Shown: piece after piece, positions 1 to 58,917 of the stretch
Position numbering within the stretch: the stretch's first letter is position 1
Layout of the letters: the number at the start of each line of letters is the position of its first letter
From: Pseudomonadota bacterium
Lineage (GTDB): Bacteria > Pseudomonadota > Gammaproteobacteria > Burkholderiales > Burkholderiaceae_C
Assembly (NCBI GenBank): GCA_018241185.1
Contig: JAFEEH010000161.1
Location: 1 to 58,917, forward strand
Direction: 5' to 3'
DNA length: 58,917 bases
The notes under the pieces: model-generated
Databases searched by the model: none
Seen by the model: the letters and a program-made list of their open reading frames with translations, nothing else
What the model was told of the DNA's origin: nothing
Translations under genes and position numbers: made by a program

Positions 1-253
1 GACCCCTTCGCTTCGCTACGGGGCAACCTGCGCCGCGACGCTGTCGGGGTGCGCCGCAGAACTCGCTGCGTTCACTTCGTTCACTGCGCTCGGACAGCTG
101 CGGCGGGCCAGTTCACGAAGCAGCTGTGTCCGCACGCGGCACAGCTGCCACCCCGCCAGCGCCGCGTCGCAGGCGCATCCAGAAGGGCTTTCGGTCGGGC
201 CATCGCTGCGCTCGGCCCCCTGCTGGGGCATGAGCCGCTCCGCGGCTGGCTGT

Positions 254-368
254 TGCTCCCCCTCCCTCTGGGAGAGGGTTGGGGTGAGGGCATGCAGCCT
301 GGGCACGACACGCCTCATCCATCGTCCGGTGCCCTCACCCCCGCCCTCTCCCAGAGGGAGAGGGAGCA
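254..368. repeat. Long inverted repeat (REP/MITE-like)
   Basis: Two arms of about 39 bp (254-292 and 330-368) are near-perfect reverse complements around a loop of about 37 bp. Each arm itself contains the smaller palindrome CCCTCTGGGAGAGGG. This form is typical of dispersed extragenic palindromes of Burkholderiales, which I recall as family knowledge and have not checked here. Confidence 0.7.
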
Positions 369-571
369 AAGCCAAGCTGAAGGACAAGGCTGCGCAGCAG
401 CCTTGTTGACCCTGGTCCCCTCTGTCTGCGCCGAGGAGCGCAGCGGCTGGCGGAAAAAGGGCCGCGCATGTTTGAGCGAAGCGAGTTTGCGCGGACCCCG
501 CCAGCCGCGAGCACCGCAGGTTGCCCGCAGCGAAGCGAAGGGACGCAGACAGTGGGGTCGCCTTTCTTTTG

Positions 572-605
572 CCTACTTTTCTTTGGCGAGACAAAGAAAA
601 GTAGG
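572..605. repeat. Perfect 14-bp stem hairpin repeat
   Basis: CCTACTTTTCTTTG at 572-585 and its exact reverse complement at 592-605 enclose the loop GCGAGA. It lies about 80 bp before the RND permease start. It resembles a dispersed hairpin element and has no U-tract typical of a terminator on the plus strand. Confidence 0.65.
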
Positions 606-686
606 TCGCCCGCCGGGGCGAAATCCCGGCCCCTGCCTTAGAAAAGGCACACGGGCAACTCAGCAAACGAACACAGGAGCAGGCCC

Positions 687-3600
687 ATGAACCTCTCCTA
701 CATCTTCGTCAAACGCCCCATCGCCACCGTCCTCCTGACGATCGGCATCGCCCTGGCCGGCATCATGGCCTTCTTCGTCCTGCCGGTCTCGCCGCTGCCG
801 CAGGTCGACTTCCCGGTCATCTCGGTGTCGGCCAGCCTGCCCGGCGCCAGCCCGAGCACGATGGCCTCGAGCGTCGCCACGCCGCTGGAGCGGCGCCTGG
901 GCGTGATCCCGGGCGTCAACGAGTTGACGTCGAGCAGCTCCACCGGCTCGACCCGCGTCACGCTGCAGTTCGACCTCAGCCGCAATATCGACTCCGCCGC
1001 ACGCGAGGTGCAGGCCGCGATCAACGCCGCGCGGGCCGATCTGCCGAGCACGCTGCGCAGCAATCCGACCTACCGCAAGGCCAACCCCACCGCGGCGCCG
1101 GTGATGATCCTCGCGCTGACGTCCAAGACACGCACGCCGGGGCAGATCTACGACGCGGTGTCGAACATCGTCAGCCAGCGCCTGTCGCAGGTCGACGGCG
1201 TGGGCGACGTGGAAATCGGCGGCGGTTCGCTGCCGGCGGTGCGGGTCGAACTCGACCCGTTCCCGCTCAACCGCATGGGCATCAGCACCGAGGACGTTCG
1301 TGCGGCCATCCAGGCCAACAACGCCAACCGGCCCAAGGGCACCATCCAGAGCGACGACCGCCGGCTGCAGATCTACACGCCCGCGCCGGGCCTGCGCGCG
1401 GCCGACTACCGCGACCTGGTGATCGCCTGGCGCAACAACGCGCCGGTCAAGCTGTCGGACGTGGCGCGCGTGACCGACAGCGTGGAGAACACGCGCACGG
1501 TGGGCCTGTTCAACGGCGAGCCGGCGGTGATCGTGCTGGTCACGCAGGAGCCGGGTGCCAACATCATCGAAACGGTGGACGGCGTGCGCAAGCTCCTGCC
1601 CGAGCTGCGCGAGCAGCTGCCGCAGGACATCTCGGTGCAGGTGGCGTCGGACCGCACGAACTCCATCCGCGCCTCGCTGCGCGAGGTGGAAGTCACGCTG
1701 GTGATCTCGGTGATGCTCGTGGTCTTCGTCGTGGGCGTGTTCCTGCGCCGTGCGCGGGCCACCATCATCCCGGCGGTGGCCACGGTGGTGTCGCTGCTGG
1801 GCACCTTCGGCGTCATGTACCTGCTGGGCTTCTCGCTCAACAACCTGTCGTTGATGGCGCTCACGGTGGCCACCGGCTTCGTGGTCGACGACGCCATCGT
1901 GGTGCTGGAGAACACGCAGCGCCACATCGAGGAAGGCATGGGCCGGCTCGAGGCCGCGCTCAAGGGCGCGCGCGAGGTCGGCTTCACGGTGCTGTCGATC
2001 AGCCTGTCGCTGGTGGCGGTGTTCATCCCGCTCCTGTTCATGGGCGGGCAGGTGGGGCGCCTCTTCAAGGAGTTCGCGGTGACGCTGTCGGCGTCGGTGC
2101 TGATCTCGCTGGTGATCTCGCTGACCACCACGCCGATGCTGTGCGCCACGCTGCTGCGCGCCGAGTCGTACTACGCGCGAAAAAGGCCGGGGCGCATCTC
2201 CGGCCCCTTGCTGCGCTGGACCGAGGGGCTGTGGCAGTGGAGCCTGCGCACCTATGCCCACAGCCTGGATTGGGCGCTGGCGAGCAAGGCGCTGGTGATG
2301 ATGTCGCTGGTGGTGGTGGTGGGGCTCAACGTGTACCTGTTCGCGCACGTCCCCAAGGGCTTCTTCCCGCAGCAGGACAACGGCCAGCTCAACGCCGGCA
2401 TCCGCGCCGACCAGAGCATTTCGTCGACCGCGCTCAAGGCCAAACTGCAGCAGGCGGTGGCCATCATCCATGCCGACCCGGCGGTGGACACCGTGGTGGC
2501 CTTCGGCGGCGGCTCGCGTGCGGGCGGCGGCTTCATGTTCGTCAACCTCAAGCCCTACGGCTCGGTGCGCACCGAGAAGACGCAGGCTGTGATCGACCGG
2601 CTGCGCCCGCAGCTCAACCAGCTCACCGGCCTGCGCGTGTTCCTCGGCCCGGTGCAGGACCTGCGCATGGGCGGGCGGCAGAGCAACTCGACCTACCAGT
2701 ACACGCTCAAGAGCGATTCGCTGGCCGACCTGCGCACCTGGTCGAAGAAGCTGGCCGACCGAATGCAGGAGCTGCCGCAACTGACCGACGTGGACGGCGA
2801 ATCGTCGGACAACGGCGTCGAGACCTTCGTGCAGGTGGACCGCGATGCCGCGGCCCGGCTGGGCGTGAACACCGCGGCGATCAACACCGCGCTCTACAAC
2901 GCCTACGGCCAGCGCTCGGTGGCGACGATCTACAACGACCTGAACCAGTACTCGGTCATCATGGAATGGGCGCCGCGCTACCAGCAGTCGCCCATCGTGC
3001 TGAAGGACCTGTACGTGCCCTCGACGCTCAATGCCACGACCAACGCCGCCACCGGCGCGACGACGGTGAGCAGCATCCAGGCCAACACCGACGCGAGCAC
3101 CGGCACCTCCACCGTCACCTCGGCCAACCCGGCCTCGCGCACCTCGTCGGCAGGGCAGGCGATCGCCTCGAACACGACGTCGATGGTGCCGCTGTCGGCC
3201 TTCGCGCGGCTGGCCGAGCGGGCGGTGCCCAGCTCGATCAGCCACGAGGACACCGAACTCGCGAGCACCGTCTCGTTCAGCCTGGCCGACGGCGTGACGC
3301 TGGCCGAGGCGCAGCGCCTGGTCAAGCAGGCCGAGAACGACATCGCCATGCCCATCAACGTGCGCGGCAGCTTCTCGGGCACGGCGCGCGCGGCGCAGGA
3401 CTCGAATTCGCAGCAGCTCGTGCTGATCCTGGCCGCCATCGTGGTGATCTACATCGTGCTGGGCATCCTGTACGAGAGCCTGATCCACCCGATCACCGTG
3501 CTGACCACGCTGCCCTCGGCCGGCGTGGGCGCGGTACTGGCGTTGCTGCTGTTCCGCATGGAGCTGTCGATCATCGCGCTCATCGGGCTGTTCCTGCTGA

Positions 3601-3935
3601 TCGGCATCGTGAAGAAGAACGCCATCATGATCATCGACTTCGCGCTGGAGGCGGAGCGCTCGCGCGGCCTTTCGGCGCTCGAAGCCGTGCGCGAGGCCAG
3701 CCTTCTGCGCTTCCGGCCCATCCTCATGACCACGCTGGCTGCCGCGCTGGGCGCGCTGCCGCTGGCCATCGGCTTCGGCCAGGGCGCCGAGTTGCGCCAG
3801 CCGTTGGGCGTGACCATCATCGGCGGGCTGATCGCCAGCCAGCTGCTGACCCTGCTCACGGTGCCCGTGGTCTATGTGCTGCTCGACAAGCTGCGCCGCC
3901 GCCCGGCGAACGAACGCCACTTGGCGAGGGCTTGA
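687..3935 (+). CDS. RND-family multidrug efflux permease (MdtC/MuxC-like)
   Basis: Inner-membrane proton-driven exporter of the HAE1 RND family, 1,082 residues. TM1 lies near residues 10-30 (FVKRPIATVLLTIGIAL). The proton-relay Asp pair is in TM4 at about residue 393-403 (VDDAIVVLENT). The TM10 lysine is in IGIVKKNAIMIIDFAL near residue 971. Overall it resembles MdtC/MuxC, which work as heteromeric pumps, yet no MdtA/MdtB partner is in the window upstream. Residues about 775-830 form a Thr/Ser/Ala-rich stretch in the second periplasmic loop that looks like a family-atypical insertion. The outer-membrane factor gene follows after 5 bp, so the two are co-transcribed. Start: ATG with AGGAGCAGG just upstream. 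Confidence 0.93.
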   Translation: MNLSYIFVKRPIATVLLTIGIALAGIMAFFVLPVSPLPQVDFPVISVSASLPGASPSTMASSVATPLERRLGVIPGVNELTSSSSTGSTRVTLQFDLSRNIDSAAREVQAAINAARADLPSTLRSNPTYRKANPTAAPVMILALTSKTRTPGQIYDAVSNIVSQRLSQVDGVGDVEIGGGSLPAVRVELDPFPLNRMGISTEDVRAAIQANNANRPKGTIQSDDRRLQIYTPAPGLRAADYRDLVIAWRNNAPVKLSDVARVTDSVENTRTVGLFNGEPAVIVLVTQEPGANIIETVDGVRKLLPELREQLPQDISVQVASDRTNSIRASLREVEVTLVISVMLVVFVVGVFLRRARATIIPAVATVVSLLGTFGVMYLLGFSLNNLSLMALTVATGFVVDDAIVVLENTQRHIEEGMGRLEAALKGAREVGFTVLSISLSLVAVFIPLLFMGGQVGRLFKEFAVTLSASVLISLVISLTTTPMLCATLLRAESYYARKRPGRISGPLLRWTEGLWQWSLRTYAHSLDWALASKALVMMSLVVVVGLNVYLFAHVPKGFFPQQDNGQLNAGIRADQSISSTALKAKLQQAVAIIHADPAVDTVVAFGGGSRAGGGFMFVNLKPYGSVRTEKTQAVIDRLRPQLNQLTGLRVFLGPVQDLRMGGRQSNSTYQYTLKSDSLADLRTWSKKLADRMQELPQLTDVDGESSDNGVETFVQVDRDAAARLGVNTAAINTALYNAYGQRSVATIYNDLNQYSVIMEWAPRYQQSPIVLKDLYVPSTLNATTNAATGATTVSSIQANTDASTGTSTVTSANPASRTSSAGQAIASNTTSMVPLSAFARLAERAVPSSISHEDTELASTVSFSLADGVTLAEAQRLVKQAENDIAMPINVRGSFSGTARAAQDSNSQQLVLILAAIVVIYIVLGILYESLIHPITVLTTLPSAGVGAVLALLLFRMELSIIALIGLFLLIGIVKKNAIMIIDFALEAERSRGLSALEAVREASLLRFRPILMTTLAAALGALPLAIGFGQGAELRQPLGVTIIGGLIASQLLTLLTVPVVYVLLDKLRRRPANERHLARA

Positions 3936-3940
3936 TCCCC

Positions 3941-5458
3941 ATGACGACTTTCCCCTTCGAACGCTATCGAATTCATAGCTACTCGCGCCCGTCCGGCGGG
4001 CGTTCTAGGCACTTTTTACTTGGAAGCACGGTGCTGGCCGCAGTGCTGGCGCTGGGCGGCTGCGCGGTCGGCCCGCGCTACGAGCGGCCCGCCGCGGCCA
4101 CGGCCACGGCCTTCAAGGAAGCACCCGCCGCCGAAGGCTGGGTGCCGGCCCAGCCCGGCGACGCACTGGACCGCGGCGAATGGTGGACCCGCTTCGGCGA
4201 TCCGCAGCTCGACGCGCTGGCCGCGCGCGTGCAGATCTCGAACCAGAACATCGCCGCCGCCGTTGCCGCCTACACCCAGGCCCAGGCGCTGGTGCGCCAG
4301 CAGCGTGCGGCGCTGTTCCCGAGCGTGAGTCTGGACGGCAGCGGCCGCCGCACGGGCGCCGTGCGCAGCGATGGCGCCGGGTCGCCCACCAACAGCTTCT
4401 CGGCCAGCCTGGCGGCGGACTGGTCGCCCGATCTGTGGGGCCGGCTGCGCGAGGCCGTCGGCAGCGCGCAGGCCAACGCGCAGGCCAGCGAGGCCGACCT
4501 GGCATCGGCGCGGCTGTCGGCGGTCGGTGACCTGGTGACCAACTACTTCTCGCTGCGCGAGGCCGACACCGAGCTGCGCCTGCTCGACGAGACCATCGAG
4601 GGCTACGAGCGGGCGCTGACCATCACGCGCAACCGCTACGAGGCAGGCATCGCCGCGCAGACCGACGTGCTGCAGGCGCAGACGCAGCTGGTCAGCGCGC
4701 AGGCCGAGCGCGTGGCGCTGCGCCGCACCCGCGCTACTTACGAGCATGCGGTCGCCGTGCTGGTGGGCGCCGTGCCGGCGGAGTTCTCCATCGCAGTGGC
4801 CGACTGGAAGCCGACGGTGCCGGCCGTGCCGACCGGCGTGCCTTCGCTGCTGCTGCAGCGCCGGCCCGACATCGCGGCGGCCGAGCGTGCCGTTGCGTCG
4901 GCCAACGCGCAGATCGGCATCGCGCGGGCGGCGTACTTCCCCAACATCGGGCTCACCGCGTCCATCAGCAGCAGCACCAGCCGCGTGCGCGATCTGTTCG
5001 ACGCGTCGAACATGCTCTGGGCGCTGGGCCTGTCGGTGGCACAGACGGTGTTCGACGCCGGCGCCATCGGTGCCGGCGTCGATGCCGCCAAGGCCGCACA
5101 CGAAGCCAGCGCGGCGCGTTACCGGCAGACGGTGCTGGCCGCGTTCCAGAGCGTGGAGGACCAGCTCAGCGCCACGGCCGCGCTGGCCGAGCAGGAGGGC
5201 CTGCGCCGTACCGCCTCGCTGGCGGCCGACCGCACCGAGCAGCAGTTGCTCAATCGCTACCGCGCCGGCCAGGTGAACTACACCGACGTGGTCAGCGCGC
5301 AGGCCTCGGCCCTGAGCGCGCGGCGAAGCCTGGTGCAGGTGCAGCTCGCGCGGCAGACCGCGGCGGTGGGGCTGATCCAGTCGCTCGGGGGCGGCTGGGA
5401 GGCGGCCTGGCTGCGCGACGCGGCCCCGGCGGCCGAGTCCACCCGAAGCCCGGGCTGA
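3941..5458 (+). CDS. RND outer-membrane factor lipoprotein (OprM/NodT family)
   Basis: TolC-type outer-membrane channel that completes the tripartite pump with the preceding permease. The 505-residue product has a long N-terminus before a lipobox (LALGGC, Cys near residue 41) followed by VGPRYERP, the usual start of mature NodT-family proteins. Two repeated outer-membrane efflux domains follow (about residues 85-285 and 300-490), including QRRPDIAAAE in the middle and YRAGQVNYTDV near the end. The adaptor (membrane-fusion) gene is not in the window. The chosen ATG is 3 bp after the permease stop codon; a later start closer to the lipobox is possible. Confidence 0.92.
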   Translation: MTTFPFERYRIHSYSRPSGGRSRHFLLGSTVLAAVLALGGCAVGPRYERPAAATATAFKEAPAAEGWVPAQPGDALDRGEWWTRFGDPQLDALAARVQISNQNIAAAVAAYTQAQALVRQQRAALFPSVSLDGSGRRTGAVRSDGAGSPTNSFSASLAADWSPDLWGRLREAVGSAQANAQASEADLASARLSAVGDLVTNYFSLREADTELRLLDETIEGYERALTITRNRYEAGIAAQTDVLQAQTQLVSAQAERVALRRTRATYEHAVAVLVGAVPAEFSIAVADWKPTVPAVPTGVPSLLLQRRPDIAAAERAVASANAQIGIARAAYFPNIGLTASISSSTSRVRDLFDASNMLWALGLSVAQTVFDAGAIGAGVDAAKAAHEASAARYRQTVLAAFQSVEDQLSATAALAEQEGLRRTASLAADRTEQQLLNRYRAGQVNYTDVVSAQASALSARRSLVQVQLARQTAAVGLIQSLGGGWEAAWLRDAAPAAESTRSPG

Positions 5459-5575
5459 GCCCACCGAGGGGCGCGCCTCGACGCCCGCGCCCGAAATTCT
5501 TGTGGACGCCGTCCACTTGATCGCATAGAGTCCCGGCTCCCAGCGGCCGAAGGCCGTTTCTTCAAGAAGGACAGC

Positions 5576-6208
5576 ATGGGCAAGGTATTCGTCAACATCG
5601 GCCTGAGCCTCGACGGCTACATGGCTCCCGAGGGCATGCGCATGGACCGGCCCGATCACCTGGGCTGGGGCGCCAAGTGGGGCGCGATGATGGGCTGGCT
5701 GATGCGCCAGCAGCACTTCCGCGAGAACGTGCTCCAGGCGGGCCCCGGTGGCGAGACCGGCCCCATCAACGACCACGTGCGCAGCACCTTCGCGCGCATC
5801 GGCGCCAACATCATGGGCAAGCGGATGTTCGACCAGGGCGAGGTCGCGTGGCCGGAGGAGGCGCCCTTCCACACGCCCGTCTACGTGCTGACGCACGAGC
5901 AGCGCGCGCCCTGGGTGCGCCCGGGCGGCACGACCTTCCACTTCGTCAATGACGGGCCGCAACGCGCGCTGGAGCTGGCACGTGCGTCGGCCGGCGATCG
6001 CGACGTGCGCATCTCGGGCGGGGCCGACGTGATCCAGCAGTACCTGAACCTGGGCGTCGTCGACGAGCTCGAGATCGCGCTCGCGCCGGTGCTGTTCGGC
6101 GGCGGGCGGCGCCTGTTCGAGAACCTGGGCGACCCCGGCCCGGCGTGGCGCATCGACCGCGTGCTCGACGGGCCCGGGGCGACGCATCTGCGCTACGTGC
6201 GCGCCTGA
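5576..6208 (+). CDS. Dihydrofolate reductase/RibD C-terminal family protein
   Basis: 210 residues. It begins KVFVNIGLSLDGYMAPEGM, the typical first strand and loop of RibD C-terminal domain oxidoreductases. It ends with the conserved block ISGGADVIQQYLNLGVVDEL and APVLFGGGRRLF. Members bind NAD(P)H and reduce a pterin- or pyrimidine-like substrate, but most bacterial paralogues like this one have no known substrate. A GAAGGACAGC ribosome site precedes the ATG. It stands alone between the efflux operon and the lytic transglycosylase. Confidence 0.88.
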   Translation: MGKVFVNIGLSLDGYMAPEGMRMDRPDHLGWGAKWGAMMGWLMRQQHFRENVLQAGPGGETGPINDHVRSTFARIGANIMGKRMFDQGEVAWPEEAPFHTPVYVLTHEQRAPWVRPGGTTFHFVNDGPQRALELARASAGDRDVRISGGADVIQQYLNLGVVDELEIALAPVLFGGGRRLFENLGDPGPAWRIDRVLDGPGATHLRYVRA

Positions 6209-6356
6209 GCGAAGCGGCGACTGCACGGGTTACTGCCCCGCACGTCGCGCCGGCGGCCTTTTGATGCCGGGGGCGAGGTCGTCATCGTGTGTGCGCCCGC
6301 GCCGCGCCCGCTGCACGCAGAAACAGGCCGCAGACGGGCGCGCCGAGAATGGGCGC

Positions 6357-7685
6357 ATGCATCGGTCCCTTCTTCCGTTCCCTCGAGCACTCGCGTGCGC
6401 CCCGGCCGCGCTCGGCCTGACCCTGTTGGTCGCGGGATGTGCCTCCTCCTCACCGCCTGCGGCGCCGCCGGCCCCGCCGGTCGCCGCGGCGACCGCGCCG
6501 ACGCCGAGTCCGCCGGCCGCAGCGCCGGCCGGTCCCGCGGTGCCGCCGCAGGACGTGGCCCTGCAACAGCGCTTCGCTGCCTGGCTCGCCGACTACCGCA
6601 CCTTCGCCCGCGCCAGCGGCGTGAGCGATGCGACGCTGCAGGCCGCGCTCGACGGCGCCCGGTACCTGCCCCGCGTCGTGGAACTCGACCGTGCGCAGCC
6701 CGAGTTCACGCGCGCCGTGTGGGACTACCTCGACACCGCGGCCAGCGCGGAACGCGTCGCGCGCGGTCAGCAGCAGGGCGCGCTGGCCCGGGCCGACATC
6801 GACGGCGCGTCCGCGCGTTATGGCGTGCCGGCCGAGGTGCTGCTCGCGATCTGGGGCATGGAAAGCAATTTCGGCAGCAACTACGGCAGCACGCCCACCG
6901 TCGATGCGCTGGCCACGCTGGGCTTCGACGGGCGCCGTGGCGACTGGGCGCGCAAGGAGCTGCTGGCAGCACTGCAGATCCTCGACCGGCGGGACATCGA
7001 CCGTGCGCACATGATCGGCTCATGGGCCGGCGCGATGGGCCAGACGCAGTTCATGCCTTCGACCTTCCTCACCTACGCCGTGGATGCCGACGGCGATGGC
7101 CGGCGCGACATCTGGGGCAGCATGGCCGACGTGATGGCCTCGACCGCCAACTTCATGGCGCGCTCGGGCTGGCGCAGCGGGCAGCCCTGGGGGCTGGAGG
7201 TGAGCTTGCCGCCGGGCTTCGACCCTGCGCGTGCCGATCCGTCGGTGCGACAGGCGGCCAATCAATGGGCGGCCGAGGGCGTGCGTGCCGCCGACGGCCG
7301 GCCGCTGCCCGACCTGCCCGACGCGGAACTGCTGCTGCCCGCCGGCGCACGCGGACCGGCCTTTCTCGTCGGCCCGAACTTCCGCGCGCTCCTGCGCTAC
7401 AACAACTCGACCAGCTACGCGCTCGGCGTCGGCCTGCTGGCGCAGCGCCTGGCCGGCGGGCCCGGCGTGCAGGCCGCGTGGCCGCGCGACCTGGTGCCGC
7501 TGTCGCGCAGCCAGGTGAACGCGCTGCAGACCGCCCTGAACACGCGCGGCTTCGACACCGGCACGCCCGACGGCGTGATGGGCCCGGCCACGCGCCGCGG
7601 CCTGCGCGACTGGCAGCGCAGCGTCGGCCTGCCGGCCGATGGGTACCCGACCACGGAATTGCTGCAGCGCCTGCAGGCGCCGTGA
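6357..7685 (+). CDS. Lytic murein transglycosylase B-type lipoprotein with peptidoglycan-binding domain
   Basis: Cleaves the MurNAc-GlcNAc bond of peptidoglycan in the periplasm with formation of anhydro-MurNAc. The ATG chosen gives a signal peptide with lipobox LLVAGC and then a Pro/Ala linker. The SltB/MltB catalytic domain follows, with the catalytic Glu in WGMESNFGSNYG (about residue 166) and the downstream GAMGQTQFMPSTF motif. A C-terminal peptidoglycan-binding helix bundle lies in about residues 375-440 (LNTRGFDTGTPDGVMGPATR). Total 442 residues. An upstream in-frame start would disrupt the signal peptide and is rejected. Confidence 0.93.
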   Translation: MHRSLLPFPRALACAPAALGLTLLVAGCASSSPPAAPPAPPVAAATAPTPSPPAAAPAGPAVPPQDVALQQRFAAWLADYRTFARASGVSDATLQAALDGARYLPRVVELDRAQPEFTRAVWDYLDTAASAERVARGQQQGALARADIDGASARYGVPAEVLLAIWGMESNFGSNYGSTPTVDALATLGFDGRRGDWARKELLAALQILDRRDIDRAHMIGSWAGAMGQTQFMPSTFLTYAVDADGDGRRDIWGSMADVMASTANFMARSGWRSGQPWGLEVSLPPGFDPARADPSVRQAANQWAAEGVRAADGRPLPDLPDAELLLPAGARGPAFLVGPNFRALLRYNNSTSYALGVGLLAQRLAGGPGVQAAWPRDLVPLSRSQVNALQTALNTRGFDTGTPDGVMGPATRRGLRDWQRSVGLPADGYPTTELLQRLQAP

Positions 7686-7847
7686 GTGGTGATGTACGCA
7701 TGCAGTGCGCGCTGGGTCGCGCCCCTCTCGCGGATCGATCCATGCCTTTTTGCAAGGCAGGAGCCGGCTGCTTTTGGTCGATTGCTGCGACATGCAGAAT
7801 CCGGCCACAAGCAGACTGTCACGAACCCCATCGAGTACTGTCAGGCA

Positions 7848-8204
7848 ATGACTTCAGCCGAGAAGAACCGTTCGTTGACCCATTCTGAATACGTACTCGC
7901 CCGGTGGATGTTAGAGAACGGTCTGCCGGAGGCTCAGGCATTCCTGGAGCAACTTGAAAGGGCGGAAGTTATGTCTTGGCGATGCCCCTGTGGTTGTGCG
8001 AGCATTAATTTTCAGATCCAGGGTCATCCCCCTGCGCCTCCGGGCGTGCACATCATCGGCGACTTTCTCTGCGGCCCTATCGACGCGCCAGCAGGGGCGT
8101 TTATCTTCGAAAGCGAGGGGCTGCTCGGCGGGATAGAGGTTTATTCGATGGCAAGCGATGCACCATCCGTTCTGCCCGTCCCGCCGTTGCGCCCATTTGG
8201 ATAG
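7848..8204 (+). CDS. Hypothetical protein with CxCGC motif
   Basis: 118 residues, no family recognised with confidence. It opens with a helical segment (HSEYVLARWMLENGLPEAQAF), then SWRCPCGCASINFQI, a compact Cys motif that could bind a metal or form a disulfide. Base composition and codon use are less GC-biased than the flanking lytic transglycosylase, suggesting acquired DNA. The ribosome site is weak (AGG close to the ATG). An upstream start would add a low-complexity tail and is not preferred. Confidence 0.55.
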   Translation: MTSAEKNRSLTHSEYVLARWMLENGLPEAQAFLEQLERAEVMSWRCPCGCASINFQIQGHPPAPPGVHIIGDFLCGPIDAPAGAFIFESEGLLGGIEVYSMASDAPSVLPVPPLRPFG

Positions 8205-8277
8205 CGCAGATGCCGGCCAAAAGCTGACCTTCGACCGCCGGCGACCACCCACGACCAGACCTTCCCGATGACAAACG

Positions 8278-8616
8278 ATGTCGCTGCATGACCAAAATCG
8301 CTTGCGCAGGGGTTACCTTCACGAGGTGCGCATTGATGAGGAGGGCCTTGAGTGTTGCGTCGCGCTCGGACCGGCCGGCGATGCAGCAAGGCGCCTGCTT
8401 GGAAAGAGCACCTGCGTGTGGGTGTTCTGGGCGACATCCCACCTCGACGCGATGAACGTCTACAACAGCTTTCGGCGCAGAGAAACGTACGAGAGCGACG
8501 AGCCCTGGGACCGAGAGGACTACCCATTGGCGTGGTATGTCGAACAGGAAGCGTATCTCACCACCATCAGTACTCCCCGATGTGGAAAGGCCGAGCAACC
8601 TCGGCCTGCTACCTGA
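8278..8616 (+). CDS. Hypothetical protein, accessory patch
   Basis: 112 residues with a plausible protein-like composition rich in Trp, Tyr and acidic residues (ESDEPWDREDYPLAWYVEQ), but no domain I recognise. It shares the lower-GC character of its neighbours and could be an immunity-type or other accessory protein; that is only inference. No strong ribosome-binding site is visible before the ATG, so the start or even the gene is uncertain. Confidence 0.4.
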   Translation: MSLHDQNRLRRGYLHEVRIDEEGLECCVALGPAGDAARRLLGKSTCVWVFWATSHLDAMNVYNSFRRRETYESDEPWDREDYPLAWYVEQEAYLTTISTPRCGKAEQPRPAT

Positions 8617-8783
8617 ACGCAGAACAGAGCCAAACGCAGGGCGGCTTTGCAAAATTCTGTACAGCCGCTTAGGGCCCGTTTGCGGACATCGGCCACGCTT
8701 TAAAGCGATCGCACAGTATTGATGGTTCCTGGAGGGGACGCGCCTTCGCTATATGCTCATCGGCCAGACTACCTTGGCAGGCT

Positions 8784-10064
8784 ATGAAAGTTCGATGGGA
8801 CGAGACTTGGCATCGTCTTCGGGAATGGACAAATGGGTCAGCGTCATCGGAGCGCCTGGCGGCGCAAGTGCTGAAGAGTGAAGGCTTCGCAAGCCTAGAC
8901 CCGACTCATCCGCTTGGTGGACCCGATGGTGGTACGGACGGACTTTGTTTGCGTGACGAAAAGCGGTGGGCAATGGCTGTTTACTTCCCCCGAGGCAAGC
9001 AAGCAACCCGAGTAGTCCGAAAAAAGTTCACTTCGGATGCTGAAAAGGCCCGGGTCGCCGGAGTTGACGGGATTGCGTTCGTCACAAACCAGGAGATCAC
9101 CCACGTCACCAGGACGAATTTCATGGGGATCGCCGCGCCTATGCTGGTGGAGATATTCCACCTTGAGCGACTCACGGCGATCCTTGACCACCCGCCGATG
9201 CACTCTGTGCGAGCGCAATTCTTGGGATTCTGTGAAGACGCTTCAACAATCCAAGTTGGTGGAAGCGGCGGATCGGCGCCTGGAGCGGGTGGCGGTGGCG
9301 GCGGCGTAGTTGGATCAGCGCGCTCTCGTGGCGGGGACGGCGGCAGGGGAGGTGACATCAAGATCGCTGGACAGCCAGGAACGGCACCGGGAGCAGGTGG
9401 CGGTGGTGCTGGTGCAATCGGAGATGGCGCCAGAGGTGGTGAGGGCGGGGGTGGCGGGGAGCAGGTCTCCGGTTTCTTTCGAGTTGAGGATCTGCCGCCC
9501 GAAATTCATGTCCACGTGGGCCAAGGTGGACTCGGCAGCGAAGGAGACGGAGGCGACGGCGGCGACACCACGTTTGGGAACTTGTTGCGTGCGCGCGGAG
9601 GCAAGGGCGGCAAGGCTGGTCGCTCATCTTCAGGAGATGGCCAACCTACCGAGGAAGGCGTTTCCTGCGGCGTGCAAATATCCGCTCTGCTTGCGGCCGA
9701 GCAAGCGCTGATTCGCCAGGACGGATTGCTCTACTTGACCGCCGGAGGTTTCGAGCACATTAATGCAACGTCGTTCCCAGTTGAGGCCGGCGCTGTACTT
9801 GCAGGCACCGTTTCTTTCCAAAACTTTGCGCCTGATACGCGCATCACGCTGACCTGTCGCGTGATCTCCGCGTCCGGCGAAACTTTGTCCCTCACTCCAT
9901 TCGAGGTGATGAGTGGACCGCGCCGCGAAGTGATGCGGCCAAGCTTTGCACACGTTGCTAGATGGACGGCAGACGCCCCCGGTGTTTGGCGGGTCGTGAT
10001 CGAGTCAGGTACGACCGAACTCGCGACCCTACCTATTGAGGTGAAGCTATCGCCCGATCGCTAG
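8784..10064 (+). CDS. PD-(D/E)XK nuclease-like domain fused to glycine-rich region and beta-rich C-terminus
   Basis: 426 residues in three parts. Residues 1-150 resemble a Mrr-like restriction-endonuclease fold: helix ERLAAQVLKSEGF, then LGGPDGGTDGLCL with the catalytic-type Asp, a strand AVYFPRG, and later GIAFVTNQEIT and VEIFHLERLTAILD. I recall this module from proteins of bacterial conflict systems. Residues about 155-285 are extremely Gly-rich (GSGGSAPGAGGGGGG and similar). Residues 290-426 form a beta-strand-rich domain (LRITLTCRVIS-like strands, WRVVIESG) of unknown role. The classical ExK pair is not obvious. Codon use is less GC-rich than flanking genes. A defence or stress role is plausible but unproven. 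Confidence 0.65.
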   Translation: MKVRWDETWHRLREWTNGSASSERLAAQVLKSEGFASLDPTHPLGGPDGGTDGLCLRDEKRWAMAVYFPRGKQATRVVRKKFTSDAEKARVAGVDGIAFVTNQEITHVTRTNFMGIAAPMLVEIFHLERLTAILDHPPMHSVRAQFLGFCEDASTIQVGGSGGSAPGAGGGGGGVVGSARSRGGDGGRGGDIKIAGQPGTAPGAGGGGAGAIGDGARGGEGGGGGEQVSGFFRVEDLPPEIHVHVGQGGLGSEGDGGDGGDTTFGNLLRARGGKGGKAGRSSSGDGQPTEEGVSCGVQISALLAAEQALIRQDGLLYLTAGGFEHINATSFPVEAGAVLAGTVSFQNFAPDTRITLTCRVISASGETLSLTPFEVMSGPRREVMRPSFAHVARWTADAPGVWRVVIESGTTELATLPIEVKLSPDR

Positions 10065-10103
10065 TTTGATGGACGCCGCTGCGGAAGGACTGCTCATGGC
10101 CGT

Positions 10104-10493
10104 TCAGCGATGCCGCAGTTCCATCGCGTCAACGGACGCTAAGAAGCCCAGTTTCGCAAAGAAATCTGGAGCGCCGGTCCTTCCGGCGCGCAGCACCCAA
10201 GTGATGCTCTGGTCTTCGCCAATGGTGTGTTGTACCAGCGCACGCCCAACGCCCTGCCTCCGCCACGGTTTGGCGACCACCACCATCGACAAATCGCCGT
10301 TCGACAGACCATCCGTGATCGCATGGGCGAAGCCGGCAATCTGTCCGCCGACCGACGCCACCGCCGTACGATGCGACGCCCGCACGAGCTGTTGCAAGCA
10401 TTCCGCACTCTCAACGCGATGGCCCCAGCCATTGGCGATGAGGATTTCATAGACGCTATTCAAGTCGTCCGGATCGAAATCGCGAAGACGCAT
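10104..10493 (-). CDS. GNAT family N-acetyltransferase
   Basis: 129 residues. It starts MRLRDFDPDDLNSVYEIL, has the substrate-side strand VGGQIAGFAHAITDG, and carries the acetyl-CoA pyrophosphate-binding motif A as VVAKPWRRQGVGRALVQ. A C-terminal FFAKLGF is typical of the fold. It would transfer an acetyl group from acetyl-CoA to an unknown amine. It lies opposite to its neighbours at the end of the accessory patch. Confidence 0.85.
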   Translation of the reverse strand: MRLRDFDPDDLNSVYEILIANGWGHRVESAECLQQLVRASHRTAVASVGGQIAGFAHAITDGLSNGDLSMVVVAKPWRRQGVGRALVQHTIGEDQSITWVLRAGRTGAPDFFAKLGFLASVDAMELRHR

Positions 10494-10652
10494 TCGGCGT
10501 TTCCTCGTGGCTGCATGCTGCTATATCGCCCCAACTCTGGTGATCGGCAGCCACTGACCGATTCAAAGCCCGGTGCAGGAGTTCATGGCTAGGTGTCGCT
10601 CAAGCGCTGACATTCGCCCGCGCTGTCCGCGCGCGCATCCGATACTCCCGCG

Positions 10653-11300
10653 ATGCGCATTGCCCTGATCCACGCCCTGGCCCACTCGGTGGCCCCTATC
10701 AACGCCGCTTTCGCCCGCGATTGGCCCGAGGCGCAGCGGATGAACCTGCTGGACGACAGCCTGTCGGCCGATCTGGCGGCGAGCGGGCGCGGGCTGGACG
10801 CGGCGATGCACGAGCGCTTCATGCGCCTGGGCCAGTATGCGGTCGACACCGGTGCCGACGGCATCCTCTTCACCTGCTCGGCCTTCGGGCCCTGCATCGA
10901 GGCGGTCGCACGCGCGCATGCGCCGATGCCGGTGCTCAAGCCCAACAAGGCCATGATCGACGAGGCCGCACAGGGCGAGGGGCCGCTGGGGCTCATCGCC
11001 ACCTTCCCGGCCACGCTGGAGTCGATGCCGCCGGAATTTCCGCCAGGCGTGACGCTGCACATGGCGCTGGCCGAAGGCGCGCTGGAGGCACTCGACGCCG
11101 GTGACGCCGCGCGACACGACGCCCTCATCGCCGAGCAGGCCGCGGCGCTGGCCGCACGCGGCTGCACGCGCATCGCGCTGGCCCAGTTCAGCATGGCACG
11201 GGCGCGCGCGGCCTGTGAGGCCGCCAGCGGGCTCGCAGTGCTCACGACCGTCGACAGCGCGGTACGCGCACTCAGGCGCGGCTTGCTGAAGCCGAACTGA
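10653..11300 (+). CDS. Aspartate/glutamate racemase family protein
   Basis: 215 residues of the Asp/Glu/hydantoin racemase fold. The first catalytic-type Cys sits in [14 protein letters not shown] near residue 75. The position where a second catalytic Cys is normally found reads [11 protein letters not shown], with Ser and no Cys, so it may not be a two-base racemase. Related single-Cys members include decarboxylases or isomerases of small dicarboxylates. Monocistronic between the accessory patch and uppP. Confidence 0.82.
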
Positions 11301-11380
11301 CTTGCACCCTCGCGATAATCGGCGCTCGCTTTGCGGCGCCCGGTGCGGTGCGCCGGGGCCCTCGAACAAGGAGCGTCAGT

Positions 11381-12205
11381 TTGGACATCGTTTTGCTGGT
11401 CAAGGCCGCGATCATGGGCATCGTGGAGGGGCTGACCGAATTCCTCCCGATCTCCTCGACCGGCCACCTCATCCTCGCGGGCGCGCTGCTGGGCTTCGAC
11501 GACGGCAAGGCCAAGGTCTTCGACATCGCGATCCAGACCGGTGCGATCTTCGCGGTCATCCTCGTCTATTGGCAGAAGATTCAGTCCACGGTGGTGGCGC
11601 TGCCCCGGCAGGCCAAGGCGCGGCGCTTCGCGCTCAACGTGCTCATCGCCTTCCTGCCCGCCGTGGTGCTCGGCCTGCTGTTCGGCAAGGTCATCAAGGA
11701 GCACCTGTTCACGCCCGTGGTGGTGGCCAGCACCTTCATCCTCGGTGGCTTCATCATCCTGTGGGCCGAGAAGCGGCCGCCTGGTGCCGTGCGCGTCGAG
11801 AACGTCGACGACATGACGCCGCTCGATGCGCTCAAGGTGGGGCTGGTGCAGTGCTTCGCGATGATCCCCGGCACCAGCCGCAGCGGCTCGACCATCATCG
11901 GCGGGATGCTGCTGGGGCTGTCTCGCAAGGCGGCGACGGATTTCTCCTTCTTCCTGGCCATCCCGACGCTCATCGGCGCTGGCGTCTACAGCCTCTACAA
12001 GGAACGTGCGCTGCTGTCGGCGGCCGACATCCCGCTCTTCGCCGTCGGGCTGGTGTTCTCCTTCCTCAGCGCCTGGCTGTGCGTGCGCTGGCTGCTGCGC
12101 TACATCTCGACCCACAGCTTCGTGCCCTTCGCCTGGTACCGCATCGTCTTCGGCATCGTGGTGCTGATGACGGCGTGGAGCGGGCTGGTCACCTGGGCGG
12201 ACTGA
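11381..12205 (+). CDS. uppP: Undecaprenyl-diphosphate phosphatase
   Basis: Integral membrane enzyme (BacA/UppP) that dephosphorylates undecaprenyl diphosphate to recycle the lipid carrier for peptidoglycan synthesis. Signature motifs are present: [17 protein letters not shown] near the N-terminus and [14 protein letters not shown] in the second half, in a 274-residue protein with about eight hydrophobic segments. I chose a TTG start because AAGGAG lies 6 bp upstream and the protein then begins [12 protein letters not shown], the usual start of the family. An upstream GTG would add 11 unusual residues. Confidence 0.95.
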
Positions 12206-12267
12206 GTCGGCTCAATTTCGTCGAGAAAAAGGGCCCGCGACGCGCGCCGTGCCTGCGCGGACTGCTA

Positions 12268-14097
12268 TCAGGATGAGAGCAGGTCGACCAGCAGGCTGAC
12301 GGTGGTGCGCCCGGGTGCGGACTGCCACTGCACCTGCGCGCCGAGCCGCTCGGCCCGCGTGCGCATGTTGCGCAGGCCATTGCCGGCGTGGGCGCCCAGC
12401 GCCGCCTCCTGGAAACCGCGCCCGTCGTCGTTCACGTCCAGGCGCAGGTGGGTGCGGGTGCGCTGGACGTAGACGTCGACCTGTCGCGCGCCGCTGTGCT
12501 TGAGCGCGTTGGTCAGCGCCTCCTGCAGGAAGCGCAGGACCCCGATGTTGAGCGAGGCATCCAGCGTGAGGTCGTCCACCCCCGACAGGTGCCAGCGGCA
12601 GCGGATGCCGCTGGCTTCGAACAGTTCGGTGATGCGATGGCGCAGCGGCGCGATCACTTCGCCCAGCACCTGCAGGCCGGTCTGCTGGCCCGTGGCGTCG
12701 ATGATCAGCCGCAGGTCGTCGCGCAGGCCCTTGAGCATGGCCAGCATCTGCGCCTGCGGCACCGGCGCCGCGGCGTGCTCGAGCGTGGCGATGCTGCCTA
12801 CCAGCATGCCACCCAGCCCGTCATGCAGGTCGCTCGCAAGGTTGACGCGCTCGTGCGCGCGGGCGTGCAGCAGCTTCAGCGCATGCTCGCGCTCCAGGCT
12901 TTCGCGCAACTCGGCCTTGGCGCCTTCGACCTGGGCCAGCAGCCGTGCGTTGAAGCTTTCCGTGTGCTCCAGCGCATGGGTGAAGCGGCGCGCCAGCAGC
13001 AGCGCGACACCCACCAGCAGCACATAGGACGCGATGCCCGAGTAGTAGATGCTGCCTTCGACGAACTGCAGGAACACCAGCAGGTCGCGCACGGTAACCC
13101 CCATGATCAGCAGCAGGATCGGCACCAGCCCCGGCTGCGGGTGCGATGCGCGCAGCAGGTTGGTGGCGCTGGACAGCAGCGCGGCGCCGATCACGACCAG
13201 CGCGGCCACACCGGTCCACAAATCGCGCCGCAGTGCCATCTGCGTGCGGTCCACGGTCCACAGGTCGACGCAGCCCAACGCGACCACCGCGAGCAGGGCC
13301 CACTCGGTGCGCGGCAGCCGCCGCTGCCGGTAGCGCAGCACGAACAGCACGAAGCAGCCGGCGAAGGCCAGCAGCGCCGATGTGTTGGCCGCCTGCCAGG
13401 CGTCGGTGCTCGGCAGCGGCCAGGTCTCGGTCGCGACGTGGTTGTATTCGAACAGCACCCAGAAGAAGGTCATCAGGCTGAACCAGCCGTAGGCCTGCTC
13501 GCGCGGGCGCAGGGCCCAGAGAGCGCCGAAGAACAGGGCGATCACCGACGCCACGGTGACGCCCACGAGTTGCAGGTCCTGGCGCACCAGGTGCTCCAGT
13601 CGGTAGCGCGCGTGGACCCGCGTGGGATCGCCCACCGTGACCGGCGCCATGCCGCCCTGGTAGGCCGCCATGCCCGACACGCGGACCAGCACGGTGTTCT
13701 CTCCCGCCTGCAGCAGCGGCGGCACCAGCCGACGGTACAGCGGCGAATGCCAGGCACGCGAGAGCGGATCGACCAGGTGCGCATCGCGGTGCACCTCGAT
13801 GCCGTTCACCCACACCGCGCTGGCCATGTTGATCCAGGGCAGCAGAAGGCCGACGGGCGATGCCGTGTCGGGCTGCTCCCAGCGCAGGCGATACCACACC
13901 ACGCCGTCGTGGGCGGGCCACCGGTGCGCCCAGTTGTCGGGCAGGGCGACGGGGGTCCAGCCGTCCTCGGGCGGCGCGGCTTCGGCCCAATCGCTGCGCA
14001 CTGCTTCGGCGTGGCGCAGCGTCAGCGGCGCCGGCACAGGCACCGACGACGCATCGGCCAGCGCGCCTGCCGCCAGCAGCAGCCAGCCGGCGATCAG
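12268..14097 (-). CDS. Sensor histidine kinase, NarL/HisKA_3 type with 7TM-like input
   Basis: Membrane sensor kinase. After a short hydrophobic N-terminus comes a periplasmic carbohydrate-binding-like domain (about residues 30-180), then seven hydrophobic segments (about 190-400), a coiled coil, and a HisKA_3 dimerisation domain with the phospho-acceptor His in ASDLHDGLGGMLVGS. The HATPase domain follows, with ALTNALKHSGA and VNDDGRGF. It overlaps the response-regulator stop codon, so the two are coupled. No ATG, GTG or TTG lies near the natural N-terminus; I use a CTG that overlaps the upstream TGA, so the exact start is uncertain. Confidence 0.88.
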   Translation of the reverse strand: MIAGWLLLAAGALADASSVPVPAPLTLRHAEAVRSDWAEAAPPEDGWTPVALPDNWAHRWPAHDGVVWYRLRWEQPDTASPVGLLLPWINMASAVWVNGIEVHRDAHLVDPLSRAWHSPLYRRLVPPLLQAGENTVLVRVSGMAAYQGGMAPVTVGDPTRVHARYRLEHLVRQDLQLVGVTVASVIALFFGALWALRPREQAYGWFSLMTFFWVLFEYNHVATETWPLPSTDAWQAANTSALLAFAGCFVLFVLRYRQRRLPRTEWALLAVVALGCVDLWTVDRTQMALRRDLWTGVAALVVIGAALLSSATNLLRASHPQPGLVPILLLIMGVTVRDLLVFLQFVEGSIYYSGIASYVLLVGVALLLARRFTHALEHTESFNARLLAQVEGAKAELRESLEREHALKLLHARAHERVNLASDLHDGLGGMLVGSIATLEHAAAPVPQAQMLAMLKGLRDDLRLIIDATGQQTGLQVLGEVIAPLRHRITELFEASGIRCRWHLSGVDDLTLDASLNIGVLRFLQEALTNALKHSGARQVDVYVQRTRTHLRLDVNDDGRGFQEAALGAHAGNGLRNMRTRAERLGAQVQWQSAPGRTTVSLLVDLLSS

Positions 14098-14786
14098 GAG
14101 AGCAAGCCGTGCCGCCGTGCCTGGAAGACGGCCTCGGTGCGCGAGCCCACCACCAGCTTGCGGTAGATGTTCTTGGTGTGGCATTCGACGGTGAGCCGTG
14201 AGATCGACAGCATCTCGGCCATTTCGCGGTTGCTCAGCCCCTGCGCGACCAGGCGCAGGATTTCCTTCTCGCGTCCGCTCAGTGAAGGCGCGGGTGCGGT
14301 CTCCCTGGACACTGCGGCAGCCGCGGCGCCCGATGCGGCAGGCGGCAGCAGCGCCAGGATGCGGCGTGCGATGAAGGGGTCGATCGGCGCGCCGCCGCGT
14401 TCGATGCTGCGCAGGGCCAGCGCCAGTTCGAGGTCGTCGCGCTCCTTGAGCAGGTAACCGATGGCGCCGGCGCGCAGCGCACCCACGATCACTTCCTCGG
14501 TGCGCCAGGCCGACACCACCACGGCAGGCACCTGCGGGCGGTGCGTGCGCATCCAGCCGATGAGTTCGGTGCCGCTGCCGTCGGGCAGGCCGATGTCGAC
14601 CAGCACCACCCCGAAGCGGTGGTCGGCGATCCGGTCGCGCGCCTGCGCCACCGAGTGGGCGCGGACGATGTGCGACGCCGGGCAGCCCACGGACTCGAGC
14701 ACGGCGCCCAGCCGGCGCTGCATCGCCTCCTCGTCGTCGACCACCAGGGCCGGGCTGAGCGAGACAGGTTCCAACTCTTCCAACAT
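14094..14786 (-). CDS. LuxR/NarL-family response regulator
   Basis: 230 residues. The receiver domain has VDDEEAM near the start, phospho-acceptor Asp in VVLVDIGLPDGSG and Lys in GYLLKERDD. A Pro/Ala linker precedes a LuxR-type HTH (LSGREKEILRLVAQGLSNRE). It is the first gene of the pair with the adjacent histidine kinase. Start: ATG with AGAGG seven bases upstream. The upstream region to 14979 is comparatively AT-rich and divergent with the next gene, so it likely holds both promoters. Confidence 0.93.
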   Translation of the reverse strand: MLEELEPVSLSPALVVDDEEAMQRRLGAVLESVGCPASHIVRAHSVAQARDRIADHRFGVVLVDIGLPDGSGTELIGWMRTHRPQVPAVVVSAWRTEEVIVGALRAGAIGYLLKERDDLELALALRSIERGGAPIDPFIARRILALLPPAASGAAAAAVSRETAPAPSLSGREKEILRLVAQGLSNREMAEMLSISRLTVECHTKNIYRKLVVGSRTEAVFQARRHGLLS

Positions 14787-14979
14787 TGCCGTCCTCTCCA
14801 TGGACCGCATCCGCCATCCGGCGTACACGAATACCTAAGGATTACCAGTTTTCGGGGATTGGTGCGAAAGACTTCATTTTGTATCTTTGTCGCCCTTCAT
14901 GTAGTGTTCCCGTAACGAATTTCGGTCGTATTTTGGGAACTCTCCCCCTTGACACGCGGCAACTCGCCCAAAGTACAAC

Positions 14980-15261
14980 ATGAAATTGTTACTGGACATC
15001 CACCAGCTGCGACCCGACCGCTACGCGTACTCGATCAAGACCGACGGGCGCCAGTCCGATGGCGCCCAGTACTACGAAAGCGCCTTCGACTCGCTGGAAA
15101 CCTGCCTGCGCGATGCCGGCGATTCGATCGGCCACTACTTCCCGAGCGTACACATGCGCTACGAAGGGCGCGTCGTGGGGGCCTGCGCGACCGAATCGCT
15201 GCGCCGCAATCCCAAGGGGCTGGCCGAACGCTTCCTGGCCGCGCTGACAGGCCGGGCCTGA
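14980..15261 (+). CDS. Small conserved hypothetical protein
   Basis: 93 residues, soluble and basic/acidic mixed (MKLLLDIHQLRPDRYAYSIK), no named domain recognised. It is divergent from the response regulator. A TTGACA hexamer lies at 14949-14954, about 25 bp before the ATG, with only a poor -10, so the transcript may have a very short leader. Codon use matches the host. Confidence 0.65.
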   Translation: MKLLLDIHQLRPDRYAYSIKTDGRQSDGAQYYESAFDSLETCLRDAGDSIGHYFPSVHMRYEGRVVGACATESLRRNPKGLAERFLAALTGRA

Positions 15262-15322
15262 ACTCGCTACGACGCCAAGTCCGCCGCACCGGTCGGGGCC
15301 GGCCGGCGGCGGACCGCGTCGC

Positions 15323-16150
15323 TCAGATCAGCTTTTCGTCCGGCGTCGAAATCTTGCGCAGCACGTCGTGCCGCACTGCCGGCATCTTGAGCGGGTGCTC
15401 GGTGGCGGCGTCGTCCCAGACCGGATCTTCCAGGCTGTCGAACACCTCGCGCAGCTTCTGGCCCCAGCCGTTGTGGATCATGCGGTAGTAGGGGTTTTCG
15501 GCGTCGATGCAGACGATCTTGTCGGTGTGCAGGCTGCCGGCTTCGTACACCACCAGGTCCAGCGGCAGGCCGACCGAGAGGTTGGACTTCATCGTCGAGT
15601 CCATCGACACCAGTGCGCACTTGGCCGCCTCGTCCAGTGGCGTCTCGGGCGTGAGCACGCGGTCGAGCACCGGCTTGCCGTACTTCGATTCGCCGATCTG
15701 GAAGTAGGGCGTCTCGGTCGTCGCTTCGATGAAGTTGCCGGCCGAGTAGACGAGGAACAGGCGCATGCCCTCGCCCTTGACCTGACCGCCGAAGATGAAG
15801 GTGACGTTGAAATCCACCCCCGCATGCTTGAGCGCCTCGGCATCGCGGTCGTACACATGGCGCACCGCCGAGCCCAGCACGCGCGCCGCGTCGAACATGC
15901 TCTTGGCGTTCCAGATCGTGATCGGCGTGTCGCTGCCCGCTTCCTTGAGTTCCTCGATCTGCAGGATCTCGCGTACCGACTGCGAGATGCTGAGGTTGCC
16001 CGCCGACAGCAGCACCATGGTGCGCTCGCCCGACTGCTCGTAGACGATCATCTTGCGGAAGGTGCTGATGTGGTCCACGCCCGCGTTGGTGCGCGAGTCG
16101 GACAGGAACACCAGGCCGGCGTTGAGTTTGATGCCTACGCAATATGTCAT
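15323..16150 (-). CDS. Proteasome-type peptidase (Anbu family)
   Basis: 275 residues. It starts MTYCVGIKLNAGLVFLSDSR, the distinctive beginning of Anbu ('ancestral beta subunit'), an HslV/proteasome-like Ntn hydrolase that assembles into rings. TNAGVDHISTF and the late PLDLVVYEAGSL block fit the family. Anbu is usually clustered with a transglutaminase, an ATP-grasp enzyme and an alpha-E protein, none of which are adjacent here. It lies downstream of mutS in the same direction with a 25-bp gap. Confidence 0.9.
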   Translation of the reverse strand: MTYCVGIKLNAGLVFLSDSRTNAGVDHISTFRKMIVYEQSGERTMVLLSAGNLSISQSVREILQIEELKEAGSDTPITIWNAKSMFDAARVLGSAVRHVYDRDAEALKHAGVDFNVTFIFGGQVKGEGMRLFLVYSAGNFIEATTETPYFQIGESKYGKPVLDRVLTPETPLDEAAKCALVSMDSTMKSNLSVGLPLDLVVYEAGSLHTDKIVCIDAENPYYRMIHNGWGQKLREVFDSLEDPVWDDAATEHPLKMPAVRHDVLRKISTPDEKLI

Positions 16151-16175
16151 CTTGGCTTCGCCGGGCATGGCGTCG

Positions 16176-18815
16176 TCAGGCCCGCTCTCGGGTGTGCAGT
16201 TTCTTGAGTGTGTAGAGCGCGTCCAGCGCCTCCCGGGGGCTCATCGCATCGGGGTCGAGCGCGGCCAGCGCGGATTCTACGGGGCTGTCCATCGGAGCCT
16301 CTGCCGCCGGTGGCGGTGCGAAGAGGTCGACCTGCGCGCGCGTCTCGTTCTGCTGCGCCTCCAGGGCCTCGAGCGCCTGGCGCGCATGGTTGACCACCGC
16401 GGCCGGCATGCCCGCGAGGCGCGCGACCTGGATGCCGTAGCTGCGGCTGGCCGGGCCGGGCTGCACCTCGTGCAGGAAGACGATGTCGCGCCCCGACTCG
16501 GTCGCGCTCACGTGCATGTTCACGGCGCCATGGTGGTTGGCCGGGAATTCCGTCAGTTCGAAGTAGTGCGTGGCGAAGAGCGTGAAGGCCTTGGTGCGGT
16601 CGTGCAGCTGCGCCGCGATGCCCGCGGCCAGGGCCAGCCCGTCGAAGGTGCTGGTGCCGCGGCCGATCTCGTCCATCAGGACGAGCGAGTGGGCGGACGC
16701 GGCATGAAGAATCTGCGCCGCCTCGGTCATCTCCAGCATGAAGGTCGACTGCGCGTTGGCCAGGTCGTCCGCCGCGCCGATGCGCGTGTGGATCGCGTCG
16801 ATCGGTCCGAGCCGGCAACTGCGCGCCGGCACGAAGGAGCCGATCGAGGCCAGCAGCACGATGATCGCCACCTGCCGCATGTAGGTCGACTTGCCGCCCA
16901 TGTTGGGGCCGGTGATGACCTGCATGCGCTGCGACGGGCCCAGGCGCGTGTCGTTGGCGATGAAGGCGCCCATCGAGCGCTCGGCCAGCCGCGCCTCCAC
17001 CACCGGGTGGCGGCCCTGCTCGATCTCGATGCACGGGTGGGCGACGAAGCTCGGCGCGTTCCAGTTCAAGGTCAGGGCGCGCTCGGTCAATGCGCAGAGG
17101 GCATCGAGCGTGGCGAGGGCACTCGCCATGCGCGTCAGCGCGGGCACGTGCGCCTGCAGCGCGTCCAGCAGCTGCTCGTACAGCCATTTCTCGCGCGCCA
17201 GCGCGCGGTCCTGCGCCGAAAGCGCCTTGTCCTCGAAGGCCTTGAGTTCGGGCGTGATGAAGCGCTCGGCGTTCTTCAGCGTCTGGCGGCGGCGGTAGTG
17301 ATCGGGCACCTTCGACAGCGCGCTCTGCGTCACCTCGATGTAGAAGCCATGCACGCGGTTGAACTGCACCTTGAGGTTGGCGATGCCCGTGAGGTTGCGC
17401 TCGCGTGCCTCCAGCTCGACCAGGAAGCCGTCGGCGTTCTCGCTGATGGCGCGCAGCTCGTCGAGTTCGGCGTCGTGCCCGGGCGCGATCACGCCGCCGT
17501 CGCGCACCAAAGCGGCGGGCTCGGCGTCGATCGCCGCGGTCAGCAGTTCGGCGCAGCCCGGCGGCGCTTCCAGCTCTTCGGAAATATGGGTCAAAAGTGC
17601 CGCAGACGCAGGCAGGACGGGCGCAAGCTGCTTCGATTTTTGTAGCGCCATGCACAGCGCGAGCATTTCGCGCGGGCGCACCTGGCGCAGTGCGATGCGG
17701 GCCGCGATGCGTTCGACGTCGCTGGTGTTCTTGAGTTGCTCGCGCAGGAGCTTGAATGGCGCGGCGGTCTGGCCCGGGGCGGGCGTCTGCAGCGCGGCGA
17801 TGGCCTCGAGCCGAAGCTGTGCCTCGCTGCGGTCGCGCCGCGGCGTCAGCAGCCAGCGCTTGAGCGCGCGACTGCCCATGCCGGTCATGCAGGTGTCGAG
17901 CAGCGAGAAGAGGGTGGGCGCGTCCTCGCCGCGCAGCGTCTGCACCAGCTCGAGGTTGCGGCGCGTGGTGGGCGGCAGTTCGATCAGTTCGCCGTCGCGC
18001 TCGACCACGATGCGCTGCAGGTGCGACAGCGCGCGGCCCTGCGTGTGCTCGGCATAGCCCAGCAGCGCGGCGGCGGCGGCATGCGCGTTCTCCAGGCCAT
18101 CGGCCCCCCAGGCCTGCAGGCTGGCGGCACCCATCTGCTCGAGCAGCTTGCGCTCGCCCAGCGCGGGGCCGAACTGCCACGCCGGCCGGATCGACAGTGT
18201 GAAGGCGCCGCCCGCGGCCCGCGCGGCCTTCAGGCGCTGCTCGAAGGTGGGCGTGACTTCGGCGCTGTACAGCACCTCGCTCGCGCCGATGCGCGCGAGC
18301 CAGGCTTCGAGCGCGTCGGCCGGGCATTCCGCCAGATGCAGCTCGGCCCCTGTCACGCTCAGCCAGGCCAGGCCCAGCGTGTTGCGCGCGCCCGCATGCA
18401 CCGCCAGCAGCAGCGATTCGCTCTTGTCCTGCAGCAGCTCGGCATCGGTCAGCGTGCCGGGCGTGACCACGCGCACCACCTTGCGCTCCACCGGCCCCTT
18501 GGCCGCGCCCACTTCGCCCACCTGCTCGCAGATCGCCACCGACTCGCCCAGCTTGATGAGGCGCCCGAGGTAGGTGTCGACGGCGTGGAACGGCACGCCG
18601 CACATCGTCACCGGCGCGCCGGCCGACTGGCCGCGCTGCGTGAGCGTGATGTCGAGCAGGCGCGCGGCCTTCTCGGCGTCGGCGTAGAAGAGCTCGTAGA
18701 AGTCGCCCATCCGGTAGAACAGCAGCGTGTCCGGGTGGTCGGCTTTCAGGCGCAGGTACTGCGCCATCATTGGCGTGTGTTCTGAAAAGGCGGGTTTCGC
18801 AACCTGTTGATCCAT
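16176..18815 (-). CDS. mutS: DNA mismatch repair protein MutS
   Basis: ATPase that recognises mismatches and starts methyl-independent or methyl-directed repair with MutL. The 879-residue protein has the mismatch-contacting Phe-x-Glu in [11 protein letters not shown] near the N-terminus, Walker [14 protein letters not shown], Walker [17 protein letters not shown], and the C-terminal dimerisation tail. I prefer the ATG at 18815 over the adjacent GTG at 18818 because AGGAAAAAGG lies at a suitable distance. The prophage left end and its integrase sites begin about 90 bp upstream of this start. Confidence 0.97.
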
Positions 18816-18904
18816 CACGCCTTTTTCCTGTAACTCGCTGTCGGCATTCGACTTTCTTAAAAAATGCCTGCGAGTGATCGGCCAACCCTCGCAAGACTTC
18901 GCAT

Positions 18905-18997
18905 GGCTACACTTCGCGCGCGGTGTAGGTTTTTGACCGCTTGAGCCTCAAAGCTACACCGGGTGGTGCGGCTGGGCTCCGGGAAACCTACACCGGG
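18905..18997. promoter_or_regulatory. Left cluster of integrase arm-type sites (attL side)
   Basis: Four related sites with core CTACAC: GGCTACACTT (18905-18914), AACCTACACC reverse strand (18922-18931), AAAGCTACACCGGG (18950-18963) and AAACCTACACCGGG (18984-18997). Two further copies occur at the right prophage end. They lie between mutS and the integrase ATG, so integrase binding could also regulate its own gene. The role is inferred from position and repetition. Confidence 0.6.
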
Positions 18998-19007
18998 AGT
19001 TCCCGCC

Positions 19008-20294
19008 ATGCCATTCGACGCTCGCGCGGCGAAGCTGCTGCAGCCTGGGCAGACGATTATCGTGAAGGAGCACCCGGGCCTGCGCCTGGTGGCCACCACG
19101 TCGCGCAGGACGTGGATCTATCGATACCGATCACCCGTCGACGGCCGGTTGCGGCAAATCGCGATCGGCCAGTGGCCGGAGCCGGTGAGCTACGGCCGGG
19201 CGGTGGCCAGGTGGGAGGACCTGCAGGCCGCCCGCAACGATGGTCAGGACCCCGCGGCCGCGAAGAAGGCTGAGCGCGCGGCCGCGCGACCCGCGCCGGC
19301 GATGGCCGGCTACACCATTCGGCAGCTGTGCGACGACTACCTGGCCGGGCACGTTGACCGGCACCGCAAGGCCAAGGGCGCGGCCGAGGTGCGGCGCCAG
19401 TTCGACACCATGCTCGGCAACCTGGCCGGCGTGCAGGCGTCTGCACTCACCCGCGCGCAGGCGTTCAAGCTCCTCGAGGACAACGCGCACCGGCCCGTGG
19501 TGGCTGGCCAACTGCGGCAGGAGCTCGGCGGCGCATGGGACTATGCCCTCGACGCCGGTCGCCTGCCCGAGGACGCGGTCAACTGGTGGCGGCTCATCAT
19601 GCGCGGCCGCCTGCGCAGCAAGGGCCACAAGATCCAGGGCGAGCACGTCGGTACGGCCAAGCGCGTTCTCGACCAGGTCGAGCTCGGCGCGCTCATCCGC
19701 TGGCTGCCCAACTTCACCGCGCTGGTGGAGGACGGCCTGACCATGTACCTGTGGACCGGAACACGCGGCGCCGAGATCCTGGCCATGGAGGCGCGCGAAA
19801 TCACCGAGGAGCCCGACGGCCTCTGGTGGACCATTCCGAAGGCCAAGACTAAGAACGCACGCATCGAGCTGGCCACGGACCTGCGCGTGCCTCTGGTGGG
19901 CCGGGCTGAGGCGATTGTGCGCCGGCGCCTGGCGCTATACCCCAGTGGCTACCTTTTTCCGTCGACGGGCAAGCTGTCCAAGCACGTCCAGCAGAAGGCC
20001 CTGGGTGTCGCCGTGCACTACCGCATGCCGTACAGCCGGACGCGGCCGAAGGAAGATCGCGCACGGCTCCCGGTGGAGCGGTGGGCGCCGCACGACCTGC
20101 GCCGATCGGCGCGCACGCTGCTGGCCGCCATGGGTTGCCCTGACTCGATCGCCGAGGCGATCCTCGGGCATATCCAGCCCGGCGTGCAGGGGGTGTACAA
20201 CCGGCACGGTTACGACAAGGAGCGCCGCCAGTGGTTGACGGCGCTGGACCTCAAGCTCGAGGAGCTGGCGAGGCAGCTCCCCGGGCGCGCTTGA
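19008..20294 (+). CDS. int: Tyrosine-recombinase integrase
   Basis: Catalyses site-specific integration and excision of the prophage. 428 residues: an N-terminal DUF4102-like arm-binding domain (LRLVATTSRRTWIYRYRSP), a core-binding SAM-like domain (about residues 100-190), then the catalytic domain. Catalytic Arg I sits in WTGTRGAEIL (about residue 247), the HxxR box in APHDLRRSARTLL (about residue 360), and the Tyr in GVQGVYNRHGY near residue 396. ATG chosen since the preceding bases hold the integrase-type site AAACCTACACCGGG. Its 3' end overlaps the convergent AlpA-like gene by 44 bp. Confidence 0.95.
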   Translation: MPFDARAAKLLQPGQTIIVKEHPGLRLVATTSRRTWIYRYRSPVDGRLRQIAIGQWPEPVSYGRAVARWEDLQAARNDGQDPAAAKKAERAAARPAPAMAGYTIRQLCDDYLAGHVDRHRKAKGAAEVRRQFDTMLGNLAGVQASALTRAQAFKLLEDNAHRPVVAGQLRQELGGAWDYALDAGRLPEDAVNWWRLIMRGRLRSKGHKIQGEHVGTAKRVLDQVELGALIRWLPNFTALVEDGLTMYLWTGTRGAEILAMEAREITEEPDGLWWTIPKAKTKNARIELATDLRVPLVGRAEAIVRRRLALYPSGYLFPSTGKLSKHVQQKALGVAVHYRMPYSRTRPKEDRARLPVERWAPHDLRRSARTLLAAMGCPDSIAEAILGHIQPGVQGVYNRHGYDKERRQWLTALDLKLEELARQLPGRA

Positions 20295-20505
20295 CCCCGG
20301 TGTTGGGCGGCGGCGGCTGGTCGGCGATCGGCCGCGACTCGGCCCATTCTTCGACCTCGCGCGCGAGCCAGCCCACGCGCTTGCCGGACAGCTGCCGCGG
20401 ACGCGGGAATTCGTTCCTGCGGACCAGGTCCTCCACCGTGAAAGCGGACAGGCTCGTGACCTCGCAGACCGTGTCCTTGTCGTAGTAGAGCGGCCGGGCG
20501 TTCAT
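20251..20505 (-). CDS. AlpA-like DNA-binding protein (probable excisionase)
   Basis: 84 residues. The core YYDKDTVCEVTSLSAFTVEDLVRRNEFPRPRQLSG... (shown here only in part: EFPRPRQLSGKRVGWLAREV) is the AlpA/MerR-like winged HTH that recognises a target and contacts DNA through its wing. Such small proteins next to an integrase usually act as recombination directionality factors. It is convergent with int, overlapping its 3' end, and its ATG overlaps the stop of a 31-residue frame upstream. Confidence 0.82.
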   Translation of the reverse strand: MNARPLYYDKDTVCEVTSLSAFTVEDLVRRNEFPRPRQLSGKRVGWLAREVEEWAESRPIADQPPPPNTGVKRARGAASPAPRA

Positions 20506-20597
20506 CGCTTGCCCCGGTCCGGTGCACGTCGGAAGAGTTCGGCGACCTCCGCAAAATCGATGGGGTCGTGCGGGGTGACGATTGGCCGTTCGTTCAT
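20502..20597 (-). CDS. 31-residue peptide upstream of alpA-like gene
   Basis: ATG at 20597 opens a 32-codon frame that begins MNERPIVTPHDPIDFAEVAE and ends at a TGA sharing bases with the AlpA-like ATG. The 4-bp stop/start overlap is the same arrangement used throughout the leftward operon. This suggests a translated leader peptide or a small protein coupled to the excisionase. No ribosome site is obvious and it is too short for domain recognition. Confidence 0.45.
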   Translation of the reverse strand: MNERPIVTPHDPIDFAEVAELFRRAPDRGKR

Positions 20598-20627
20598 ACT
20601 GTGGACTCATTGTGGAAGGGGTCACTC

Positions 20628-20960
20628 ATGAGCACATTTCTGGTCAAGAACGTGGTGATGCAGCAGGGGGAGGTCGAGCGTGCATTGATCGTGACCCTGG
20701 TGCAGCAAGGCAGCGGTGCCACAGCAACCTTTGGTGCATCTGAAGAGCGCGAAGTGGACCGACACGAATTGGCCAACCTCGTTGCCATAGAGACCGTGCG
20801 GGTTTTCCGCTGGGATGAAGCAACCAACACCTTCAGCCTCGGCGACCGGGTGAGTCGGAAGCCAGGCCAGGAGGAGTACCTGATGAGCGTTGACGCTGCT
20901 GGCAAGCCCACGCCGGAACTCTTTGATCTTCCGACGTTCACGCCAGCAGCTCCCGATTGA
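20628..20960 (+). CDS. Hypothetical phage protein
   Basis: 110 residues, starting MSTFLVKNVVMQQGEVERAL, no family recognised. Beta-strand-like segments (LIVTLVQQGSGATATF) suggest a small soluble domain. GGAAGGGG lies upstream of the ATG. It is divergent from the AlpA-like genes and its last 23 bp overlap the convergent leftward operon end. Confidence 0.6.
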   Translation: MSTFLVKNVVMQQGEVERALIVTLVQQGSGATATFGASEEREVDRHELANLVAIETVRVFRWDEATNTFSLGDRVSRKPGQEEYLMSVDAAGKPTPELFDLPTFTPAAPD

Positions 20961-21444
20961 TCCACGCGCGTTCATCGACCGTAACCACTTGGCCGCCCAC
21001 CGCGCGTGCTCGGTGCCCTGCGTTTCGCGCGGCGCTGACCGCCTCGGCCGCGCTCGGGTGGCGCAGCTGATACGTGTGCAGGTCGACCAACTCGTCGAGC
21101 ACGTCGATCTCCTGCAGGTGGAGCGGCACCGCGGCCCAAGCGCCGGATTCCATAGCTCGATGCCTAATCGCCTCGAGCGCGCGTTCGGCGCTGGCCAGGT
21201 GTTCCCGCAGGCCGCGCACGATGCCCTGGCGCTCGATGGTCTGGGCAACGACGACGGCGGTGCAGAGCACGCTCCATTGCAGCTCGGTGGCCACGCCTTC
21301 GCGCAACGCCTTCAGCGATGCGCGCAACGGCTGCAGGATCTGCTCGAGCTCGGCCTCTGTGTAGCGGGTGACCCGCTGCACGACGCGGCCCAGCGGGGCA
21401 GAGGGCGCCCAGCGCGGGCGGCGAGGCTTGCGGCCGTGGCTCAT
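20938..21444 (-). CDS. Hypothetical phage protein, end of leftward operon
   Basis: 168 residues, mostly helical: EAELEQILQPLRASLKALRE and QTIERQGIVRGLREHL. No named domain recognised. Its ATG overlaps the stop of the preceding gene (ATGA), so it is translationally coupled as the last gene of the operon that includes the DGR and the ParB-like protein. Confidence 0.65.
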   Translation of the reverse strand: MSHGRKPRRPRWAPSAPLGRVVQRVTRYTEAELEQILQPLRASLKALREGVATELQWSVLCTAVVVAQTIERQGIVRGLREHLASAERALEAIRHRAMESGAWAAVPLHLQEIDVLDELVDLHTYQLRHPSAAEAVSAARNAGHRARAVGGQVVTVDERAWINRELLA

Positions 21445-21737
21445 CGCAGGAGCTCCTCTTCCCACTCGTCCATCTGCCGGATCTTCTGGTCGATGCGAGC
21501 ACGGATCTCGCCGGCGTCCAGCTGCCACAGAGCCTCGAGCAACTGGAGCTGGGCTCGCACGTCCGCGATCTCCTTCTGCGCGGCGTGCAGGTTCAGTTCG
21601 CCCGTCGACGGGTCCCGGCCAAACAAGCCTTGGATGCTGATACGTGCCAGCACCTTCTGCAGCTCGGCGAGCTCCTCCAGCGACTTGCCGACGCGCCGGA
21701 CCTGCAGCGGATTGGGATCTGGGCGCCACGGGTTCAT
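21441..21737 (-). CDS. Small coiled-coil hypothetical phage protein
   Basis: 98 residues with heptad-like helices (ELAELQKVLARISIQGLF and IADVRAQLQLLEALWQLD). The start codon overlaps the stop of the ParB-like gene and its own stop overlaps the next start. No function is recognised. Position suggests a partner of the ParB-like protein or of the downstream helical protein. Confidence 0.65.
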   Translation of the reverse strand: MNPWRPDPNPLQVRRVGKSLEELAELQKVLARISIQGLFGRDPSTGELNLHAAQKEIADVRAQLQLLEALWQLDAGEIRARIDQKIRQMDEWEEELLR

Positions 21738-24079
21738 TCCAGTACCTCAAGCTCGTTGGTCTCGAACACGCCTACGTCTGCGGCCGCACCGGCCTTGCCG
21801 GTGAGAGTCACAGCCCAACCGTCGGGCGTGCAGGCCTTCACCACACCGTGGCGCCACTGGTACTGCACCGCTGAGAGCACGCGCACCTTGCTGCCGATCA
21901 GCGGGTCTGCCAGGTAGGGCTCGGCATGCTCTGGCTGCAGCACCACCAGCTCGTGCGAGCGTTCGCCGTGTCGAAGGTGGAGGCGCCCGTCCTCGCCGAC
22001 GCCGACGATCCGTCCCACCTTGCCGATGATCTTGAGCAGCTTTCCGTTCGGCCCTTTGCTTCCTGCCTTCACCTGGGCAAGGTCGCCGGGGTGGAACACG
22101 TGTGCCGGCATCGCTGGCTCGGCGACGGGCTCACTGGGGACCTCGCCCGTTGGGAACGGCCATGCGGCCACCGGCGACAACCGTGCCGCGGCAGGTGCCG
22201 CGGCTTCCTCTTGCTCTGCGCCGTCAGGCGCCTGATCTGTCCCCTCGGCGGCCTGCAGCGCAGCTGCGATTCCGCCGCGGGCTTCGGCCTCGCTCGTCTT
22301 CGGCTTCTTCGCCGGCGCCGCAGGCTTCGACGCGGATTTCTTCCCCCTCGCGCTCCCCTTCGCTTGCGCAGCAGGGGCGGTCGCGGCGGATGCCTTTTCG
22401 GCCTCGAGCTCGGCGGCGCGGTCTTCACTCTCCATCGCGCGCTTGACCTCGGCCTGCGCCTCTTCGACATCGACCCCGGCCAGGTGAATCAGCTCGAACA
22501 GGGTGGTGCGCGGGCCTTGCCGGTTGCGGTTGTCCTCGTCCCAAGCGTCGTATTCGTCCTCGCTGCTCCACAGCAGGTAGCGCAGCATCAGGCGCGGGAG
22601 ATCGGCCTCTTCCATGGCCTCTACGCGGCGCAGGGCCTCTCGTTCATTGAATTCATCGCCCAGGTCGAGCGCCGGGCCGAAGGCGCCGCTTTCGTACCCG
22701 TGGATTTGATCGACCAGCCAGGCCCGCAGCAGCTCGCCAGGCAAAGCGGATTGAGTTTTCAGGAACCCATCCGTCCGCTGAAGCACCGCGGCCTGCCAGC
22801 GTTCGCTGTACTCGCGTCGCTGCTCCACAGGTAGAGGTGCGGCCTTGTCGACGGCCTTGCCTTCCTTGGCCGCCATGCGCGCCTGGTGCTTGGCGGTGCG
22901 GCTCAGGCCATGCATATCGATGAGGCGCTTGACCTGGTCGACCGGCAAGACCTTGGCCACGTCGCCGGTCTCCGGGTGCTTGACCAGCACCGCCTGCGGG
23001 CAGTGCTTGCCCAGCGCCCTGCGCAGGGTGGTGCCATCGAGCTCCAACCTGTAGTCCGGGTACTCGTCGAGCAGGTAGTAGCCCTTCAGCCAGTTGCGCG
23101 AGCCGGCGTCGAAGATCTTCTCGGCCTTGGCCTGTTCGATCACCTTCTTGCCCTCGGCCTGGGCGGCCTCGAAGCGCCGATCGGCGGCCGCCTTCTCCTT
23201 GTCGTGGTAGCAGCTCGGATCGGTGCACAGGTCGGCGCTGTCGACGTCGGCGAACAGGTCCGGGTTCGCGCCCGTGCGCTTCGGGCACTCCGGGCAGGCG
23301 CCGGCACCTTCACGCAGCGTCACGTCCTTGATGTCGAAGCTCGTGCGCTTGAGCGACAGCATGACGTTCGTCTGCAGCCAGGCCTGCAGGTCCTTCACCG
23401 GCAGGGCGCGGCCGTAGTTGTCGCTGCCGGTGGCCTGGCCGAGCGCCTTGATCTGCAGCTTGGCGTCGGGCACCCGGGCGATCAGCAGCGCCTTGCTGAA
23501 GTCGATCTCGCCCTTGCGCAGCGCCTCGCGCCCGGCCGGGTCCAGGTCGAGCAGCTTCAGGCGCTGGTAGACGTAGCTGCGGCTCTTGCCGATGCGCTCC
23601 CCGATCACTTCCTTGGCCATGTCGGCCTGGTCGATCAGGCGCTGGTAGCCCTCGGCCTCCTCGAGCTCCGACAGGTCGTCGCGCTGCAGGTTCTCCACCA
23701 GCTGGAAGGTGAGCACCTGGACGTCGTCCCACTTGCGGATGAGCACGGGGATCGTGGTCTTGCCGGCGAGCTTGCTGGCCCGGTACCGCCGCTCGCCCGA
23801 AATGATCTCGTGCGTCTCACGCTGGCCACGGCCGAGCTTGCGGCTCGTCTCGTCCAGGCGGTTCGCCGGCAGCGGCCGCACCAGGATCGGTTGGCCCACG
23901 CCTTGCGCCTTGATGCTCTCCGCCAGCTCGGCGAGCTTTGCCTCGTCGAAGTGCGTGCGCGGGTTGGTCAGGCTCGGCACGATGGCCGAGAGGGCGAGGG
24001 TGGCGAACTCGTCGCCGGCGGGCTGTTCGTCGTCGGCCAGGGCGTGGCCGTCCGAGATGGCGAATTCCGTCATGGGCAT
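21734..24079 (-). CDS. Large ParB/Spo0J-like DNA-binding protein
   Basis: 781 residues. A ParB/Srx N-terminal nuclease/CTPase-like fold lies in about residues 28-130 (SLTNPRTHFDEAKLAELAES and the ISGERRYRASKLAG box). A KorB-type HTH follows (about 150-215; IGERIGKSRSYVYQRLKLLD). Then comes a Cys cluster (CPECPKRTG ... CTDPSCYHD) that could bind zinc, a charged Ala/Lys-rich linker (about 580-650) and a KOW-like beta C-terminus. There is no ParA in the window, so it may be a regulator or centromere binder and not a classic partition pair. Four copies of a 16-bp palindrome in the prophage are candidate targets. Its ATG region overlaps the RT stop, with AAGAGGAAAGC as ribosome site. Confidence 0.85.
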   Translation of the reverse strand: MPMTEFAISDGHALADDEQPAGDEFATLALSAIVPSLTNPRTHFDEAKLAELAESIKAQGVGQPILVRPLPANRLDETSRKLGRGQRETHEIISGERRYRASKLAGKTTIPVLIRKWDDVQVLTFQLVENLQRDDLSELEEAEGYQRLIDQADMAKEVIGERIGKSRSYVYQRLKLLDLDPAGREALRKGEIDFSKALLIARVPDAKLQIKALGQATGSDNYGRALPVKDLQAWLQTNVMLSLKRTSFDIKDVTLREGAGACPECPKRTGANPDLFADVDSADLCTDPSCYHDKEKAAADRRFEAAQAEGKKVIEQAKAEKIFDAGSRNWLKGYYLLDEYPDYRLELDGTTLRRALGKHCPQAVLVKHPETGDVAKVLPVDQVKRLIDMHGLSRTAKHQARMAAKEGKAVDKAAPLPVEQRREYSERWQAAVLQRTDGFLKTQSALPGELLRAWLVDQIHGYESGAFGPALDLGDEFNEREALRRVEAMEEADLPRLMLRYLLWSSEDEYDAWDEDNRNRQGPRTTLFELIHLAGVDVEEAQAEVKRAMESEDRAAELEAEKASAATAPAAQAKGSARGKKSASKPAAPAKKPKTSEAEARGGIAAALQAAEGTDQAPDGAEQEEAAAPAAARLSPVAAWPFPTGEVPSEPVAEPAMPAHVFHPGDLAQVKAGSKGPNGKLLKIIGKVGRIVGVGEDGRLHLRHGERSHELVVLQPEHAEPYLADPLIGSKVRVLSAVQYQWRHGVVKACTPDGWAVTLTGKAGAAADVGVFETNELEVLE

Positions 24080-25179
24080 GCTTTCCTCTTGAAGGCTCGG
24101 GTGAGATCTCCATCCACGGCATGGCCACGCCTGAGCATGGCCCGCGCGATGGCGGCTTGTTCCTTGTGGCTGGCCCCGGCCTGGCGCACCAGTCCGAAGT
24201 AGCTGTTGCCGGTGGCGTGCAGGTCGGCGGGCTGGGCCGCCTCGATGCGCTGCAGCGCTGTGCGCAAGGTGCGCGGGCGGGTCGTGCGGCGCCACGGTTT
24301 GATGACGTGGCCCACGAAGTCGATCCCGCGCGCCACGGGCTGCAGGATGGTTTTGCGCGGGTTCAGCGCCAGGTGCAGGCCGGCCAGGCGCTCCTCGACC
24401 TGCTGGCGGGCGTGGTTGAGCCACTGTGCACACGTGTGCACCATCACGAAGTCGTCGACGTAGCGCACGTAGTGGGGTGCGCGCACCTGATGCTTCACGA
24501 ATTGGTCGAGGTCGTCCAACAGCACGTTCGCGAAGAACTGGCTCGACAGGTTGCCGATCGGCAGGCCGTGGTGGTCCGGCGCGTTGAACAGGCTCTTGTG
24601 CGGCGGCACCAGGGCCAGTTCGCTCCGGCTGCCGCGGATCTCGACGTCGCCGCGCGGGTCATGCATCAGGATCGTCTCGGCGAGCTGGGCCCACCAGGTG
24701 GAGGCGATGCGTCGGCGCAGCTGGCTGAGCAGCACCGCCTTGTCGATGCTCACGAAGAAGTTGGCCAGGTCGCACTTGAGGTAGTGCGCCGGCCGGCTCC
24801 AGTTGTGGGTGCAGCTGCGCACCTGGTGCTCCAGGCGCTGCGCGGCGTACAGCGTGCCCCGGCCGGGGATGCACGCGCAGCTGTCGGCCGTGAAGCGTGC
24901 ATGGAAGGCCGGCGCGATCGCGTTGTAGAGCAGGTGGTGCACGATGCGGTCGCGGAACTGCGCCGCCCACACCTCGCGCGGCTTGGGCCTGGTGATGACG
25001 AAGCAGATGGAGCGGCCCGGCTGCCAAGCGCCGGCGGCGAGCTCGTCGTGCAGCTCCATCAGGTTCGTTTCGGCCTGGGCTTCGAAGGCCTGGGCGCTTG
25101 CGCTGTTGCGCTTGGTCCGACGGCAATCGAGCCAGGCCTGCACAAGCAGGGGGAACAGGTCAGGATCTGCGGACGGCAA
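24070..25179 (-). CDS. Diversity-generating retroelement reverse transcriptase
   Basis: Copies the template repeat RNA into cDNA with errors at adenines for transfer into the variable repeats. The conserved region starts DLFPLLVQAWLDCRRTKRN. It then shows FRDRIVHHLLYNAIAP, CIPGRGTLYA, a YLKCDLANFFVSID block with the first Asp, LPIGNLSSQFFAN, the catalytic YVDDF, and LNPRKTILQP with GIDFVGHVI, as in DGR RTs (about 369 residues). I chose the TTG at 25179 because GAAGG lies eight bases upstream and little precedes the conserved core. The frame is open further, and an ATG at 25428 overlapping the Avd stop (ATGA) would give 452 residues including the translated template repeat. The stop overlaps the ParB-like start. 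Confidence 0.92.
   Translation of the reverse strand: MPSADPDLFPLLVQAWLDCRRTKRNSASAQAFEAQAETNLMELHDELAAGAWQPGRSICFVITRPKPREVWAAQFRDRIVHHLLYNAIAPAFHARFTADSCACIPGRGTLYAAQRLEHQVRSCTHNWSRPAHYLKCDLANFFVSIDKAVLLSQLRRRIASTWWAQLAETILMHDPRGDVEIRGSRSELALVPPHKSLFNAPDHHGLPIGNLSSQFFANVLLDDLDQFVKHQVRAPHYVRYVDDFVMVHTCAQWLNHARQQVEERLAGLHLALNPRKTILQPVARGIDFVGHVIKPWRRTTRPRTLRTALQRIEAAQPADLHATGNSYFGLVRQAGASHKEQAAIARAMLRRGHAVDGDLTRAFKRKACP
24426..24441. repeat. 16-bp palindrome copy 1 (GTGCACACGTGTGCAC)
   Basis: Exact palindrome inside the RT gene, encoding VHTCA immediately after the catalytic YVDDFVM. One of four identical copies in the prophage (also 28267, 36474, 43698). No copy was seen in the flanking host DNA of this window. 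Confidence 0.85.
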
Positions 25180-25255
25180 CCGCGCAACCTTCGTAGCTCT
25201 TGTGGTTGTTGTTCTGGTTGCCGTTGTTGAAGTTGCAATTCCAGGCGTACGAGGC
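25165..25255 (-). repeat. DGR template repeat (TR)
   Basis: 91 bp read on the minus strand. In the frame used by the variable proteins it would encode A-S-Y-A-W-N-C-N-F-N-N-G-N-Q-N-N-N-H-K-S and on to a YEGCAVAVR-type end, with nine Asn codons (eight AAC, one AAT), the classic adenine-rich design. Three variable repeats match it except at adenines. The 3' end is an adenine-free, GC-rich block (25169-25189 on the plus strand) identical in all four copies. It begins about 170 bp after the avd stop and its end overlaps the RT start region. Confidence 0.95.
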
Positions 25256-25424
25256 CCTGTCGCGCTATGAAGGCCGCCCTGCCGAAGGCCTGGGCCGATC
25301 AGCGGGGCGGCTGCACAGGACGCACCGTGCGCTGGCGCGGCCGTTTCCGTGGTGTGCGTGTCGGTGGGCTTGTGGCCCAGCGGCGCGACCAGATTCATGC
25401 GCACGGGCATGAGGGCCTTGACCG

Positions 25425-25787
25425 TCATGCTGCAGGCGCCCTGTTCGCTGTCTTGAGCCATCCGCCGGCCTGCTTGCCGATGCTGCCGAGCAGCTGCACC
25501 GACTGGCCCCACAGCTTGGGCGACACGTGGCGCCGGTCGAAGAGCACGCGCAGCATGACCGTGACGGCCCGCTGGCGGGTGAGCAGCTCCTCGAGGTGGG
25601 CGGCGCGCACGTCGTGGCGCGAAGCGTTGGCCAGCGCCATGAGCTCGAGGATGTCGACGCAGTGCTGCGTGATCTTCTCGCCCATGATTCGCTTGAGGCC
25701 GCGGGGCAACTGCTCCTGCACGCTCACGGCGAGATCGAGCAGCTGGATGCCGGTCCTGTAGATCGGCAGGTCCGTGTGGATGGCCAT
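25425..25787 (-). CDS. avd: Avd-like DGR accessory protein (four-helix bundle)
   Basis: 120 residues, all helical and basic. It shows the family pattern LPIYRTGIQLLDLAVSVQEQ, then PRGLKRIMGEKITQHCVDIL and LMALANAS. Avd forms a pentameric barrel that binds the RT and the template RNA and is required for mutagenic retrohoming. It sits between the third variable-protein gene and the template repeat, the standard DGR position. The stop TGA overlaps an ATG in the RT frame. Confidence 0.9.
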   Translation of the reverse strand: MAIHTDLPIYRTGIQLLDLAVSVQEQLPRGLKRIMGEKITQHCVDILELMALANASRHDVRAAHLEELLTRQRAVTVMLRVLFDRRHVSPKLWGQSVQLLGSIGKQAGGWLKTANRAPAA

Positions 25788-25802
25788 CGTGGCTCAGCTC
25801 AA

Positions 25803-25824
25803 AAGGATCGAAGGACCGAAGGAC
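25803..25824 (-). repeat. Tandem CCTTCG element downstream of VR3
   Basis: Read on the minus strand: GTCCTTCGGTCCTTCGATCC, a tandem repeat directly after the stop of variable protein 3 and six bases after VR3. Equivalent elements follow VR1 and VR2, and none is next to the template repeat. Confidence 0.6.
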
Positions 25825-26277
25825 TCAGACCCTGCGGACGGCAACCGCGCAACCTTCGTAGCTCTTGCGGCTGTAGCTCTGGTAGCCGGTGAAGAAGTCG
25901 CAATGCCAGGCGGCCGAGGCGTTCTCGTGCTCCTCGCTGGACCAATGCCACTCGCCCTGCAGGTGCTGCTTGCAGTTCGCGAAGAGGAGGGCCTGCTCCT
26001 GGCGGTCGGGGAGCTGGCCGCCGACTGACGCGGCCCACTCCATGGCGTCCTGCCAGGTCATGCGGCGATCCGGCCGCGCCGCGAGCAGCACGATGTCGTG
26101 CTTCACCATGCCCTCGGGCTCGAGCGTCGAACCTGCGTAGTGCTCGCCTGCCTGCAGGACGACGGTGGTGCCCGGGACCTCGATCACGCGCTGGGCCGAC
26201 TGGGTGCGGTACTGCTCGATCAATGTGGCCAGCTCGGTCTGGCGCGCCTGGATCTCGTCGAGAGTGATGGTGCTCAT
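25825..26277 (-). CDS. DGR variable protein 3 (DUF1566/C-type-lectin-like)
   Basis: 150 residues. An N-terminal helix (LDEIQARQTELATLIEQYR) precedes the formylglycine-enzyme/C-type-lectin-like variable domain: WQDAMEWAASVGGQLPDR, ALLFANCKQHL and EWHWSSEE, then the variable segment AWHCDFFTGYQSYSRKS and the invariant YEGCAVAVRRV end. The variable residues lie on the ligand-binding face in known DGR lectin folds. ATG at 26277 is preferred; the longer frame would run into variable protein 2. No tail or anchor domain is present, so it is a stand-alone binding protein. Confidence 0.9.
   Translation of the reverse strand: MSTITLDEIQARQTELATLIEQYRTQSAQRVIEVPGTTVVLQAGEHYAGSTLEPEGMVKHDIVLLAARPDRRMTWQDAMEWAASVGGQLPDRQEQALLFANCKQHLQGEWHWSSEEHENASAAWHCDFFTGYQSYSRKSYEGCAVAVRRV
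25830..25920 (-). repeat. DGR variable repeat 3 (VR3)
   Basis: Aligns without gaps to the template repeat (offset 665 bp). I count 12 substitutions: 11 at template adenines and one at a template T (the codon TAC reads GCC). The last 21 positions are identical to the template. Confidence 0.93.
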
Positions 26278-26287
26278 CGTGTGCTCG

Positions 26288-26303
26288 CGAAGGATTGAAG
26301 GAT
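26288..26303 (-). repeat. Tandem CCTTC element downstream of VR2
   Basis: Minus strand ATCCTTCAATCCTTCG, overlapping the stop of variable protein 2 and about 20 bases after VR2. It corresponds to the elements after VR1 and VR3. Confidence 0.5.
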
Positions 26304-26719
26304 CAAGCGCTGAGCGGAATGCAGCGGACGGCAACCGCGCAACCTTCGGAGCTCTTGTGGGTGCCGTACTGGGTGCCGTAGCTGAAGCCGCAATACCAGG
26401 CGGACGAGGCGTCTTCCTCGTCGTCTTCGTCCACGAAGGTCTCGTCGGTCCAGTGCCAGCGCTCGCGCAGCTGTGCCTTCACGTTGGCGAAGAGCAGTGC
26501 CGCCATGGGGCGGGTGGGCAGCTGGCCGCCCTGCTCGGCGGCCCAGTCCTTCGCGGCCTGCCAGGCGAGGTCTTCGCCCTGGGCCGGCAGCAGGACGACG
26601 GCGACGTGCTGGCCGTCCTGCTGGGTGATGACGCCGGCGAAGGTGCCGCCCTCGAGCGGTGCGGCGAGGGCGGGGAGGGCCGCCAGCGTGAGGGCGGTGG
26701 GAAAGAGCGCAGAGGACAT
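26303..26719 (-). CDS. DGR variable protein 2 (DUF1566/C-type-lectin-like)
   Basis: 138 residues, same scaffold as variable protein 3: EGGTFAGVI near the N-terminus, WQAAKDWAAEQGGQLPTR, ALLFANVKAQLRERWHWTDE, an acidic loop (VDEDDEEDA), then the variable AWYCGFSYGTQYGTHKSSE and the GCAVAVRC end. The first 20 residues are hydrophobic (SALFPTALTLAALPALAAPL) but have no positive charge, so a signal peptide is uncertain. Start: ATG with AGGAG at good spacing. Confidence 0.9.
   Translation of the reverse strand: MSSALFPTALTLAALPALAAPLEGGTFAGVITQQDGQHVAVVLLPAQGEDLAWQAAKDWAAEQGGQLPTRPMAALLFANVKAQLRERWHWTDETFVDEDDEEDASSAWYCGFSYGTQYGTHKSSEGCAVAVRCIPLSA
26324..26410 (-). repeat. DGR variable repeat 2 (VR2)
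   Basis: Gap-free match to the template repeat (offset 1,155 bp) with 12 substitutions, all at template adenines, including one in the TAC codon just before the invariant block (TCC here). It diverges from the template two codons before the other copies at its 3' edge (CGCTGC). Confidence 0.94.
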
Positions 26720-26756
26720 GGAAGCTCCTTGGTGGTGGTGAGGGGAAGGGAAGGGC

Positions 26757-27548
26757 TCACGCGGCACGCTGGAGCGCGGCGAGAGCACAGAAGGATTGGT
26801 TGGCCTGCTTGAGCTGCTCGGTGGCGTAGAGCAGCGCCTCGGTGGCCGTGGTCAGGGTGCGGGCGATTGCCGCGACCTGGTCGGCCTCGCCGATGCCGTT
26901 CTGTGGCGCCGGGGCGGGTGCTGGCGGTGCTGCGAGCGCTGGCGGCACGTAGCCAGGCAGAGCGAGGGCGCGCCGATCGCCGACCTGCACGCGGATCAGC
27001 GCACCGCGCACCAGCGCCGGCTTGAAGATCGCCGTCAGCGAGTGCTGGGGGATGCCGAACTGGTGGCGGATCTCGGTGTAGAGGAGGTGGCCGCCGTGCG
27101 CCTGCAGGTGCATCAGCACGCTGTGCGGGCCGCTGCCCACGCGCGGGCGGTAAGCGCTGAGCGAGCCGCTGCGGCCTGGGGTCAGCGGCTGCACCTCCTG
27201 GCCGTTCTTCACGATGCGCGTGACGATCGCCGGTGGCTGCACCGGCTCGGGCTGCGGCTCGGGCGCCTCGGGCGGTGGTGCCAGGGCAGCAGCCAGCGGA
27301 TCGGCCGAGCGTGCCGCCGATCGGGCCATCGGCATGGGCGGCGCCGGCGGCAGTGGTGCGATCAGTTCCTCGTGCAGCTGCTCGCGCGTGACCTGGCGGC
27401 TGCCGATGCGGCTGGGCAGCGCGTAGGCGTCATAGGCGCCGGCGCGCGGCGACGTGCGCCGCAGTTCCTCACCGCGGTAGATCTCGGTGGAGATCGGCCG
27501 GCGCGGCGTCGCCACGCTCCCCATGGCCGTCGGGCTCTTGGCGGTCAC
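26757..27548 (-). CDS. Winged-helix-like phage protein with Pro-rich linker
   Basis: 263 residues, GTG start overlapping the previous stop (GTGA). The first about 120 residues are Pro/Ala-rich. The centre has a winged-helix-like region (VLMHLQAHGGHLLYTEIRHQ, then FGIPQHSLTAIFKPALVRGA). A Pro/Ala linker and a C-terminal helix (TLTTATEALLYATEQLKQAN) follow. It probably binds DNA or another protein; no named family is recognised. It lies between the small early genes and variable protein 2. Confidence 0.65.
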   Translation of the reverse strand: MTAKSPTAMGSVATPRRPISTEIYRGEELRRTSPRAGAYDAYALPSRIGSRQVTREQLHEELIAPLPPAPPMPMARSAARSADPLAAALAPPPEAPEPQPEPVQPPAIVTRIVKNGQEVQPLTPGRSGSLSAYRPRVGSGPHSVLMHLQAHGGHLLYTEIRHQFGIPQHSLTAIFKPALVRGALIRVQVGDRRALALPGYVPPALAAPPAPAPAPQNGIGEADQVAAIARTLTTATEALLYATEQLKQANQSFCALAALQRAA

Positions 27549-27910
27549 AGCGCAGCCGCCTTGCGCAGGTGCGACAGCGGGTCGACGCCGCCGGCCAGGC
27601 GGGCGGCGATCACCTCGGCCTCGGTCGGCGCCAGGCGCCCCAGGGAACGGCGCGCCCGGTCGCGCACCTCGGCCGGCACGGCCAGGCCGAGCTGCTCCGG
27701 GTGCAGCAGGTCCATCGCCAGGGCGACGAGCGGCACCCGGGCCGGGTCGTACACCACGTCGGCGTGGCGGCGATGGCTGGTGCCCAGCAGCTCCATGGCC
27801 AGCTGCTCCGCGGGCGTGAGCGGGGCGCCGACGACGGGGCGCGCTGCATCGGTCGAGACCTGCACGCGCAGATCCCGGCCATCCTGAATGGTGATGGTGA
27901 TGGAGGCCAT
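27545..27910 (-). CDS. Hypothetical early phage protein
   Basis: 121 residues. Begins MASITITIQDGRDLRVQVST, a beta-hairpin-like start, followed by helices (AEQLAMELLGTSHRRHADVV and others). No recognised family. Coupled to the next gene by a GTGA overlap and preceded by a 9-bp gap. Confidence 0.65.
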   Translation of the reverse strand: MASITITIQDGRDLRVQVSTDAARPVVGAPLTPAEQLAMELLGTSHRRHADVVYDPARVPLVALAMDLLHPEQLGLAVPAEVRDRARRSLGRLAPTEAEVIAARLAGGVDPLSHLRKAAAL

Positions 27911-27919
27911 CCGTGGCTT

Positions 27920-28291
27920 TCAGTGAGAGTGGATGAGGGCCACGGCCTGGACGTGCGGGAAGATGGTCCGCATGCCGTCGACGGGCGTGGTGATGGAGAT
28001 CCGCGCGCCGCGCTTGAGCGTGGCGGCCTTGGCCTCAGCCGACTTGCGCGCGGCCTCGGGGTAGACGATCTCGGCGTGGATGGAGCGATCGCGGCCGTTG
28101 AGCGGCTGCAGCTCCAGGCAGAGCACTGGCAGGGCGTGGCCGTCGTGTCCGACCGGCTTGGTGCGCACCTCGGCATCGCGCGTGAGCACCCCGGGCACCT
28201 CCAGCACTTCGCTGGCGGGCGGCGCGGCGTCGGTGCCGGCGAACAGGTCGGAGTCGTCGCCGGCCTGTGCACACGTGTGCACGGCGTTCAC
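27920..28291 (-). CDS. Possible OB-fold ssDNA-binding-like early protein
   Basis: 123 residues. GTG at 28291 overlaps the stop of the previous gene (GTGA). After a short variable N-terminus it reads VLEVPGVLTRDAEVRTKPVG, then LPVLCLELQPLNG and KRGARISITTPVDGMRTIF, a strand order that resembles small phage single-strand DNA-binding proteins. The assignment is tentative. The second copy of the 16-bp palindrome lies in its first codons and encodes VHTCA, as in the RT. Confidence 0.6.
   Translation of the reverse strand: MNAVHTCAQAGDDSDLFAGTDAAPPASEVLEVPGVLTRDAEVRTKPVGHDGHALPVLCLELQPLNGRDRSIHAEIVYPEAARKSAEAKAATLKRGARISITTPVDGMRTIFPHVQAVALIHSH
28267..28282. repeat. 16-bp palindrome copy 2 (GTGCACACGTGTGCAC)
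   Basis: Exact copy inside the 5' end of the ssDNA-binding-like gene. Confidence 0.85.
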
Positions 28292-28506
28292 GATGCGCTC
28301 CCTTCGGCCTTGGCGATACACAAACACCGGCAACGCCCGAAATCGAGAGCATCGGCGCGCGTCTCAAAGGCGCCGAACCGATAACGCTCCACGCCCTGAT
28401 GGGTGATCACGTAGCACCAATACCCCTCGCCCTCAACGTCGCACTCGGCTGACACATCCCAATCGGGTGAAAGGAGCGATGCAGGCGTGTGCTGCGCGGT
28501 GGTCAT
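28288..28506 (-). CDS. Small hypothetical early phage protein
   Basis: 72 residues: MTTAQHTPASLLSPDWDVSA..., with GYWCYVITHQGVERYRFGAF, a compact beta-rich small protein often seen in early phage operons, function unknown. Both ends overlap neighbouring genes by 4 bp, supporting that it is translated. Confidence 0.6.
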   Translation of the reverse strand: MTTAQHTPASLLSPDWDVSAECDVEGEGYWCYVITHQGVERYRFGAFETRADALDFGRCRCLCIAKAEGSAS

Positions 28507-28751
28507 TGCGGCAGACCTCCGACGATGACCGACGCCAGCGCCACCAGCGCGGCGATCACGCCGACGATGCGCAGCGCCACGATGCCGATGGTCCTCAGCC
28601 CGTGGAGTACTTCGCGCGGCCCGGCACCCTCGCGTGCATTGGTCTGGCTGTCTTCATGGCCGACGCCGGCGGCCAGGGCCACGGCGAGCAGCATGAACAG
28701 CGTGCACGCGAGCGCGACGATCGTGATGAGCGCCCAGGCGAGGATGTTCAT
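28503..28751 (-). CDS. Small two-TM membrane protein
   Basis: 82 residues with two hydrophobic helices: ILAWALITIVALACTLFMLL near the N-terminus and IGIVALRIVGVIAALVALAS near the C-terminus, joined by a charged loop. Coupled to both neighbours by 4-bp overlaps. Role unknown; one of three consecutive membrane-protein genes just downstream of variable protein 1. Confidence 0.65.
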   Translation of the reverse strand: MNILAWALITIVALACTLFMLLAVALAAGVGHEDSQTNAREGAGPREVLHGLRTIGIVALRIVGVIAALVALASVIVGGLPQ

Positions 28752-29044
28752 GGCGACCCCTGCGGGTTGAGCGACAGGCCGAGCAGCGTCAGCAGCACCA
28801 GCGCGATGCACAGCTGGTCGAAGATATGCCGGGACCAGCGCCGCACGTCGACGAGCAGGCGCTGCAGTCCGCGGTTGATGCCGACGAACAGACCCTCGAG
28901 GGGCAGGCTGTCGAGCTCCTCGGGCTGGTCGACGCCGTTGCGCTGGCCGAGCAGGGCGTAGGTCTGGCGCACCTGGCGCTGGTGCTCGCGGTGGAGCAGT
29001 TCCGCCACGTCGGTCGGCAGGCCGTGGGGGTTGGCGGTATTCAT
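28748..29044 (-). CDS. Small membrane-anchored hypothetical protein
   Basis: 98 residues. A soluble helical N-terminus (VAELLHREHQRQVRQTYALL) is followed by a C-terminal hydrophobic helix (QLCIALVLLTLLGLSLNPQ), so it is probably tail-anchored in the inner membrane. 4-bp overlaps with both neighbours. Confidence 0.65.
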   Translation of the reverse strand: MNTANPHGLPTDVAELLHREHQRQVRQTYALLGQRNGVDQPEELDSLPLEGLFVGINRGLQRLLVDVRRWSRHIFDQLCIALVLLTLLGLSLNPQGSP

Positions 29045-29286
29045 GCCAGCCAGCCCAGTGCGTCGAACGCGACAAGTGCGACCAGGGCGGCACCGCCGGC
29101 CCACGGCGCGAGGCGATGGCCCAGCGGCACGGGCGCCCGCGCGTCCATCGGGACGATGCGCGCCACGCTGCTGCGCTGATGGCCCTGGCACTGCTCCAGG
29201 CAGCGCGCCACGGGGCGATGGCTGTCGCGTGTGGCATCCACCGTGCCGACAAGGCGCGCCGGCGTGGACAGCGGCGCGGTCAGCAT
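29041..29286 (-). CDS. Small protein with C-terminal TM segment
   Basis: 81 residues. A polar N-terminus with two Cys (ARCLEQCQGHQRSS) precedes a C-terminal hydrophobic helix (GGAALVALVAFDALGWLA). Its ATG lies inside the last codons of variable protein 1 (7-bp overlap), so it is directly coupled to a DGR target. It could be a membrane partner for the variable protein; that is inference from order only. Confidence 0.6.
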   Translation of the reverse strand: MLTAPLSTPARLVGTVDATRDSHRPVARCLEQCQGHQRSSVARIVPMDARAPVPLGHRLAPWAGGAALVALVAFDALGWLA

Positions 29287-29792
29287 GCCGCCTCCGAAGG
29301 ACCGAAGGATTGAGCGGCGAATCTGCGGACGGCAACCGCGCAACCTTCGTAGCTCTTGCGGAGGCCGTACTGGTAGCCGTCGTAGAAGTGGCAATACCAG
29401 GCGCACGAGGCGTCCCAGTCGCTCTGCGTGCTGGACCAGTGCCACCGGTGTTCGACGTGGTCGCGCACGTTGGCGAACAGTAGCGCCAGCTCGAAGCGCG
29501 CCGGCAGGTAGAAGTCGTGGTGGCCGTCGACCTCCAGCGCCGCGCAGGCCTCGGCCGCGGGGTGCTTGGCCTTGTCGTCCAGCAGTGCCATCGTGTTGGC
29601 CAGGCCGTCGCGCTCGCTCATGGCGCCGGCCACCTTGCGCGTACCGCCCCAGGCCAGGCTGCCGAGCTTGGCCGTGGCGAGGATCAGGTGGTAGTCGGCG
29701 TCATCGCCGCGGAACAGGCCCGCGTAGATGCCGCCCTGGCCGGGCCAGGGCTGGCCGATGCGGGGCGGGGTGAGGGTGGGCGCGGTGCTCAT
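29280..29792 (-). CDS. DGR variable protein 1 (DUF1566/C-type-lectin-like)
   Basis: 170 residues, the longest target. GGIYAGLFRGDDADYHLIL starts the domain, then NTMALLDDKAKHPAAEACAA and ALLFANVRDHVEHRWHWSST. The variable segment AWYCHFYDGYQYGLRKS and the invariant YEGCAVAVRR follow. Unlike the other two it continues past the usual end (FAAQSFGPSEAAC), translating the tandem CCTTCG element. ATG at 29792 has GAGGG seven bases upstream and overlaps the preceding stop. Confidence 0.92.
   Translation of the reverse strand: MSTAPTLTPPRIGQPWPGQGGIYAGLFRGDDADYHLILATAKLGSLAWGGTRKVAGAMSERDGLANTMALLDDKAKHPAAEACAALEVDGHHDFYLPARFELALLFANVRDHVEHRWHWSSTQSDWDASCAWYCHFYDGYQYGLRKSYEGCAVAVRRFAAQSFGPSEAAC
29295..29311 (-). 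repeat. Tandem CCTTCGG element downstream of VR1
   Basis: Minus strand AATCCTTCGGTCCTTCGG, ten bases after VR1 and here within the coding end of variable protein 1. It may fold with flanking GCCGC/GCGGC into a weak stem. Confidence 0.55.
29321..29411 (-). repeat. DGR variable repeat 1 (VR1)
   Basis: Gap-free match to the template repeat (offset 4,156 bp) with 12 substitutions, all at template adenines. It is the copy with the longest identity at the 3' edge. Confidence 0.95.
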
Positions 29793-30025
29793 GCCCGACC
29801 CTCGCAAGCCAGCTCACGGTACAGCGCGGCCTGGCGCTGGGCGGCGATACGGGCGGGGCGCTCGCTGCGGCGGCGGGCCAGGTCGGCCTGCAGGCGGGCG
29901 ATGCCCTGGATCGGGCCCCGCACGGGCGGGCGATTGGCCGGCGGCGGCCGGCGGACGCTAGGCGGCTGGAGCGGCGCCTGGCGCGGGCTGCCGGTGTCCG
30001 CCGGCGCGGGTTGGGGTGTGGGCAT
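29789..30025 (-). CDS. Pro/Arg-rich small protein, first gene of leftward operon
   Basis: 78 residues. The first half is Pro-rich; the second half is a basic helix (IARLQADLARRRSERPARIA). GGAGG lies six bases before the ATG. Its transcript leader is short (about 20-25 nt) after the promoter at 30055-30082. Stop overlaps the start of variable protein 1. Function unknown. Confidence 0.6.
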   Translation of the reverse strand: MPTPQPAPADTGSPRQAPLQPPSVRRPPPANRPPVRGPIQGIARLQADLARRRSERPARIAAQRQAALYRELACEGRA

Positions 30026-30054
30026 TTCGGCCTCCGTCGGGTTGACGAAGGTCG

Positions 30055-30095
30055 ATTATGCAGAACTGCATTAAAAATGCAATGCAGAAATGAAT
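30055..30095 (-). promoter_or_regulatory. Leftward early promoter with two repressor-type operators
   Basis: On the minus strand TTGCAT (30077-30082) and CATAAT (30055-30060) are spaced 16 bp. Overlapping them are ATGCAGAACTGCAT (30058-30071) and ATGCAGAAATGAAT (30082-30095), the same operator type as in the repressor/Cro switch. This promoter drives the operon that contains the DGR. Confidence 0.75.
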
Positions 30096-30120
30096 TGTTC
30101 CGCGATTGCGGTCCAAGTAA

Positions 30121-30657
30121 TCAGGGCCGTTGCGCGGGCACCTCGGCGAGGAAGGCGCTGATGTAGGCGCCAGGAATGACAAAAACCTGTTCTCCGCCCG
30201 GCCCCCAAATCTTCAGATTCACTCCGTCGGCAATCTTGCTGCGCAGGTAGGCGCTGTCGACGTCGACCAGCACGAGCTCGCCGTACGAACATATCTGCGA
30301 AGCGCAGCTCAGTACATCTCGGCGCACGCTCTTCGTCGGCCACGATCGCCCATCGATCGAGTTCGCGCTGTCGAACATAGCCCAGCCACGCGATGAATAG
30401 AAGATCGAGGCATAGAACACCAGCTTCGGTTCGACACCCGTGTCGCGGTCGCTTCTGGCCGCAGTGAGCTGCAGCGAGCTCTGACCAGACTTGATCGAAG
30501 CTCCCCTGATCGTGGTGACTTTGGTGTAAGGGTCAGCGTTGACTCGTATCTGCGCAGCCCATTCCGCTTCTGTGGACGTGGACGCTGGCCGACTCGCAGG
30601 GGGAGCAGCGCAGGCGGCGAGGGCGCAAAGGCTGACTGCAGACAAGAAGATGCGCAC
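30121..30657 (-). CDS. Lipoprotein, probable lysogenic-conversion gene
   Basis: 178 residues. GGAGG six bases before a GTG decides the start; the protein then begins VRIFLSAVSLCALAACAAPP, a signal peptide with lipobox LAAC. The mature part contains VNADPYTKVTTIRGASIK and FYSSRGWAMFDSA, and no known domain. It lies downstream of the repressor in the same direction and upstream of the early leftward promoter, where prophage-expressed accessory genes often sit. A surface or exclusion role is possible. Confidence 0.7.
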   Translation of the reverse strand: MRIFLSAVSLCALAACAAPPASRPASTSTEAEWAAQIRVNADPYTKVTTIRGASIKSGQSSLQLTAARSDRDTGVEPKLVFYASIFYSSRGWAMFDSANSIDGRSWPTKSVRRDVLSCASQICSYGELVLVDVDSAYLRSKIADGVNLKIWGPGGEQVFVIPGAYISAFLAEVPAQRP

Positions 30658-30841
30658 AGAGACCTCCATCATCTTTCGCGTGCGAATCCGCACGTGTCCG
30701 GCAGAGCTCCCCATGCTGACTCGCCGCTGAGCCGCATGCACCATTGCGTGAAATCCTTCACACAAATGCCGCTCGCCCAGTTGCTGCCTTGGTTTGCACT
30801 CTGGCCGGAATGTTTCTTGAGCACGTAGATTCTGGCAGGGC

Positions 30842-31339
30842 CTACTTTGCCGCTGTGACCAAGTTCACGCCCTCTGGACTTTGGGGTGTTTCCCCCAGCA
30901 GCCGCTCCATTTTCGAGGCCCAGCGCGCCCCTTCCTCAGGCTCATCTGCAAGTGCCTCCAAGATGGCTTTGGCCGCCTTCCTATCGGCGGCATCCATAGG
31001 CTCCAAGTACTTCGCGAGCCTTAGCAGCAGAGGCCTGACACCTAGCAACGTCGACGGAACTGCAAGTTCGGAAACCGACCCATGTGCGGTCTCCGCGCCT
31101 CCTTCGATCCTTGCCCATTCACGCTCAGCTAAGCCGCTGTCGTAGAACGCAAGCACGTCCACGCCCAGCAACTTCGCAGCCGCTTCAAGCGCTGGACTAC
31201 GTCGCGGTTGCCTGATCTCACCCTTTCGAAAACGGTCGAACCCAGCCTGTGCTGTCGGCTTCCGTATCGCCTTCGCGAGCGAAGTAGGGTTGTGGCCCCG
31301 CTTCGTGAGAAGCAGGCCGAAGAGGGTTGGCCCGTCCAT
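30842..31339 (-). CDS. CI-like repressor, XRE HTH without peptidase domain
   Basis: 165 residues. The N-terminal HTH (TSLAKAIRKPTAQAGFDRFR, then KLLGVDVLAFYD) is followed by a helical C-terminus (RKAAKAILEALADEPEE). There is no LexA/S24 serine peptidase domain or Ala-Gly cleavage site, so RecA-stimulated self-cleavage is not expected. It is divergent from the Cro-like gene with the operators between them. The start is uncertain by a few codons; the ATG at 31354 falls within an operator. Confidence 0.8.
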   Translation of the reverse strand: MDGPTLFGLLLTKRGHNPTSLAKAIRKPTAQAGFDRFRKGEIRQPRRSPALEAAAKLLGVDVLAFYDSGLAEREWARIEGGAETAHGSVSELAVPSTLLGVRPLLLRLAKYLEPMDAADRKAAKAILEALADEPEEGARWASKMERLLGETPQSPEGVNLVTAAK

Positions 31340-31348
31340 CCCGAGACT

Positions 31349-31403
31349 ATGCATAAATGCGTAATGCATGTCTGATTGATTTAACAATGCAGAAGTGCAT
31401 AAT
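31349..31403. promoter_or_regulatory. Repressor/Cro switch operators and rightward promoter
   Basis: Operator-type sites ATGCATAAATGCGT (31349-31362), an overlapping ATGCGTAATGCAT (31357-31369) and ATGCAGAAGTGCAT (31387-31400), consensus ATGCA-N4-TGCAT. Rightward promoter: TTGATT (31376-31381) and CATAAT (31398-31403), spacing 16. The expected transcript start falls on the Cro-like ATG. The rightward site is centred on the -10 region. Confidence 0.75.
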
Positions 31404-31409
31404 CTGGCC

Positions 31410-31637
31410 ATGACTCATGTCCAGGCCTTGATTCGACGAATGCGATCGTCGCTGTCGCAGTCGGAGATCTCGCGACGCACCGGCATCACCCAGTCGAAGA
31501 TTTCTCGATGGGAGGCCGGTGAGGTTGCTGCGGGTGCCGAGGAAGCGCTGAAGCTGGTGGCGCTGGCGGGCGAACTGGGCGTGACGCCGGTCGCGAATGG
31601 CGCTGATGCTTCGGCCGCAGGAGGCGCCCATGCCTAA
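31410..31637 (+). CDS. Cro-like XRE regulator
   Basis: 75 residues with an HTH: SLSQSEISRRTGITQSKISR followed by EAGEVAAGAEEALKLVAL. No ribosome-binding site precedes the ATG, and the -10 hexamer ends seven bases upstream, so the mRNA is probably leaderless as with lambda cI. It is divergent from the repressor and starts the rightward transcript. Confidence 0.82.
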   Translation: MTHVQALIRRMRSSLSQSEISRRTGITQSKISRWEAGEVAAGAEEALKLVALAGELGVTPVANGADASAAGGAHA

Positions 31638-31915
31638 GCGGAAGCCGGGTCCTCCGGGTGCGGATCGAAGCCTTCTCCTCGACGCAGGGAATCGAAGCCT
31701 CGAGCTCGCGACAGTTCCTCGAGCATGTTCAAGAGATACAGCGCATCCAGCAGCGGCATGGTCACCGTATGCCACCGGCCTTGTGCTCGGTCGGTGTATT
31801 GCACTTCCACCTTGTCCGCGGCTGGGTCGTTTAGCGGTGAGGGTTGGTAGTGCAGGCCCTGTATACGACCCACGTCGGGGAGATTGACGGTGGGCGCATT
31901 GCTCTCTTTTGCCAT
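31634..31915 (-). CDS. Hypothetical phage protein
   Basis: 93 residues, starting MAKESNAPTVNLPDVGRIQG, with VEVQYTDRAQGRWHTVTMPL and a helix DALYLLNMLEELSRARGF. No family is recognised. Convergent with the Cro-like gene, overlapping by 4 bp. The opposite-strand frame in the same place has worse composition, so I prefer this one. Confidence 0.55.
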   Translation of the reverse strand: MAKESNAPTVNLPDVGRIQGLHYQPSPLNDPAADKVEVQYTDRAQGRWHTVTMPLLDALYLLNMLEELSRARGFDSLRRGEGFDPHPEDPASA

Positions 31916-32009
31916 GTTGTCCACCCCTCGCGGGGTCCGTGTTGTGGTGACCCGGATTCTGCCCCGCGAGGGGATGGGCAACGCCCCCCTCGCCGCAGGA
32001 GGCGCCTGA

Positions 32010-32186
32010 ATGCCTGTGCGCATCGTTGAAATCCACACGCCGAGTGGCCGTCGCGTACAGGCCAAGGAGTGCGAGAAGGGCTGCCGGACCCCGAACGGGT
32101 TCCCTCAGTTCCGTTGCGCCACGTGCCGACCGGCTTCGGCCATGCACAAGCCGGCGCCCATCGCCACAGGAGGCGCACATGCGTGA
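32010..32186 (+). CDS. Small zinc-finger-like protein
   Basis: 58 residues with paired Cys (KECEKGC near residues 19-25 and RCATCRP near 35-41), suggesting a small zinc ribbon. GGAGG lies seven bases before the ATG. It is below the usual gene-calling size but has clear ribosome site and sensible composition. Possible rightward early gene after cro. Confidence 0.55.
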   Translation: MPVRIVEIHTPSGRRVQAKECEKGCRTPNGFPQFRCATCRPASAMHKPAPIATGGAHA

Positions 32187-32205
32187 CGAAGGCGACGCCT
32201 CCTCG

Positions 32206-32661
32206 TCAGATGTGAAAGTCGGTCTTGCAGACTGTGCAGGCGTAGTAGGAGCCGAACTGAGACTCGTCTCGGCGCAGCACGGTCTTCCGGTCGTTGTCGA
32301 AGCACGCCTGGCAGAGGTAATGGACCGAGGCCGTGCTGCCATCGGCAGCGCCCTCGTCCCCCTGGTATCGGTAGGCCCAGAACTCGCTGGGCGGCTTGGC
32401 GAGATTCGCCAGGGCGTAGAGACCGCGCTCTCGCAGCTTCGACTTGAGCTGATCGCGCTCGCCAATGAGTGCGTGGAGCTTCGTTTGCGACGCGTGGAGC
32501 TCCTCCACGACATGCAGATTCGCAGCCTGCAGGTCGAAGAGCCGCTCTTTAAGGTCTGAAATGGCCGCATCGATCTTCGCCTCATCGCGCGCCGCCAAGG
32601 CGACCTTCAGCGCGCCGACGGTGGCTGAAAGCGCGCCGAGCGCGCCCGAGATTTCGATCAT
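32206..32661 (-). CDS. Coiled-coil protein with C-terminal zinc ribbon
   Basis: 151 residues. A long helical region (KIDAAISDLKERLFDLQAAN, VVEELHASQTKLHALIGERD) is followed by two Cys pairs: LCQACFDN and YACTVCKTDF. Such proteins recur as accessory genes in prophages of proteobacteria, with no known function. GGAGAGAG lies upstream of the ATG. Transcribed against the rightward early genes, so probably a moron with its own promoter. Confidence 0.7.
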   Translation of the reverse strand: MIEISGALGALSATVGALKVALAARDEAKIDAAISDLKERLFDLQAANLHVVEELHASQTKLHALIGERDQLKSKLRERGLYALANLAKPPSEFWAYRYQGDEGAADGSTASVHYLCQACFDNDRKTVLRRDESQFGSYYACTVCKTDFHI

Positions 32662-32738
32662 GTCCGCTCTCTCCGGTGGTGGTTGTCGGGGGACTGCCAT
32701 CGTATGCCGGGGAGAGCGGGCACCCTTTGGTGATGTGG

Positions 32739-32770
32739 CTGCAGGTCATGGCCTGCAGTCTCTTTTTTTT
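32739..32770 (+). terminator. Intrinsic terminator after cro region
   Basis: CTGCAGG / CCTGCAG stem with 6-base loop followed by TCTC and eight T. Read rightwards it would end the transcript from the Cro promoter before the replication genes unless antiterminated. Confidence 0.75.
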
Positions 32771-32793
32771 GTCTTTTGAAGGCGATCCGACGC

Positions 32794-32824
32794 GTTCCGA
32801 CTTTTTCGGAACCTGTCGGAACCT
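32794..32824. repeat. Short inverted and direct repeats upstream of CII-like gene
   Basis: GTTCCGA and TTCGGAAC form an inverted repeat around a short spacer (32794-32812), and TCGGAACCT is repeated directly at 32806 and 32816. This is a candidate operator for the adjacent regulator. No clear -10/-35 pair seen. Confidence 0.4.
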
Positions 32825-32853
32825 AGCGTTTGACGCTCTGTGAGAGGTGGAAG

Positions 32854-33258
32854 ATGGATGCACTGTTTTTCGAGGATGACCTGGACGCGCTCGCCGCGAC
32901 CATCCGGGAGCTGGGGGGCAACAAGAAGGTGGGCCACGCCCTGTGGCCCGACAAGAAGATCGACACCGCCGGCCGCCTCTTGTCCGACTGCTGCAACGCC
33001 GGTCGCTCCGAGCGCCTGAGCCTGTCGCAGGTTCTGTTCATCATGAAGCTGGCCCGGGATGCCGACGTGCACATCCTGGCCGAGTACCTCATGGGGGAAG
33101 CCGGCTATGCCCGGCCCGTGCCGCTCAACCCCGAGGCCGAGGCGGCCCGGCTGCTCAATGGCCTGGAAGGCATCGTCAACCAGGCCGACCGCCTGGTCGA
33201 CAAGCTGGCCCGCATCAAAAGCGCTGCCACGCAACCTCTTCGGGCTGTCGGCGAGTGA
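32854..33258 (+). CDS. CII-like phage regulatory protein (CP76 family)
   Basis: 134 residues. The central GNKKVGHALWPDKKIDTAGR, then LLSDCCNAGRSERLSLSQVL matches the CP76/CII-like family, HTH regulators that influence lysogeny or replication in lambdoid phages of Burkholderiales. Start: ATG with GAGAGG upstream. Stop overlaps the next GTG. Confidence 0.72.
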   Translation: MDALFFEDDLDALAATIRELGGNKKVGHALWPDKKIDTAGRLLSDCCNAGRSERLSLSQVLFIMKLARDADVHILAEYLMGEAGYARPVPLNPEAEAARLLNGLEGIVNQADRLVDKLARIKSAATQPLRAVGE

Positions 33259-33587
33259 GCGCCGTGGCCGAAGCCGCCCGGCCCGGACGGCCGGCGGGTG
33301 AAGTGCGCGTGGCGCTGCTCAAGGCAGCGCGCGAGCTGGCCACGCCCGACACCGCACCGACGCTGCTCGAGCTGGCCTGCCAGTCGCAGGTTGGTTTCAT
33401 GGCGGCGCGTCGCACGGTCGACAACCTTCGCCGCGCCGGCCGCCTGGTGGTGGTGCGCAGCCGAAAAGTGGACTACCGCAACCGCCCGGTGGCCGAGTAC
33501 GCCCGGCCCGAGGACCTGCAGCGCCTGGGCATCGCCCCGGCGCCGATCCGCTCGATCTTCCCTGATTGGCGCACGCCGATCGTCTGA
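33255..33587 (+). CDS. Winged-helix DNA-binding protein
   Basis: 110 residues, GTG start overlapping the preceding stop. PTLLELACQSQVGFMAARRT, then VDNLRRAGRLVVVRSRKVDY is a winged-helix pattern. Placed just before the primase, it may act as an origin-binding or regulatory partner in replication. Confidence 0.65.
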   Translation: MSAVAEAARPGRPAGEVRVALLKAARELATPDTAPTLLELACQSQVGFMAARRTVDNLRRAGRLVVVRSRKVDYRNRPVAEYARPEDLQRLGIAPAPIRSIFPDWRTPIV

Positions 33588-33595
33588 CGGGGCGC

Positions 33596-36193
33596 ATGAC
33601 CAAGGGATCACTTCCACCGATCGACTTCAAGGCGCTCGGGCAGGCTCTGCTGGTCCAGGCGGAGACGCTGGTGCCGCAGTGGCTGCCGGGCGGCGCACGC
33701 CGGGGGCCGGAGTACGTCTGCGCGTCGCTCACCACCAGCTCGCGCCGGAGCTTCTCGGTCAACCTCAAGACCGGCCAGTGGGCCGACTTCGCGGCCGATC
33801 TCAAGGGCGGCGACCTGGTGAGCCTGTACCAGGCCATCCATGACCTGTCGGCCGTCGAGGCAGCGCGCGAGCTGGCCGACCACCATGGTCTGCACGACGT
33901 GGCACGCATCGTGAAGCGCGGCGACACTGCGCCGCCACGGCCGCCGCCACCACCCGCCGCACCGGCGCCAGCGGGGCCTAGCCGCGATCGCGAGACCTGG
34001 ACGCCGGTGGTGCCGGTGCCCGCGACGGCGCTGCAGCCGACCTTCTGGCACCACGAGCGCAAGAACCCCGTGCACAAGGCGCCGTATCGCTCGGGCGATG
34101 CGCTGTACGGCTATGTGGTGCGGTTCATCGATTCCACCGGCGACAAGGTCACCATGCCCTACGTCTGGGCCAGCAGCAACCGCGACGGCTCGCAGAAATG
34201 GGTCTGGCGTGGCTGGGAGGAGCCGCGGCCGCTGTTCTTCGCCGATGGGCATCCGCCGGGCGATCGCACCGTGGTGCTGGTCGAGGGCGAGATCAAGGGC
34301 GAAGTGCTGCAGCAGCTGCTCGATGCCGGTGCGCCAGGCGTGTATTGCGTGGCCTCGTGGCCGAACGGCAGCAAGTCCTGGCGCAAGGCCGACTGGAGCT
34401 GGCTGGCCGGCACCACCGTGCTGCTGTGGCCGGACTGCGACAGCAAGCAGGAGCAGCTGACCAAGGCCGAAAAGCTGGCGTGCGGCGAGGACGAGGCGGC
34501 GATTGCCGCGGCCCAGCTCGCGAAGCCCTACCTGGCCGCGGAGAAGCAGCCCGGGCTGTCGGCCATGCTGGGCATCGGCGCCGTTCTTCGCGACCTGCAT
34601 GCGTGCGCAGTCTCGCTGCTGCCTTGCGACCCGCCGGGGGTGAAGCCTGACGGATGGGACGCGCGCGATGCGATCGAGACGGACGGATGGACGTACGCCG
34701 ACGTGCAGGCGTACTTTGCCCGCGCAGTCGTCCTCGCAACGCCGGCGGCAGAGCCTCCAGCGCCAAAAAATGCGCGCGAAGCCCCGGCTGGCGCTGAGGG
34801 CGGGGACGACGGCGACGGCGGGCGCCCTTGGTGGCTGCGCCCGTACTGGGACGCGGACAAGGGCCGGTGGCTCGTCTCGCGCAAGCTGGTGATCGCGGCG
34901 CTCACCCATGACGAGGCGCTGCAGGGCGTGCTGGGCCTCAACCTGCTCAGCAACAACATCGAGGCGCGCCAGGCATGGCCGTGGAAGTACGGCAAGCCGG
35001 GGCCGATCACGGGCGCCGTGGATCTGCTGCTGGGCCTGTACCTGAGCAAGACCTACGGCCTGCCGAGCATCAACCGGGCCGCGCTGGCCGAAGCGATCGA
35101 GACGGTCGCCCACGAAAACCAGTGGCACCCGGTGCGCGACTACCTGGAGTCGCTGCCGCCGCAGCGGGGGCGTGGCCTGATCGACAAGTGGCTGCTGATC
35201 GTGATCGGCGAATCCCCGGACTCGATTCCGGCGCCGCTGTTCGAGTACCTGCAGCTGGTCGGCCGCTACTGGCTGCTGGGCATGGTCAACCGGGTGATGG
35301 AGCCTGGCTGCCAGTTCGACTACTGCCCAGTGCTCGAGGGCAAGGGCGGCCTGCGCAAGACAACGATGGTGAAGATGCTCGCGACCATCCCCTGGTTCGG
35401 CAACACCCACTTCGAGATCGGCCGGGGCAAGGAAGGCCAGGAACAGGTGCAGGGCCTGTGGGTGTACGAGCTGGCCGAGCTGGCTAACTTCAGCAAGTCG
35501 GACATCAACCTCATCAAGGCTTTCATCTCGGCCACGGTCGACCGGTATCGGCCCAGCTATGGCCGCGTGGTGGAGGTGTTCCACCGCCAGTGCGTGATGG
35601 TCGGCACCACGAACGAGCGCACCTACCTGCGCGACCGAACCGGCAACCGGCGCTTCTGGCCGATCCCGGTGCGGCACGTCATCAATATCGACTGGCTGCT
35701 CAAGCACCGCGACGAACTGTTCGCCGAGGCTTATGCGCTCTACCAGCAAGGTGCGCAGTTCTTCCCGGACGGCGCGACCGAGGAGCGTCTCTTCGTGCCG
35801 ATGCAGGAGCAGCGCCTGGTCGAGACCGCGGTGATGAGCGAGCTGCTGCACGTGCTCACCCGGCCGTCGACGGCCACGGGCATCGGGTCGCAAGTCAATG
35901 GGCTGACCACGTTCGTGACCCTGTCCCAGCTCACCACGGCTCTCGGTGTCGACGCGGCAAAGAGCAACGCCGCGCTCGAAGGCCAGATCAAGTCCTGGAT
36001 GGAAGAGCAGGGCTGGGAGCGCAAGAAGAAACAGGTCAATGGCGTTCGGGCCTGGGGGTACGAAGCCCCTCGGATCTGGCCGCCACACGAGGGTGACGAG
36101 GCGGCACCACCGCCCGCCGCGCCGCCGAGTGCCGGCCCACCGCCGGCTCCTGAAAACCCATACGACGGAGACGCCGACGATGCGCCTTTCTGA
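33596..36193 (+). CDS. Replication protein: primase/TOPRIM-like N-terminus fused to VapE-like ATPase
   Basis: 865 residues. The N-terminus resembles the zinc-free primase start of phage replicases (SFSVNLKTGQWADFAADLKG). A TOPRIM-like block lies in about residues 215-300 (VVLVEGEIKGEVLQQLLDAG). From about residue 480 a VapE/helicase-type ATPase follows, with P-loop EGKGGLRKTTMVKML, ending in VMVGTTNERTYLRDRTGNR and a conserved RRFWPI box. The P-loop lacks the usual Gly before Lys. It would prime and unwind DNA for phage replication. Ends in a Pro-rich tail. Confidence 0.85.
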   Translation: MTKGSLPPIDFKALGQALLVQAETLVPQWLPGGARRGPEYVCASLTTSSRRSFSVNLKTGQWADFAADLKGGDLVSLYQAIHDLSAVEAARELADHHGLHDVARIVKRGDTAPPRPPPPPAAPAPAGPSRDRETWTPVVPVPATALQPTFWHHERKNPVHKAPYRSGDALYGYVVRFIDSTGDKVTMPYVWASSNRDGSQKWVWRGWEEPRPLFFADGHPPGDRTVVLVEGEIKGEVLQQLLDAGAPGVYCVASWPNGSKSWRKADWSWLAGTTVLLWPDCDSKQEQLTKAEKLACGEDEAAIAAAQLAKPYLAAEKQPGLSAMLGIGAVLRDLHACAVSLLPCDPPGVKPDGWDARDAIETDGWTYADVQAYFARAVVLATPAAEPPAPKNAREAPAGAEGGDDGDGGRPWWLRPYWDADKGRWLVSRKLVIAALTHDEALQGVLGLNLLSNNIEARQAWPWKYGKPGPITGAVDLLLGLYLSKTYGLPSINRAALAEAIETVAHENQWHPVRDYLESLPPQRGRGLIDKWLLIVIGESPDSIPAPLFEYLQLVGRYWLLGMVNRVMEPGCQFDYCPVLEGKGGLRKTTMVKMLATIPWFGNTHFEIGRGKEGQEQVQGLWVYELAELANFSKSDINLIKAFISATVDRYRPSYGRVVEVFHRQCVMVGTTNERTYLRDRTGNRRFWPIPVRHVINIDWLLKHRDELFAEAYALYQQGAQFFPDGATEERLFVPMQEQRLVETAVMSELLHVLTRPSTATGIGSQVNGLTTFVTLSQLTTALGVDAAKSNAALEGQIKSWMEEQGWERKKKQVNGVRAWGYEAPRIWPPHEGDEAAPPPAAPPSAGPPPAPENPYDGDADDAPF

Positions 36194-36538
36194 CCCTCAC
36201 ACGGTCAGGGCGCAGCAAACGCGCCGTGACGCAAGCACCGCCAGACGCAAGATTGGCAGCGGTGCGCCCGAAGGGCTGGGAGGCGCGCGGCGCCCCCATT
36301 GCGGTGCGGTAGCGGGGAAGTCGGCGCATGCGCCCATGACCTGAGTGTCCATGTGTCCACGGTGGCCGGCGCTTCCCCTGGAGCGCCAAGGCAGTGCTCT
36401 TCCTCGATCTTCGAGGTTGCAGCTGCTGCATGGCCCCCGCGGAATCACAAGGCGTGCGGCCGTAGGCGAGGGCGTGCACACGTGTGCACGCTCGCGCGCG
36501 CAGGCCGCTCGATCTCCCGTATGTCTCTATGAAGTGGG
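36194..36538. other. Non-coding gap after replication gene
   Basis: 345 bp with no credible gene. It starts with a CTGACC/GGTCAG hairpin at the primase stop and contains the third copy of the 16-bp palindrome (36474-36489). I see no clear promoter. It could hold an origin or regulatory region, but nothing in the sequence proves it. Confidence 0.5.
36474..36489. repeat. 16-bp palindrome copy 3 (GTGCACACGTGTGCAC)
   Basis: Exact copy in the non-coding gap, 50 bp upstream of the next gene. Confidence 0.88.
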
Positions 36539-36859
36539 ATGGACAGTATGGACACCAGTGCACCCAGCATCGACAAGGCCACAGAGGCGCAGCGGTTGGC
36601 CGACATCAAGGACCGCATGCCCGACACCTACGAAGCGATCCAACGCAAGGCCGGCGAGATTGGCAAACAGGCATTCAACCTGGTCCGGCGGGCGGTGCGC
36701 GGCGAGCCCGATTGCTTCTACGCGATCGAGCGGGGCAGGGTGGCGGGCACGCCCTTCTGCCAGGCGGTGATGGCAGAGGTGGCGGTGCAGATGGTGGAGT
36801 TCGGGTGCACTTACCTGTGCATCTGGCCCGTAAAGGATGGTGGTGATGGCAAGGCTTGA
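36539..36859 (+). CDS. Hypothetical phage protein
   Basis: 106 residues: KDRMPDTYEAIQRKAGEIGK, then NLVRRAVRGEPDCFYAIERG and CTYLCIWPVKD. No family recognised with certainty. It overlaps the Q-like gene start, indicating coupling. An ATG nine bases downstream is an equally possible start. Confidence 0.6.
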   Translation: MDSMDTSAPSIDKATEAQRLADIKDRMPDTYEAIQRKAGEIGKQAFNLVRRAVRGEPDCFYAIERGRVAGTPFCQAVMAEVAVQMVEFGCTYLCIWPVKDGGDGKA

Positions 36860-37247
36860 CTGGATCGTGGCGCGATTGAACAACTGGGCGCGGTGGCGCG
36901 CCTCGATGGCAGGCAGTGGCCTCGGCTACTCGTCACAGGCAGCCTTCCTGAACGACCTCCCTGGGGCCGACCGCGAGGTGAAGTTGCCGATTGACGACAT
37001 CGAGGGCAGCATCACCGATGAAGCGGTGAAGTCACTCGAACACTCTCGGCCCCACCTGTACGCCGTGCTGTGGTGTATGTATCCCTTCGGGCTGGGTGTC
37101 TCTGGCACATGCAAGCGCCTGGGCTGCGATCGATCCAACGTGTATTCGCTGCTGGACGTGGCGGACAGGCAGCTCGCCGCGTGGTTCACCGATCGGGCCG
37201 ATCGACAGCGGGCGGCTGCTGCCGAAAAAAGGAGTTTTACGTCATAG
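36846..37247 (+). CDS. Q-like late antitermination candidate
   Basis: 133 residues. DWIVARLNNWARWRASMAGS, then AVKSLEHSRPHLYAVLWCMY and CKRLGCDRSNVYSLLDVADR, an HTH-containing pattern like phage late-gene antitermination proteins of the Q/DUF1133 type. Its position directly before an intrinsic terminator and the packaging genes is the typical Q position. Family assignment is by pattern only. Confidence 0.62.
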   Translation: MARLDWIVARLNNWARWRASMAGSGLGYSSQAAFLNDLPGADREVKLPIDDIEGSITDEAVKSLEHSRPHLYAVLWCMYPFGLGVSGTCKRLGCDRSNVYSLLDVADRQLAAWFTDRADRQRAAAAEKRSFTS

Positions 37248-37310
37248 ACACTTTTGGTAGATTTCAGGCACTCTGTGTGACAGGCAACTCTGAAGCACGG
37301 TGACCTTCCA

Positions 37311-37341
37311 AGCCCGCCCTCGGCAACGATGGCGGGCTTTT
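37311..37341 (+). terminator. Intrinsic terminator between Q-like gene and late operon
   Basis: AGCCCGCC and GGCGGGCT form an 8-bp stem followed by TTTT. Located 64 bp after the Q-like gene and just before the tRNA, it is placed like lambda tR'. Confidence 0.78.
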
Positions 37342-37346
37342 GCATT

Positions 37347-37419
37347 CGTGGCGTAGAGCAGTTGGTAGCTCGCCAGGCTCATAACCTGGAGGTCGCACGT
37401 TCGAGTCGTGCCGCCGCAT
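37347..37419 (+). tRNA. tRNA with CAT anticodon, initiator-like (tRNA-fMet type)
   Basis: Complete cloverleaf by hand. Acceptor CGTGGCG/CGCCGCA; D stem GAGC/GCTC with loop AGTTGGTA; anticodon stem CCAGG/CCTGG with loop CTCATAA; variable loop AGGTC; T stem GCACG/CGTGC with loop TTCGAGT. Two initiator hallmarks are present: C1xA72 mismatch at the acceptor end and A11:T24 in the D stem. The anticodon stem has two, not three, of the G:C pairs of a bacterial initiator. CCA is not encoded. It lies between the Q-like gene and terminase. Confidence 0.85.
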
Positions 37420-37581
37420 CCCCTCAAACCCAGCGCAGTCAGCATGCACCCGTCCTCTTCCGGGGCGCATGTCGCGCTGGCCCGAGCAGCGATGGGGTGT
37501 AAATCGCAGCCACCGTGAAGCCCGCCGGCACCCGTGCTGTTCTTCCTCCCGGCACGCCGGCGGGCCGAGCGGACCCAGCCC

Positions 37582-37938
37582 ATGCCTAGCTCAGCGCCTC
37601 GACCTTGCACGCATCCCGGATGCAGCGCACTCGTGCGCGACGGTTCGGGCCGTTGCCCAAAGCATCCACGCCAGGCGTGGGCCAAGGCAACACCGACGAA
37701 GCGGATCACCGGGCGGCGCCTGCAGGCGATGCGCGCCGCGCTCTTCCAGCGTCAGCCGCTGTGTGTCGAGTGCGAGCGGCATGGCGTCGTGACCATCGCC
37801 ACACAGCGCGACCACATCAAGCCGCTTGCAGAGGGCGGTGCGGACGACGAGTCGAACGAGCAGGCGCTGTGCGACGACTGCCACGAAGCGAAGTCACTTG
37901 CCGAAGCCCTGAGGGCGCGCCGCAGGGGCTTCGCCTGA
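37582..37938 (+). CDS. HNH endonuclease
   Basis: 118 residues. An N-terminal Cys/His knuckle (CTHPGCSALV, GRCPKHP) precedes the HNH motif CVECERHGV, RDHIKPLAEGGADDESN, ALCDDCHEAK. In HK97-type phages the HNH protein next to terminase is required with TerL for DNA packaging cleavage. ATG at 37582 fits the protein start PSSAPRPCTHPG; the upstream in-frame start would be rich in Arg and unlikely. Confidence 0.9.
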   Translation: MPSSAPRPCTHPGCSALVRDGSGRCPKHPRQAWAKATPTKRITGRRLQAMRAALFQRQPLCVECERHGVVTIATQRDHIKPLAEGGADDESNEQALCDDCHEAKSLAEALRARRRGFA

Positions 37939-38064
37939 CCCCTGCCCGGGCACCCGCACCCCCGGGGTGGTCAAAAGTCCAGGGGCGCCGGCCGGAAACC
38001 GATCGGTTCCCCAAATTTTCGTGTGCGCAGGTATTGGGTGGGGGGGTACTCCCTGGAGGACGTC

Positions 38065-38619
38065 ATGACTGGATCTCGTGGACCGCTGCCGAAGCCGGCC
38101 GCGCTGAAGCTGCTCGAGGGGAACGCCGGCAAGCGCCCGCTGGACCTGGCCGCTGGCGTCAACCCGCGCATCGAGATTCCCTCGGCTCCGAAGCATCTCG
38201 GCCAGGAAGCCCGGAAGGAATGGAAGCGGATCACGCCGCTCCTCGAGGAGCTCGGCCTGATCAGCGGCCTGGACCGGTCGGCCCTGGCGCTGTACTGCCA
38301 GGCCGTCGGCCGTTTGGCCGAGTTGGAGACCGCGTTCAACGGCCAGGTCGCGCGCATGGTCGACGAGGGCATGCTCTACGCCGACGCTGTCTACAAGGCC
38401 AGCTACAGCGTAACGCCGAGCGGCTACGCGCAGCAGAGCGTCATCGTCCAGCTGATCGGCAAGCACCGCGACCAGGTCAACCGCTACCTGATGCACTTCG
38501 GTCTGAGCCCGGCGGCCCGCGGCCGCGTCCAGGCGTCGAACTACGTGCAGCCGACCCTGCCGGGCATCGACCCGAAGCCGGAGCAACCCGCCGGCTTCGC
38601 GATGTTCGCCGTCCGGTGA
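38065..38619 (+). CDS. terS: Terminase small subunit (P27 family)
   Basis: 184 residues. Starts GSRGPLPKPAALKLLEGNAG, typical of P27-type small terminases, then LGQEARKEWKRITPLLEELG. It recognises the packaging site and recruits the large subunit. GGAGGACGTC lies before the ATG. Stop overlaps the GTG of terL. Confidence 0.93.
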   Translation: MTGSRGPLPKPAALKLLEGNAGKRPLDLAAGVNPRIEIPSAPKHLGQEARKEWKRITPLLEELGLISGLDRSALALYCQAVGRLAELETAFNGQVARMVDEGMLYADAVYKASYSVTPSGYAQQSVIVQLIGKHRDQVNRYLMHFGLSPAARGRVQASNYVQPTLPGIDPKPEQPAGFAMFAVR

Positions 38620-40286
38620 ATGAGTATGTCGAGCGCGCCCAGCAGTACATGCGCGACATCCAGGCGGGGACGATCCCCGCCTGCAAGTGGGTGCGCCTGG
38701 CGGTGCAGCGCCAGATCGACGACCTGGCGCGCGTGCCCTCCGCCGAGTGGCCATGGGTCTTCGACGAGACGCGGGCCGCGCGGCCCTGCGCGTTCATCGA
38801 GCTCCTGCCGCACATCAAGGGCAAGTGGGCGCGCGATGGCAAGCGCATCGAGCTGGAGCCGTGGCAGTGCTTCATCCTGACCACGGTCTTCGGCTGGGTG
38901 CACGCCGAGACCGGCCTGCGGCGCTTCCTGGAGGCCTACGAGGAAGAGGCCCGCAAGAACGGGAAGAGCGCGAAGGGCTCGGGTCTGCTGCTGTACATGC
39001 TGACGGCCGACGGCGAGCATGGCGCCGAGTGCTACACCGCGGCGACCACCCGCGACCAGGCGCGCATCGTGTTCGACGACGCGAAGGCGATGGCCGAGCG
39101 ATCGCCAGGGCTGCGCACGCATCTGGGCGTTGCCATCATGCAGCACAGCCTGACGGTGGCGCACACCTCGAGCAAGGCTGCACCGCTCGCGGCGGAAGGC
39201 AGCACGCTGGACGGGCTGAACGTCCACTTCGCGCTGCTGGATGAGCTGCACGCGCACAAGACCCGCGCCGTCTACGACGTGATCGACACGGCCCGCGGCG
39301 CCCGCGAGCAGCCGCTGTTGTGGACGATCACGACCGCCGGCACGGACCGCTCGGGCATCTGCTACGAGCGCCGCACGCACGTGACGAAGATCCTCGACCG
39401 CGTCGTCGTCGACGAGCGGGTCTTCGGGATCATCTACACGCTGGACGACGGCGACGACCACTTCGACCCGGCCAACTGGATCAAGGCCAACCCGAACCTC
39501 GGCAAGTCGGTGCAGCTGGACGAGCTGACCGCCCAGGCGCGCAAGGCAGAGGCGGTGCCCAGCGCGCTGAACAACTTCCTCACCAAGCGGCTCAACGTCT
39601 GGGTGAACGGCGAAAGCCCGTGGATGGACATGCGCGCGTGGGACCGCTGCGCCGACACCACCCTCCGCCTGCACGACTTCGCCGGCGAGCGCTGCTGGAT
39701 GGGCCTCGACCTGGCGCAGAAGAAGGACTTCGCGGCACTGGTGCTGGTCTTCCAGCGCGAGGGCGTCTGGTACGTCTTCACCCGGCTGTACCTCAACGAC
39801 CTGGCCGTGCAGGAAAGCGGGAACGCGCACCTGAGCGGCTGGGCACGGCAGGGCTACGTCGAAGTGACCGACGGCGAGGCGACCGACTTCGACGTGATCG
39901 CCGAGGACCTTCGGCGCTACTGCCGTGACTTCGATGTGCAGGAGGTCGCGTTCGACCCGGCGCTGTCGATGTACTTCGCCGGGAAGCTGATCGACGAGGG
40001 ACTGCCGCTGGTCGAGATCACGCAGCGCGCGGCGTTCTTCACGCCTCCGCTCATCCAGGTCGAGAACCTGGTGCTCGAGCGGAAGCTGCGCTTCGACGGC
40101 AACCCGGTGATGAGCTGGATGGTGAGCAACCTGGTGGTGAAGGTCAGCAAGTTCAACGAGCTGCGGCAGCCGACCAAGGAACGCCCCGAGAACAAGATCG
40201 ACGGACCCATGGCGATGCTGATGGCGCTCGGCCGCGCGCTGGCCGGAGAGACCGACGAGGTCACACAAGGATTCGTATCGCTATGA
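38616..40286 (+). CDS. terL: Terminase large subunit (HK97 type)
   Basis: 556 residues, GTG start overlapping the TerS stop. ATPase domain with a deviant Walker A in EEEARKNGKSAKGSG and Walker B HFALLDELHAH; the C-terminal nuclease domain shows MGLDLAQKKDFAALVLVF and ENKIDGPMAMLMALGRA. It powers DNA translocation into the prohead and cuts the genome. The 3' end overlaps the portal start. Confidence 0.95.
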   Translation: MNEYVERAQQYMRDIQAGTIPACKWVRLAVQRQIDDLARVPSAEWPWVFDETRAARPCAFIELLPHIKGKWARDGKRIELEPWQCFILTTVFGWVHAETGLRRFLEAYEEEARKNGKSAKGSGLLLYMLTADGEHGAECYTAATTRDQARIVFDDAKAMAERSPGLRTHLGVAIMQHSLTVAHTSSKAAPLAAEGSTLDGLNVHFALLDELHAHKTRAVYDVIDTARGAREQPLLWTITTAGTDRSGICYERRTHVTKILDRVVVDERVFGIIYTLDDGDDHFDPANWIKANPNLGKSVQLDELTAQARKAEAVPSALNNFLTKRLNVWVNGESPWMDMRAWDRCADTTLRLHDFAGERCWMGLDLAQKKDFAALVLVFQREGVWYVFTRLYLNDLAVQESGNAHLSGWARQGYVEVTDGEATDFDVIAEDLRRYCRDFDVQEVAFDPALSMYFAGKLIDEGLPLVEITQRAAFFTPPLIQVENLVLERKLRFDGNPVMSWMVSNLVVKVSKFNELRQPTKERPENKIDGPMAMLMALGRALAGETDEVTQGFVSL

Positions 40287-41632
40287 CCATGCTCAACCTC
40301 ACCGCGCGGGCGCACACCTCGCGCGTCCTGGCGGACTGGGCGGCATCGCGCCCAGGCGCCATGCAGCGGATCGACGCGGTGCGCAACGACGTGACCGACA
40401 GCACGGAAGTGATCAAGTCGAGCGACCCGCGCGTGCTGGACCTCTTCGGCGTCGGCCCGGCTGCTGCTGGTGTCGCGGTCACACCCGAGACGGCCATGCG
40501 CGTGTCGACCGTCTTCGCCTGCGTGCGGATCATCTCCACCGCCATCGCGTCGCTGCCGATCCACATCTACCGGCGCACACCCAAGGGTCGCGAGAGGGTC
40601 GAGGACTCGGCTCTGTGGTACCTGCTGAACGAGCAGCCGGCGGCGCGCTTCACCGGCGCATCGCACTGGGAGGCCGTCGGCGCGAGCACCCAGTTGCGCG
40701 GAGATGCCTTCACGTTTATCGGCCGCAGGCGCAGCGGCGCGATCGCGGAGCTCGTCCCGTTGCCCTGGTCCGCCGTCCGCGTGGAGCGCGTGCAGACCGA
40801 CACCGACGACCGCCTGAAGTACTTCATCCAGGACGGCCTGCAGACCTGGGGCGCCGACCAGGACGACATGCTGCACTTCCCGGGCTTTGGGTTCAACGGG
40901 CTGCGCGGCATGAGCGTCATCCAGCACGCCGCGCGCAACGCGGCGGGTACGGCGCTGGCGATGGACGAGTACAGCGGCCGGTTCTTCGCTGGCGGCGCCC
41001 ACCCGTCGATCGTGCTGAAAACGCCGAACAAGATGAGCGACGACCTCATCAAGAAGCTGCAGGAGGCATTCGCGCTGAAGTACTCTGGCGTGGACAACGC
41101 CCACAAGCTGCCGCTGATCCTGACCGAGGGCCTGTCGGCCGACACCCTTAGCGTCAACGCTGACGACGCCCAGCTGCTCGAGGCGCGCAAGTTCCAGGTC
41201 GTTGACATCGCCCGTGCCTTCGGCGTCCCGCCGCACCTGGTCGGTGAGACCAGTGCCAGCACCAGCTGGGGGACCGGCATCGAGGCGATGGGCCGCGCTT
41301 TCGTGATGTTCTCGCTGCAGCCGCACCTGAACCGCATCGAGCAGGAGCTCAACCGCAAGCTGTTCCGCGTCGCCGGCACCTTCGTCGAGTTCAACCGCGA
41401 CGCGCTGCTCGAGGGCGACAGCCAGGCGCAGGCCAAGGTGTTCCGGGCGGCCATCGGCGGCCCAGGCCAGGGCCCGGGCTACATGACGGTCGACGAGATC
41501 CGCGCCCTCAAGAACCTGCCCCCGCTCCAAGGGCGCAGCGCCGAGGTCTATTTCCCGCCGGAGAACGCGTCCGGCAAACCCGCAAAGGACGACTCCAATG
41601 ACGATCCCGAAACTTCTCCAGCTGCTGCGTGA
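40283..41632 (+). CDS. Portal protein (HK97 gp3 family)
   Basis: 449 residues. VSTVFACVRIISTAIASLPI near the N-terminus and FGVPPHLVGETSASTSWGTG are the family's diagnostic blocks. It forms the dodecameric DNA entry ring at one capsid vertex. The stop region overlaps the start of the protease gene by 35 bp. Confidence 0.95.
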   Translation: MTMLNLTARAHTSRVLADWAASRPGAMQRIDAVRNDVTDSTEVIKSSDPRVLDLFGVGPAAAGVAVTPETAMRVSTVFACVRIISTAIASLPIHIYRRTPKGRERVEDSALWYLLNEQPAARFTGASHWEAVGASTQLRGDAFTFIGRRRSGAIAELVPLPWSAVRVERVQTDTDDRLKYFIQDGLQTWGADQDDMLHFPGFGFNGLRGMSVIQHAARNAAGTALAMDEYSGRFFAGGAHPSIVLKTPNKMSDDLIKKLQEAFALKYSGVDNAHKLPLILTEGLSADTLSVNADDAQLLEARKFQVVDIARAFGVPPHLVGETSASTSWGTGIEAMGRAFVMFSLQPHLNRIEQELNRKLFRVAGTFVEFNRDALLEGDSQAQAKVFRAAIGGPGQGPGYMTVDEIRALKNLPPLQGRSAEVYFPPENASGKPAKDDSNDDPETSPAAA

Positions 41633-42341
41633 CAACGCCGCCGCCGAGCGCAAGCCGCTCAACCTGGTGCGCAACGAAGCGGCCGACGAGGCGACGCTCT
41701 ACGTCTACGACGTGATCGATGCCTGGTGGGGCGTCTCCGCCGAGGCGGTGTCGAAGGCCATCGCTGGACTCGACCCCAAGGCCACGCTGCATGTGCGCGT
41801 GAACTCGCCTGGCGGCGACGTCTTCGAGGGGCGGGCGATCCGCACCGCGTTGCGCCAGCACAAGGGCAAGACCGTGGGCCACATCGACGGCCTGGCGGCG
41901 AGCGCGGCCACCACCGTCGTCGACGGCTGCGCCGAAATCGAGATCTCCGACGGCGCGTTTTACATGATCCACAACAGCTGGACCTTCGCGATGGGCAACC
42001 GCGAGGAGATGCGCCGCACGGCCGACCTGCTGGAGCAGATCGATGGCGCGATCGTCGCCGACTACGCAAAGCGCACCGGCAAGGACCTGCAGCAACTGGT
42101 GCAGTGGATGAACGACGAGACCTGGTTCACGGCCGCCCAGGCCGTCGAACACGGCTTCGCGTCCCGGCTTGCACCCGAGGACTCGGCTGCCCCGGAGGAC
42201 AGCGCCAAGCGCAGCTGGAACCTCAGCTCCTACGACAAGGTGCCCAAGGCCCTCACCGAGGCGCCACCGGCCAACGAACCCGACTACGCAGCCATGCGCG
42301 CGCACGCCGAGCGCCGACTGCGGGTCCTGCAGATCGCCTGA
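41598..42341 (+). CDS. Head maturation protease, ClpP-like
   Basis: 247 residues, S14-type peptidase. The oxyanion strand VRVNSPGGDVFEGRAI, the nucleophile Ser in DGLAASAATTVVDG and the His in FYMIHNSWTFAMG are visible. It cleaves capsid scaffold domains during head maturation. A short terminator follows before the capsid gene. Confidence 0.94.
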   Translation: MTIPKLLQLLRDNAAAERKPLNLVRNEAADEATLYVYDVIDAWWGVSAEAVSKAIAGLDPKATLHVRVNSPGGDVFEGRAIRTALRQHKGKTVGHIDGLAASAATTVVDGCAEIEISDGAFYMIHNSWTFAMGNREEMRRTADLLEQIDGAIVADYAKRTGKDLQQLVQWMNDETWFTAAQAVEHGFASRLAPEDSAAPEDSAKRSWNLSSYDKVPKALTEAPPANEPDYAAMRAHAERRLRVLQIA

Positions 42342-42361
42342 CGCTCTCGCGCAGCGAAGCC

Positions 42362-42390
42362 GCCGCCTCCCAGTGAGGCGGCTTTTTTTT
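42362..42390 (+). terminator. Intrinsic terminator between protease and capsid genes
   Basis: GCCGCCTC / GAGGCGGC stem, loop CCAGT, eight T. Placed inside the late operon, it would act as an attenuator unless antiterminated. Confidence 0.82.
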
Positions 42391-42418
42391 GTCCGCTCAT
42401 CACCTGAAAGGAACCACC

Positions 42419-43660
42419 GTGAGCATCCAAGCACTCCGGGAGCGTCTGAACGACCTCAACAAGCAAGCGAAAAACCAGCTCGCCGAGAAGGGCGACGTGA
42501 CCTGGTCGAAGGACGACCAGGTCAAGTTCGATGCCCTCATGGACGAGGCCGAGCGCCTGCAGTCGCAGATCGAAGCCACCCAGAAGGTTCTCGACCGCGA
42601 AGCGCAGGACAGCTTCCGCGACGTCAAGCGCGCCGACCCGAGCAACCCCGCCAACGCCGCGCGCGAAGGCCTGGAGATCTTCCTGCGCAAGAGCGCGCGC
42701 GAGATGTCCGCCGAGGACGCCGTGAAGGTGCGCAACACCATGAGCACCACCACCGGCTCGGAGGGCGGCTACACGGTGCAAACGCTGGTGGCCAGCGAGT
42801 TCATCGATCTGCTGAAGGCCTACGGTTTCATGCGCGCCGTGGCCGATCACATCAGCACGTCGAACGGCGCCGACCTGAGCTACCCGGCGACCGACGGCAC
42901 CGCCGAAGTTGGCGAGCTCGTGGTGCAGAACGCAGCCGCCGCGCTGGCCGACATCGTCTTCGGCACCCGCGCCCTGAACGTGTTCAAGTTCGGTTCGAAG
43001 ATCATCACGGTGCCCATCGAGCTGCTGCAGGACACGAACATCGACATCGTGAGCTTGATCCAGCGTCGCATGCGCGATCGCATCGGCCGGGCGCAGAACG
43101 CGTTCTTCACCACTGGCACCGGCACGGCCCAGCCGATGGGCCTGGTGACCGCAGCGTCCGTGGGCAAGACCGGCACCACCGGCCAGACCACCACCGTCAT
43201 CTACGACGACCTGGTCGACCTGATCGATTCGCTCGACGCGGCCTACCTGGACAACCCGCCCAGCACGCCCGAAATGCCTGGCATCCGACCGGGCTGGATG
43301 TTCAGCCAGGCCATGCGCAAGGTCGTGCGCAAGCTCAAGGATACGGCCGGTCGCCCGCTCTGGACGCCCAGCTACGACGCAGGCCTCGGCGGCGCCAAGT
43401 CGAACACGCCCGACGAGCTGCTGGGCTACCCGGTGTACATCAACAACGACATGGCGGCGCCTGCCGCCAACGCGAAGTCGATGGCGTTCGGCAATCTGCA
43501 CAAGTACATGATCCGCGATGCGATGGACATCACCATGTTCCGCTTCGACGACAGCGCGTTCATGTCCAAGGGCCAGGTGGGCTTCCTGGCCTGGGCCCGT
43601 GCCGGCGGCAACCTGATGGACGTCAACAGCGTCAAACTGTACCAGCACTCGGCGACCTGA
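42419..43660 (+). CDS. Major capsid protein (HK97 fold)
   Basis: 413 residues. The first about 110 residues form a coiled-coil delta/scaffold domain (ALMDEAERLQSQIEATQKVL) that the protease should remove; the fold proper begins after MSTTTGSEGGYTVQ. The capsid E-loop and P-domain blocks ITVPIELLQDTNIDI and PLWTPSYDAGL follow. GTG start with AAAGGAACC upstream. Confidence 0.96.
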   Translation: MSIQALRERLNDLNKQAKNQLAEKGDVTWSKDDQVKFDALMDEAERLQSQIEATQKVLDREAQDSFRDVKRADPSNPANAAREGLEIFLRKSAREMSAEDAVKVRNTMSTTTGSEGGYTVQTLVASEFIDLLKAYGFMRAVADHISTSNGADLSYPATDGTAEVGELVVQNAAAALADIVFGTRALNVFKFGSKIITVPIELLQDTNIDIVSLIQRRMRDRIGRAQNAFFTTGTGTAQPMGLVTAASVGKTGTTGQTTTVIYDDLVDLIDSLDAAYLDNPPSTPEMPGIRPGWMFSQAMRKVVRKLKDTAGRPLWTPSYDAGLGGAKSNTPDELLGYPVYINNDMAAPAANAKSMAFGNLHKYMIRDAMDITMFRFDDSAFMSKGQVGFLAWARAGGNLMDVNSVKLYQHSAT

Positions 43661-43697
43661 TGTCTCCGCTCCCGCTCTTGCGGGGGCCTTGTGGGCC

Positions 43698-43713
43698 GTG
43701 CACACGTGTGCAC
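43698..43713. repeat. 16-bp palindrome copy 4 (GTGCACACGTGTGCAC)
   Basis: Exact copy in the 95-bp gap after the capsid gene; here the symmetry extends to GGGCC on each side. Overlap with the ribosome-binding region of the next gene is excluded by 40 bp. Confidence 0.9.
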
Positions 43714-43755
43714 GGCCCGCCTTCTTCCAGCATCCCGATTCCGGAGATCCATCCC

Positions 43756-44097
43756 ATGACCAAGAAGCTCATCGCGCTGGCCGTCATCGCGGCCGGCCTC
43801 ATCGCGGCCGACTCGGCCGAGATCGCCAAGGACACCAAGTTCGAGGCGCCCGACGACGTGGCCGACAAGCTCGTCGCCGACGGCCTGGCCAAGCCCGACG
43901 ACGAGGCCAAGCCGGCCAAGGCCGAGAAGAAGGTGCCGGTGCGCCTGCTGGTCGACGGCGTCCACGGCAACGCGAACGACGTCGTCGAGCTCGACCCCGC
44001 CACGGCCAAGCAGCTCAAGGCGAGCGGCGAAGCCGACGACGACAAGGGCGCCGTCGCCTACGCCCGGTCTCTCCCGCAGAACACCGGCGAAGCCTGA
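43756..44097 (+). CDS. Small head-region protein, unknown function
   Basis: 113 residues. The N-terminus TKKLIALAVIAAGLIAADSA looks like a signal peptide but is followed by AEIAKDTKFEAPDDVADKLV, a helical stretch, and a compact domain VPVRLLVDGVHGNANDVVEL. Such genes in the head-to-tail interval are often decoration or connector-type proteins. No certain family. Confidence 0.6.
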   Translation: MTKKLIALAVIAAGLIAADSAEIAKDTKFEAPDDVADKLVADGLAKPDDEAKPAKAEKKVPVRLLVDGVHGNANDVVELDPATAKQLKASGEADDDKGAVAYARSLPQNTGEA

Positions 44098-44108
44098 GGA
44101 GTCCGTCC

Positions 44109-44600
44109 ATGCGCCCCACCGTAGTCGTGGTGCCTGAGCCCGTCATCACCCGGGAGCGGGCGCGGCTGCATTGCAAGCTGTCGTCCTTCGACCAGCTGGA
44201 CGAAGAGCTCGCCGATGCCATCGAGACGGCCCGGGCCTGGACGCAGGAACACCTGCAGCGCGCCATCGGACGGCAGACCCTGCGCTACACCTACACGGAA
44301 TGGTCGGGCAGCACCACGCTGCCCTACGACATCGTGTCGGTCACCGCCACGGCCGCCGGCGTCGCCACGCCGGCCACCTTCGTCGATCGCACGGTCACCG
44401 TCGACGGCGCGGCGCCTGTGGTCCTCGATTTGGTCACCGGAGACGATGCTGCATCGCTGCCCGGCCCGATCAAGTCGGCCATGCTGCTCATGATCGCCGA
44501 CCTCATGGAGAACCGTCAGGGTCAAGCCGAGGTCAAGCTCTACGAGAACCAGGCGGTGGAGAACCTGTTGTCCCTGTACCGTGAAAGGTCGTACCTGTGA
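44109..44600 (+). CDS. Head-tail connector protein (gp6-like)
   Basis: 163 residues. LDEELADAIETARAWTQEHL and QRAIGRQTLRYTYTEWSGST match the HK97 gp6/YqbG adaptor fold that sits under the portal. Overlaps the start of the next gene, as usual for this cassette. Confidence 0.85.
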   Translation: MRPTVVVVPEPVITRERARLHCKLSSFDQLDEELADAIETARAWTQEHLQRAIGRQTLRYTYTEWSGSTTLPYDIVSVTATAAGVATPATFVDRTVTVDGAAPVVLDLVTGDDAASLPGPIKSAMLLMIADLMENRQGQAEVKLYENQAVENLLSLYRERSYL

Positions 44601-44929
44601 CCACCATCGGCAAGCTGCGGCACCTGGTGGAGATTCAGCAGCGCTCCGGCGCCAAGGATGAGCTGAATCAGCCGTTGCCCGACGCCTGGACCGTCGTGGG
44701 CCAGGTCTGGGCCGATGTCCAGCACCCGAAGGGCCTCGAGGCGCTCAAAGCCGACCAGCCGCGCTCCGTGGTCAGCGCCTCCATCCGTCTGCGCTACGGG
44801 GCGCCGGTGGTGGCCGGCATGCGGGTGCTGCATGAAGGCCGGACCTACCAGGTGCAGGCCGTCCTCCCCGACGACGGCACTCGTCGTTGGATGGACCTGG
44901 TCTGCGAGACGGGGGTACGTGATGGCTGA
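44597..44929 (+). CDS. Head-tail adaptor (head closure, gp16/SPP1-like)
   Basis: 110 residues, GTG start. IGKLRHLVEIQQRSGAKDEL, then VGQVWADVQHPKGLEALKAD and HEGRTYQVQAVLPDDGTRRW fit the head-closure family that seals DNA in the head. Coupled to both neighbours. Confidence 0.86.
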   Translation: MTTIGKLRHLVEIQQRSGAKDELNQPLPDAWTVVGQVWADVQHPKGLEALKADQPRSVVSASIRLRYGAPVVAGMRVLHEGRTYQVQAVLPDDGTRRWMDLVCETGVRDG

Positions 44930-45365
44930 TGCGTTCTCCATCCGCTTCGATGCCACCGCCATGCTGGGTGCCGTCGATCAACTCGGCGCTGCCGCGGTCG
45001 AGTGCGTGCGCCCCGCTGCTCAGGCCGGCGCTCAGGTGCTCTACCAGGAGGTGCTCGCCCGTGTCCCCGTGGCCAAGGGGCCGCATCGGCTGAAGGGCAG
45101 GGAAGTCCCGCCGGGTGCGCTCAAGCGGTCGATCTACCAGGCGTACAGCGCTGACAACAGCAACGCGACGCACGCCACCTATCACGTGAGCTGGAACGCG
45201 AAGAAGGCGCCGCACGGGCACTTGGTCGAGTACGGAACGTCGCACTCGGCGGCCAAGCCGTTCCTCCGGCCTGCGTTCGATGCGAAGGAGGAGGCCGCCC
45301 TGCAGGCAGCCAAGGCGACGTTCGAGAAAGACATGCAGACCGCCATCGCCGAGGTGACCACGTGA
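44922..45365 (+). CDS. Tail completion protein (HK97 gp10 family)
   Basis: 147 residues. KGPHRLKGREVPPGALKRSI, then HGHLVEYGTSHSAAKPFLRP is the gp10 signature. Connects tail terminator to the head. 8-bp overlap with the previous gene, 4 bp with the next. Confidence 0.87.
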   Translation: MADAFSIRFDATAMLGAVDQLGAAAVECVRPAAQAGAQVLYQEVLARVPVAKGPHRLKGREVPPGALKRSIYQAYSADNSNATHATYHVSWNAKKAPHGHLVEYGTSHSAAKPFLRPAFDAKEEAALQAAKATFEKDMQTAIAEVTT

Positions 45366-45718
45366 CCGTCGAAGCCGACCTCACCATCCTGCTGCAGGGC
45401 CTCGTCGGCGGGCGCATGTTCCCCGATGTCGCACCCGAAGGCACCGAGGCACCCTACATCGTCTTCCAGCAGGTCGGCGGGCGCTCCGTCGCCTTCCTGG
45501 AGCGCGCGGTTCCGTCGAATAAGCACGGCCGCTACCAGGTCGCAGTCTGGGCGAAGCAGCGGTCGGAGGCGGCCGCCCTGGGGCTGCAGATCGAGGCCGC
45601 CATGCTGACCGCCACCGCCTTCCAGGTCGAGGCGCTCGGCGCCCCGATCGCGGACCACGACTCAGAAACCGGCCTGCGCGCCTCTCGCCAAGACTTCGGC
45701 ATCTGGTCGCAGCGCTGA
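45362..45718 (+). CDS. Tail terminator protein (DUF3168)
   Basis: 118 residues, GTG start. EADLTILLQGLVGGRMFPDV, TEAPYIVFQQVGGRSVAFLE and YQVAVWAKQRSEAAALGLQI fit the DUF3168/gpU-like terminator that stops tail-tube polymerisation. Confidence 0.86.
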   Translation: MTVEADLTILLQGLVGGRMFPDVAPEGTEAPYIVFQQVGGRSVAFLERAVPSNKHGRYQVAVWAKQRSEAAALGLQIEAAMLTATAFQVEALGAPIADHDSETGLRASRQDFGIWSQR

Positions 45719-45744
45719 CCGGCGTCCCCTCCCATTCCTTCCCG

Positions 45745-45766
45745 GCCCGCCTCGAGCGGGCTTTTT
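45745..45766 (+). terminator. Weak intrinsic terminator before tail-tube gene
   Basis: GCCCGC / GCGGGC stem with loop CTCGA then five T. Another internal late-operon attenuator, directly before the highly expressed tail-tube gene. Confidence 0.65.
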
Positions 45767-45825
45767 CTTGCCCGCTCCGGGCGTTCCAACCACCCGCCCC
45801 GCGGGCTTCTTGAAAGGCCATCACC

Positions 45826-46470
45826 ATGACCGTCCGTGTCCCCAATGGCGCGCTCATCGCCATCGAAAGCGGCAGCGCTGCCGCCGTCAACATCACCGGC
45901 ATCACCAATGCCAACCCGGCCGTCGTCACGACCTCGGCCGCGCACGGCCTGACCACCGGCGATTTCGTCGAGATCGTCTCGGGCTGGTCGCGCCTCACGA
46001 ACAAGATCGTCCGCATCACCATGCTGACGAGCACCACCTTCAGCGTCGACAACCTCGACACCACGCTCACCAGTATCTACCCGGCCGGTGCCGGCACCGG
46101 CACCGTGGCCAAGGTCTCCGGCTGGACGCAGCTCTCGCAGATCCTGTCGGTTTCCACCAGCGGCGGCGAACAGAACTTCCTGACGTACCAGCTGCTCGAA
46201 GCCGATGCGCAGAAGCAGATCCCGACCTTCAAGACCCCGTACCAGATCACGATGTCGGTGGCCGATGACCCGGCGCTGCCTGGCTTCGTCCTGGCCGGTG
46301 TGGCCAACGACGATCGCCTGCCGCGCGGCGTGCGCGTCACGCTGCCCGACGGCTCGCAGATCCTCTACAACGCCTACATCAGCCTCAACCGCACGCCGTC
46401 GCTCACGGTGAACGAGCTGATGGCCTGCCAGGTCACCCTGTCGCTGCTGGCCGAGCCGACGCGCTACTGA
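45826..46470 (+). CDS. Major tail tube protein
   Basis: 214 residues, N-terminal Big-like strands (AAVNITGITNANPAVVTTSA, a motif of phage tube proteins with GLTTGDFVEIVSG) and the tube fold FLTYQLLEADAQKQIPTFKT. Preceded by a GAAAGGCC ribosome site. TGATG overlap with the next gene. Confidence 0.88.
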   Translation: MTVRVPNGALIAIESGSAAAVNITGITNANPAVVTTSAAHGLTTGDFVEIVSGWSRLTNKIVRITMLTSTTFSVDNLDTTLTSIYPAGAGTGTVAKVSGWTQLSQILSVSTSGGEQNFLTYQLLEADAQKQIPTFKTPYQITMSVADDPALPGFVLAGVANDDRLPRGVRVTLPDGSQILYNAYISLNRTPSLTVNELMACQVTLSLLAEPTRY

Positions 46471-46781
46471 TGACCCGCCTGACGCTGCAGCCGTCGCCCA
46501 CCTTCGAGGCGACGGTCAAGATCCCCGTGCCGGGCGCTGAACCCGTGGAGGTGAAGTTCAACTTCAAGCATCGCACCAAGGCGGAGCTGAAGGCCTTCAC
46601 CGATTCGATGGGCGACCGCGAGGACGTCGACCAGGTCATGGGCATGGCCACCGCCTGGGACCTTGCCGATGCGTTCAACGCCGAGAACGTCGGCCTGCTC
46701 GTGTCGAACTACTTCGCCGCGGCGCGGGCGATCTTCTTCGCCTACATCGACGAGCTCACCCAGGCCAAGGAAAAAAACTGA
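46470..46781 (+). CDS. Tail assembly chaperone G
   Basis: 103 residues, starts MTRLTLQPSPTFEATVKIPV, with FNFKHRTKAELKAFTDSMGD. Matches the G component of the lambda-type G/GT chaperone pair. The stop is directly preceded by the slippery heptamer A AAA AAC (46772-46778), so a fraction of ribosomes should shift to -1 and make the G-T fusion. Confidence 0.82.
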   Translation: MTRLTLQPSPTFEATVKIPVPGAEPVEVKFNFKHRTKAELKAFTDSMGDREDVDQVMGMATAWDLADAFNAENVGLLVSNYFAAARAIFFAYIDELTQAKEKN

Positions 46782-47122
46782 GGGAGGCGGCACTCGCACT
46801 GATCGACGACGTGAAGGACCCCACGCCTGAAGAGGCGGCGCTCTGGGGACTCACCGTCGAGCAGGCGCGGATGCCGCCTGTCGAAGTCTGGCCCGACAAC
46901 ATGCAGGCCGTGCGGGTGTTCTCCGACATGGCCACGCAATGGGAAGTCGGCATGGCCGGCGTCATCGGCCTGCGCTACCAGGCGCTCGAAAGCGTGCTGC
47001 GCCTATCGCGCGTGGCGCGCAGCGACTGGCCCGCAGTGTTCGACGACGTCCGCGTCATGGAGCGCGTCGCGCTGCGCTACTTCCGCCAGCAGCAGGAGCT
47101 GCAGGACAAGCAACCCAAGTAG
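46778..47122 (+). CDS. Tail assembly chaperone T part, made by -1 frameshift
   Basis: Continuation in the -1 frame after A AAA AAC: LREAALALIDDVKDPTPEEA, then ALWGLTVEQARMPPVEVWPD, ending RYFRQQQELQDKQPK. The 114 codons match the gpT-like region found downstream of gpG in siphoviruses. A GTG inside the frame could also start a free T part, but the slippery site favours a fusion. Confidence 0.8.
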   Translation: MREAALALIDDVKDPTPEEAALWGLTVEQARMPPVEVWPDNMQAVRVFSDMATQWEVGMAGVIGLRYQALESVLRLSRVARSDWPAVFDDVRVMERVALRYFRQQQELQDKQPK

Positions 47123-47157
47123 CCGCCTCCGGGCGGCTCGTTCATTTCTGAGGCACC

Positions 47158-50100
47158 ATGGCCGGCACCAAGGCACAACTCGAGATCTCGGCTGACGCCT
47201 CGGGCGTCGAGGTCGGCGTAGCCCGCGCCAAGCGCTCGCTCGCCGACCTCGGCGTCACCGTGGCCACCCAGGGCAAGCGTGCGGCCGAGGGCATCCAGCA
47301 GGTCGGCCAGGGGGCAGACACGGCCGCCAGCCGCGTCGACGCCGCCACGCGCTCGCTGGCCAATTCCATCCAGCGCACCATCGCCACCACCGAGGCCGGC
47401 GGCCGGTCCACGCGGCAGTTCTACGAGTCGCTCGCCCAGCAGCGCGGCGTCAGCACCGAGGCGCTGCGGCCCTACCTCGACCAGCTCGACGCGGTCGTGA
47501 AGAAGCAGCGCGAGGCGCAGGCCGCGCTCAACGCGGCGAACGTGCCGCTGCAGAAGGTGGGCGTGTCGGCGGCCCAGACGGCTGCCGCGCTGCGCGGCGT
47601 GCCGGCGCAGTTCACCGACATCATCACCAGCCTGCAGGGCGGCCAGCAGCCGCTCACCGTGCTGCTGCAGCAGGGCGGCCAGCTCAAGGACATGTTCGGC
47701 GGCATCGGGCCGGCCGCAAGCGCGCTTGGTGGCTATGTCGCCAGCCTGGTAACGCCCTTCACGGTCGCGGCGGCAGCAGCGGCCGCCCTTGCGGTGGCGA
47801 TGTACCAGGGCAGCCAAGAGGCTGTGGCCTATGCCAAAGCGCTCACGCTTAGCGGCAATGCTGTTGGCCTGACTACCGACCAGCTGAAGGGGCTGGCCGC
47901 TGACATCGCACGGGTCACAGGCACGCAGGGCGACGCTGCCAACGCCCTCGCTGCGCTCGCCGGCTCGGGGAAAGTCGCGACTTCCTCCCTGACCTCCGTG
48001 GGGCAGGCGGTGGTATCGATGAACAGGGTTCTTGGCACCTCGGTGGAGGAGGCCACCGCCATGTTCGCCAAGCTGGCGGACGAGCCTACCAAGGGGTCGC
48101 AAAAGCTCAACGAGTCGATGCACTACCTGACGCAGTCCACCTATGAGCGGATTCGCGCGCTGGAGGAGCAAGGCAGGAAGGAGGAAGCGACGGCCCTGGC
48201 CCAGGGCACTCTGGCGAACGAGATGACCGCGCGTCTCGGGAAGATCGAGGCGCAAGCCGGCGTTCTCTCGACGGCATGGCGTTTGCTCGCCCAGGACGCA
48301 AAGAAGGCCTGGGACATGATGATGGGCTTGGGCCGGCCGCAGACCACCGGCGAAGCGCTGGCCTCTGCTCAGCAACTGCTCGCTGATCGCCAGGCGCGTG
48401 GGCCGACGAACGACCTCACCGGCGATGCCTTCGCGAGAGGCAACGCGCGCCTGCAGGACCGCATCAGTTCTCTGTCGCGGCAGTCGCTGCGCGAGATCGA
48501 CAACGCCTGGGCCGAGGGCGAGCGCGCCCGTGACCAGGCCGCAAAGATCGCGGCGACCGATCGTCTCAAGACCCTTTCCGACGAAGTCCGGTCGAATGCC
48601 GACAAGCGCAAGAAGGCTATCGCGGATCTCGATCGCGACTTCAAGACTCTCGGCAAGGCCACGAGCGGCGCGGAATACGACAAGCTCGTTGCCAACATCA
48701 ACGAGAAGTTCAAAGACCCGAAGGAGGCCAAGGGCAAGGCCTTTCAGGACGACGCCGCCACGAAGTACCTGGAGACGCTCAAGCAGAGTGAAGCCTCGCT
48801 GCGTGAGCAACTCGAGCAGGAGGGCAAGCTCACCGACGCCGCGCGCGAGCAGGCCAAGTTCCAGCAGCTCATCGCCGACCTGAAGGATAAGAAGGTCCTT
48901 ACGGCCGATCAGAAAAGCCTGCTGGCCAACAAGGATGCGATCTCGGCCCAGCTCGAGAAGAACGCCGCGCTGTCGAAGGAGATCGAGTTCAAGAAGAAGC
49001 TCGAGGAGATCGACAAGAAGGCCAAGCAGGACGCGCGCGAGTTCGCCCAGCAGGTCGAGGCCATCAACCTGTCGATCGCCTCCGCGGCGCAGGCGCGGGC
49101 GGAGCAGAACGACCGCGCGCTGTCGGCCTTCGGCCTCGGCGACCGGGCGCGCGAGCAGGTCGCGGCACAGAAGTCGATCTACGCCGAGTTCCAGCGCTAC
49201 CAGCTCCAGCTGAACAAGCAGGCCGCCGACAAGGGCCAGCTGGGCTCGCCCGAGTACGAGGCCGAGGCCGAGCGCATCAAGGCCGCGCTGAAGGCCGCGC
49301 TCGGCGCCCAGTCCGACTACTTCGACGCGCTGAAGGAAAAGCAGGCCGACTGGCGCAACGGTGCGACGACGGCGCTGGCCAACTACATCGACGAGGTCGA
49401 GAACGCCGCACAGCGTGCGCAGGATGCCGTCACGCAGGGCCTGCGCGGCCTCGATGACGCGCTCACAGGCGCGATCCTCGGCGAGGGCGGCGACGGCTTC
49501 AAGAACGTCGGCAAGCAACTCGCGCAGCAGATCGTGAAGGGGTTCGTGCAGACCTCCGTCACGAAGCCGCTGGCGCAGATGTTTCAGGACAGCCTGAAGG
49601 ATTCCGACTCGTGGATCTCCAAGGTGCTCGGCACGGCCTTGGGCGGCAAGAGCATCGCGGATGCGGCCAAGGGCACCACCGAGGCCCTGGGCGCGACCAG
49701 CCTGTCGGCCTCGCAGACCGCGCTGGCGGCCACCACGAGCACCGCTACGGCAGCACTGGGCACGCTGGCGGCGGCTGCGAGCGCGGCGGCCGCGGCCATG
49801 GGCTCGAACAGCATCGGCAGCGCGCTCAAGGCGGCCAACCTGGTGGGCGCGAGCGGCGGCGACTCGCTCGGCTCGCTCATCTCGCTCATGGGCTGGGCCG
49901 ACGGCGGCTACACCGGCGACGGCGGCAAGTACGACCCCGCCGGCATCGTGCACGCCGGCGAGTTTGTCATCAACGCCGAGTCGGTGAAGAAGCTGGGCGT
50001 CGGCTTCCTGGAGAAGCTCAACCGCCGCGGGTATGCCGACGGCGGCTATGTCACGCGCCTGGCCACGGCCGGCACCGTGCGCCAGGGCGGCAGCCAGGCC

Positions 50101-50259
50101 GACGAGCCGCAGCGCCGGCGCGGGGAGGGTGGCGACACCTTCGTCTTCGGCGACATCCCCACGGCCAGCGCGGTGCGGCAGGAGATCGCCCGTTCGCGGG
50201 CGGCTTCGGCGGCCACGCTCTATCGCAGTCAACGCTACGGCGGAACGTTCTCGACATGA
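47158..50259 (+). CDS. Tail tape measure protein
   Basis: 1,033 residues, lambda-H-like. A long helical region with an N-terminal domain (SAAQTAAALRGVPAQFTDII, then TSLQGGQQPLTVLLQQGGQL), hydrophobic segments near residues 200-222, and the C-terminal GEFVINAESVKKLGVGFLEK. It sets tail length and helps DNA injection. The 3' end overlaps the minor tail gene start. Confidence 0.93.
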   Translation: MAGTKAQLEISADASGVEVGVARAKRSLADLGVTVATQGKRAAEGIQQVGQGADTAASRVDAATRSLANSIQRTIATTEAGGRSTRQFYESLAQQRGVSTEALRPYLDQLDAVVKKQREAQAALNAANVPLQKVGVSAAQTAAALRGVPAQFTDIITSLQGGQQPLTVLLQQGGQLKDMFGGIGPAASALGGYVASLVTPFTVAAAAAAALAVAMYQGSQEAVAYAKALTLSGNAVGLTTDQLKGLAADIARVTGTQGDAANALAALAGSGKVATSSLTSVGQAVVSMNRVLGTSVEEATAMFAKLADEPTKGSQKLNESMHYLTQSTYERIRALEEQGRKEEATALAQGTLANEMTARLGKIEAQAGVLSTAWRLLAQDAKKAWDMMMGLGRPQTTGEALASAQQLLADRQARGPTNDLTGDAFARGNARLQDRISSLSRQSLREIDNAWAEGERARDQAAKIAATDRLKTLSDEVRSNADKRKKAIADLDRDFKTLGKATSGAEYDKLVANINEKFKDPKEAKGKAFQDDAATKYLETLKQSEASLREQLEQEGKLTDAAREQAKFQQLIADLKDKKVLTADQKSLLANKDAISAQLEKNAALSKEIEFKKKLEEIDKKAKQDAREFAQQVEAINLSIASAAQARAEQNDRALSAFGLGDRAREQVAAQKSIYAEFQRYQLQLNKQAADKGQLGSPEYEAEAERIKAALKAALGAQSDYFDALKEKQADWRNGATTALANYIDEVENAAQRAQDAVTQGLRGLDDALTGAILGEGGDGFKNVGKQLAQQIVKGFVQTSVTKPLAQMFQDSLKDSDSWISKVLGTALGGKSIADAAKGTTEALGATSLSASQTALAATTSTATAALGTLAAAASAAAAAMGSNSIGSALKAANLVGASGGDSLGSLISLMGWADGGYTGDGGKYDPAGIVHAGEFVINAESVKKLGVGFLEKLNRRGYADGGYVTRLATAGTVRQGGSQADEPQRRRGEGGDTFVFGDIPTASAVRQEIARSRAASAATLYRSQRYGGTFST

Positions 50260-50846
50260 CCATTCAACTCCCGATCGGCCTGGACGTGGACGGCTACACC
50301 CTGCGGCTGTCCACCAACCAGCGCAGCTTCGCGTCGCCCTTCGGCGGCAGCGAACAGGTCATCGACCTCCTGCAGGACCGCTGGCTGCTCACCCTGTCGC
50401 TCGCGCCGCGGCGCCACGGCGACGCCGGCCGCATCGAGGGCTTCATCAACTCGATGCGCGGCATGACCGAGGTGGTGTACCTCTACCACTTCGGCCGCCA
50501 GCAGCCGATCGGGACGATGCGCGGCGCGCCCACCGCGCAGGCGGCATCGGTCGGCGCCGGGCTGCTGGTGGTGAACACCGTGGCCGGCGCGACCATCGAG
50601 AGCGGCGACATGCTGGGTTGCGGCGGCCTGCTGTTGCAGGCCCGTGCCGGCGCCGTAGCGGATGGTTCAGGTGTACTCCAGGTCCCGCTGGCCAACCGCC
50701 TGCGCAAGGCGATCGCAGGCGGCGCTGCGGTGACGTGGGACCGGCCGGCAGCGCCCTTTCGGCTCATCTCCCGGGTGGGCGTGCAATTTGTGCCTGGATA
50801 CGCGTCGGGTGTGTCCTTGGACTTTGCCGAGGCGGTGGACCTGTGA
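50256..50846 (+). CDS. Minor tail protein (distal tail, gpM-like)
   Basis: 196 residues. Early part IDLLQDRWLLTLSLAPRRHG and C-terminus GVQFVPGYASGVSLDFAEAV resemble tail-tip proteins that follow the tape measure in Burkholderiales siphoviruses. ATG overlaps the tape-measure stop; own stop overlaps the next GTG. Confidence 0.75.
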   Translation: MTIQLPIGLDVDGYTLRLSTNQRSFASPFGGSEQVIDLLQDRWLLTLSLAPRRHGDAGRIEGFINSMRGMTEVVYLYHFGRQQPIGTMRGAPTAQAASVGAGLLVVNTVAGATIESGDMLGCGGLLLQARAGAVADGSGVLQVPLANRLRKAIAGGAAVTWDRPAAPFRLISRVGVQFVPGYASGVSLDFAEAVDL

Positions 50847-51424
50847 GAAGTCTGGCACCCTCGGCCATGGCGGCCATCGCCGCGCCTGGGCTGGGCCTGG
50901 CTGCGCTGGTGCGTATGGACTTCGTTGGCGGGGCCATCCTGCTGGCCGCGGCCAACTTCGATATCCAGGCGCCTAGCGGCCTTTACCGTGGCGCCGGCTC
51001 CCTGGGCGAGATCGCCGAGGTGAATGATTCGCCCGGAGAGATCAAGGGCCTGCAGTTCTCGCTCTCGGGCGTTCGCAGCGAGTACCTTGCCATGGCGTTG
51101 GACCAGTCGGCCGTCGTGCCTGGCACGCCGGTCACCATCCGCCACGGGATCTTCGATGCCGTGACCGGGCAACTGTGCGACGAGCCCATCGCCTGGCGCG
51201 GCACGCTCGACACGATGTCGATCACCGAGAACGGCGAGACCTGCACTATCGCGGCCACCGCCGAGAGCAGCGCCGTCGACCTCCTGCGCGGCAGCCCGCT
51301 CACGTACAGCGACGCCGACCAGAAGGCCCTGTATCCCGACGACCGGATCTTCGAGTACCTGCTCAGCCAGGTGAACGTGCCCGTCGTCTGGCCGGACCGC
51401 AACTACTTCATCGCCAAGGGCTGA
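50843..51424 (+). CDS. Tail tip protein (DUF2163/gpL-like region)
   Basis: 193 residues, GTG start. VRMDFVGGAILLAAANFDIQ, then RYSD-like LTYSDADQKALYPDDRIFEY near the end matches the tip/hub component family (LRGSPLTYSDADQ). It lies between gpM-like and NlpC-like genes, as expected for the gpL position. Confidence 0.75.
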   Translation: MRSLAPSAMAAIAAPGLGLAALVRMDFVGGAILLAAANFDIQAPSGLYRGAGSLGEIAEVNDSPGEIKGLQFSLSGVRSEYLAMALDQSAVVPGTPVTIRHGIFDAVTGQLCDEPIAWRGTLDTMSITENGETCTIAATAESSAVDLLRGSPLTYSDADQKALYPDDRIFEYLLSQVNVPVVWPDRNYFIAKG

Positions 51425-51425
51425 C

Positions 51426-51821
51426 ATGCGCACGAGGAACTGGCAGGCCGCGCTGTCGACCTTCATCGCTGAACGGCGCAGCACGCCCTTCGCTTGGGGT
51501 TCGAACGACTGCTGCCTTTTCGCGGCCGACGCCGTGCATGCCATGACGGGCGTCGATCCCGCCGCCGAGCTCCGCGGCTACAGCTCCGCGCTCGATGCGG
51601 CCCGCCTCGTCGAGGCCCGTGGCGGCCTGGCGCGCATTGCCGCGGGAGCCCTGGGTGAGCCAGTAGCGCCCGTGTTCGCCTCGGTGGGCGACGTGGTGCT
51701 GATCGAGAACGAGGGCCGCGAATTGCTGGCCCTGTGCAACGGAACCACGGCGCTCGCGCCTGGCGAGCTCGGCCTGGTGGTGTTGGGTATGGACGCGGCC
51801 AAGGCCGCATGGAGAGTTTGA
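51426..51821 (+). CDS. NlpC/P60-like tail-tip peptidase (DUF6950)
   Basis: 131 residues. The FAWGSNDCCLFAADAVHAMT block carries the Cys nucleophile of the papain-like cell-wall hydrolase found in lambda gpK-type tail tips. No separate His motif is clear at this length. It likely opens the cell wall locally during DNA entry. Confidence 0.78.
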   Translation: MRTRNWQAALSTFIAERRSTPFAWGSNDCCLFAADAVHAMTGVDPAAELRGYSSALDAARLVEARGGLARIAAGALGEPVAPVFASVGDVVLIENEGRELLALCNGTTALAPGELGLVVLGMDAAKAAWRV

Positions 51822-51824
51822 AAC

Positions 51825-54800
51825 ATGCCCCAGGCACTCGTCCCGATCATCCAGGGCATCGCCGCCGCCCTCGGCACGACCATTTCCGTCGCTGCCGCTG
51901 GCTATGTCGCGACGGCCGTGGTGCTGGTCGGTTCCTTGGCGCTCTCGCAGTACCAGAAGCGCAAGGCCGAGCGCGCCGCGCGCGCACAGTACGACGCGGC
52001 CCAGGTCGACCGTTTGGCCAACATTCCGGCGACCGTCGCCCAGCGCGAACTGGTCCTCGGCCGCGTTCGCAAGGGCGGCACGATCGTCTTCCGCGGCACC
52101 ACCGGTGCCGTGTTCAATGCGCAGCTCTTCGTGGTCGTGGCCATCGCGGCACATGAGATCGACGCCATCGAACAGATCTGGTTCAACGAGCAGCCGATCG
52201 AGTACGACGAAAGCCGCAACGGCATGGTCACGACGCGCCCCTACGGGGGCAAGCTCGTGCGCACCCACGGCACCTATCAGCCGACCTCGCAGGTCTTCGA
52301 TCTGCCGATCCCTGACATCGAGACCGATCATTCGAGGCCGCGCGGCGTGGTGCCCAGCACCGTCTTCTGCAGCCGTGCTGCCGGGATCATCCCCAGCACC
52401 CGGGTTCCGGGTGCGATGCAGCAGGTCCCGGCGGCGGACATTCCGCTGACGATCGTCGGCAACACCGTCACGCTGGAGAGCTACGACTCTCGCTTCGTCT
52501 ACACCGTCAGCTTCGACTACTTCACCGAGGTGAGCGTGGCCTCGGTCAAGGTGTACCTGGGTACGGAAGACCAGGCGGCAGATCCACTGATGCAGGCCGC
52601 CTTCCCGCCTGGCTTCTGGACGGCACAGCACCGTGGCCGTGGCGTCGCCTACATCGCCGCGCAGTTCCTCTTCGACGAGAACGCCTTCCCCAACGGGCCG
52701 CCCAACATCACCGCCACAGTCCGCGGCGCCCGGTGCTATGACCCGCGCGACGGAGTGACGAGGTTCACCGTCAACCCGGCCCTGCACATGCTGCATGTGT
52801 TGACGCACCCGCAGTTCGGCAAGCGGACGCTGGCGAGCATGACGGCGGGCGAGCTGGCCCGCGTCAGCGCAGCCGCCAACGCCTGCGACACCGGCGTCGA
52901 CTATGGCGACGGCGCGGTGCCGATGTTCCGCTCATCCATCGTGCTGCCCTTCGGCGCAGCGGCGCGCGACGCCTTCGACGACCTGGCCCAAGCCATGGGC
53001 GGCTCCTGGGCCTACGCTGCGGGCGAGTTCTACGTGCGCGCTGGTGTGTGGCAGGCGCCCGTCATGGCGCTGACCGAGCGCGACTTGGCCGTCGAGCAGC
53101 GCAGCAATGACGGTTCGCTCAGTCAGCAGGCCATCAACATCAGCGTCCACCGGCCGCGCAACGACAAGATCAACACCGTCGTGGCCCGAATCTGGGACGA
53201 GTCGGCCAACTACGTGCAGACCCCGTTGCCGCCCTTCAAGGCCGGGGAGCTGATCGCCGCCGACGGTGCCGAGCTGTCCCAGGAAGTCAACATGCCGGCC
53301 GTCTTCTACTGGCGGCAGGCCATGCACATCGCCGGCATCATGCTGCGCGACGACCGCGACCCGCTCACGGTGACGCTGCCGTTCAAGATGACGGCGTACC
53401 CGTTGGAGATGTTCGACTCCGTCACCCTGAGCCTGGCTCGCTATGGCTGGGTCAACAAGGAGTTCAACGTCCAGGAGCGCCGCTTCACCGTCGACGGCGT
53501 ACTGCTGCTGACGCTGAAGGAGACCTCCGCGGCCATCTACCAGGTCGGGGCGCCCATCGTGCGCACCGGCTACGCGTCGAACACCCAACTGCCACAGCCA
53601 TGGAACATCCAGCCGCCGACCATCACCAAGGTGGAGAGCGGCGAGGCGCAGCTCATCGTCCAGGCCGACGGCACCATCGTCAACGGCGTGAAGGTGTCGA
53701 TCGCCGCAGTGACCGATCCTGCGGTCAACAACGGCGGTTCCATCGAGTTTCAATGGAAGGCTACGGATGCGCCCACATGGCAGTCGGTCACCACCCCAGG
53801 CGCCGCCACTTCGGCGGCGTTCCAGGGGCCGGGTGATCTGGTGTGGATCGCCATTCGCGCCCGCTGCAAATCGTCCCTGGCCATCAGTGACTGGAGTCAG
53901 ACCGTCTACCACCAGGTCGTCGGCAAGAGCGAGCCACCGCCCGACCTGCTCAACTTGTCGATCTCCGGCAGTGTGCTGTCGTGGCAGATGCCCTATGTGC
54001 CGCCCGACTTGGCCGGCTACGTTTTCCGGTTCCAGTATGGCAACAGTGTCGATTGGGGCGCCGCCGCTCCACTGCATGAGGGCCTGCTGACCGAGAGTCC
54101 ATACGACCTGGTGACCCGGCCCGGTGGTGTCGTGACCATCATGGGGAAGGCGATCGACACCACCGGCAATGTGTCGAAGAGTGCGGCCGTCGTGGTGATG
54201 AACCTCGGCGACCCGCCGATCGCCAACATTCTGGAGCAGTGGGATTTCCATGCGTTGGGCTGGCCCGGCGATGCGACCGACCAGAGCGGCTGGACGCTGG
54301 TGGGCGGTCTGCCCTCGGCCAATGCCCTGGACTCCTTCTACGGGTCGGACGACCAGAGCTTTTACCGGGCCGACGCGGACTCGTTCTACAAGGACGAGAC
54401 CTACGCCGAGCTGGTGTATGTGACCGACGCCATCTCGGTCGTGTCGGCCCTGGCCGGCTCGATCATGACGCTGGCGGCGGAGTACGACGGGATCGATCTG
54501 CGCATCGACTACCGCTTGGCAGGGCCTGGCCCCTTCTACGGAGACGATGGTCAGCCGTTCTACGGTCCAGACGACGAGCCTTTCTATGGCGCCCCCGGGC
54601 CGTGGCAGCCGTGGCCAGGGCAGATTGTGGCCGCACGCGACGCGTACCAGTTTCGGGTCCGCCTGGGCGCGGGTGCGCAACAAGGCGTCCTGCAGTCGCT
54701 GGTGATGACGATCGATGCGCCGGACCTGGAAGAAGAGATCGCAGACCTCGCCGTGTCGGCTGCGGGAACCGCCATCCCCTACACGAAGGCCTTCACCAAC

Positions 54801-54959
54801 ATCAAGACGGTCCAGGCCACGCTGCAAGCCAACGGCAGCGGCGCCGTCACCGTGGAGATCGACAAGACCCTGCCGCTCGCACCCAAGGTGCGGGCCTTCA
54901 ACTCGGCACATACCGCTGTGTCGGGTGCAACCGTTGACATCACCCTGAAAGGCTACTGA
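51825..54959 (+). CDS. Tail tip/host-specificity protein (lambda J-like)
   Basis: 1,044 residues. The N-terminus has two hydrophobic stretches (ALGTTISVAAAGYVATAVVL), then tip domains (FNEQPIEYDESRNGMVTTRP) and a fibronectin-like middle (residues about 600-800). Residues about 840-930 repeat FYG..DDQ.FY (FYGSDDQSFYRADADSFYKD, FYGDDGQPFYGPDDEPFYGA). No variable-repeat-like element is present, so this receptor-binding protein is not a DGR target. Confidence 0.88.
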   Translation: MPQALVPIIQGIAAALGTTISVAAAGYVATAVVLVGSLALSQYQKRKAERAARAQYDAAQVDRLANIPATVAQRELVLGRVRKGGTIVFRGTTGAVFNAQLFVVVAIAAHEIDAIEQIWFNEQPIEYDESRNGMVTTRPYGGKLVRTHGTYQPTSQVFDLPIPDIETDHSRPRGVVPSTVFCSRAAGIIPSTRVPGAMQQVPAADIPLTIVGNTVTLESYDSRFVYTVSFDYFTEVSVASVKVYLGTEDQAADPLMQAAFPPGFWTAQHRGRGVAYIAAQFLFDENAFPNGPPNITATVRGARCYDPRDGVTRFTVNPALHMLHVLTHPQFGKRTLASMTAGELARVSAAANACDTGVDYGDGAVPMFRSSIVLPFGAAARDAFDDLAQAMGGSWAYAAGEFYVRAGVWQAPVMALTERDLAVEQRSNDGSLSQQAINISVHRPRNDKINTVVARIWDESANYVQTPLPPFKAGELIAADGAELSQEVNMPAVFYWRQAMHIAGIMLRDDRDPLTVTLPFKMTAYPLEMFDSVTLSLARYGWVNKEFNVQERRFTVDGVLLLTLKETSAAIYQVGAPIVRTGYASNTQLPQPWNIQPPTITKVESGEAQLIVQADGTIVNGVKVSIAAVTDPAVNNGGSIEFQWKATDAPTWQSVTTPGAATSAAFQGPGDLVWIAIRARCKSSLAISDWSQTVYHQVVGKSEPPPDLLNLSISGSVLSWQMPYVPPDLAGYVFRFQYGNSVDWGAAAPLHEGLLTESPYDLVTRPGGVVTIMGKAIDTTGNVSKSAAVVVMNLGDPPIANILEQWDFHALGWPGDATDQSGWTLVGGLPSANALDSFYGSDDQSFYRADADSFYKDETYAELVYVTDAISVVSALAGSIMTLAAEYDGIDLRIDYRLAGPGPFYGDDGQPFYGPDDEPFYGAPGPWQPWPGQIVAARDAYQFRVRLGAGAQQGVLQSLVMTIDAPDLEEEIADLAVSAAGTAIPYTKAFTNIKTVQATLQANGSGAVTVEIDKTLPLAPKVRAFNSAHTAVSGATVDITLKGY

Positions 54960-54961
54960 CC

Positions 54962-55585
54962 ATGCCCGCACCACCACTCAAGACCGAGATCAGCGATACC
55001 TATCCCAATCCGTCCAACGCAGTGGCACGCATCGGCTTGGGCAAGATGTGGGAGACGCTCTTCGGCACCTCTGGCCTGCTCGGCAGTACCGGAAATGCGT
55101 CCGACGCGCGGACTGCACTCGGTGTTCCTGCGGCCAACGATGCCGCGCTGACCGGCAATCCAACCGCGACGACGCAGGCGAACTCCGACAACAGCACCCG
55201 CATCGCCACCACGGCGTGGGTGCGCAGCGCCATGGGGACGATCTTCACTGCGCTCGGGTTCTCCGCGAGCTTCGGGGCGAGCAGCTTCGTGAAGTTCCCC
55301 TCGGTCCTCGGTGGGCTGGTCATCCAGTGGGGATCGACGGTGGTCATCACTGATGGCTCCGGCAACGCAGCAGTCACCTTTCCGCTGACCTACCCGACCG
55401 CGGTGCGCGGCACGGTAGCGGTGTCGGGCGACAGTGCAGTCGTGTCCGGCGCGGCCCTGTTGTCCATGTACACGACCGGCTGGCCCACAACGTCGGGCTT
55501 CGCGGTTCACGTCTGCAACTCGACCAACGCTGTCTCCACCGGGAGCGCGAGCGTGCGGGTCAACTGGATTTCCCTGGGGAACTGA
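54962..55585 (+). CDS. Tail fibre/receptor-binding protein
   Basis: 207 residues. The N-terminus is a linker (TSGLLGSTGNASDARTALGV), followed by NSDNSTRIATTAWVRSAMGT and a C-terminal domain with QWGSTVVITDGSGNAAVTFP typical of phage fibre tip (gp53-like) domains. Codes for the probable receptor-contact tip. Confidence 0.8.
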   Translation: MPAPPLKTEISDTYPNPSNAVARIGLGKMWETLFGTSGLLGSTGNASDARTALGVPAANDAALTGNPTATTQANSDNSTRIATTAWVRSAMGTIFTALGFSASFGASSFVKFPSVLGGLVIQWGSTVVITDGSGNAAVTFPLTYPTAVRGTVAVSGDSAVVSGAALLSMYTTGWPTTSGFAVHVCNSTNAVSTGSASVRVNWISLGN

Positions 55586-55586
55586 T

Positions 55587-56054
55587 ATGGCACAGAAGTG
55601 GAAGTTCTCACCGTCGACGCTCGGCTGGTATCTGGTGGGCGTGGACTACCCGAACGCTCCCGACGACCTGCTCGATGTCCCTGCGGCGCTTCGAGAGGAA
55701 CTGCTCGGCAAGCAGATCGAGGCAGGTCCGGACGGCATGCCGCGCGAGTACGTTCCCGCAGCACCTGACGCCGCGTCGTCGATCGCAGCACTCACTGCCG
55801 CCGTGCAGATCGTGCTCGACGCCCAGGCGCGCAGCTTCGGCTACGACGACATCAAGACCGCGATCACCTACCGCGGCGATCCAAACCCGAAGTTCGCTGC
55901 AGAGGCCGAGGCCTTCTTCGCCTGGCGTAGCGCTGTTTGGACGCAGGCCTACCAGCACTTGGCGCTGGTGCAGGCGGGCGGGGCGCCCATGCCCACTGCG
56001 GAGGAAGCAATCGCCATGATGCCGCCGGCGCCTTCGAAGGGACAGGATGGCTGA
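55587..56054 (+). CDS. Tail fibre assembly/hinge-type protein
   Basis: 155 residues. The first part WKFSPSTLGWYLVGVDYPNA and the later FAAEAEAFFAWRSAVWTQAY match the small phage proteins after fibre genes, related to tail-fibre assembly proteins. Starts one base after the fibre stop. Confidence 0.7.
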   Translation: MAQKWKFSPSTLGWYLVGVDYPNAPDDLLDVPAALREELLGKQIEAGPDGMPREYVPAAPDAASSIAALTAAVQIVLDAQARSFGYDDIKTAITYRGDPNPKFAAEAEAFFAWRSAVWTQAYQHLALVQAGGAPMPTAEEAIAMMPPAPSKGQDG

Positions 56055-56397
56055 GCCCACCACCACCCTGAGCGCTGCGGCCGTCGCCGCCGCGATCTCG
56101 GGCGTCACTTCGGCCCTGCTCGGGGTCGACTACTACAGCCTCATCTGGGGCATGGTCGGCGCGCTGCTGGCCCTGTACCAGGCGGCGCCAATGGGCAAGG
56201 TGCGCTCCGTCGTGCTGGTCAGCATCTCGACGCTGGCCGGCGCGGCGTGCGGGACCGGCGCCGTCGACGTGATGGGAAGCGCGTCGCGGCCGCTGCTCAT
56301 CGTGGCCAGTCTGGTCGCCGGCTTCGGCGCCCAGCGCATCGTGGCCGCGCTGCTGCAGACCACGTTGAACCGCATCGAGAAGCTGGGAGGCCAATGA
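56047..56397 (+). CDS. Holin-like membrane protein
   Basis: 116 residues with three hydrophobic segments (ALLGVDYYSLIWGMVGALLA, VVLVSISTLAGAACGTGAVD, PLLIVASLVAGFGAQRIVAA). Its place before the endolysin suggests a class I-type holin. Stop overlaps the next ATG. Confidence 0.72.
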   Translation: MAEPTTTLSAAAVAAAISGVTSALLGVDYYSLIWGMVGALLALYQAAPMGKVRSVVLVSISTLAGAACGTGAVDVMGSASRPLLIVASLVAGFGAQRIVAALLQTTLNRIEKLGGQ

Positions 56398-56810
56398 TGG
56401 ACGCCCTGATCAACCTCGGCGCGATTGCCGTGCAGGTGCCCTTGGTGGCGCTGCAGCTGCTCGCGCGCCTGGTCGCCGCGGCGCTCGCCGACCCCTTGCG
56501 CGCGGGCGGCATGGCCGTGTGCGCGGTCGTGCTGCTGGCCTGCGTGTGCCGCATCAACCTGCTGCAGTTCCGCGTCAGCCGGTCGGCCTGGTTCTGCGTC
56601 TACCTGCTGTTCGCGGTCTACGCGCTCGGCGTGCTGCTTGACCTGGCGCGCGCTCGCGGCGTCGACTGGTACGAGGGCGCCGGCATCGGCGGCGTGCTGC
56701 TGTACATGGTCCTCACGCGCGATCTTTGGCGTGGCGGCCCTGACCCTGAAACCACCCGCGGTGAGCTGCGGAACGCCGATGGATCTCTCGACAAGGAATC
56801 AGCGCTATGA
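56394..56810 (+). CDS. Small membrane protein in lysis cassette
   Basis: 138 residues, three to four hydrophobic segments (AGGMAVCAVVLLACVCRINL and AWFCVYLLFAVYALGVLLDL). Directly before the endolysin with an overlapping start. Possibly a second holin or antiholin. Confidence 0.7.
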   Translation: MMDALINLGAIAVQVPLVALQLLARLVAAALADPLRAGGMAVCAVVLLACVCRINLLQFRVSRSAWFCVYLLFAVYALGVLLDLARARGVDWYEGAGIGGVLLYMVLTRDLWRGGPDPETTRGELRNADGSLDKESAL

Positions 56811-57289
56811 CCTTCGACGAAGCGTTCGATCGCCTCCTCGGCCACGAGGGCGGCTATGTCAACGACCCGCGCGACCCGGGCGGCGAGACGAATTGGGGCA
56901 TCACCGTCGCGGTGGCGCGCCGTGAGGGCTACCAAGGCCCCATGCGAGATCTGCCGTGCGATACCGCCAAGGCGATCTATCGGCGCAAGTATTGGAACGC
57001 CGTCCGCGCCGACGAGTTGCCCGACAGCGTGCGTTTCGACGTGTTTGATGCAGCCGTCAACCACGGGCCCGTCCAGTCCGCGAAGTGGCTGCAGCGGACC
57101 GTGGGCACCACGGCCGATGGCGTGATCGGCGCGCAGACGGTCGCTGCAGCCCGCATCGCTGGCCCGCTCATCGCCGCGCACTTCAACGGCGAACGCCTCC
57201 AGTTCTACACGGACCTCGGCACTTGGCCTACTTTCGGCAAGGGCTGGGCTCGTCGTGTGGCGAGCAATCTCAAGCGACTCGAGGCATGA
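56807..57289 (+). CDS. Endolysin (glycoside hydrolase 108 muramidase)
   Basis: 160 residues. HEGGYVNDPRDPGGETNWGI is the GH108 catalytic start with the Glu of EGGYV, followed by the peptidoglycan-binding-like C-terminus (LQRTVGTTADGVIGAQTVAA). Cleaves the glycan chain to release progeny. No signal peptide, so it depends on the holin. Confidence 0.93.
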   Translation: MTFDEAFDRLLGHEGGYVNDPRDPGGETNWGITVAVARREGYQGPMRDLPCDTAKAIYRRKYWNAVRADELPDSVRFDVFDAAVNHGPVQSAKWLQRTVGTTADGVIGAQTVAAARIAGPLIAAHFNGERLQFYTDLGTWPTFGKGWARRVASNLKRLEA

Positions 57290-57855
57290 CTATGGCTGAC
57301 TTCGACTGGAAAAAACTCATCGGTACCGTCGCGCCGGCGGTGGCCAGCACCTTCGGCACGCCCGCCATGGGCGCGGCCGTGGCAGTGCTGTCTAACGCCA
57401 TCTTCGGCCGCAGCGATGCATCGGCCGACGATGTCGTCGCGGCCGTCGCCGGCGGCCAGCTCACGGCCGAGCAGCTGGCGGCCATCCGCAAGGCCGACAA
57501 CGACTTCAAGGTGGCGATGGGGCAGCAGGGCATTGACCTGGCCAAGCTCGAGGCGGACACCGAGGCGGCGTACCTGCGCGACGTGCAGGACGCGCGTGCG
57601 CGCCAGGTGGCCACGCGCGACTACATGCCGCAGGTCATCTTTTTCCTGCTGCTGGCCGTGTACGCCGGCGAGGTGGCGTTGTTCTACTTCGGCAAGATGC
57701 CCGAAGACGAGTTCGTGCGCGCGCTGATGACGCGAGCCTTCAGCACGGTCGAGATCGGCCTCACCAGCGCCATTGCGTTCTTCATCGGCTCCAGCCGCGG
57801 CAGCAAGGCCAGCGGCGACGCTGTGCGCCGGATCGCAGAGCAAGGCGGCAAGTAG
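57286..57855 (+). CDS. GTA-type 3TM holin-like protein
   Basis: 189 residues. A helical cytoplasmic region (LTAEQLAAIRKADNDFKVAM) is followed by two hydrophobic segments (QVIFFLLLAVYAGEVALFYF, EIGLTSAIAFFIGSSRGS), as in the GTA holin 3TM family. The third lysis-type membrane gene in this module. Overlaps the endolysin stop. Confidence 0.8.
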   Translation: MTMADFDWKKLIGTVAPAVASTFGTPAMGAAVAVLSNAIFGRSDASADDVVAAVAGGQLTAEQLAAIRKADNDFKVAMGQQGIDLAKLEADTEAAYLRDVQDARARQVATRDYMPQVIFFLLLAVYAGEVALFYFGKMPEDEFVRALMTRAFSTVEIGLTSAIAFFIGSSRGSKASGDAVRRIAEQGGK

Positions 57856-57870
57856 CCCGCCATCATCGAC

Positions 57871-57903
57871 AAGGCCCCCACCGCTTCGGCGGTGGGGGCC
57901 TTT
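57871..57903. terminator. Strong bidirectional terminator at end of late operon
   Basis: 12-bp perfect stem GGCCCCCACCGC / GCGGTGGGGGCC around a TTCG tetraloop, flanked by AA and TTT. Ends the late transcript and may also end the leftward gene that starts at 58196. Confidence 0.92.
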
Positions 57904-57920
57904 CGTCGTTTGGGTGGCGC

Positions 57921-58196
57921 CTACTCTGCGGCGGTGGGCATCAGCACCCACGACTGCGCGTAGTCGTAGGCCACGCCCAGCTTGTCGATGCGCTCGAAGC
58001 CGCCGATCACCAGCCTGCTCGAGGTCAGCTCGATCACCCTGGCGTCCCACAGCTCCATCGTGCCGCCTGGCCACACCGCGGTGGCCATGGCCACGACCCG
58101 GTTGCCGAGCTCGGGCTTCACCACCTCGCGCATGTGCACCGCCACGCCGCGACGCCTGGTGGCCGGGAAGGCGTGGCGCCACTGGGGGATGACCAT
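57921..58196 (-). CDS. Small protein with SOS box, right prophage end
   Basis: 91 residues, MVIPQWRHAFPATRRRGVAV at the start, beta-rich, no known family. I chose ATG 58196 since GAGGAAGGG lies just before it; a GTG at 58232 would place the start inside the LexA-type box. A LexA-type site upstream implies DNA-damage control. Given the repressor lacks a self-cleavage domain, this gene is a candidate antirepressor (Tum-like) or SOS accessory, by inference only. Confidence 0.65.
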   Translation of the reverse strand: MVIPQWRHAFPATRRRGVAVHMREVVKPELGNRVVAMATAVWPGGTMELWDARVIELTSSRLVIGGFERIDKLGVAYDYAQSWVLMPTAAE

Positions 58197-58231
58197 CCCT
58201 TCCTCGCGCGTGTAGATGAGGTCGAAAAGCA

Positions 58232-58247
58232 CTGTGAAAGCATACAG
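58232..58247. promoter_or_regulatory. LexA-type SOS box
   Basis: CTGTGAAAGCATACAG fits CTGT-N8-ACAG, and the symmetry continues to CACTGT/ACAGTG. In the minus strand TATGCT overlaps as a possible -10. Centred 44 bp upstream of the chosen start. Confidence 0.65.
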
Positions 58248-58254
58248 TGTTGAT

Positions 58255-58276
58255 GGGTGTAGCTTTCAGTGTAGGT
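58255..58276. promoter_or_regulatory. Right cluster of integrase arm-type sites (attR side)
   Basis: AAAGCTACACCC (58255-58266, reverse strand) and ACCTACACTG (58267-58276, reverse strand) match the sites at the left end. Confidence 0.55.
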
Positions 58277-58470
58277 CGCGTGCAGATGGACTGATTTTCA
58301 TTGGGGAAGACGCCGCGCCATCATGGGGGTGTGGGCGGAAAGGTCCAATCTGGGGTCCAGGCGTGAGCGGTGCGACGGCGCTGCGGCATCGGGCCGAGGC
58401 CGGCCAAGGGGGCCGGTGCCGTTCGCAGCGCGCATTATCCGAAGGCCGGCGAGTGCTTCGGCCGCTCAAT
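58277..58470. other. Prophage-host junction region
   Basis: 194 bp without a gene; it should contain the attR core and the return to host DNA. I see no repeat of useful length with 18820-18905. Confidence 0.4.
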
Positions 58471-58496
58471 GAAAACAGGCCGCGGATGCGGCCTGT
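58471..58496 (-). terminator. Intrinsic terminator for last leftward gene
   Basis: Minus strand ACAGGCCGC / GCGGCCTGT stem with 4-base loop followed by TTTTC. Confidence 0.75.
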
Positions 58497-58521
58497 GTGT
58501 CGGGAGCGATGTCGCCGGTCG

Positions 58522-58917
58522 TCAGGCCAGCGCACCCATCTGCGATTCCTCGTGCATCTCTCGCTTGCGGCGTGCCACCCGCACCGCGTCGACCCACAGG
58601 CCGACGTTGAAGGGCTTGCCCGAGTTGGCGTTGCGCGCCGCGGCGATGCGCTCGAGCGGGAAGATCTTCGGGTCGTGCAGCGCGTCGCCCTTGGCGATGA
58701 TGGCCTGGCGGTGCAGATCGAGGCGCTCGACGTGGATCGTGCGTTCGGCGTACTTGCCGTAGATGTCGAGGTAGCGGATGTGGATGCGCGGCTGCTCGTC
58801 CACCACGACGGCGTCGCCGTCCTGTGTTTCGCCGAGCTGGTCCCACAGCGTCGCAGGTTCGCTCGCGCGGGCGATGCTGCCGCGGGTGGTCGGGATTTCG
58901 AGCGGCACGTGCCCCGA
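58522..58917 (-). CDS. Host hypothetical protein, 5' end cut by window
   Basis: At least 128 residues. RIHIRYLDIYGKYAERTIHV and FPLERIAAARNANSGKPFNV resemble the WYL-type sensory domain of regulators, but the match is tentative. The frame stays open to the window end, so the true start may lie outside. It is followed by its own terminator. Confidence 0.55.
   Translation of the reverse strand, partial: SGHVPLEIPTTRGSIARASEPATLWDQLGETQDGDAVVVDEQPRIHIRYLDIYGKYAERTIHVERLDLHRQAIIAKGDALHDPKIFPLERIAAARNANSGKPFNVGLWVDAVRVARRKREMHEESQMGALA

Follow-up and report, generated by a model that had tools for sequence, protein, structure and literature searches.

A probable diversity-generating retroelement in the early operon of a prophage, with an RT-15 RNA 5' of its template repeat

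Organization of the locus

The window analysed here is a stretch of 58,917 nt from contig JAFEEH010000161.1, and its minus strand carries three genes for C-type-lectin-like target proteins, an avd gene, one template repeat (TR) and one reverse transcriptase (RT) gene (Table 1). All of the parts listed in a first-pass annotation of this DNA (an RT, an Avd-like protein, one TR and three lectin-like targets with variable repeats, VRs) were found on this strand, and its identification of a complete diversity-generating retroelement (DGR) was borne out by the RT, the Avd, the TR and the three VR-bearing targets. We consider it very probable that the element is a DGR situated in the early (leftward) operon of a temperate-phage prophage. 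A search of the 5.3-Mb genome with the TR recovered four copies only, the TR and the three VRs, while a search with the RT returned only the RT itself.

Table 1. Positions of the retroelement and neighbouring features in the window
Feature	Position	Strand	Remarks
ParB-like gene	21734..24076	-	adjoins RT downstream, overlaps RT stop
RT, YVDDF	24070..25179	-	phrog_1423, PDB 8ub7, tree
TR, ~91 nt, adenine-rich	25165..25255	-	
RT-15 structured RNA (Rfam RF03018)	25253..25441	-	occupies avd-TR gap
avd (accessory variability determinant)	25425..25787	-	
Period-8 direct repeat 3' of VR1	25801..25828	-	three TCCTT units
Target 1, 150 aa	25825..26277	-	N-terminal helix and C-type-lectin-like domain
VR1	25832..25920	-	core 89 nt; 12 differences from TR, 11 at A, one non-adenine
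Period-8 direct repeat 3' of VR2	26288..26307	-	
Target 2, 138-aa lectin-like protein	26303..26719	-	
VR2	26322..26410	-	core 89 nt; 13 differences from TR, 13 at A
Target 3, 170-aa lectin-like protein (Lcl_C-like)	29280..29792	-	promoter-proximal
Period-8 direct repeat 3' of VR3	29296..29315	-	
VR3	29321..29411	-	core 91 nt; 12 differences from TR, 12 at A
Operator-like palindrome before leftward operon	30055..30072	.	
Second operator-like palindrome	31384..31403	.	between divergent regulator genes

Reverse transcriptase and Avd

The RT matches phrog_1423 (E 7e-110), and its nearest solved structure is PDB 8ub7 (E 5.9e-32), which we take to be the BPP-1 enzyme. Although the open frame extends upstream to 25512, the likely start is a TTG at 25177-25179, within the TR. 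The TR is not located in free intergenic space. Its 3' end, some 22 nt ahead of the codon for RT residue 21, touches or runs into the coding start of the RT gene, and the TR probably spans that start.

A tree had been proposed as a check on the DGR identity, and in it the RT groups with DGR RTs, apart from the retrons and from four of the six rows matching a group II model. The 14 rows of the lineage group together (support 99/98) and are nested in a 27-row set (98/98) that contains every one of the 11 control rows regarded as DGR, a TR having been found in 9 of these 11. This set also takes in L201 and L203, which are sub-cut-off matches of the group II model. The remaining four rows of that model lie outside the set, as do six retron rows; the retron RTs form a separate group (100/99). 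The tree was built without L010, L012 and L024 (absent from the RT set) and L197 and L199 (no YxDD found).

The Avd protein matches phrog_3206, "Avd protein of DGR" (E 1.5e-20), as well as NCBIfam DivGenRetAVD (E 1.5e-10) and Pfam bAvd (E 1.7e-8), the last two below their curated cut-offs. A homolog of avd is present at all 114 representative loci, a set from which rows with an RT identity of at least 90% to an earlier row were left out. PADLOC, run on eight proteins in a search for defence systems, returned generic RT matches only.

Adenine-specific divergence of the variable repeats

In the ungapped TR/VR cores, 36 of the 37 differences, pooled over the three VRs, fall at TR adenines. The VR scan of the lineage covered the same strand, taking the 330 nt ahead of the RT as the TR zone together with flanks of up to 10-12 kb, and the window itself (L001-L005) was set aside. 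Over 356 VR copies, TR adenines are changed at 3858 of 8627 positions (44.7%), against 3.4% for C, 3.7% for G and 6.1% for T, and the adenine bias is therefore far from chance; sequences with N or short flanks were left out of these rates, as of the silent-site and repeat counts below. Twelve loci are without a VR. Six of these are truncated, with fewer than 1400 bases before the RT, and the remaining six (L015, L017, L023, L026, L131 and L152) are those in which avd is displaced.

Comparison of related elements for adenine-biased variation, the second check that had been proposed, came out in favour of a DGR: between near-identical elements, two separately recorded P. aeruginosa phages among them, TR adenines account for 52 of 53 VR differences. 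Of 17 near-identical locus pairs, three independent comparisons were informative, in which 13/14, 1/1, 13/13, 13/13 and 12/12 VR differences are at A, against 0 to 7 changes over the 200 nt upstream. This comparison shows VRs of close relatives that, judged from their sequences, were recently rewritten in an adenine-specific manner. A close relative of the window's own prophage with different VRs was not found. It is conceivable that the DGR is a decaying, inactive relic of an old prophage, and the single non-adenine change in VR1 would fit such a history. However, every frame is open, decay would be expected to hit all bases and not almost exclusively A, related elements have been active recently, and the prophage retains genes for terminase, portal, capsid, tape measure, tail fibre and endolysin, so that we regard a relic as very improbable.

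A structured RNA 5' of the template

Between avd and the TR lies a match to the Rfam family RT-15 that covers the whole model (1-192) with 151.9 bits, where the cut-off is 82. Covariation is strong, 26 of 32 pairs being changed on both sides among 52 of the 114 representative sequences, and the single-sequence fold of the window RT-15 has a z of -2.23; the 5' gaps of sister rows gave 0.47 (L187) and -1.62 (L195). A loose pattern for the RT-15 core motif occurs at 160 of 167 loci. A search with the RNA motif only gave 38 contigs, 36 of which leave room for a following gene, and in all 36 an RT comes directly 3'; the RT search had already yielded 9 of the 38 and 7 of the 36. All nine genome matches of RT-15 above the cut-off, our own genome counted, have both RT and avd. 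The linkage can be broken, since among the seven loci in which the core is absent four or more (L015, L017, L023 and L152) have avd displaced and no VR found.

The order avd-TR-RT and adenine mutagenesis are shared with the BPP-1 DGR (L185, Rauchvirus BPP1 record), but the conserved RNA is placed differently. A BPP-1 phage and BalMu-1 carry an Rfam RNA (Phage_DGR and RT-14) between TR and RT, 3' of the TR in both, whereas RT-15 in the window is 5' of it. Neither Phage_DGR nor RT-14 has an Rfam match at the window locus, and a BPP-1-type structured spacer RNA between TR and RT was not found here. We propose RT-15 as a scaffold domain on the 5' side of this DGR's template RNA, and we infer from sequence a role in binding and priming.

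Alternatively, this could be an ordinary BPP-1-type DGR with its scaffold 3' of the TR inside the RT coding sequence, RT-15 being an mRNA leader that regulates RT translation. RT-15 does end at the TR, immediately ahead of the RT start, a position to be expected of a regulatory leader, the sister rows from Bacteroides phage F2 and a Segatella plasmid leave 33 and 64 nt between TR and annotated RT start, and RT residues 55-58 show some constraint on their silent sites. Against this, the entropy of third bases at four-fold sites reaches its minimum in RT residues 10-12 (0.20-0.25 bits), which are the TR itself, and from residue 14 to 59 it is scattered (0.62-1.93) around the gene mean of 1.31; no codon-level constraint that would point to a hidden 3' spacer stands out after residue 13, and the known Rfam DGR RNAs are without a match in the RT start region. 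We judge the leader explanation to be distinctly improbable.

The placement of RT-15 also recalls retrons, whose RNA ends pair through a1/a2. A retron-like closing helix between RT-15 and the TR 3' flank was sought at 109 loci, at which cognate pairs were no better than controls, and with the RT outside the retron clade a retron identity was rejected.

The RT-n RNA motifs reportedly come from one earlier paper. RF03018 is annotated in Pseudomonas phage Cruim01 and lies beside an RT in PP179333; its Rfam description names no DGR, whereas the window ties it to a TR, VRs and Avd. In titles and the openings of abstracts no link of RT-15 to DGRs was found, which is not a claim of absence from print.

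Repeats 3' of the variable repeats

In targets of the BPP-1 type the VR is followed, at a distance of 4-34 bp, by a GC-rich hairpin with a GRNA loop (PMC3240598). Such hairpins (stem of at least 6, GRNA loop) occur in only 3 of 355 lineage flanks, against 5 of 9 control DGRs, and some stem of at least 7 bp is present in 55 of 355 VR flanks against 2-4 in shuffles. Where BPP-1 has its hairpin the window has a period-8 repeat. In 2.83 Mb, near-identical loci kept, 169 of 187 occurrences of this repeat are within 80 nt 3' of a VR, and it is found at none of 168 TR flanks, suggesting a role in marking the 3' ends of targets. Members whose RT identity is down to 60-65% have a weak form of the repeat, which at up to 3 mismatches is present at 46 of their 154 VRs.

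Target proteins and their place in the prophage

A lectin-type ORF is present at 355 of the 356 lineage VRs, and the C-type-lectin fold expected of a DGR was found at the VR; as predicted by modelling, the fold is firm for target 3 and weak for target 1. The targets are small (median 158 aa) and each has a gene of its own, which supports the view that they are stand-alone proteins. The annotation had also placed them in a repressor-controlled early operon and not at the tail fibre. The early operon and the lack of a VR in a tail gene both stood: the structural module is at 37.6-55.6 kb, and the targets are away from it in the early operon on the opposite strand. Repressor control is suggested by operator-like palindromes, matching each other, that precede both operons. 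The palindrome pattern was derived from the first of these, so that only the second counts as a test; it has 3 mismatches and matches on both strands, where 0.01 matches are expected at up to 3 mismatches. For the "repressor" gene (30842-31411) a PHROG search at E 0.001 gave nothing, although its divergent neighbour (31395-31637) matches HTH regulators.

The three targets might be virion or host-attachment proteins, made early and displayed on the particle. In the three virus-dominated clades viral DGR targets are mostly tail proteins (PMC8144416), and the viral Foldseek matches of target 3 include one tail-fibre and one S74-peptidase protein bearing a similar domain. The targets are nevertheless encoded apart from the structural module, no VR lies in a structural gene of our own genome or of the whole phage Magia genome, and the targets are short, with no tail-attachment domain recognised by Pfam or PHROGs, so that we consider a place on the virion unlikely. 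Because the targets are early, short, soluble-looking and outside the structural module, we favour an action inside the infected or lysogenic cell, on a factor of the host or of a rival phage. Export was ruled out (hydrophobic N-terminus 2/355, lipobox 0, TM segments 1), and the signal peptide of target 2 is only apparent, an Ala-rich stretch that by eye aligned with the start of its homologues; absence of a signal peptide cannot tell cytosolic from virion proteins.

Relationship to known systems

DGRs as such, several targets for one element, overlap of TR and RT and the lectin pair of Magia are already on record. Phage Magia (NC_070954) is alike in having an RT (60.2% identity), Avd and lectin-fold targets between repressor and integrase, and it differs in phage and host. 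Two possible DGR targets are noted in its record, and a third VR, located where gp46 lies, emerged from our scan; RT-15 is not annotated in the record. The three early targets of the window are unlike BPP-1. As far as its consulted text goes, the DiGReF survey reports multi-VR DGRs, with two to four VRs per TR, in Burkholderiales, Pseudomonas and others, describes a class whose TR overlaps with the RT ORF at either its 5' or its 3' end, concludes that the arrangement is irrelevant to mechanism, and mentions neither an RNA structure nor an early-operon class (PMC3521204).

Proposed mechanism and significance

A single operon transcript would carry the targets, avd, RT-15, the TR and the RT. The RT-15 fold, 5' of the TR, would most likely bind RT-Avd and set the TR 3' end for cDNA synthesis, during which template adenines would be misread by the RT. 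In each of the three target genes the cDNA would then replace the 3' end, a region that may be marked by a TR-like IMH sequence and, in this clade, by the period-8 repeat just 3' of the IMH. The outcome would be three small lectin-fold proteins with randomised surfaces, produced while the early operon is on, a timing that we infer. What the targets bind is the least certain part of this explanation. A possible, if less than probable, view is that the window represents a branch of phage DGRs with an inverted RNA plan, the RT-15 scaffold being 5' of the template, which would be retron-like in topology only. In the window's phage and its temperate relatives such a DGR would diversify recognition proteins that are made early and act within the cell, giving the phage a repertoire directed at factors of the host or of rival phages and not a host-range device.

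RT-15, an Rfam family without a stated role, gains a concrete place and a testable role in DGRs. Conserved DGR RNA can occupy either side of the template, and the question of how cDNA is primed therefore becomes approachable by comparison. A broad set of temperate phages is indicated in which hypervariable proteins are early and not in the tail, which fits poorly with the usual account of tropism switching.

Other features of the prophage

In a comparison of 18.5-19.0 kb with 55.6-58.9 kb for attachment sites, exact repeats reached 12 bp at most, as they did in a control stretch; the prophage right end may be outside the window. The ParB-like gene belongs to the operon and is outside the core DGR, with a homolog at 35 of the 114 representative loci, the window's own counted. 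With all frames that overlap the RT, avd, the TR or the targets, whichever their strand, excluded by eye, no conserved partner gene beyond targets, avd and RT was credible as a real gene above 39 of the 114 representative loci. A gene that by eye looks like a cytosine methylase is present at 19 of them.

Identity of the element and rewriting in its relatives

A tblastn search with the window's reverse transcriptase (RT) gave relatives of 60-82% identity in two collections: genome contigs (best 80 of 128), most of them from Burkholderiales and Pseudomonas, other groups being represented by single MAGs, and viral contigs (best 80 of 496). Of the 108 phage records with a match, nine contain a relative of about 60-63%. 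In a tree of 37 RTs the 14 rows of this lineage group at 99/98, with Bacteroides phage F2 and a Segatella plasmid as sister rows (join 94/93). A 98/98 set encloses the lineage, all 11 control rows from other diversity-generating retroelements (DGRs) and two rows from the group II model that lie below its cut-off, while six retron rows and the remaining four group II rows fall outside; several long branches meet in this tree, from which only DGR membership is drawn.

Ungapped scans gave three variable repeats, VR3 of 91 nt with 12 differences to the template repeat (TR), VR2 of 89 nt with 13 and VR1 of 89 nt with 12, and 36 of these 37 differences lie at TR adenines. Since the scan penalises adenine mismatches mildly, a bias-free recount was made over a fixed core, drawing on 80 genome loci, 80 viral contigs, seven phage records and the window (168 loci together). 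At TR adenines the resulting 356 VR copies differ in 44.7% of cases (3858/8627), at C in 3.4%, at G in 3.7% and at T in 6.1%. Two VRs are usual (103 loci), with three in 42, four in 4, one in 7 and none in 12; in the last group the sequence ends short before the RT in six and the accessory gene avd is displaced in six. The TR and three VRs are the only copies found in the window's whole genome, which has one RT of this kind. There is very little doubt that the element is a DGR.

Recent rewriting was sought in 17 pairs of loci whose TR-RT regions diverge by less than 3% (1330 nt compared, ungapped). The VRs are identical in 10, one pair has no VR found, two have replaced targets and four show informative differences, which amount to three independent comparisons. 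Locus L099 is identical to L095 and L100 over the 1330 nt, with 14 and 1 VR differences, 13 and 1 of them at adenines. Pseudomonas proteolytica L032 and viral contig L164 differ at 8/1330 positions and, in one VR, at 13, all adenines, the second VR being identical. The P. aeruginosa phages Haboob and phPA-G differ at 10/1330, with 13/13 and 12/12 VR differences at adenines and 7 and 3 differences in the 200 nt upstream of the VRs. Counting against a reading as activity, L107 differs from L012 and L108 in the target genes themselves (145-146 of 200 nt upstream), with 31 differences in one VR, 13 at adenines, and 12 in the other, 11 at adenines; we read this sequence pattern as gene replacement. 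The first-pass annotation had called the RT a DGR enzyme and the set apparently active: the lineage does fall with DGR RTs, retrons and four group II rows apart, and adenine-biased variation between relatives was seen in the three independent near-identical comparisons, the L107 pairs apart.

A structured RNA upstream of the template repeat

Between avd and TR lies a match to the Rfam RNA RT-15 (RF03018; 151.9 bits, cut-off 82), starting 17 nt inside avd and ending in the first TR bases. The same stretch was seen by eye in the alignment of 52 of the 114 representative loci, with L131 as the sole clear exception; across those 52, RNAalifold gave 32 pairs, 26 of them with both sides changed in at least one sequence. 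Of the 167 loci whose upstream sequence is long enough, 160 have a loose core motif and seven lack it. Among genomes of the order, 9/399 (the window's own counted) have RT-15 above cut-off, versus 0/14 control genomes; RT and avd adjoin it in all nine, whereas neither gene adjoins three below-cut-off matches. An exact core pattern retrieved 38 viral contigs, 36 of them with room for the RT; nine of the 38 and seven of the 36 had already come up in the RT search. An RT start lies within 500 nt in 36/36, and avd upstream in 33.

Other DGRs are arranged differently. In a BPP-1 phage, 210 nt separate the end of TR from the codon of query RT residue 21, to which TR distances were measured, and the Rfam Phage_DGR RNA sits between TR and RT; BalMu-1 has an RNA in the same place, there RT-14, and an Rfam scan of the other eight control records gave no match over the gathering score. 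The distance is 22 nt in the window and 55-339 nt in the nine of 11 control DGRs with a TR found. In six controls of the BPP-1 kind the avd-TR gap, by subtraction, is -2 to 34 nt, and in five of the six the annotated RT starts 113-171 nt after TR; the annotated RT start of VP58.5 precedes its TR, and ANMV-1, with no annotated avd, was excluded. The corresponding gaps in the two sister records are 128 and 115 nt on the avd side of TR and 33 and 64 nt on the RT side.

A scaffold hidden in the RT gene would be expected to constrain silent sites. In a set of 154 RTs, the third-base entropy of four-fold sites amounts to 0.20-0.25 bits at residues 10-12, a part of TR; beyond TR it scatters about the gene mean of 1.31 (0.62-1.93 bits at residues 14-59). 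We consider it likely, from position, conservation and exclusion, that RT-15 is the scaffold of the DGR RNA. Query residues 55-58 (about 25030-25041) are somewhat constrained (0.62-0.88 bits, 154 RTs). Translation of the RT probably starts in TR or right at it, because in 26 loci a stop closes the frame in or just before TR, with an ATG, GTG or TTG inside TR in 24 and only after it in two.

Multiple VRs and TR-RT overlap have been on record since 2012, Burkholderia, Ralstonia and P. fluorescens having multi-VR DGRs (PMC3521204); targets of the DUF1566 type and the presence of several VRs are described as common (PMC6642488), targets in virus-dominated clades as mostly tail proteins (PMC8144416), and the structured spacer 3' of the BPP-1 TR and its priming have been summarised (PMC12875486). 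In the passages covered, these four works do not mention an RNA 5' of TR or its being RT-15, the period-8 repeat described below, or the early-operon class as such; subscription journals lie mostly outside this coverage.

A period-8 repeat at the target sites

Just 3' of the VRs stands a direct repeat near AATCCTTC AATCCTTT. Its 14-nt core, at up to two mismatches, occurs 187 times in 2.83 Mb (near-identical loci included), 169 times within 80 nt 3' of a same-strand VR, and 12 times on the opposite strand. At three mismatches it is found in 206/355 VR flanks versus 0/168 TR flanks, and by RT identity in 103/103 flanks at 70% or more, 56/84 at 65-70%, 46/154 at 60-65% and 1/14 below 60%. The GRNA hairpin known from phage DGRs (PMC3240598) occurs in 3/355 lineage flanks versus 5/9 controls, and some stem of at least 7 bp in 55/355, more than the 2-4 of shuffles. 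In a shuffle test on 93 sampled lineage flanks, 42 had a tandem repeat, of period 8 in 33. Period-8 repeats of other sequence were observed 3' of the VR in FP_Lagaffe (L188; 0/200 shuffles as good) and the Segatella plasmid (L195; 3/200), the other seven controls giving no clear signal (15 to 116 of 200); such repeats, differing in sequence, may be wider among DGRs than this clade.

Prophage setting and target proteins

The window contains a tailed-phage prophage, and the DGR lies in its leftward operon.

Features of the prophage and its retroelement
Feature	Position	Strand	Remark
Integrase	18963-20294		left side of prophage
ParB-like gene		minus	overlaps RT stop; leftward operon
TR, then RT	RT end 24070	minus	after avd in operon
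RT-15 match	25441-25253
avd	25425-25787	minus	leftward operon
Target 1	25825-26277	minus	leftward operon
Target 2	26303-26719	minus	leftward operon
Target 3	29280-29792	minus	leftward operon
Leftward operon	from ~30 kb toward integrase	minus
Operator-like palindrome 1	30055-30072		before leftward operon
Operator-like palindrome 2	31384-31403		similar; between divergent regulator genes
tRNA-Met (CAT)	37347-37421		directly ahead of terminase
Structural module	terminase 37.6 kb to tail fibre, up to 55.6 kb	plus	terminase, portal, protease, capsid, tail proteins, tape measure, J-like tail fibre, tail fibre
Endolysin gene	past 55.6 kb		after structural module
GTGCACACGTGTGCAC copies	24426-24441, 28267-28282, 36474-36489, 43698-43713		first copy inside RT gene

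Several small genes separate targets 3 and 2, and the three tested gave no family match. The operon had been described as an early one under repressor control. The two operator-like palindromes (0.01 chance matches expected at the mismatches allowed; the pattern derives from the first, so the second is the sole test) would fit this. The gene taken for the repressor matched no PHROG, and its divergent neighbour matched HTH regulators. The 16-bp sequence GTGCACACGTGTGCAC, a perfect palindrome and candidate parS-like site, has four copies in the whole 5.34-Mb genome, all within the prophage that carries the ParB-like gene; the same 16-mer is in 2/35 ParB-bearing representative loci (the window's included) and 0/79 without ParB. 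The tRNA gene also lies inside the prophage.

A profile made from the same set recognised a lectin-type ORF at 355 of the 356 VRs. The ORFs have a median of 158 aa, with a hydrophobic N-terminus in 2, a TM-like segment in 1 and a lipobox in 0 (n=355). The target 3 model (pLDDT 93.5) best matches the C-terminal domain of Legionella Lcl (E 1.2e-5); that of target 1 (pLDDT 83.7), its VR part poorly modelled, has weak lectin-like matches. That the targets act inside the cell is a guess, favoured by where their genes lie, to which we give slightly less than an even chance. In Burkholderia phage Magia, which has a related DGR, the whole genome holds three VRs, all in the early operon. The third lies in gp46 (32316-32780 of the record), annotated only as a hypothetical protein.
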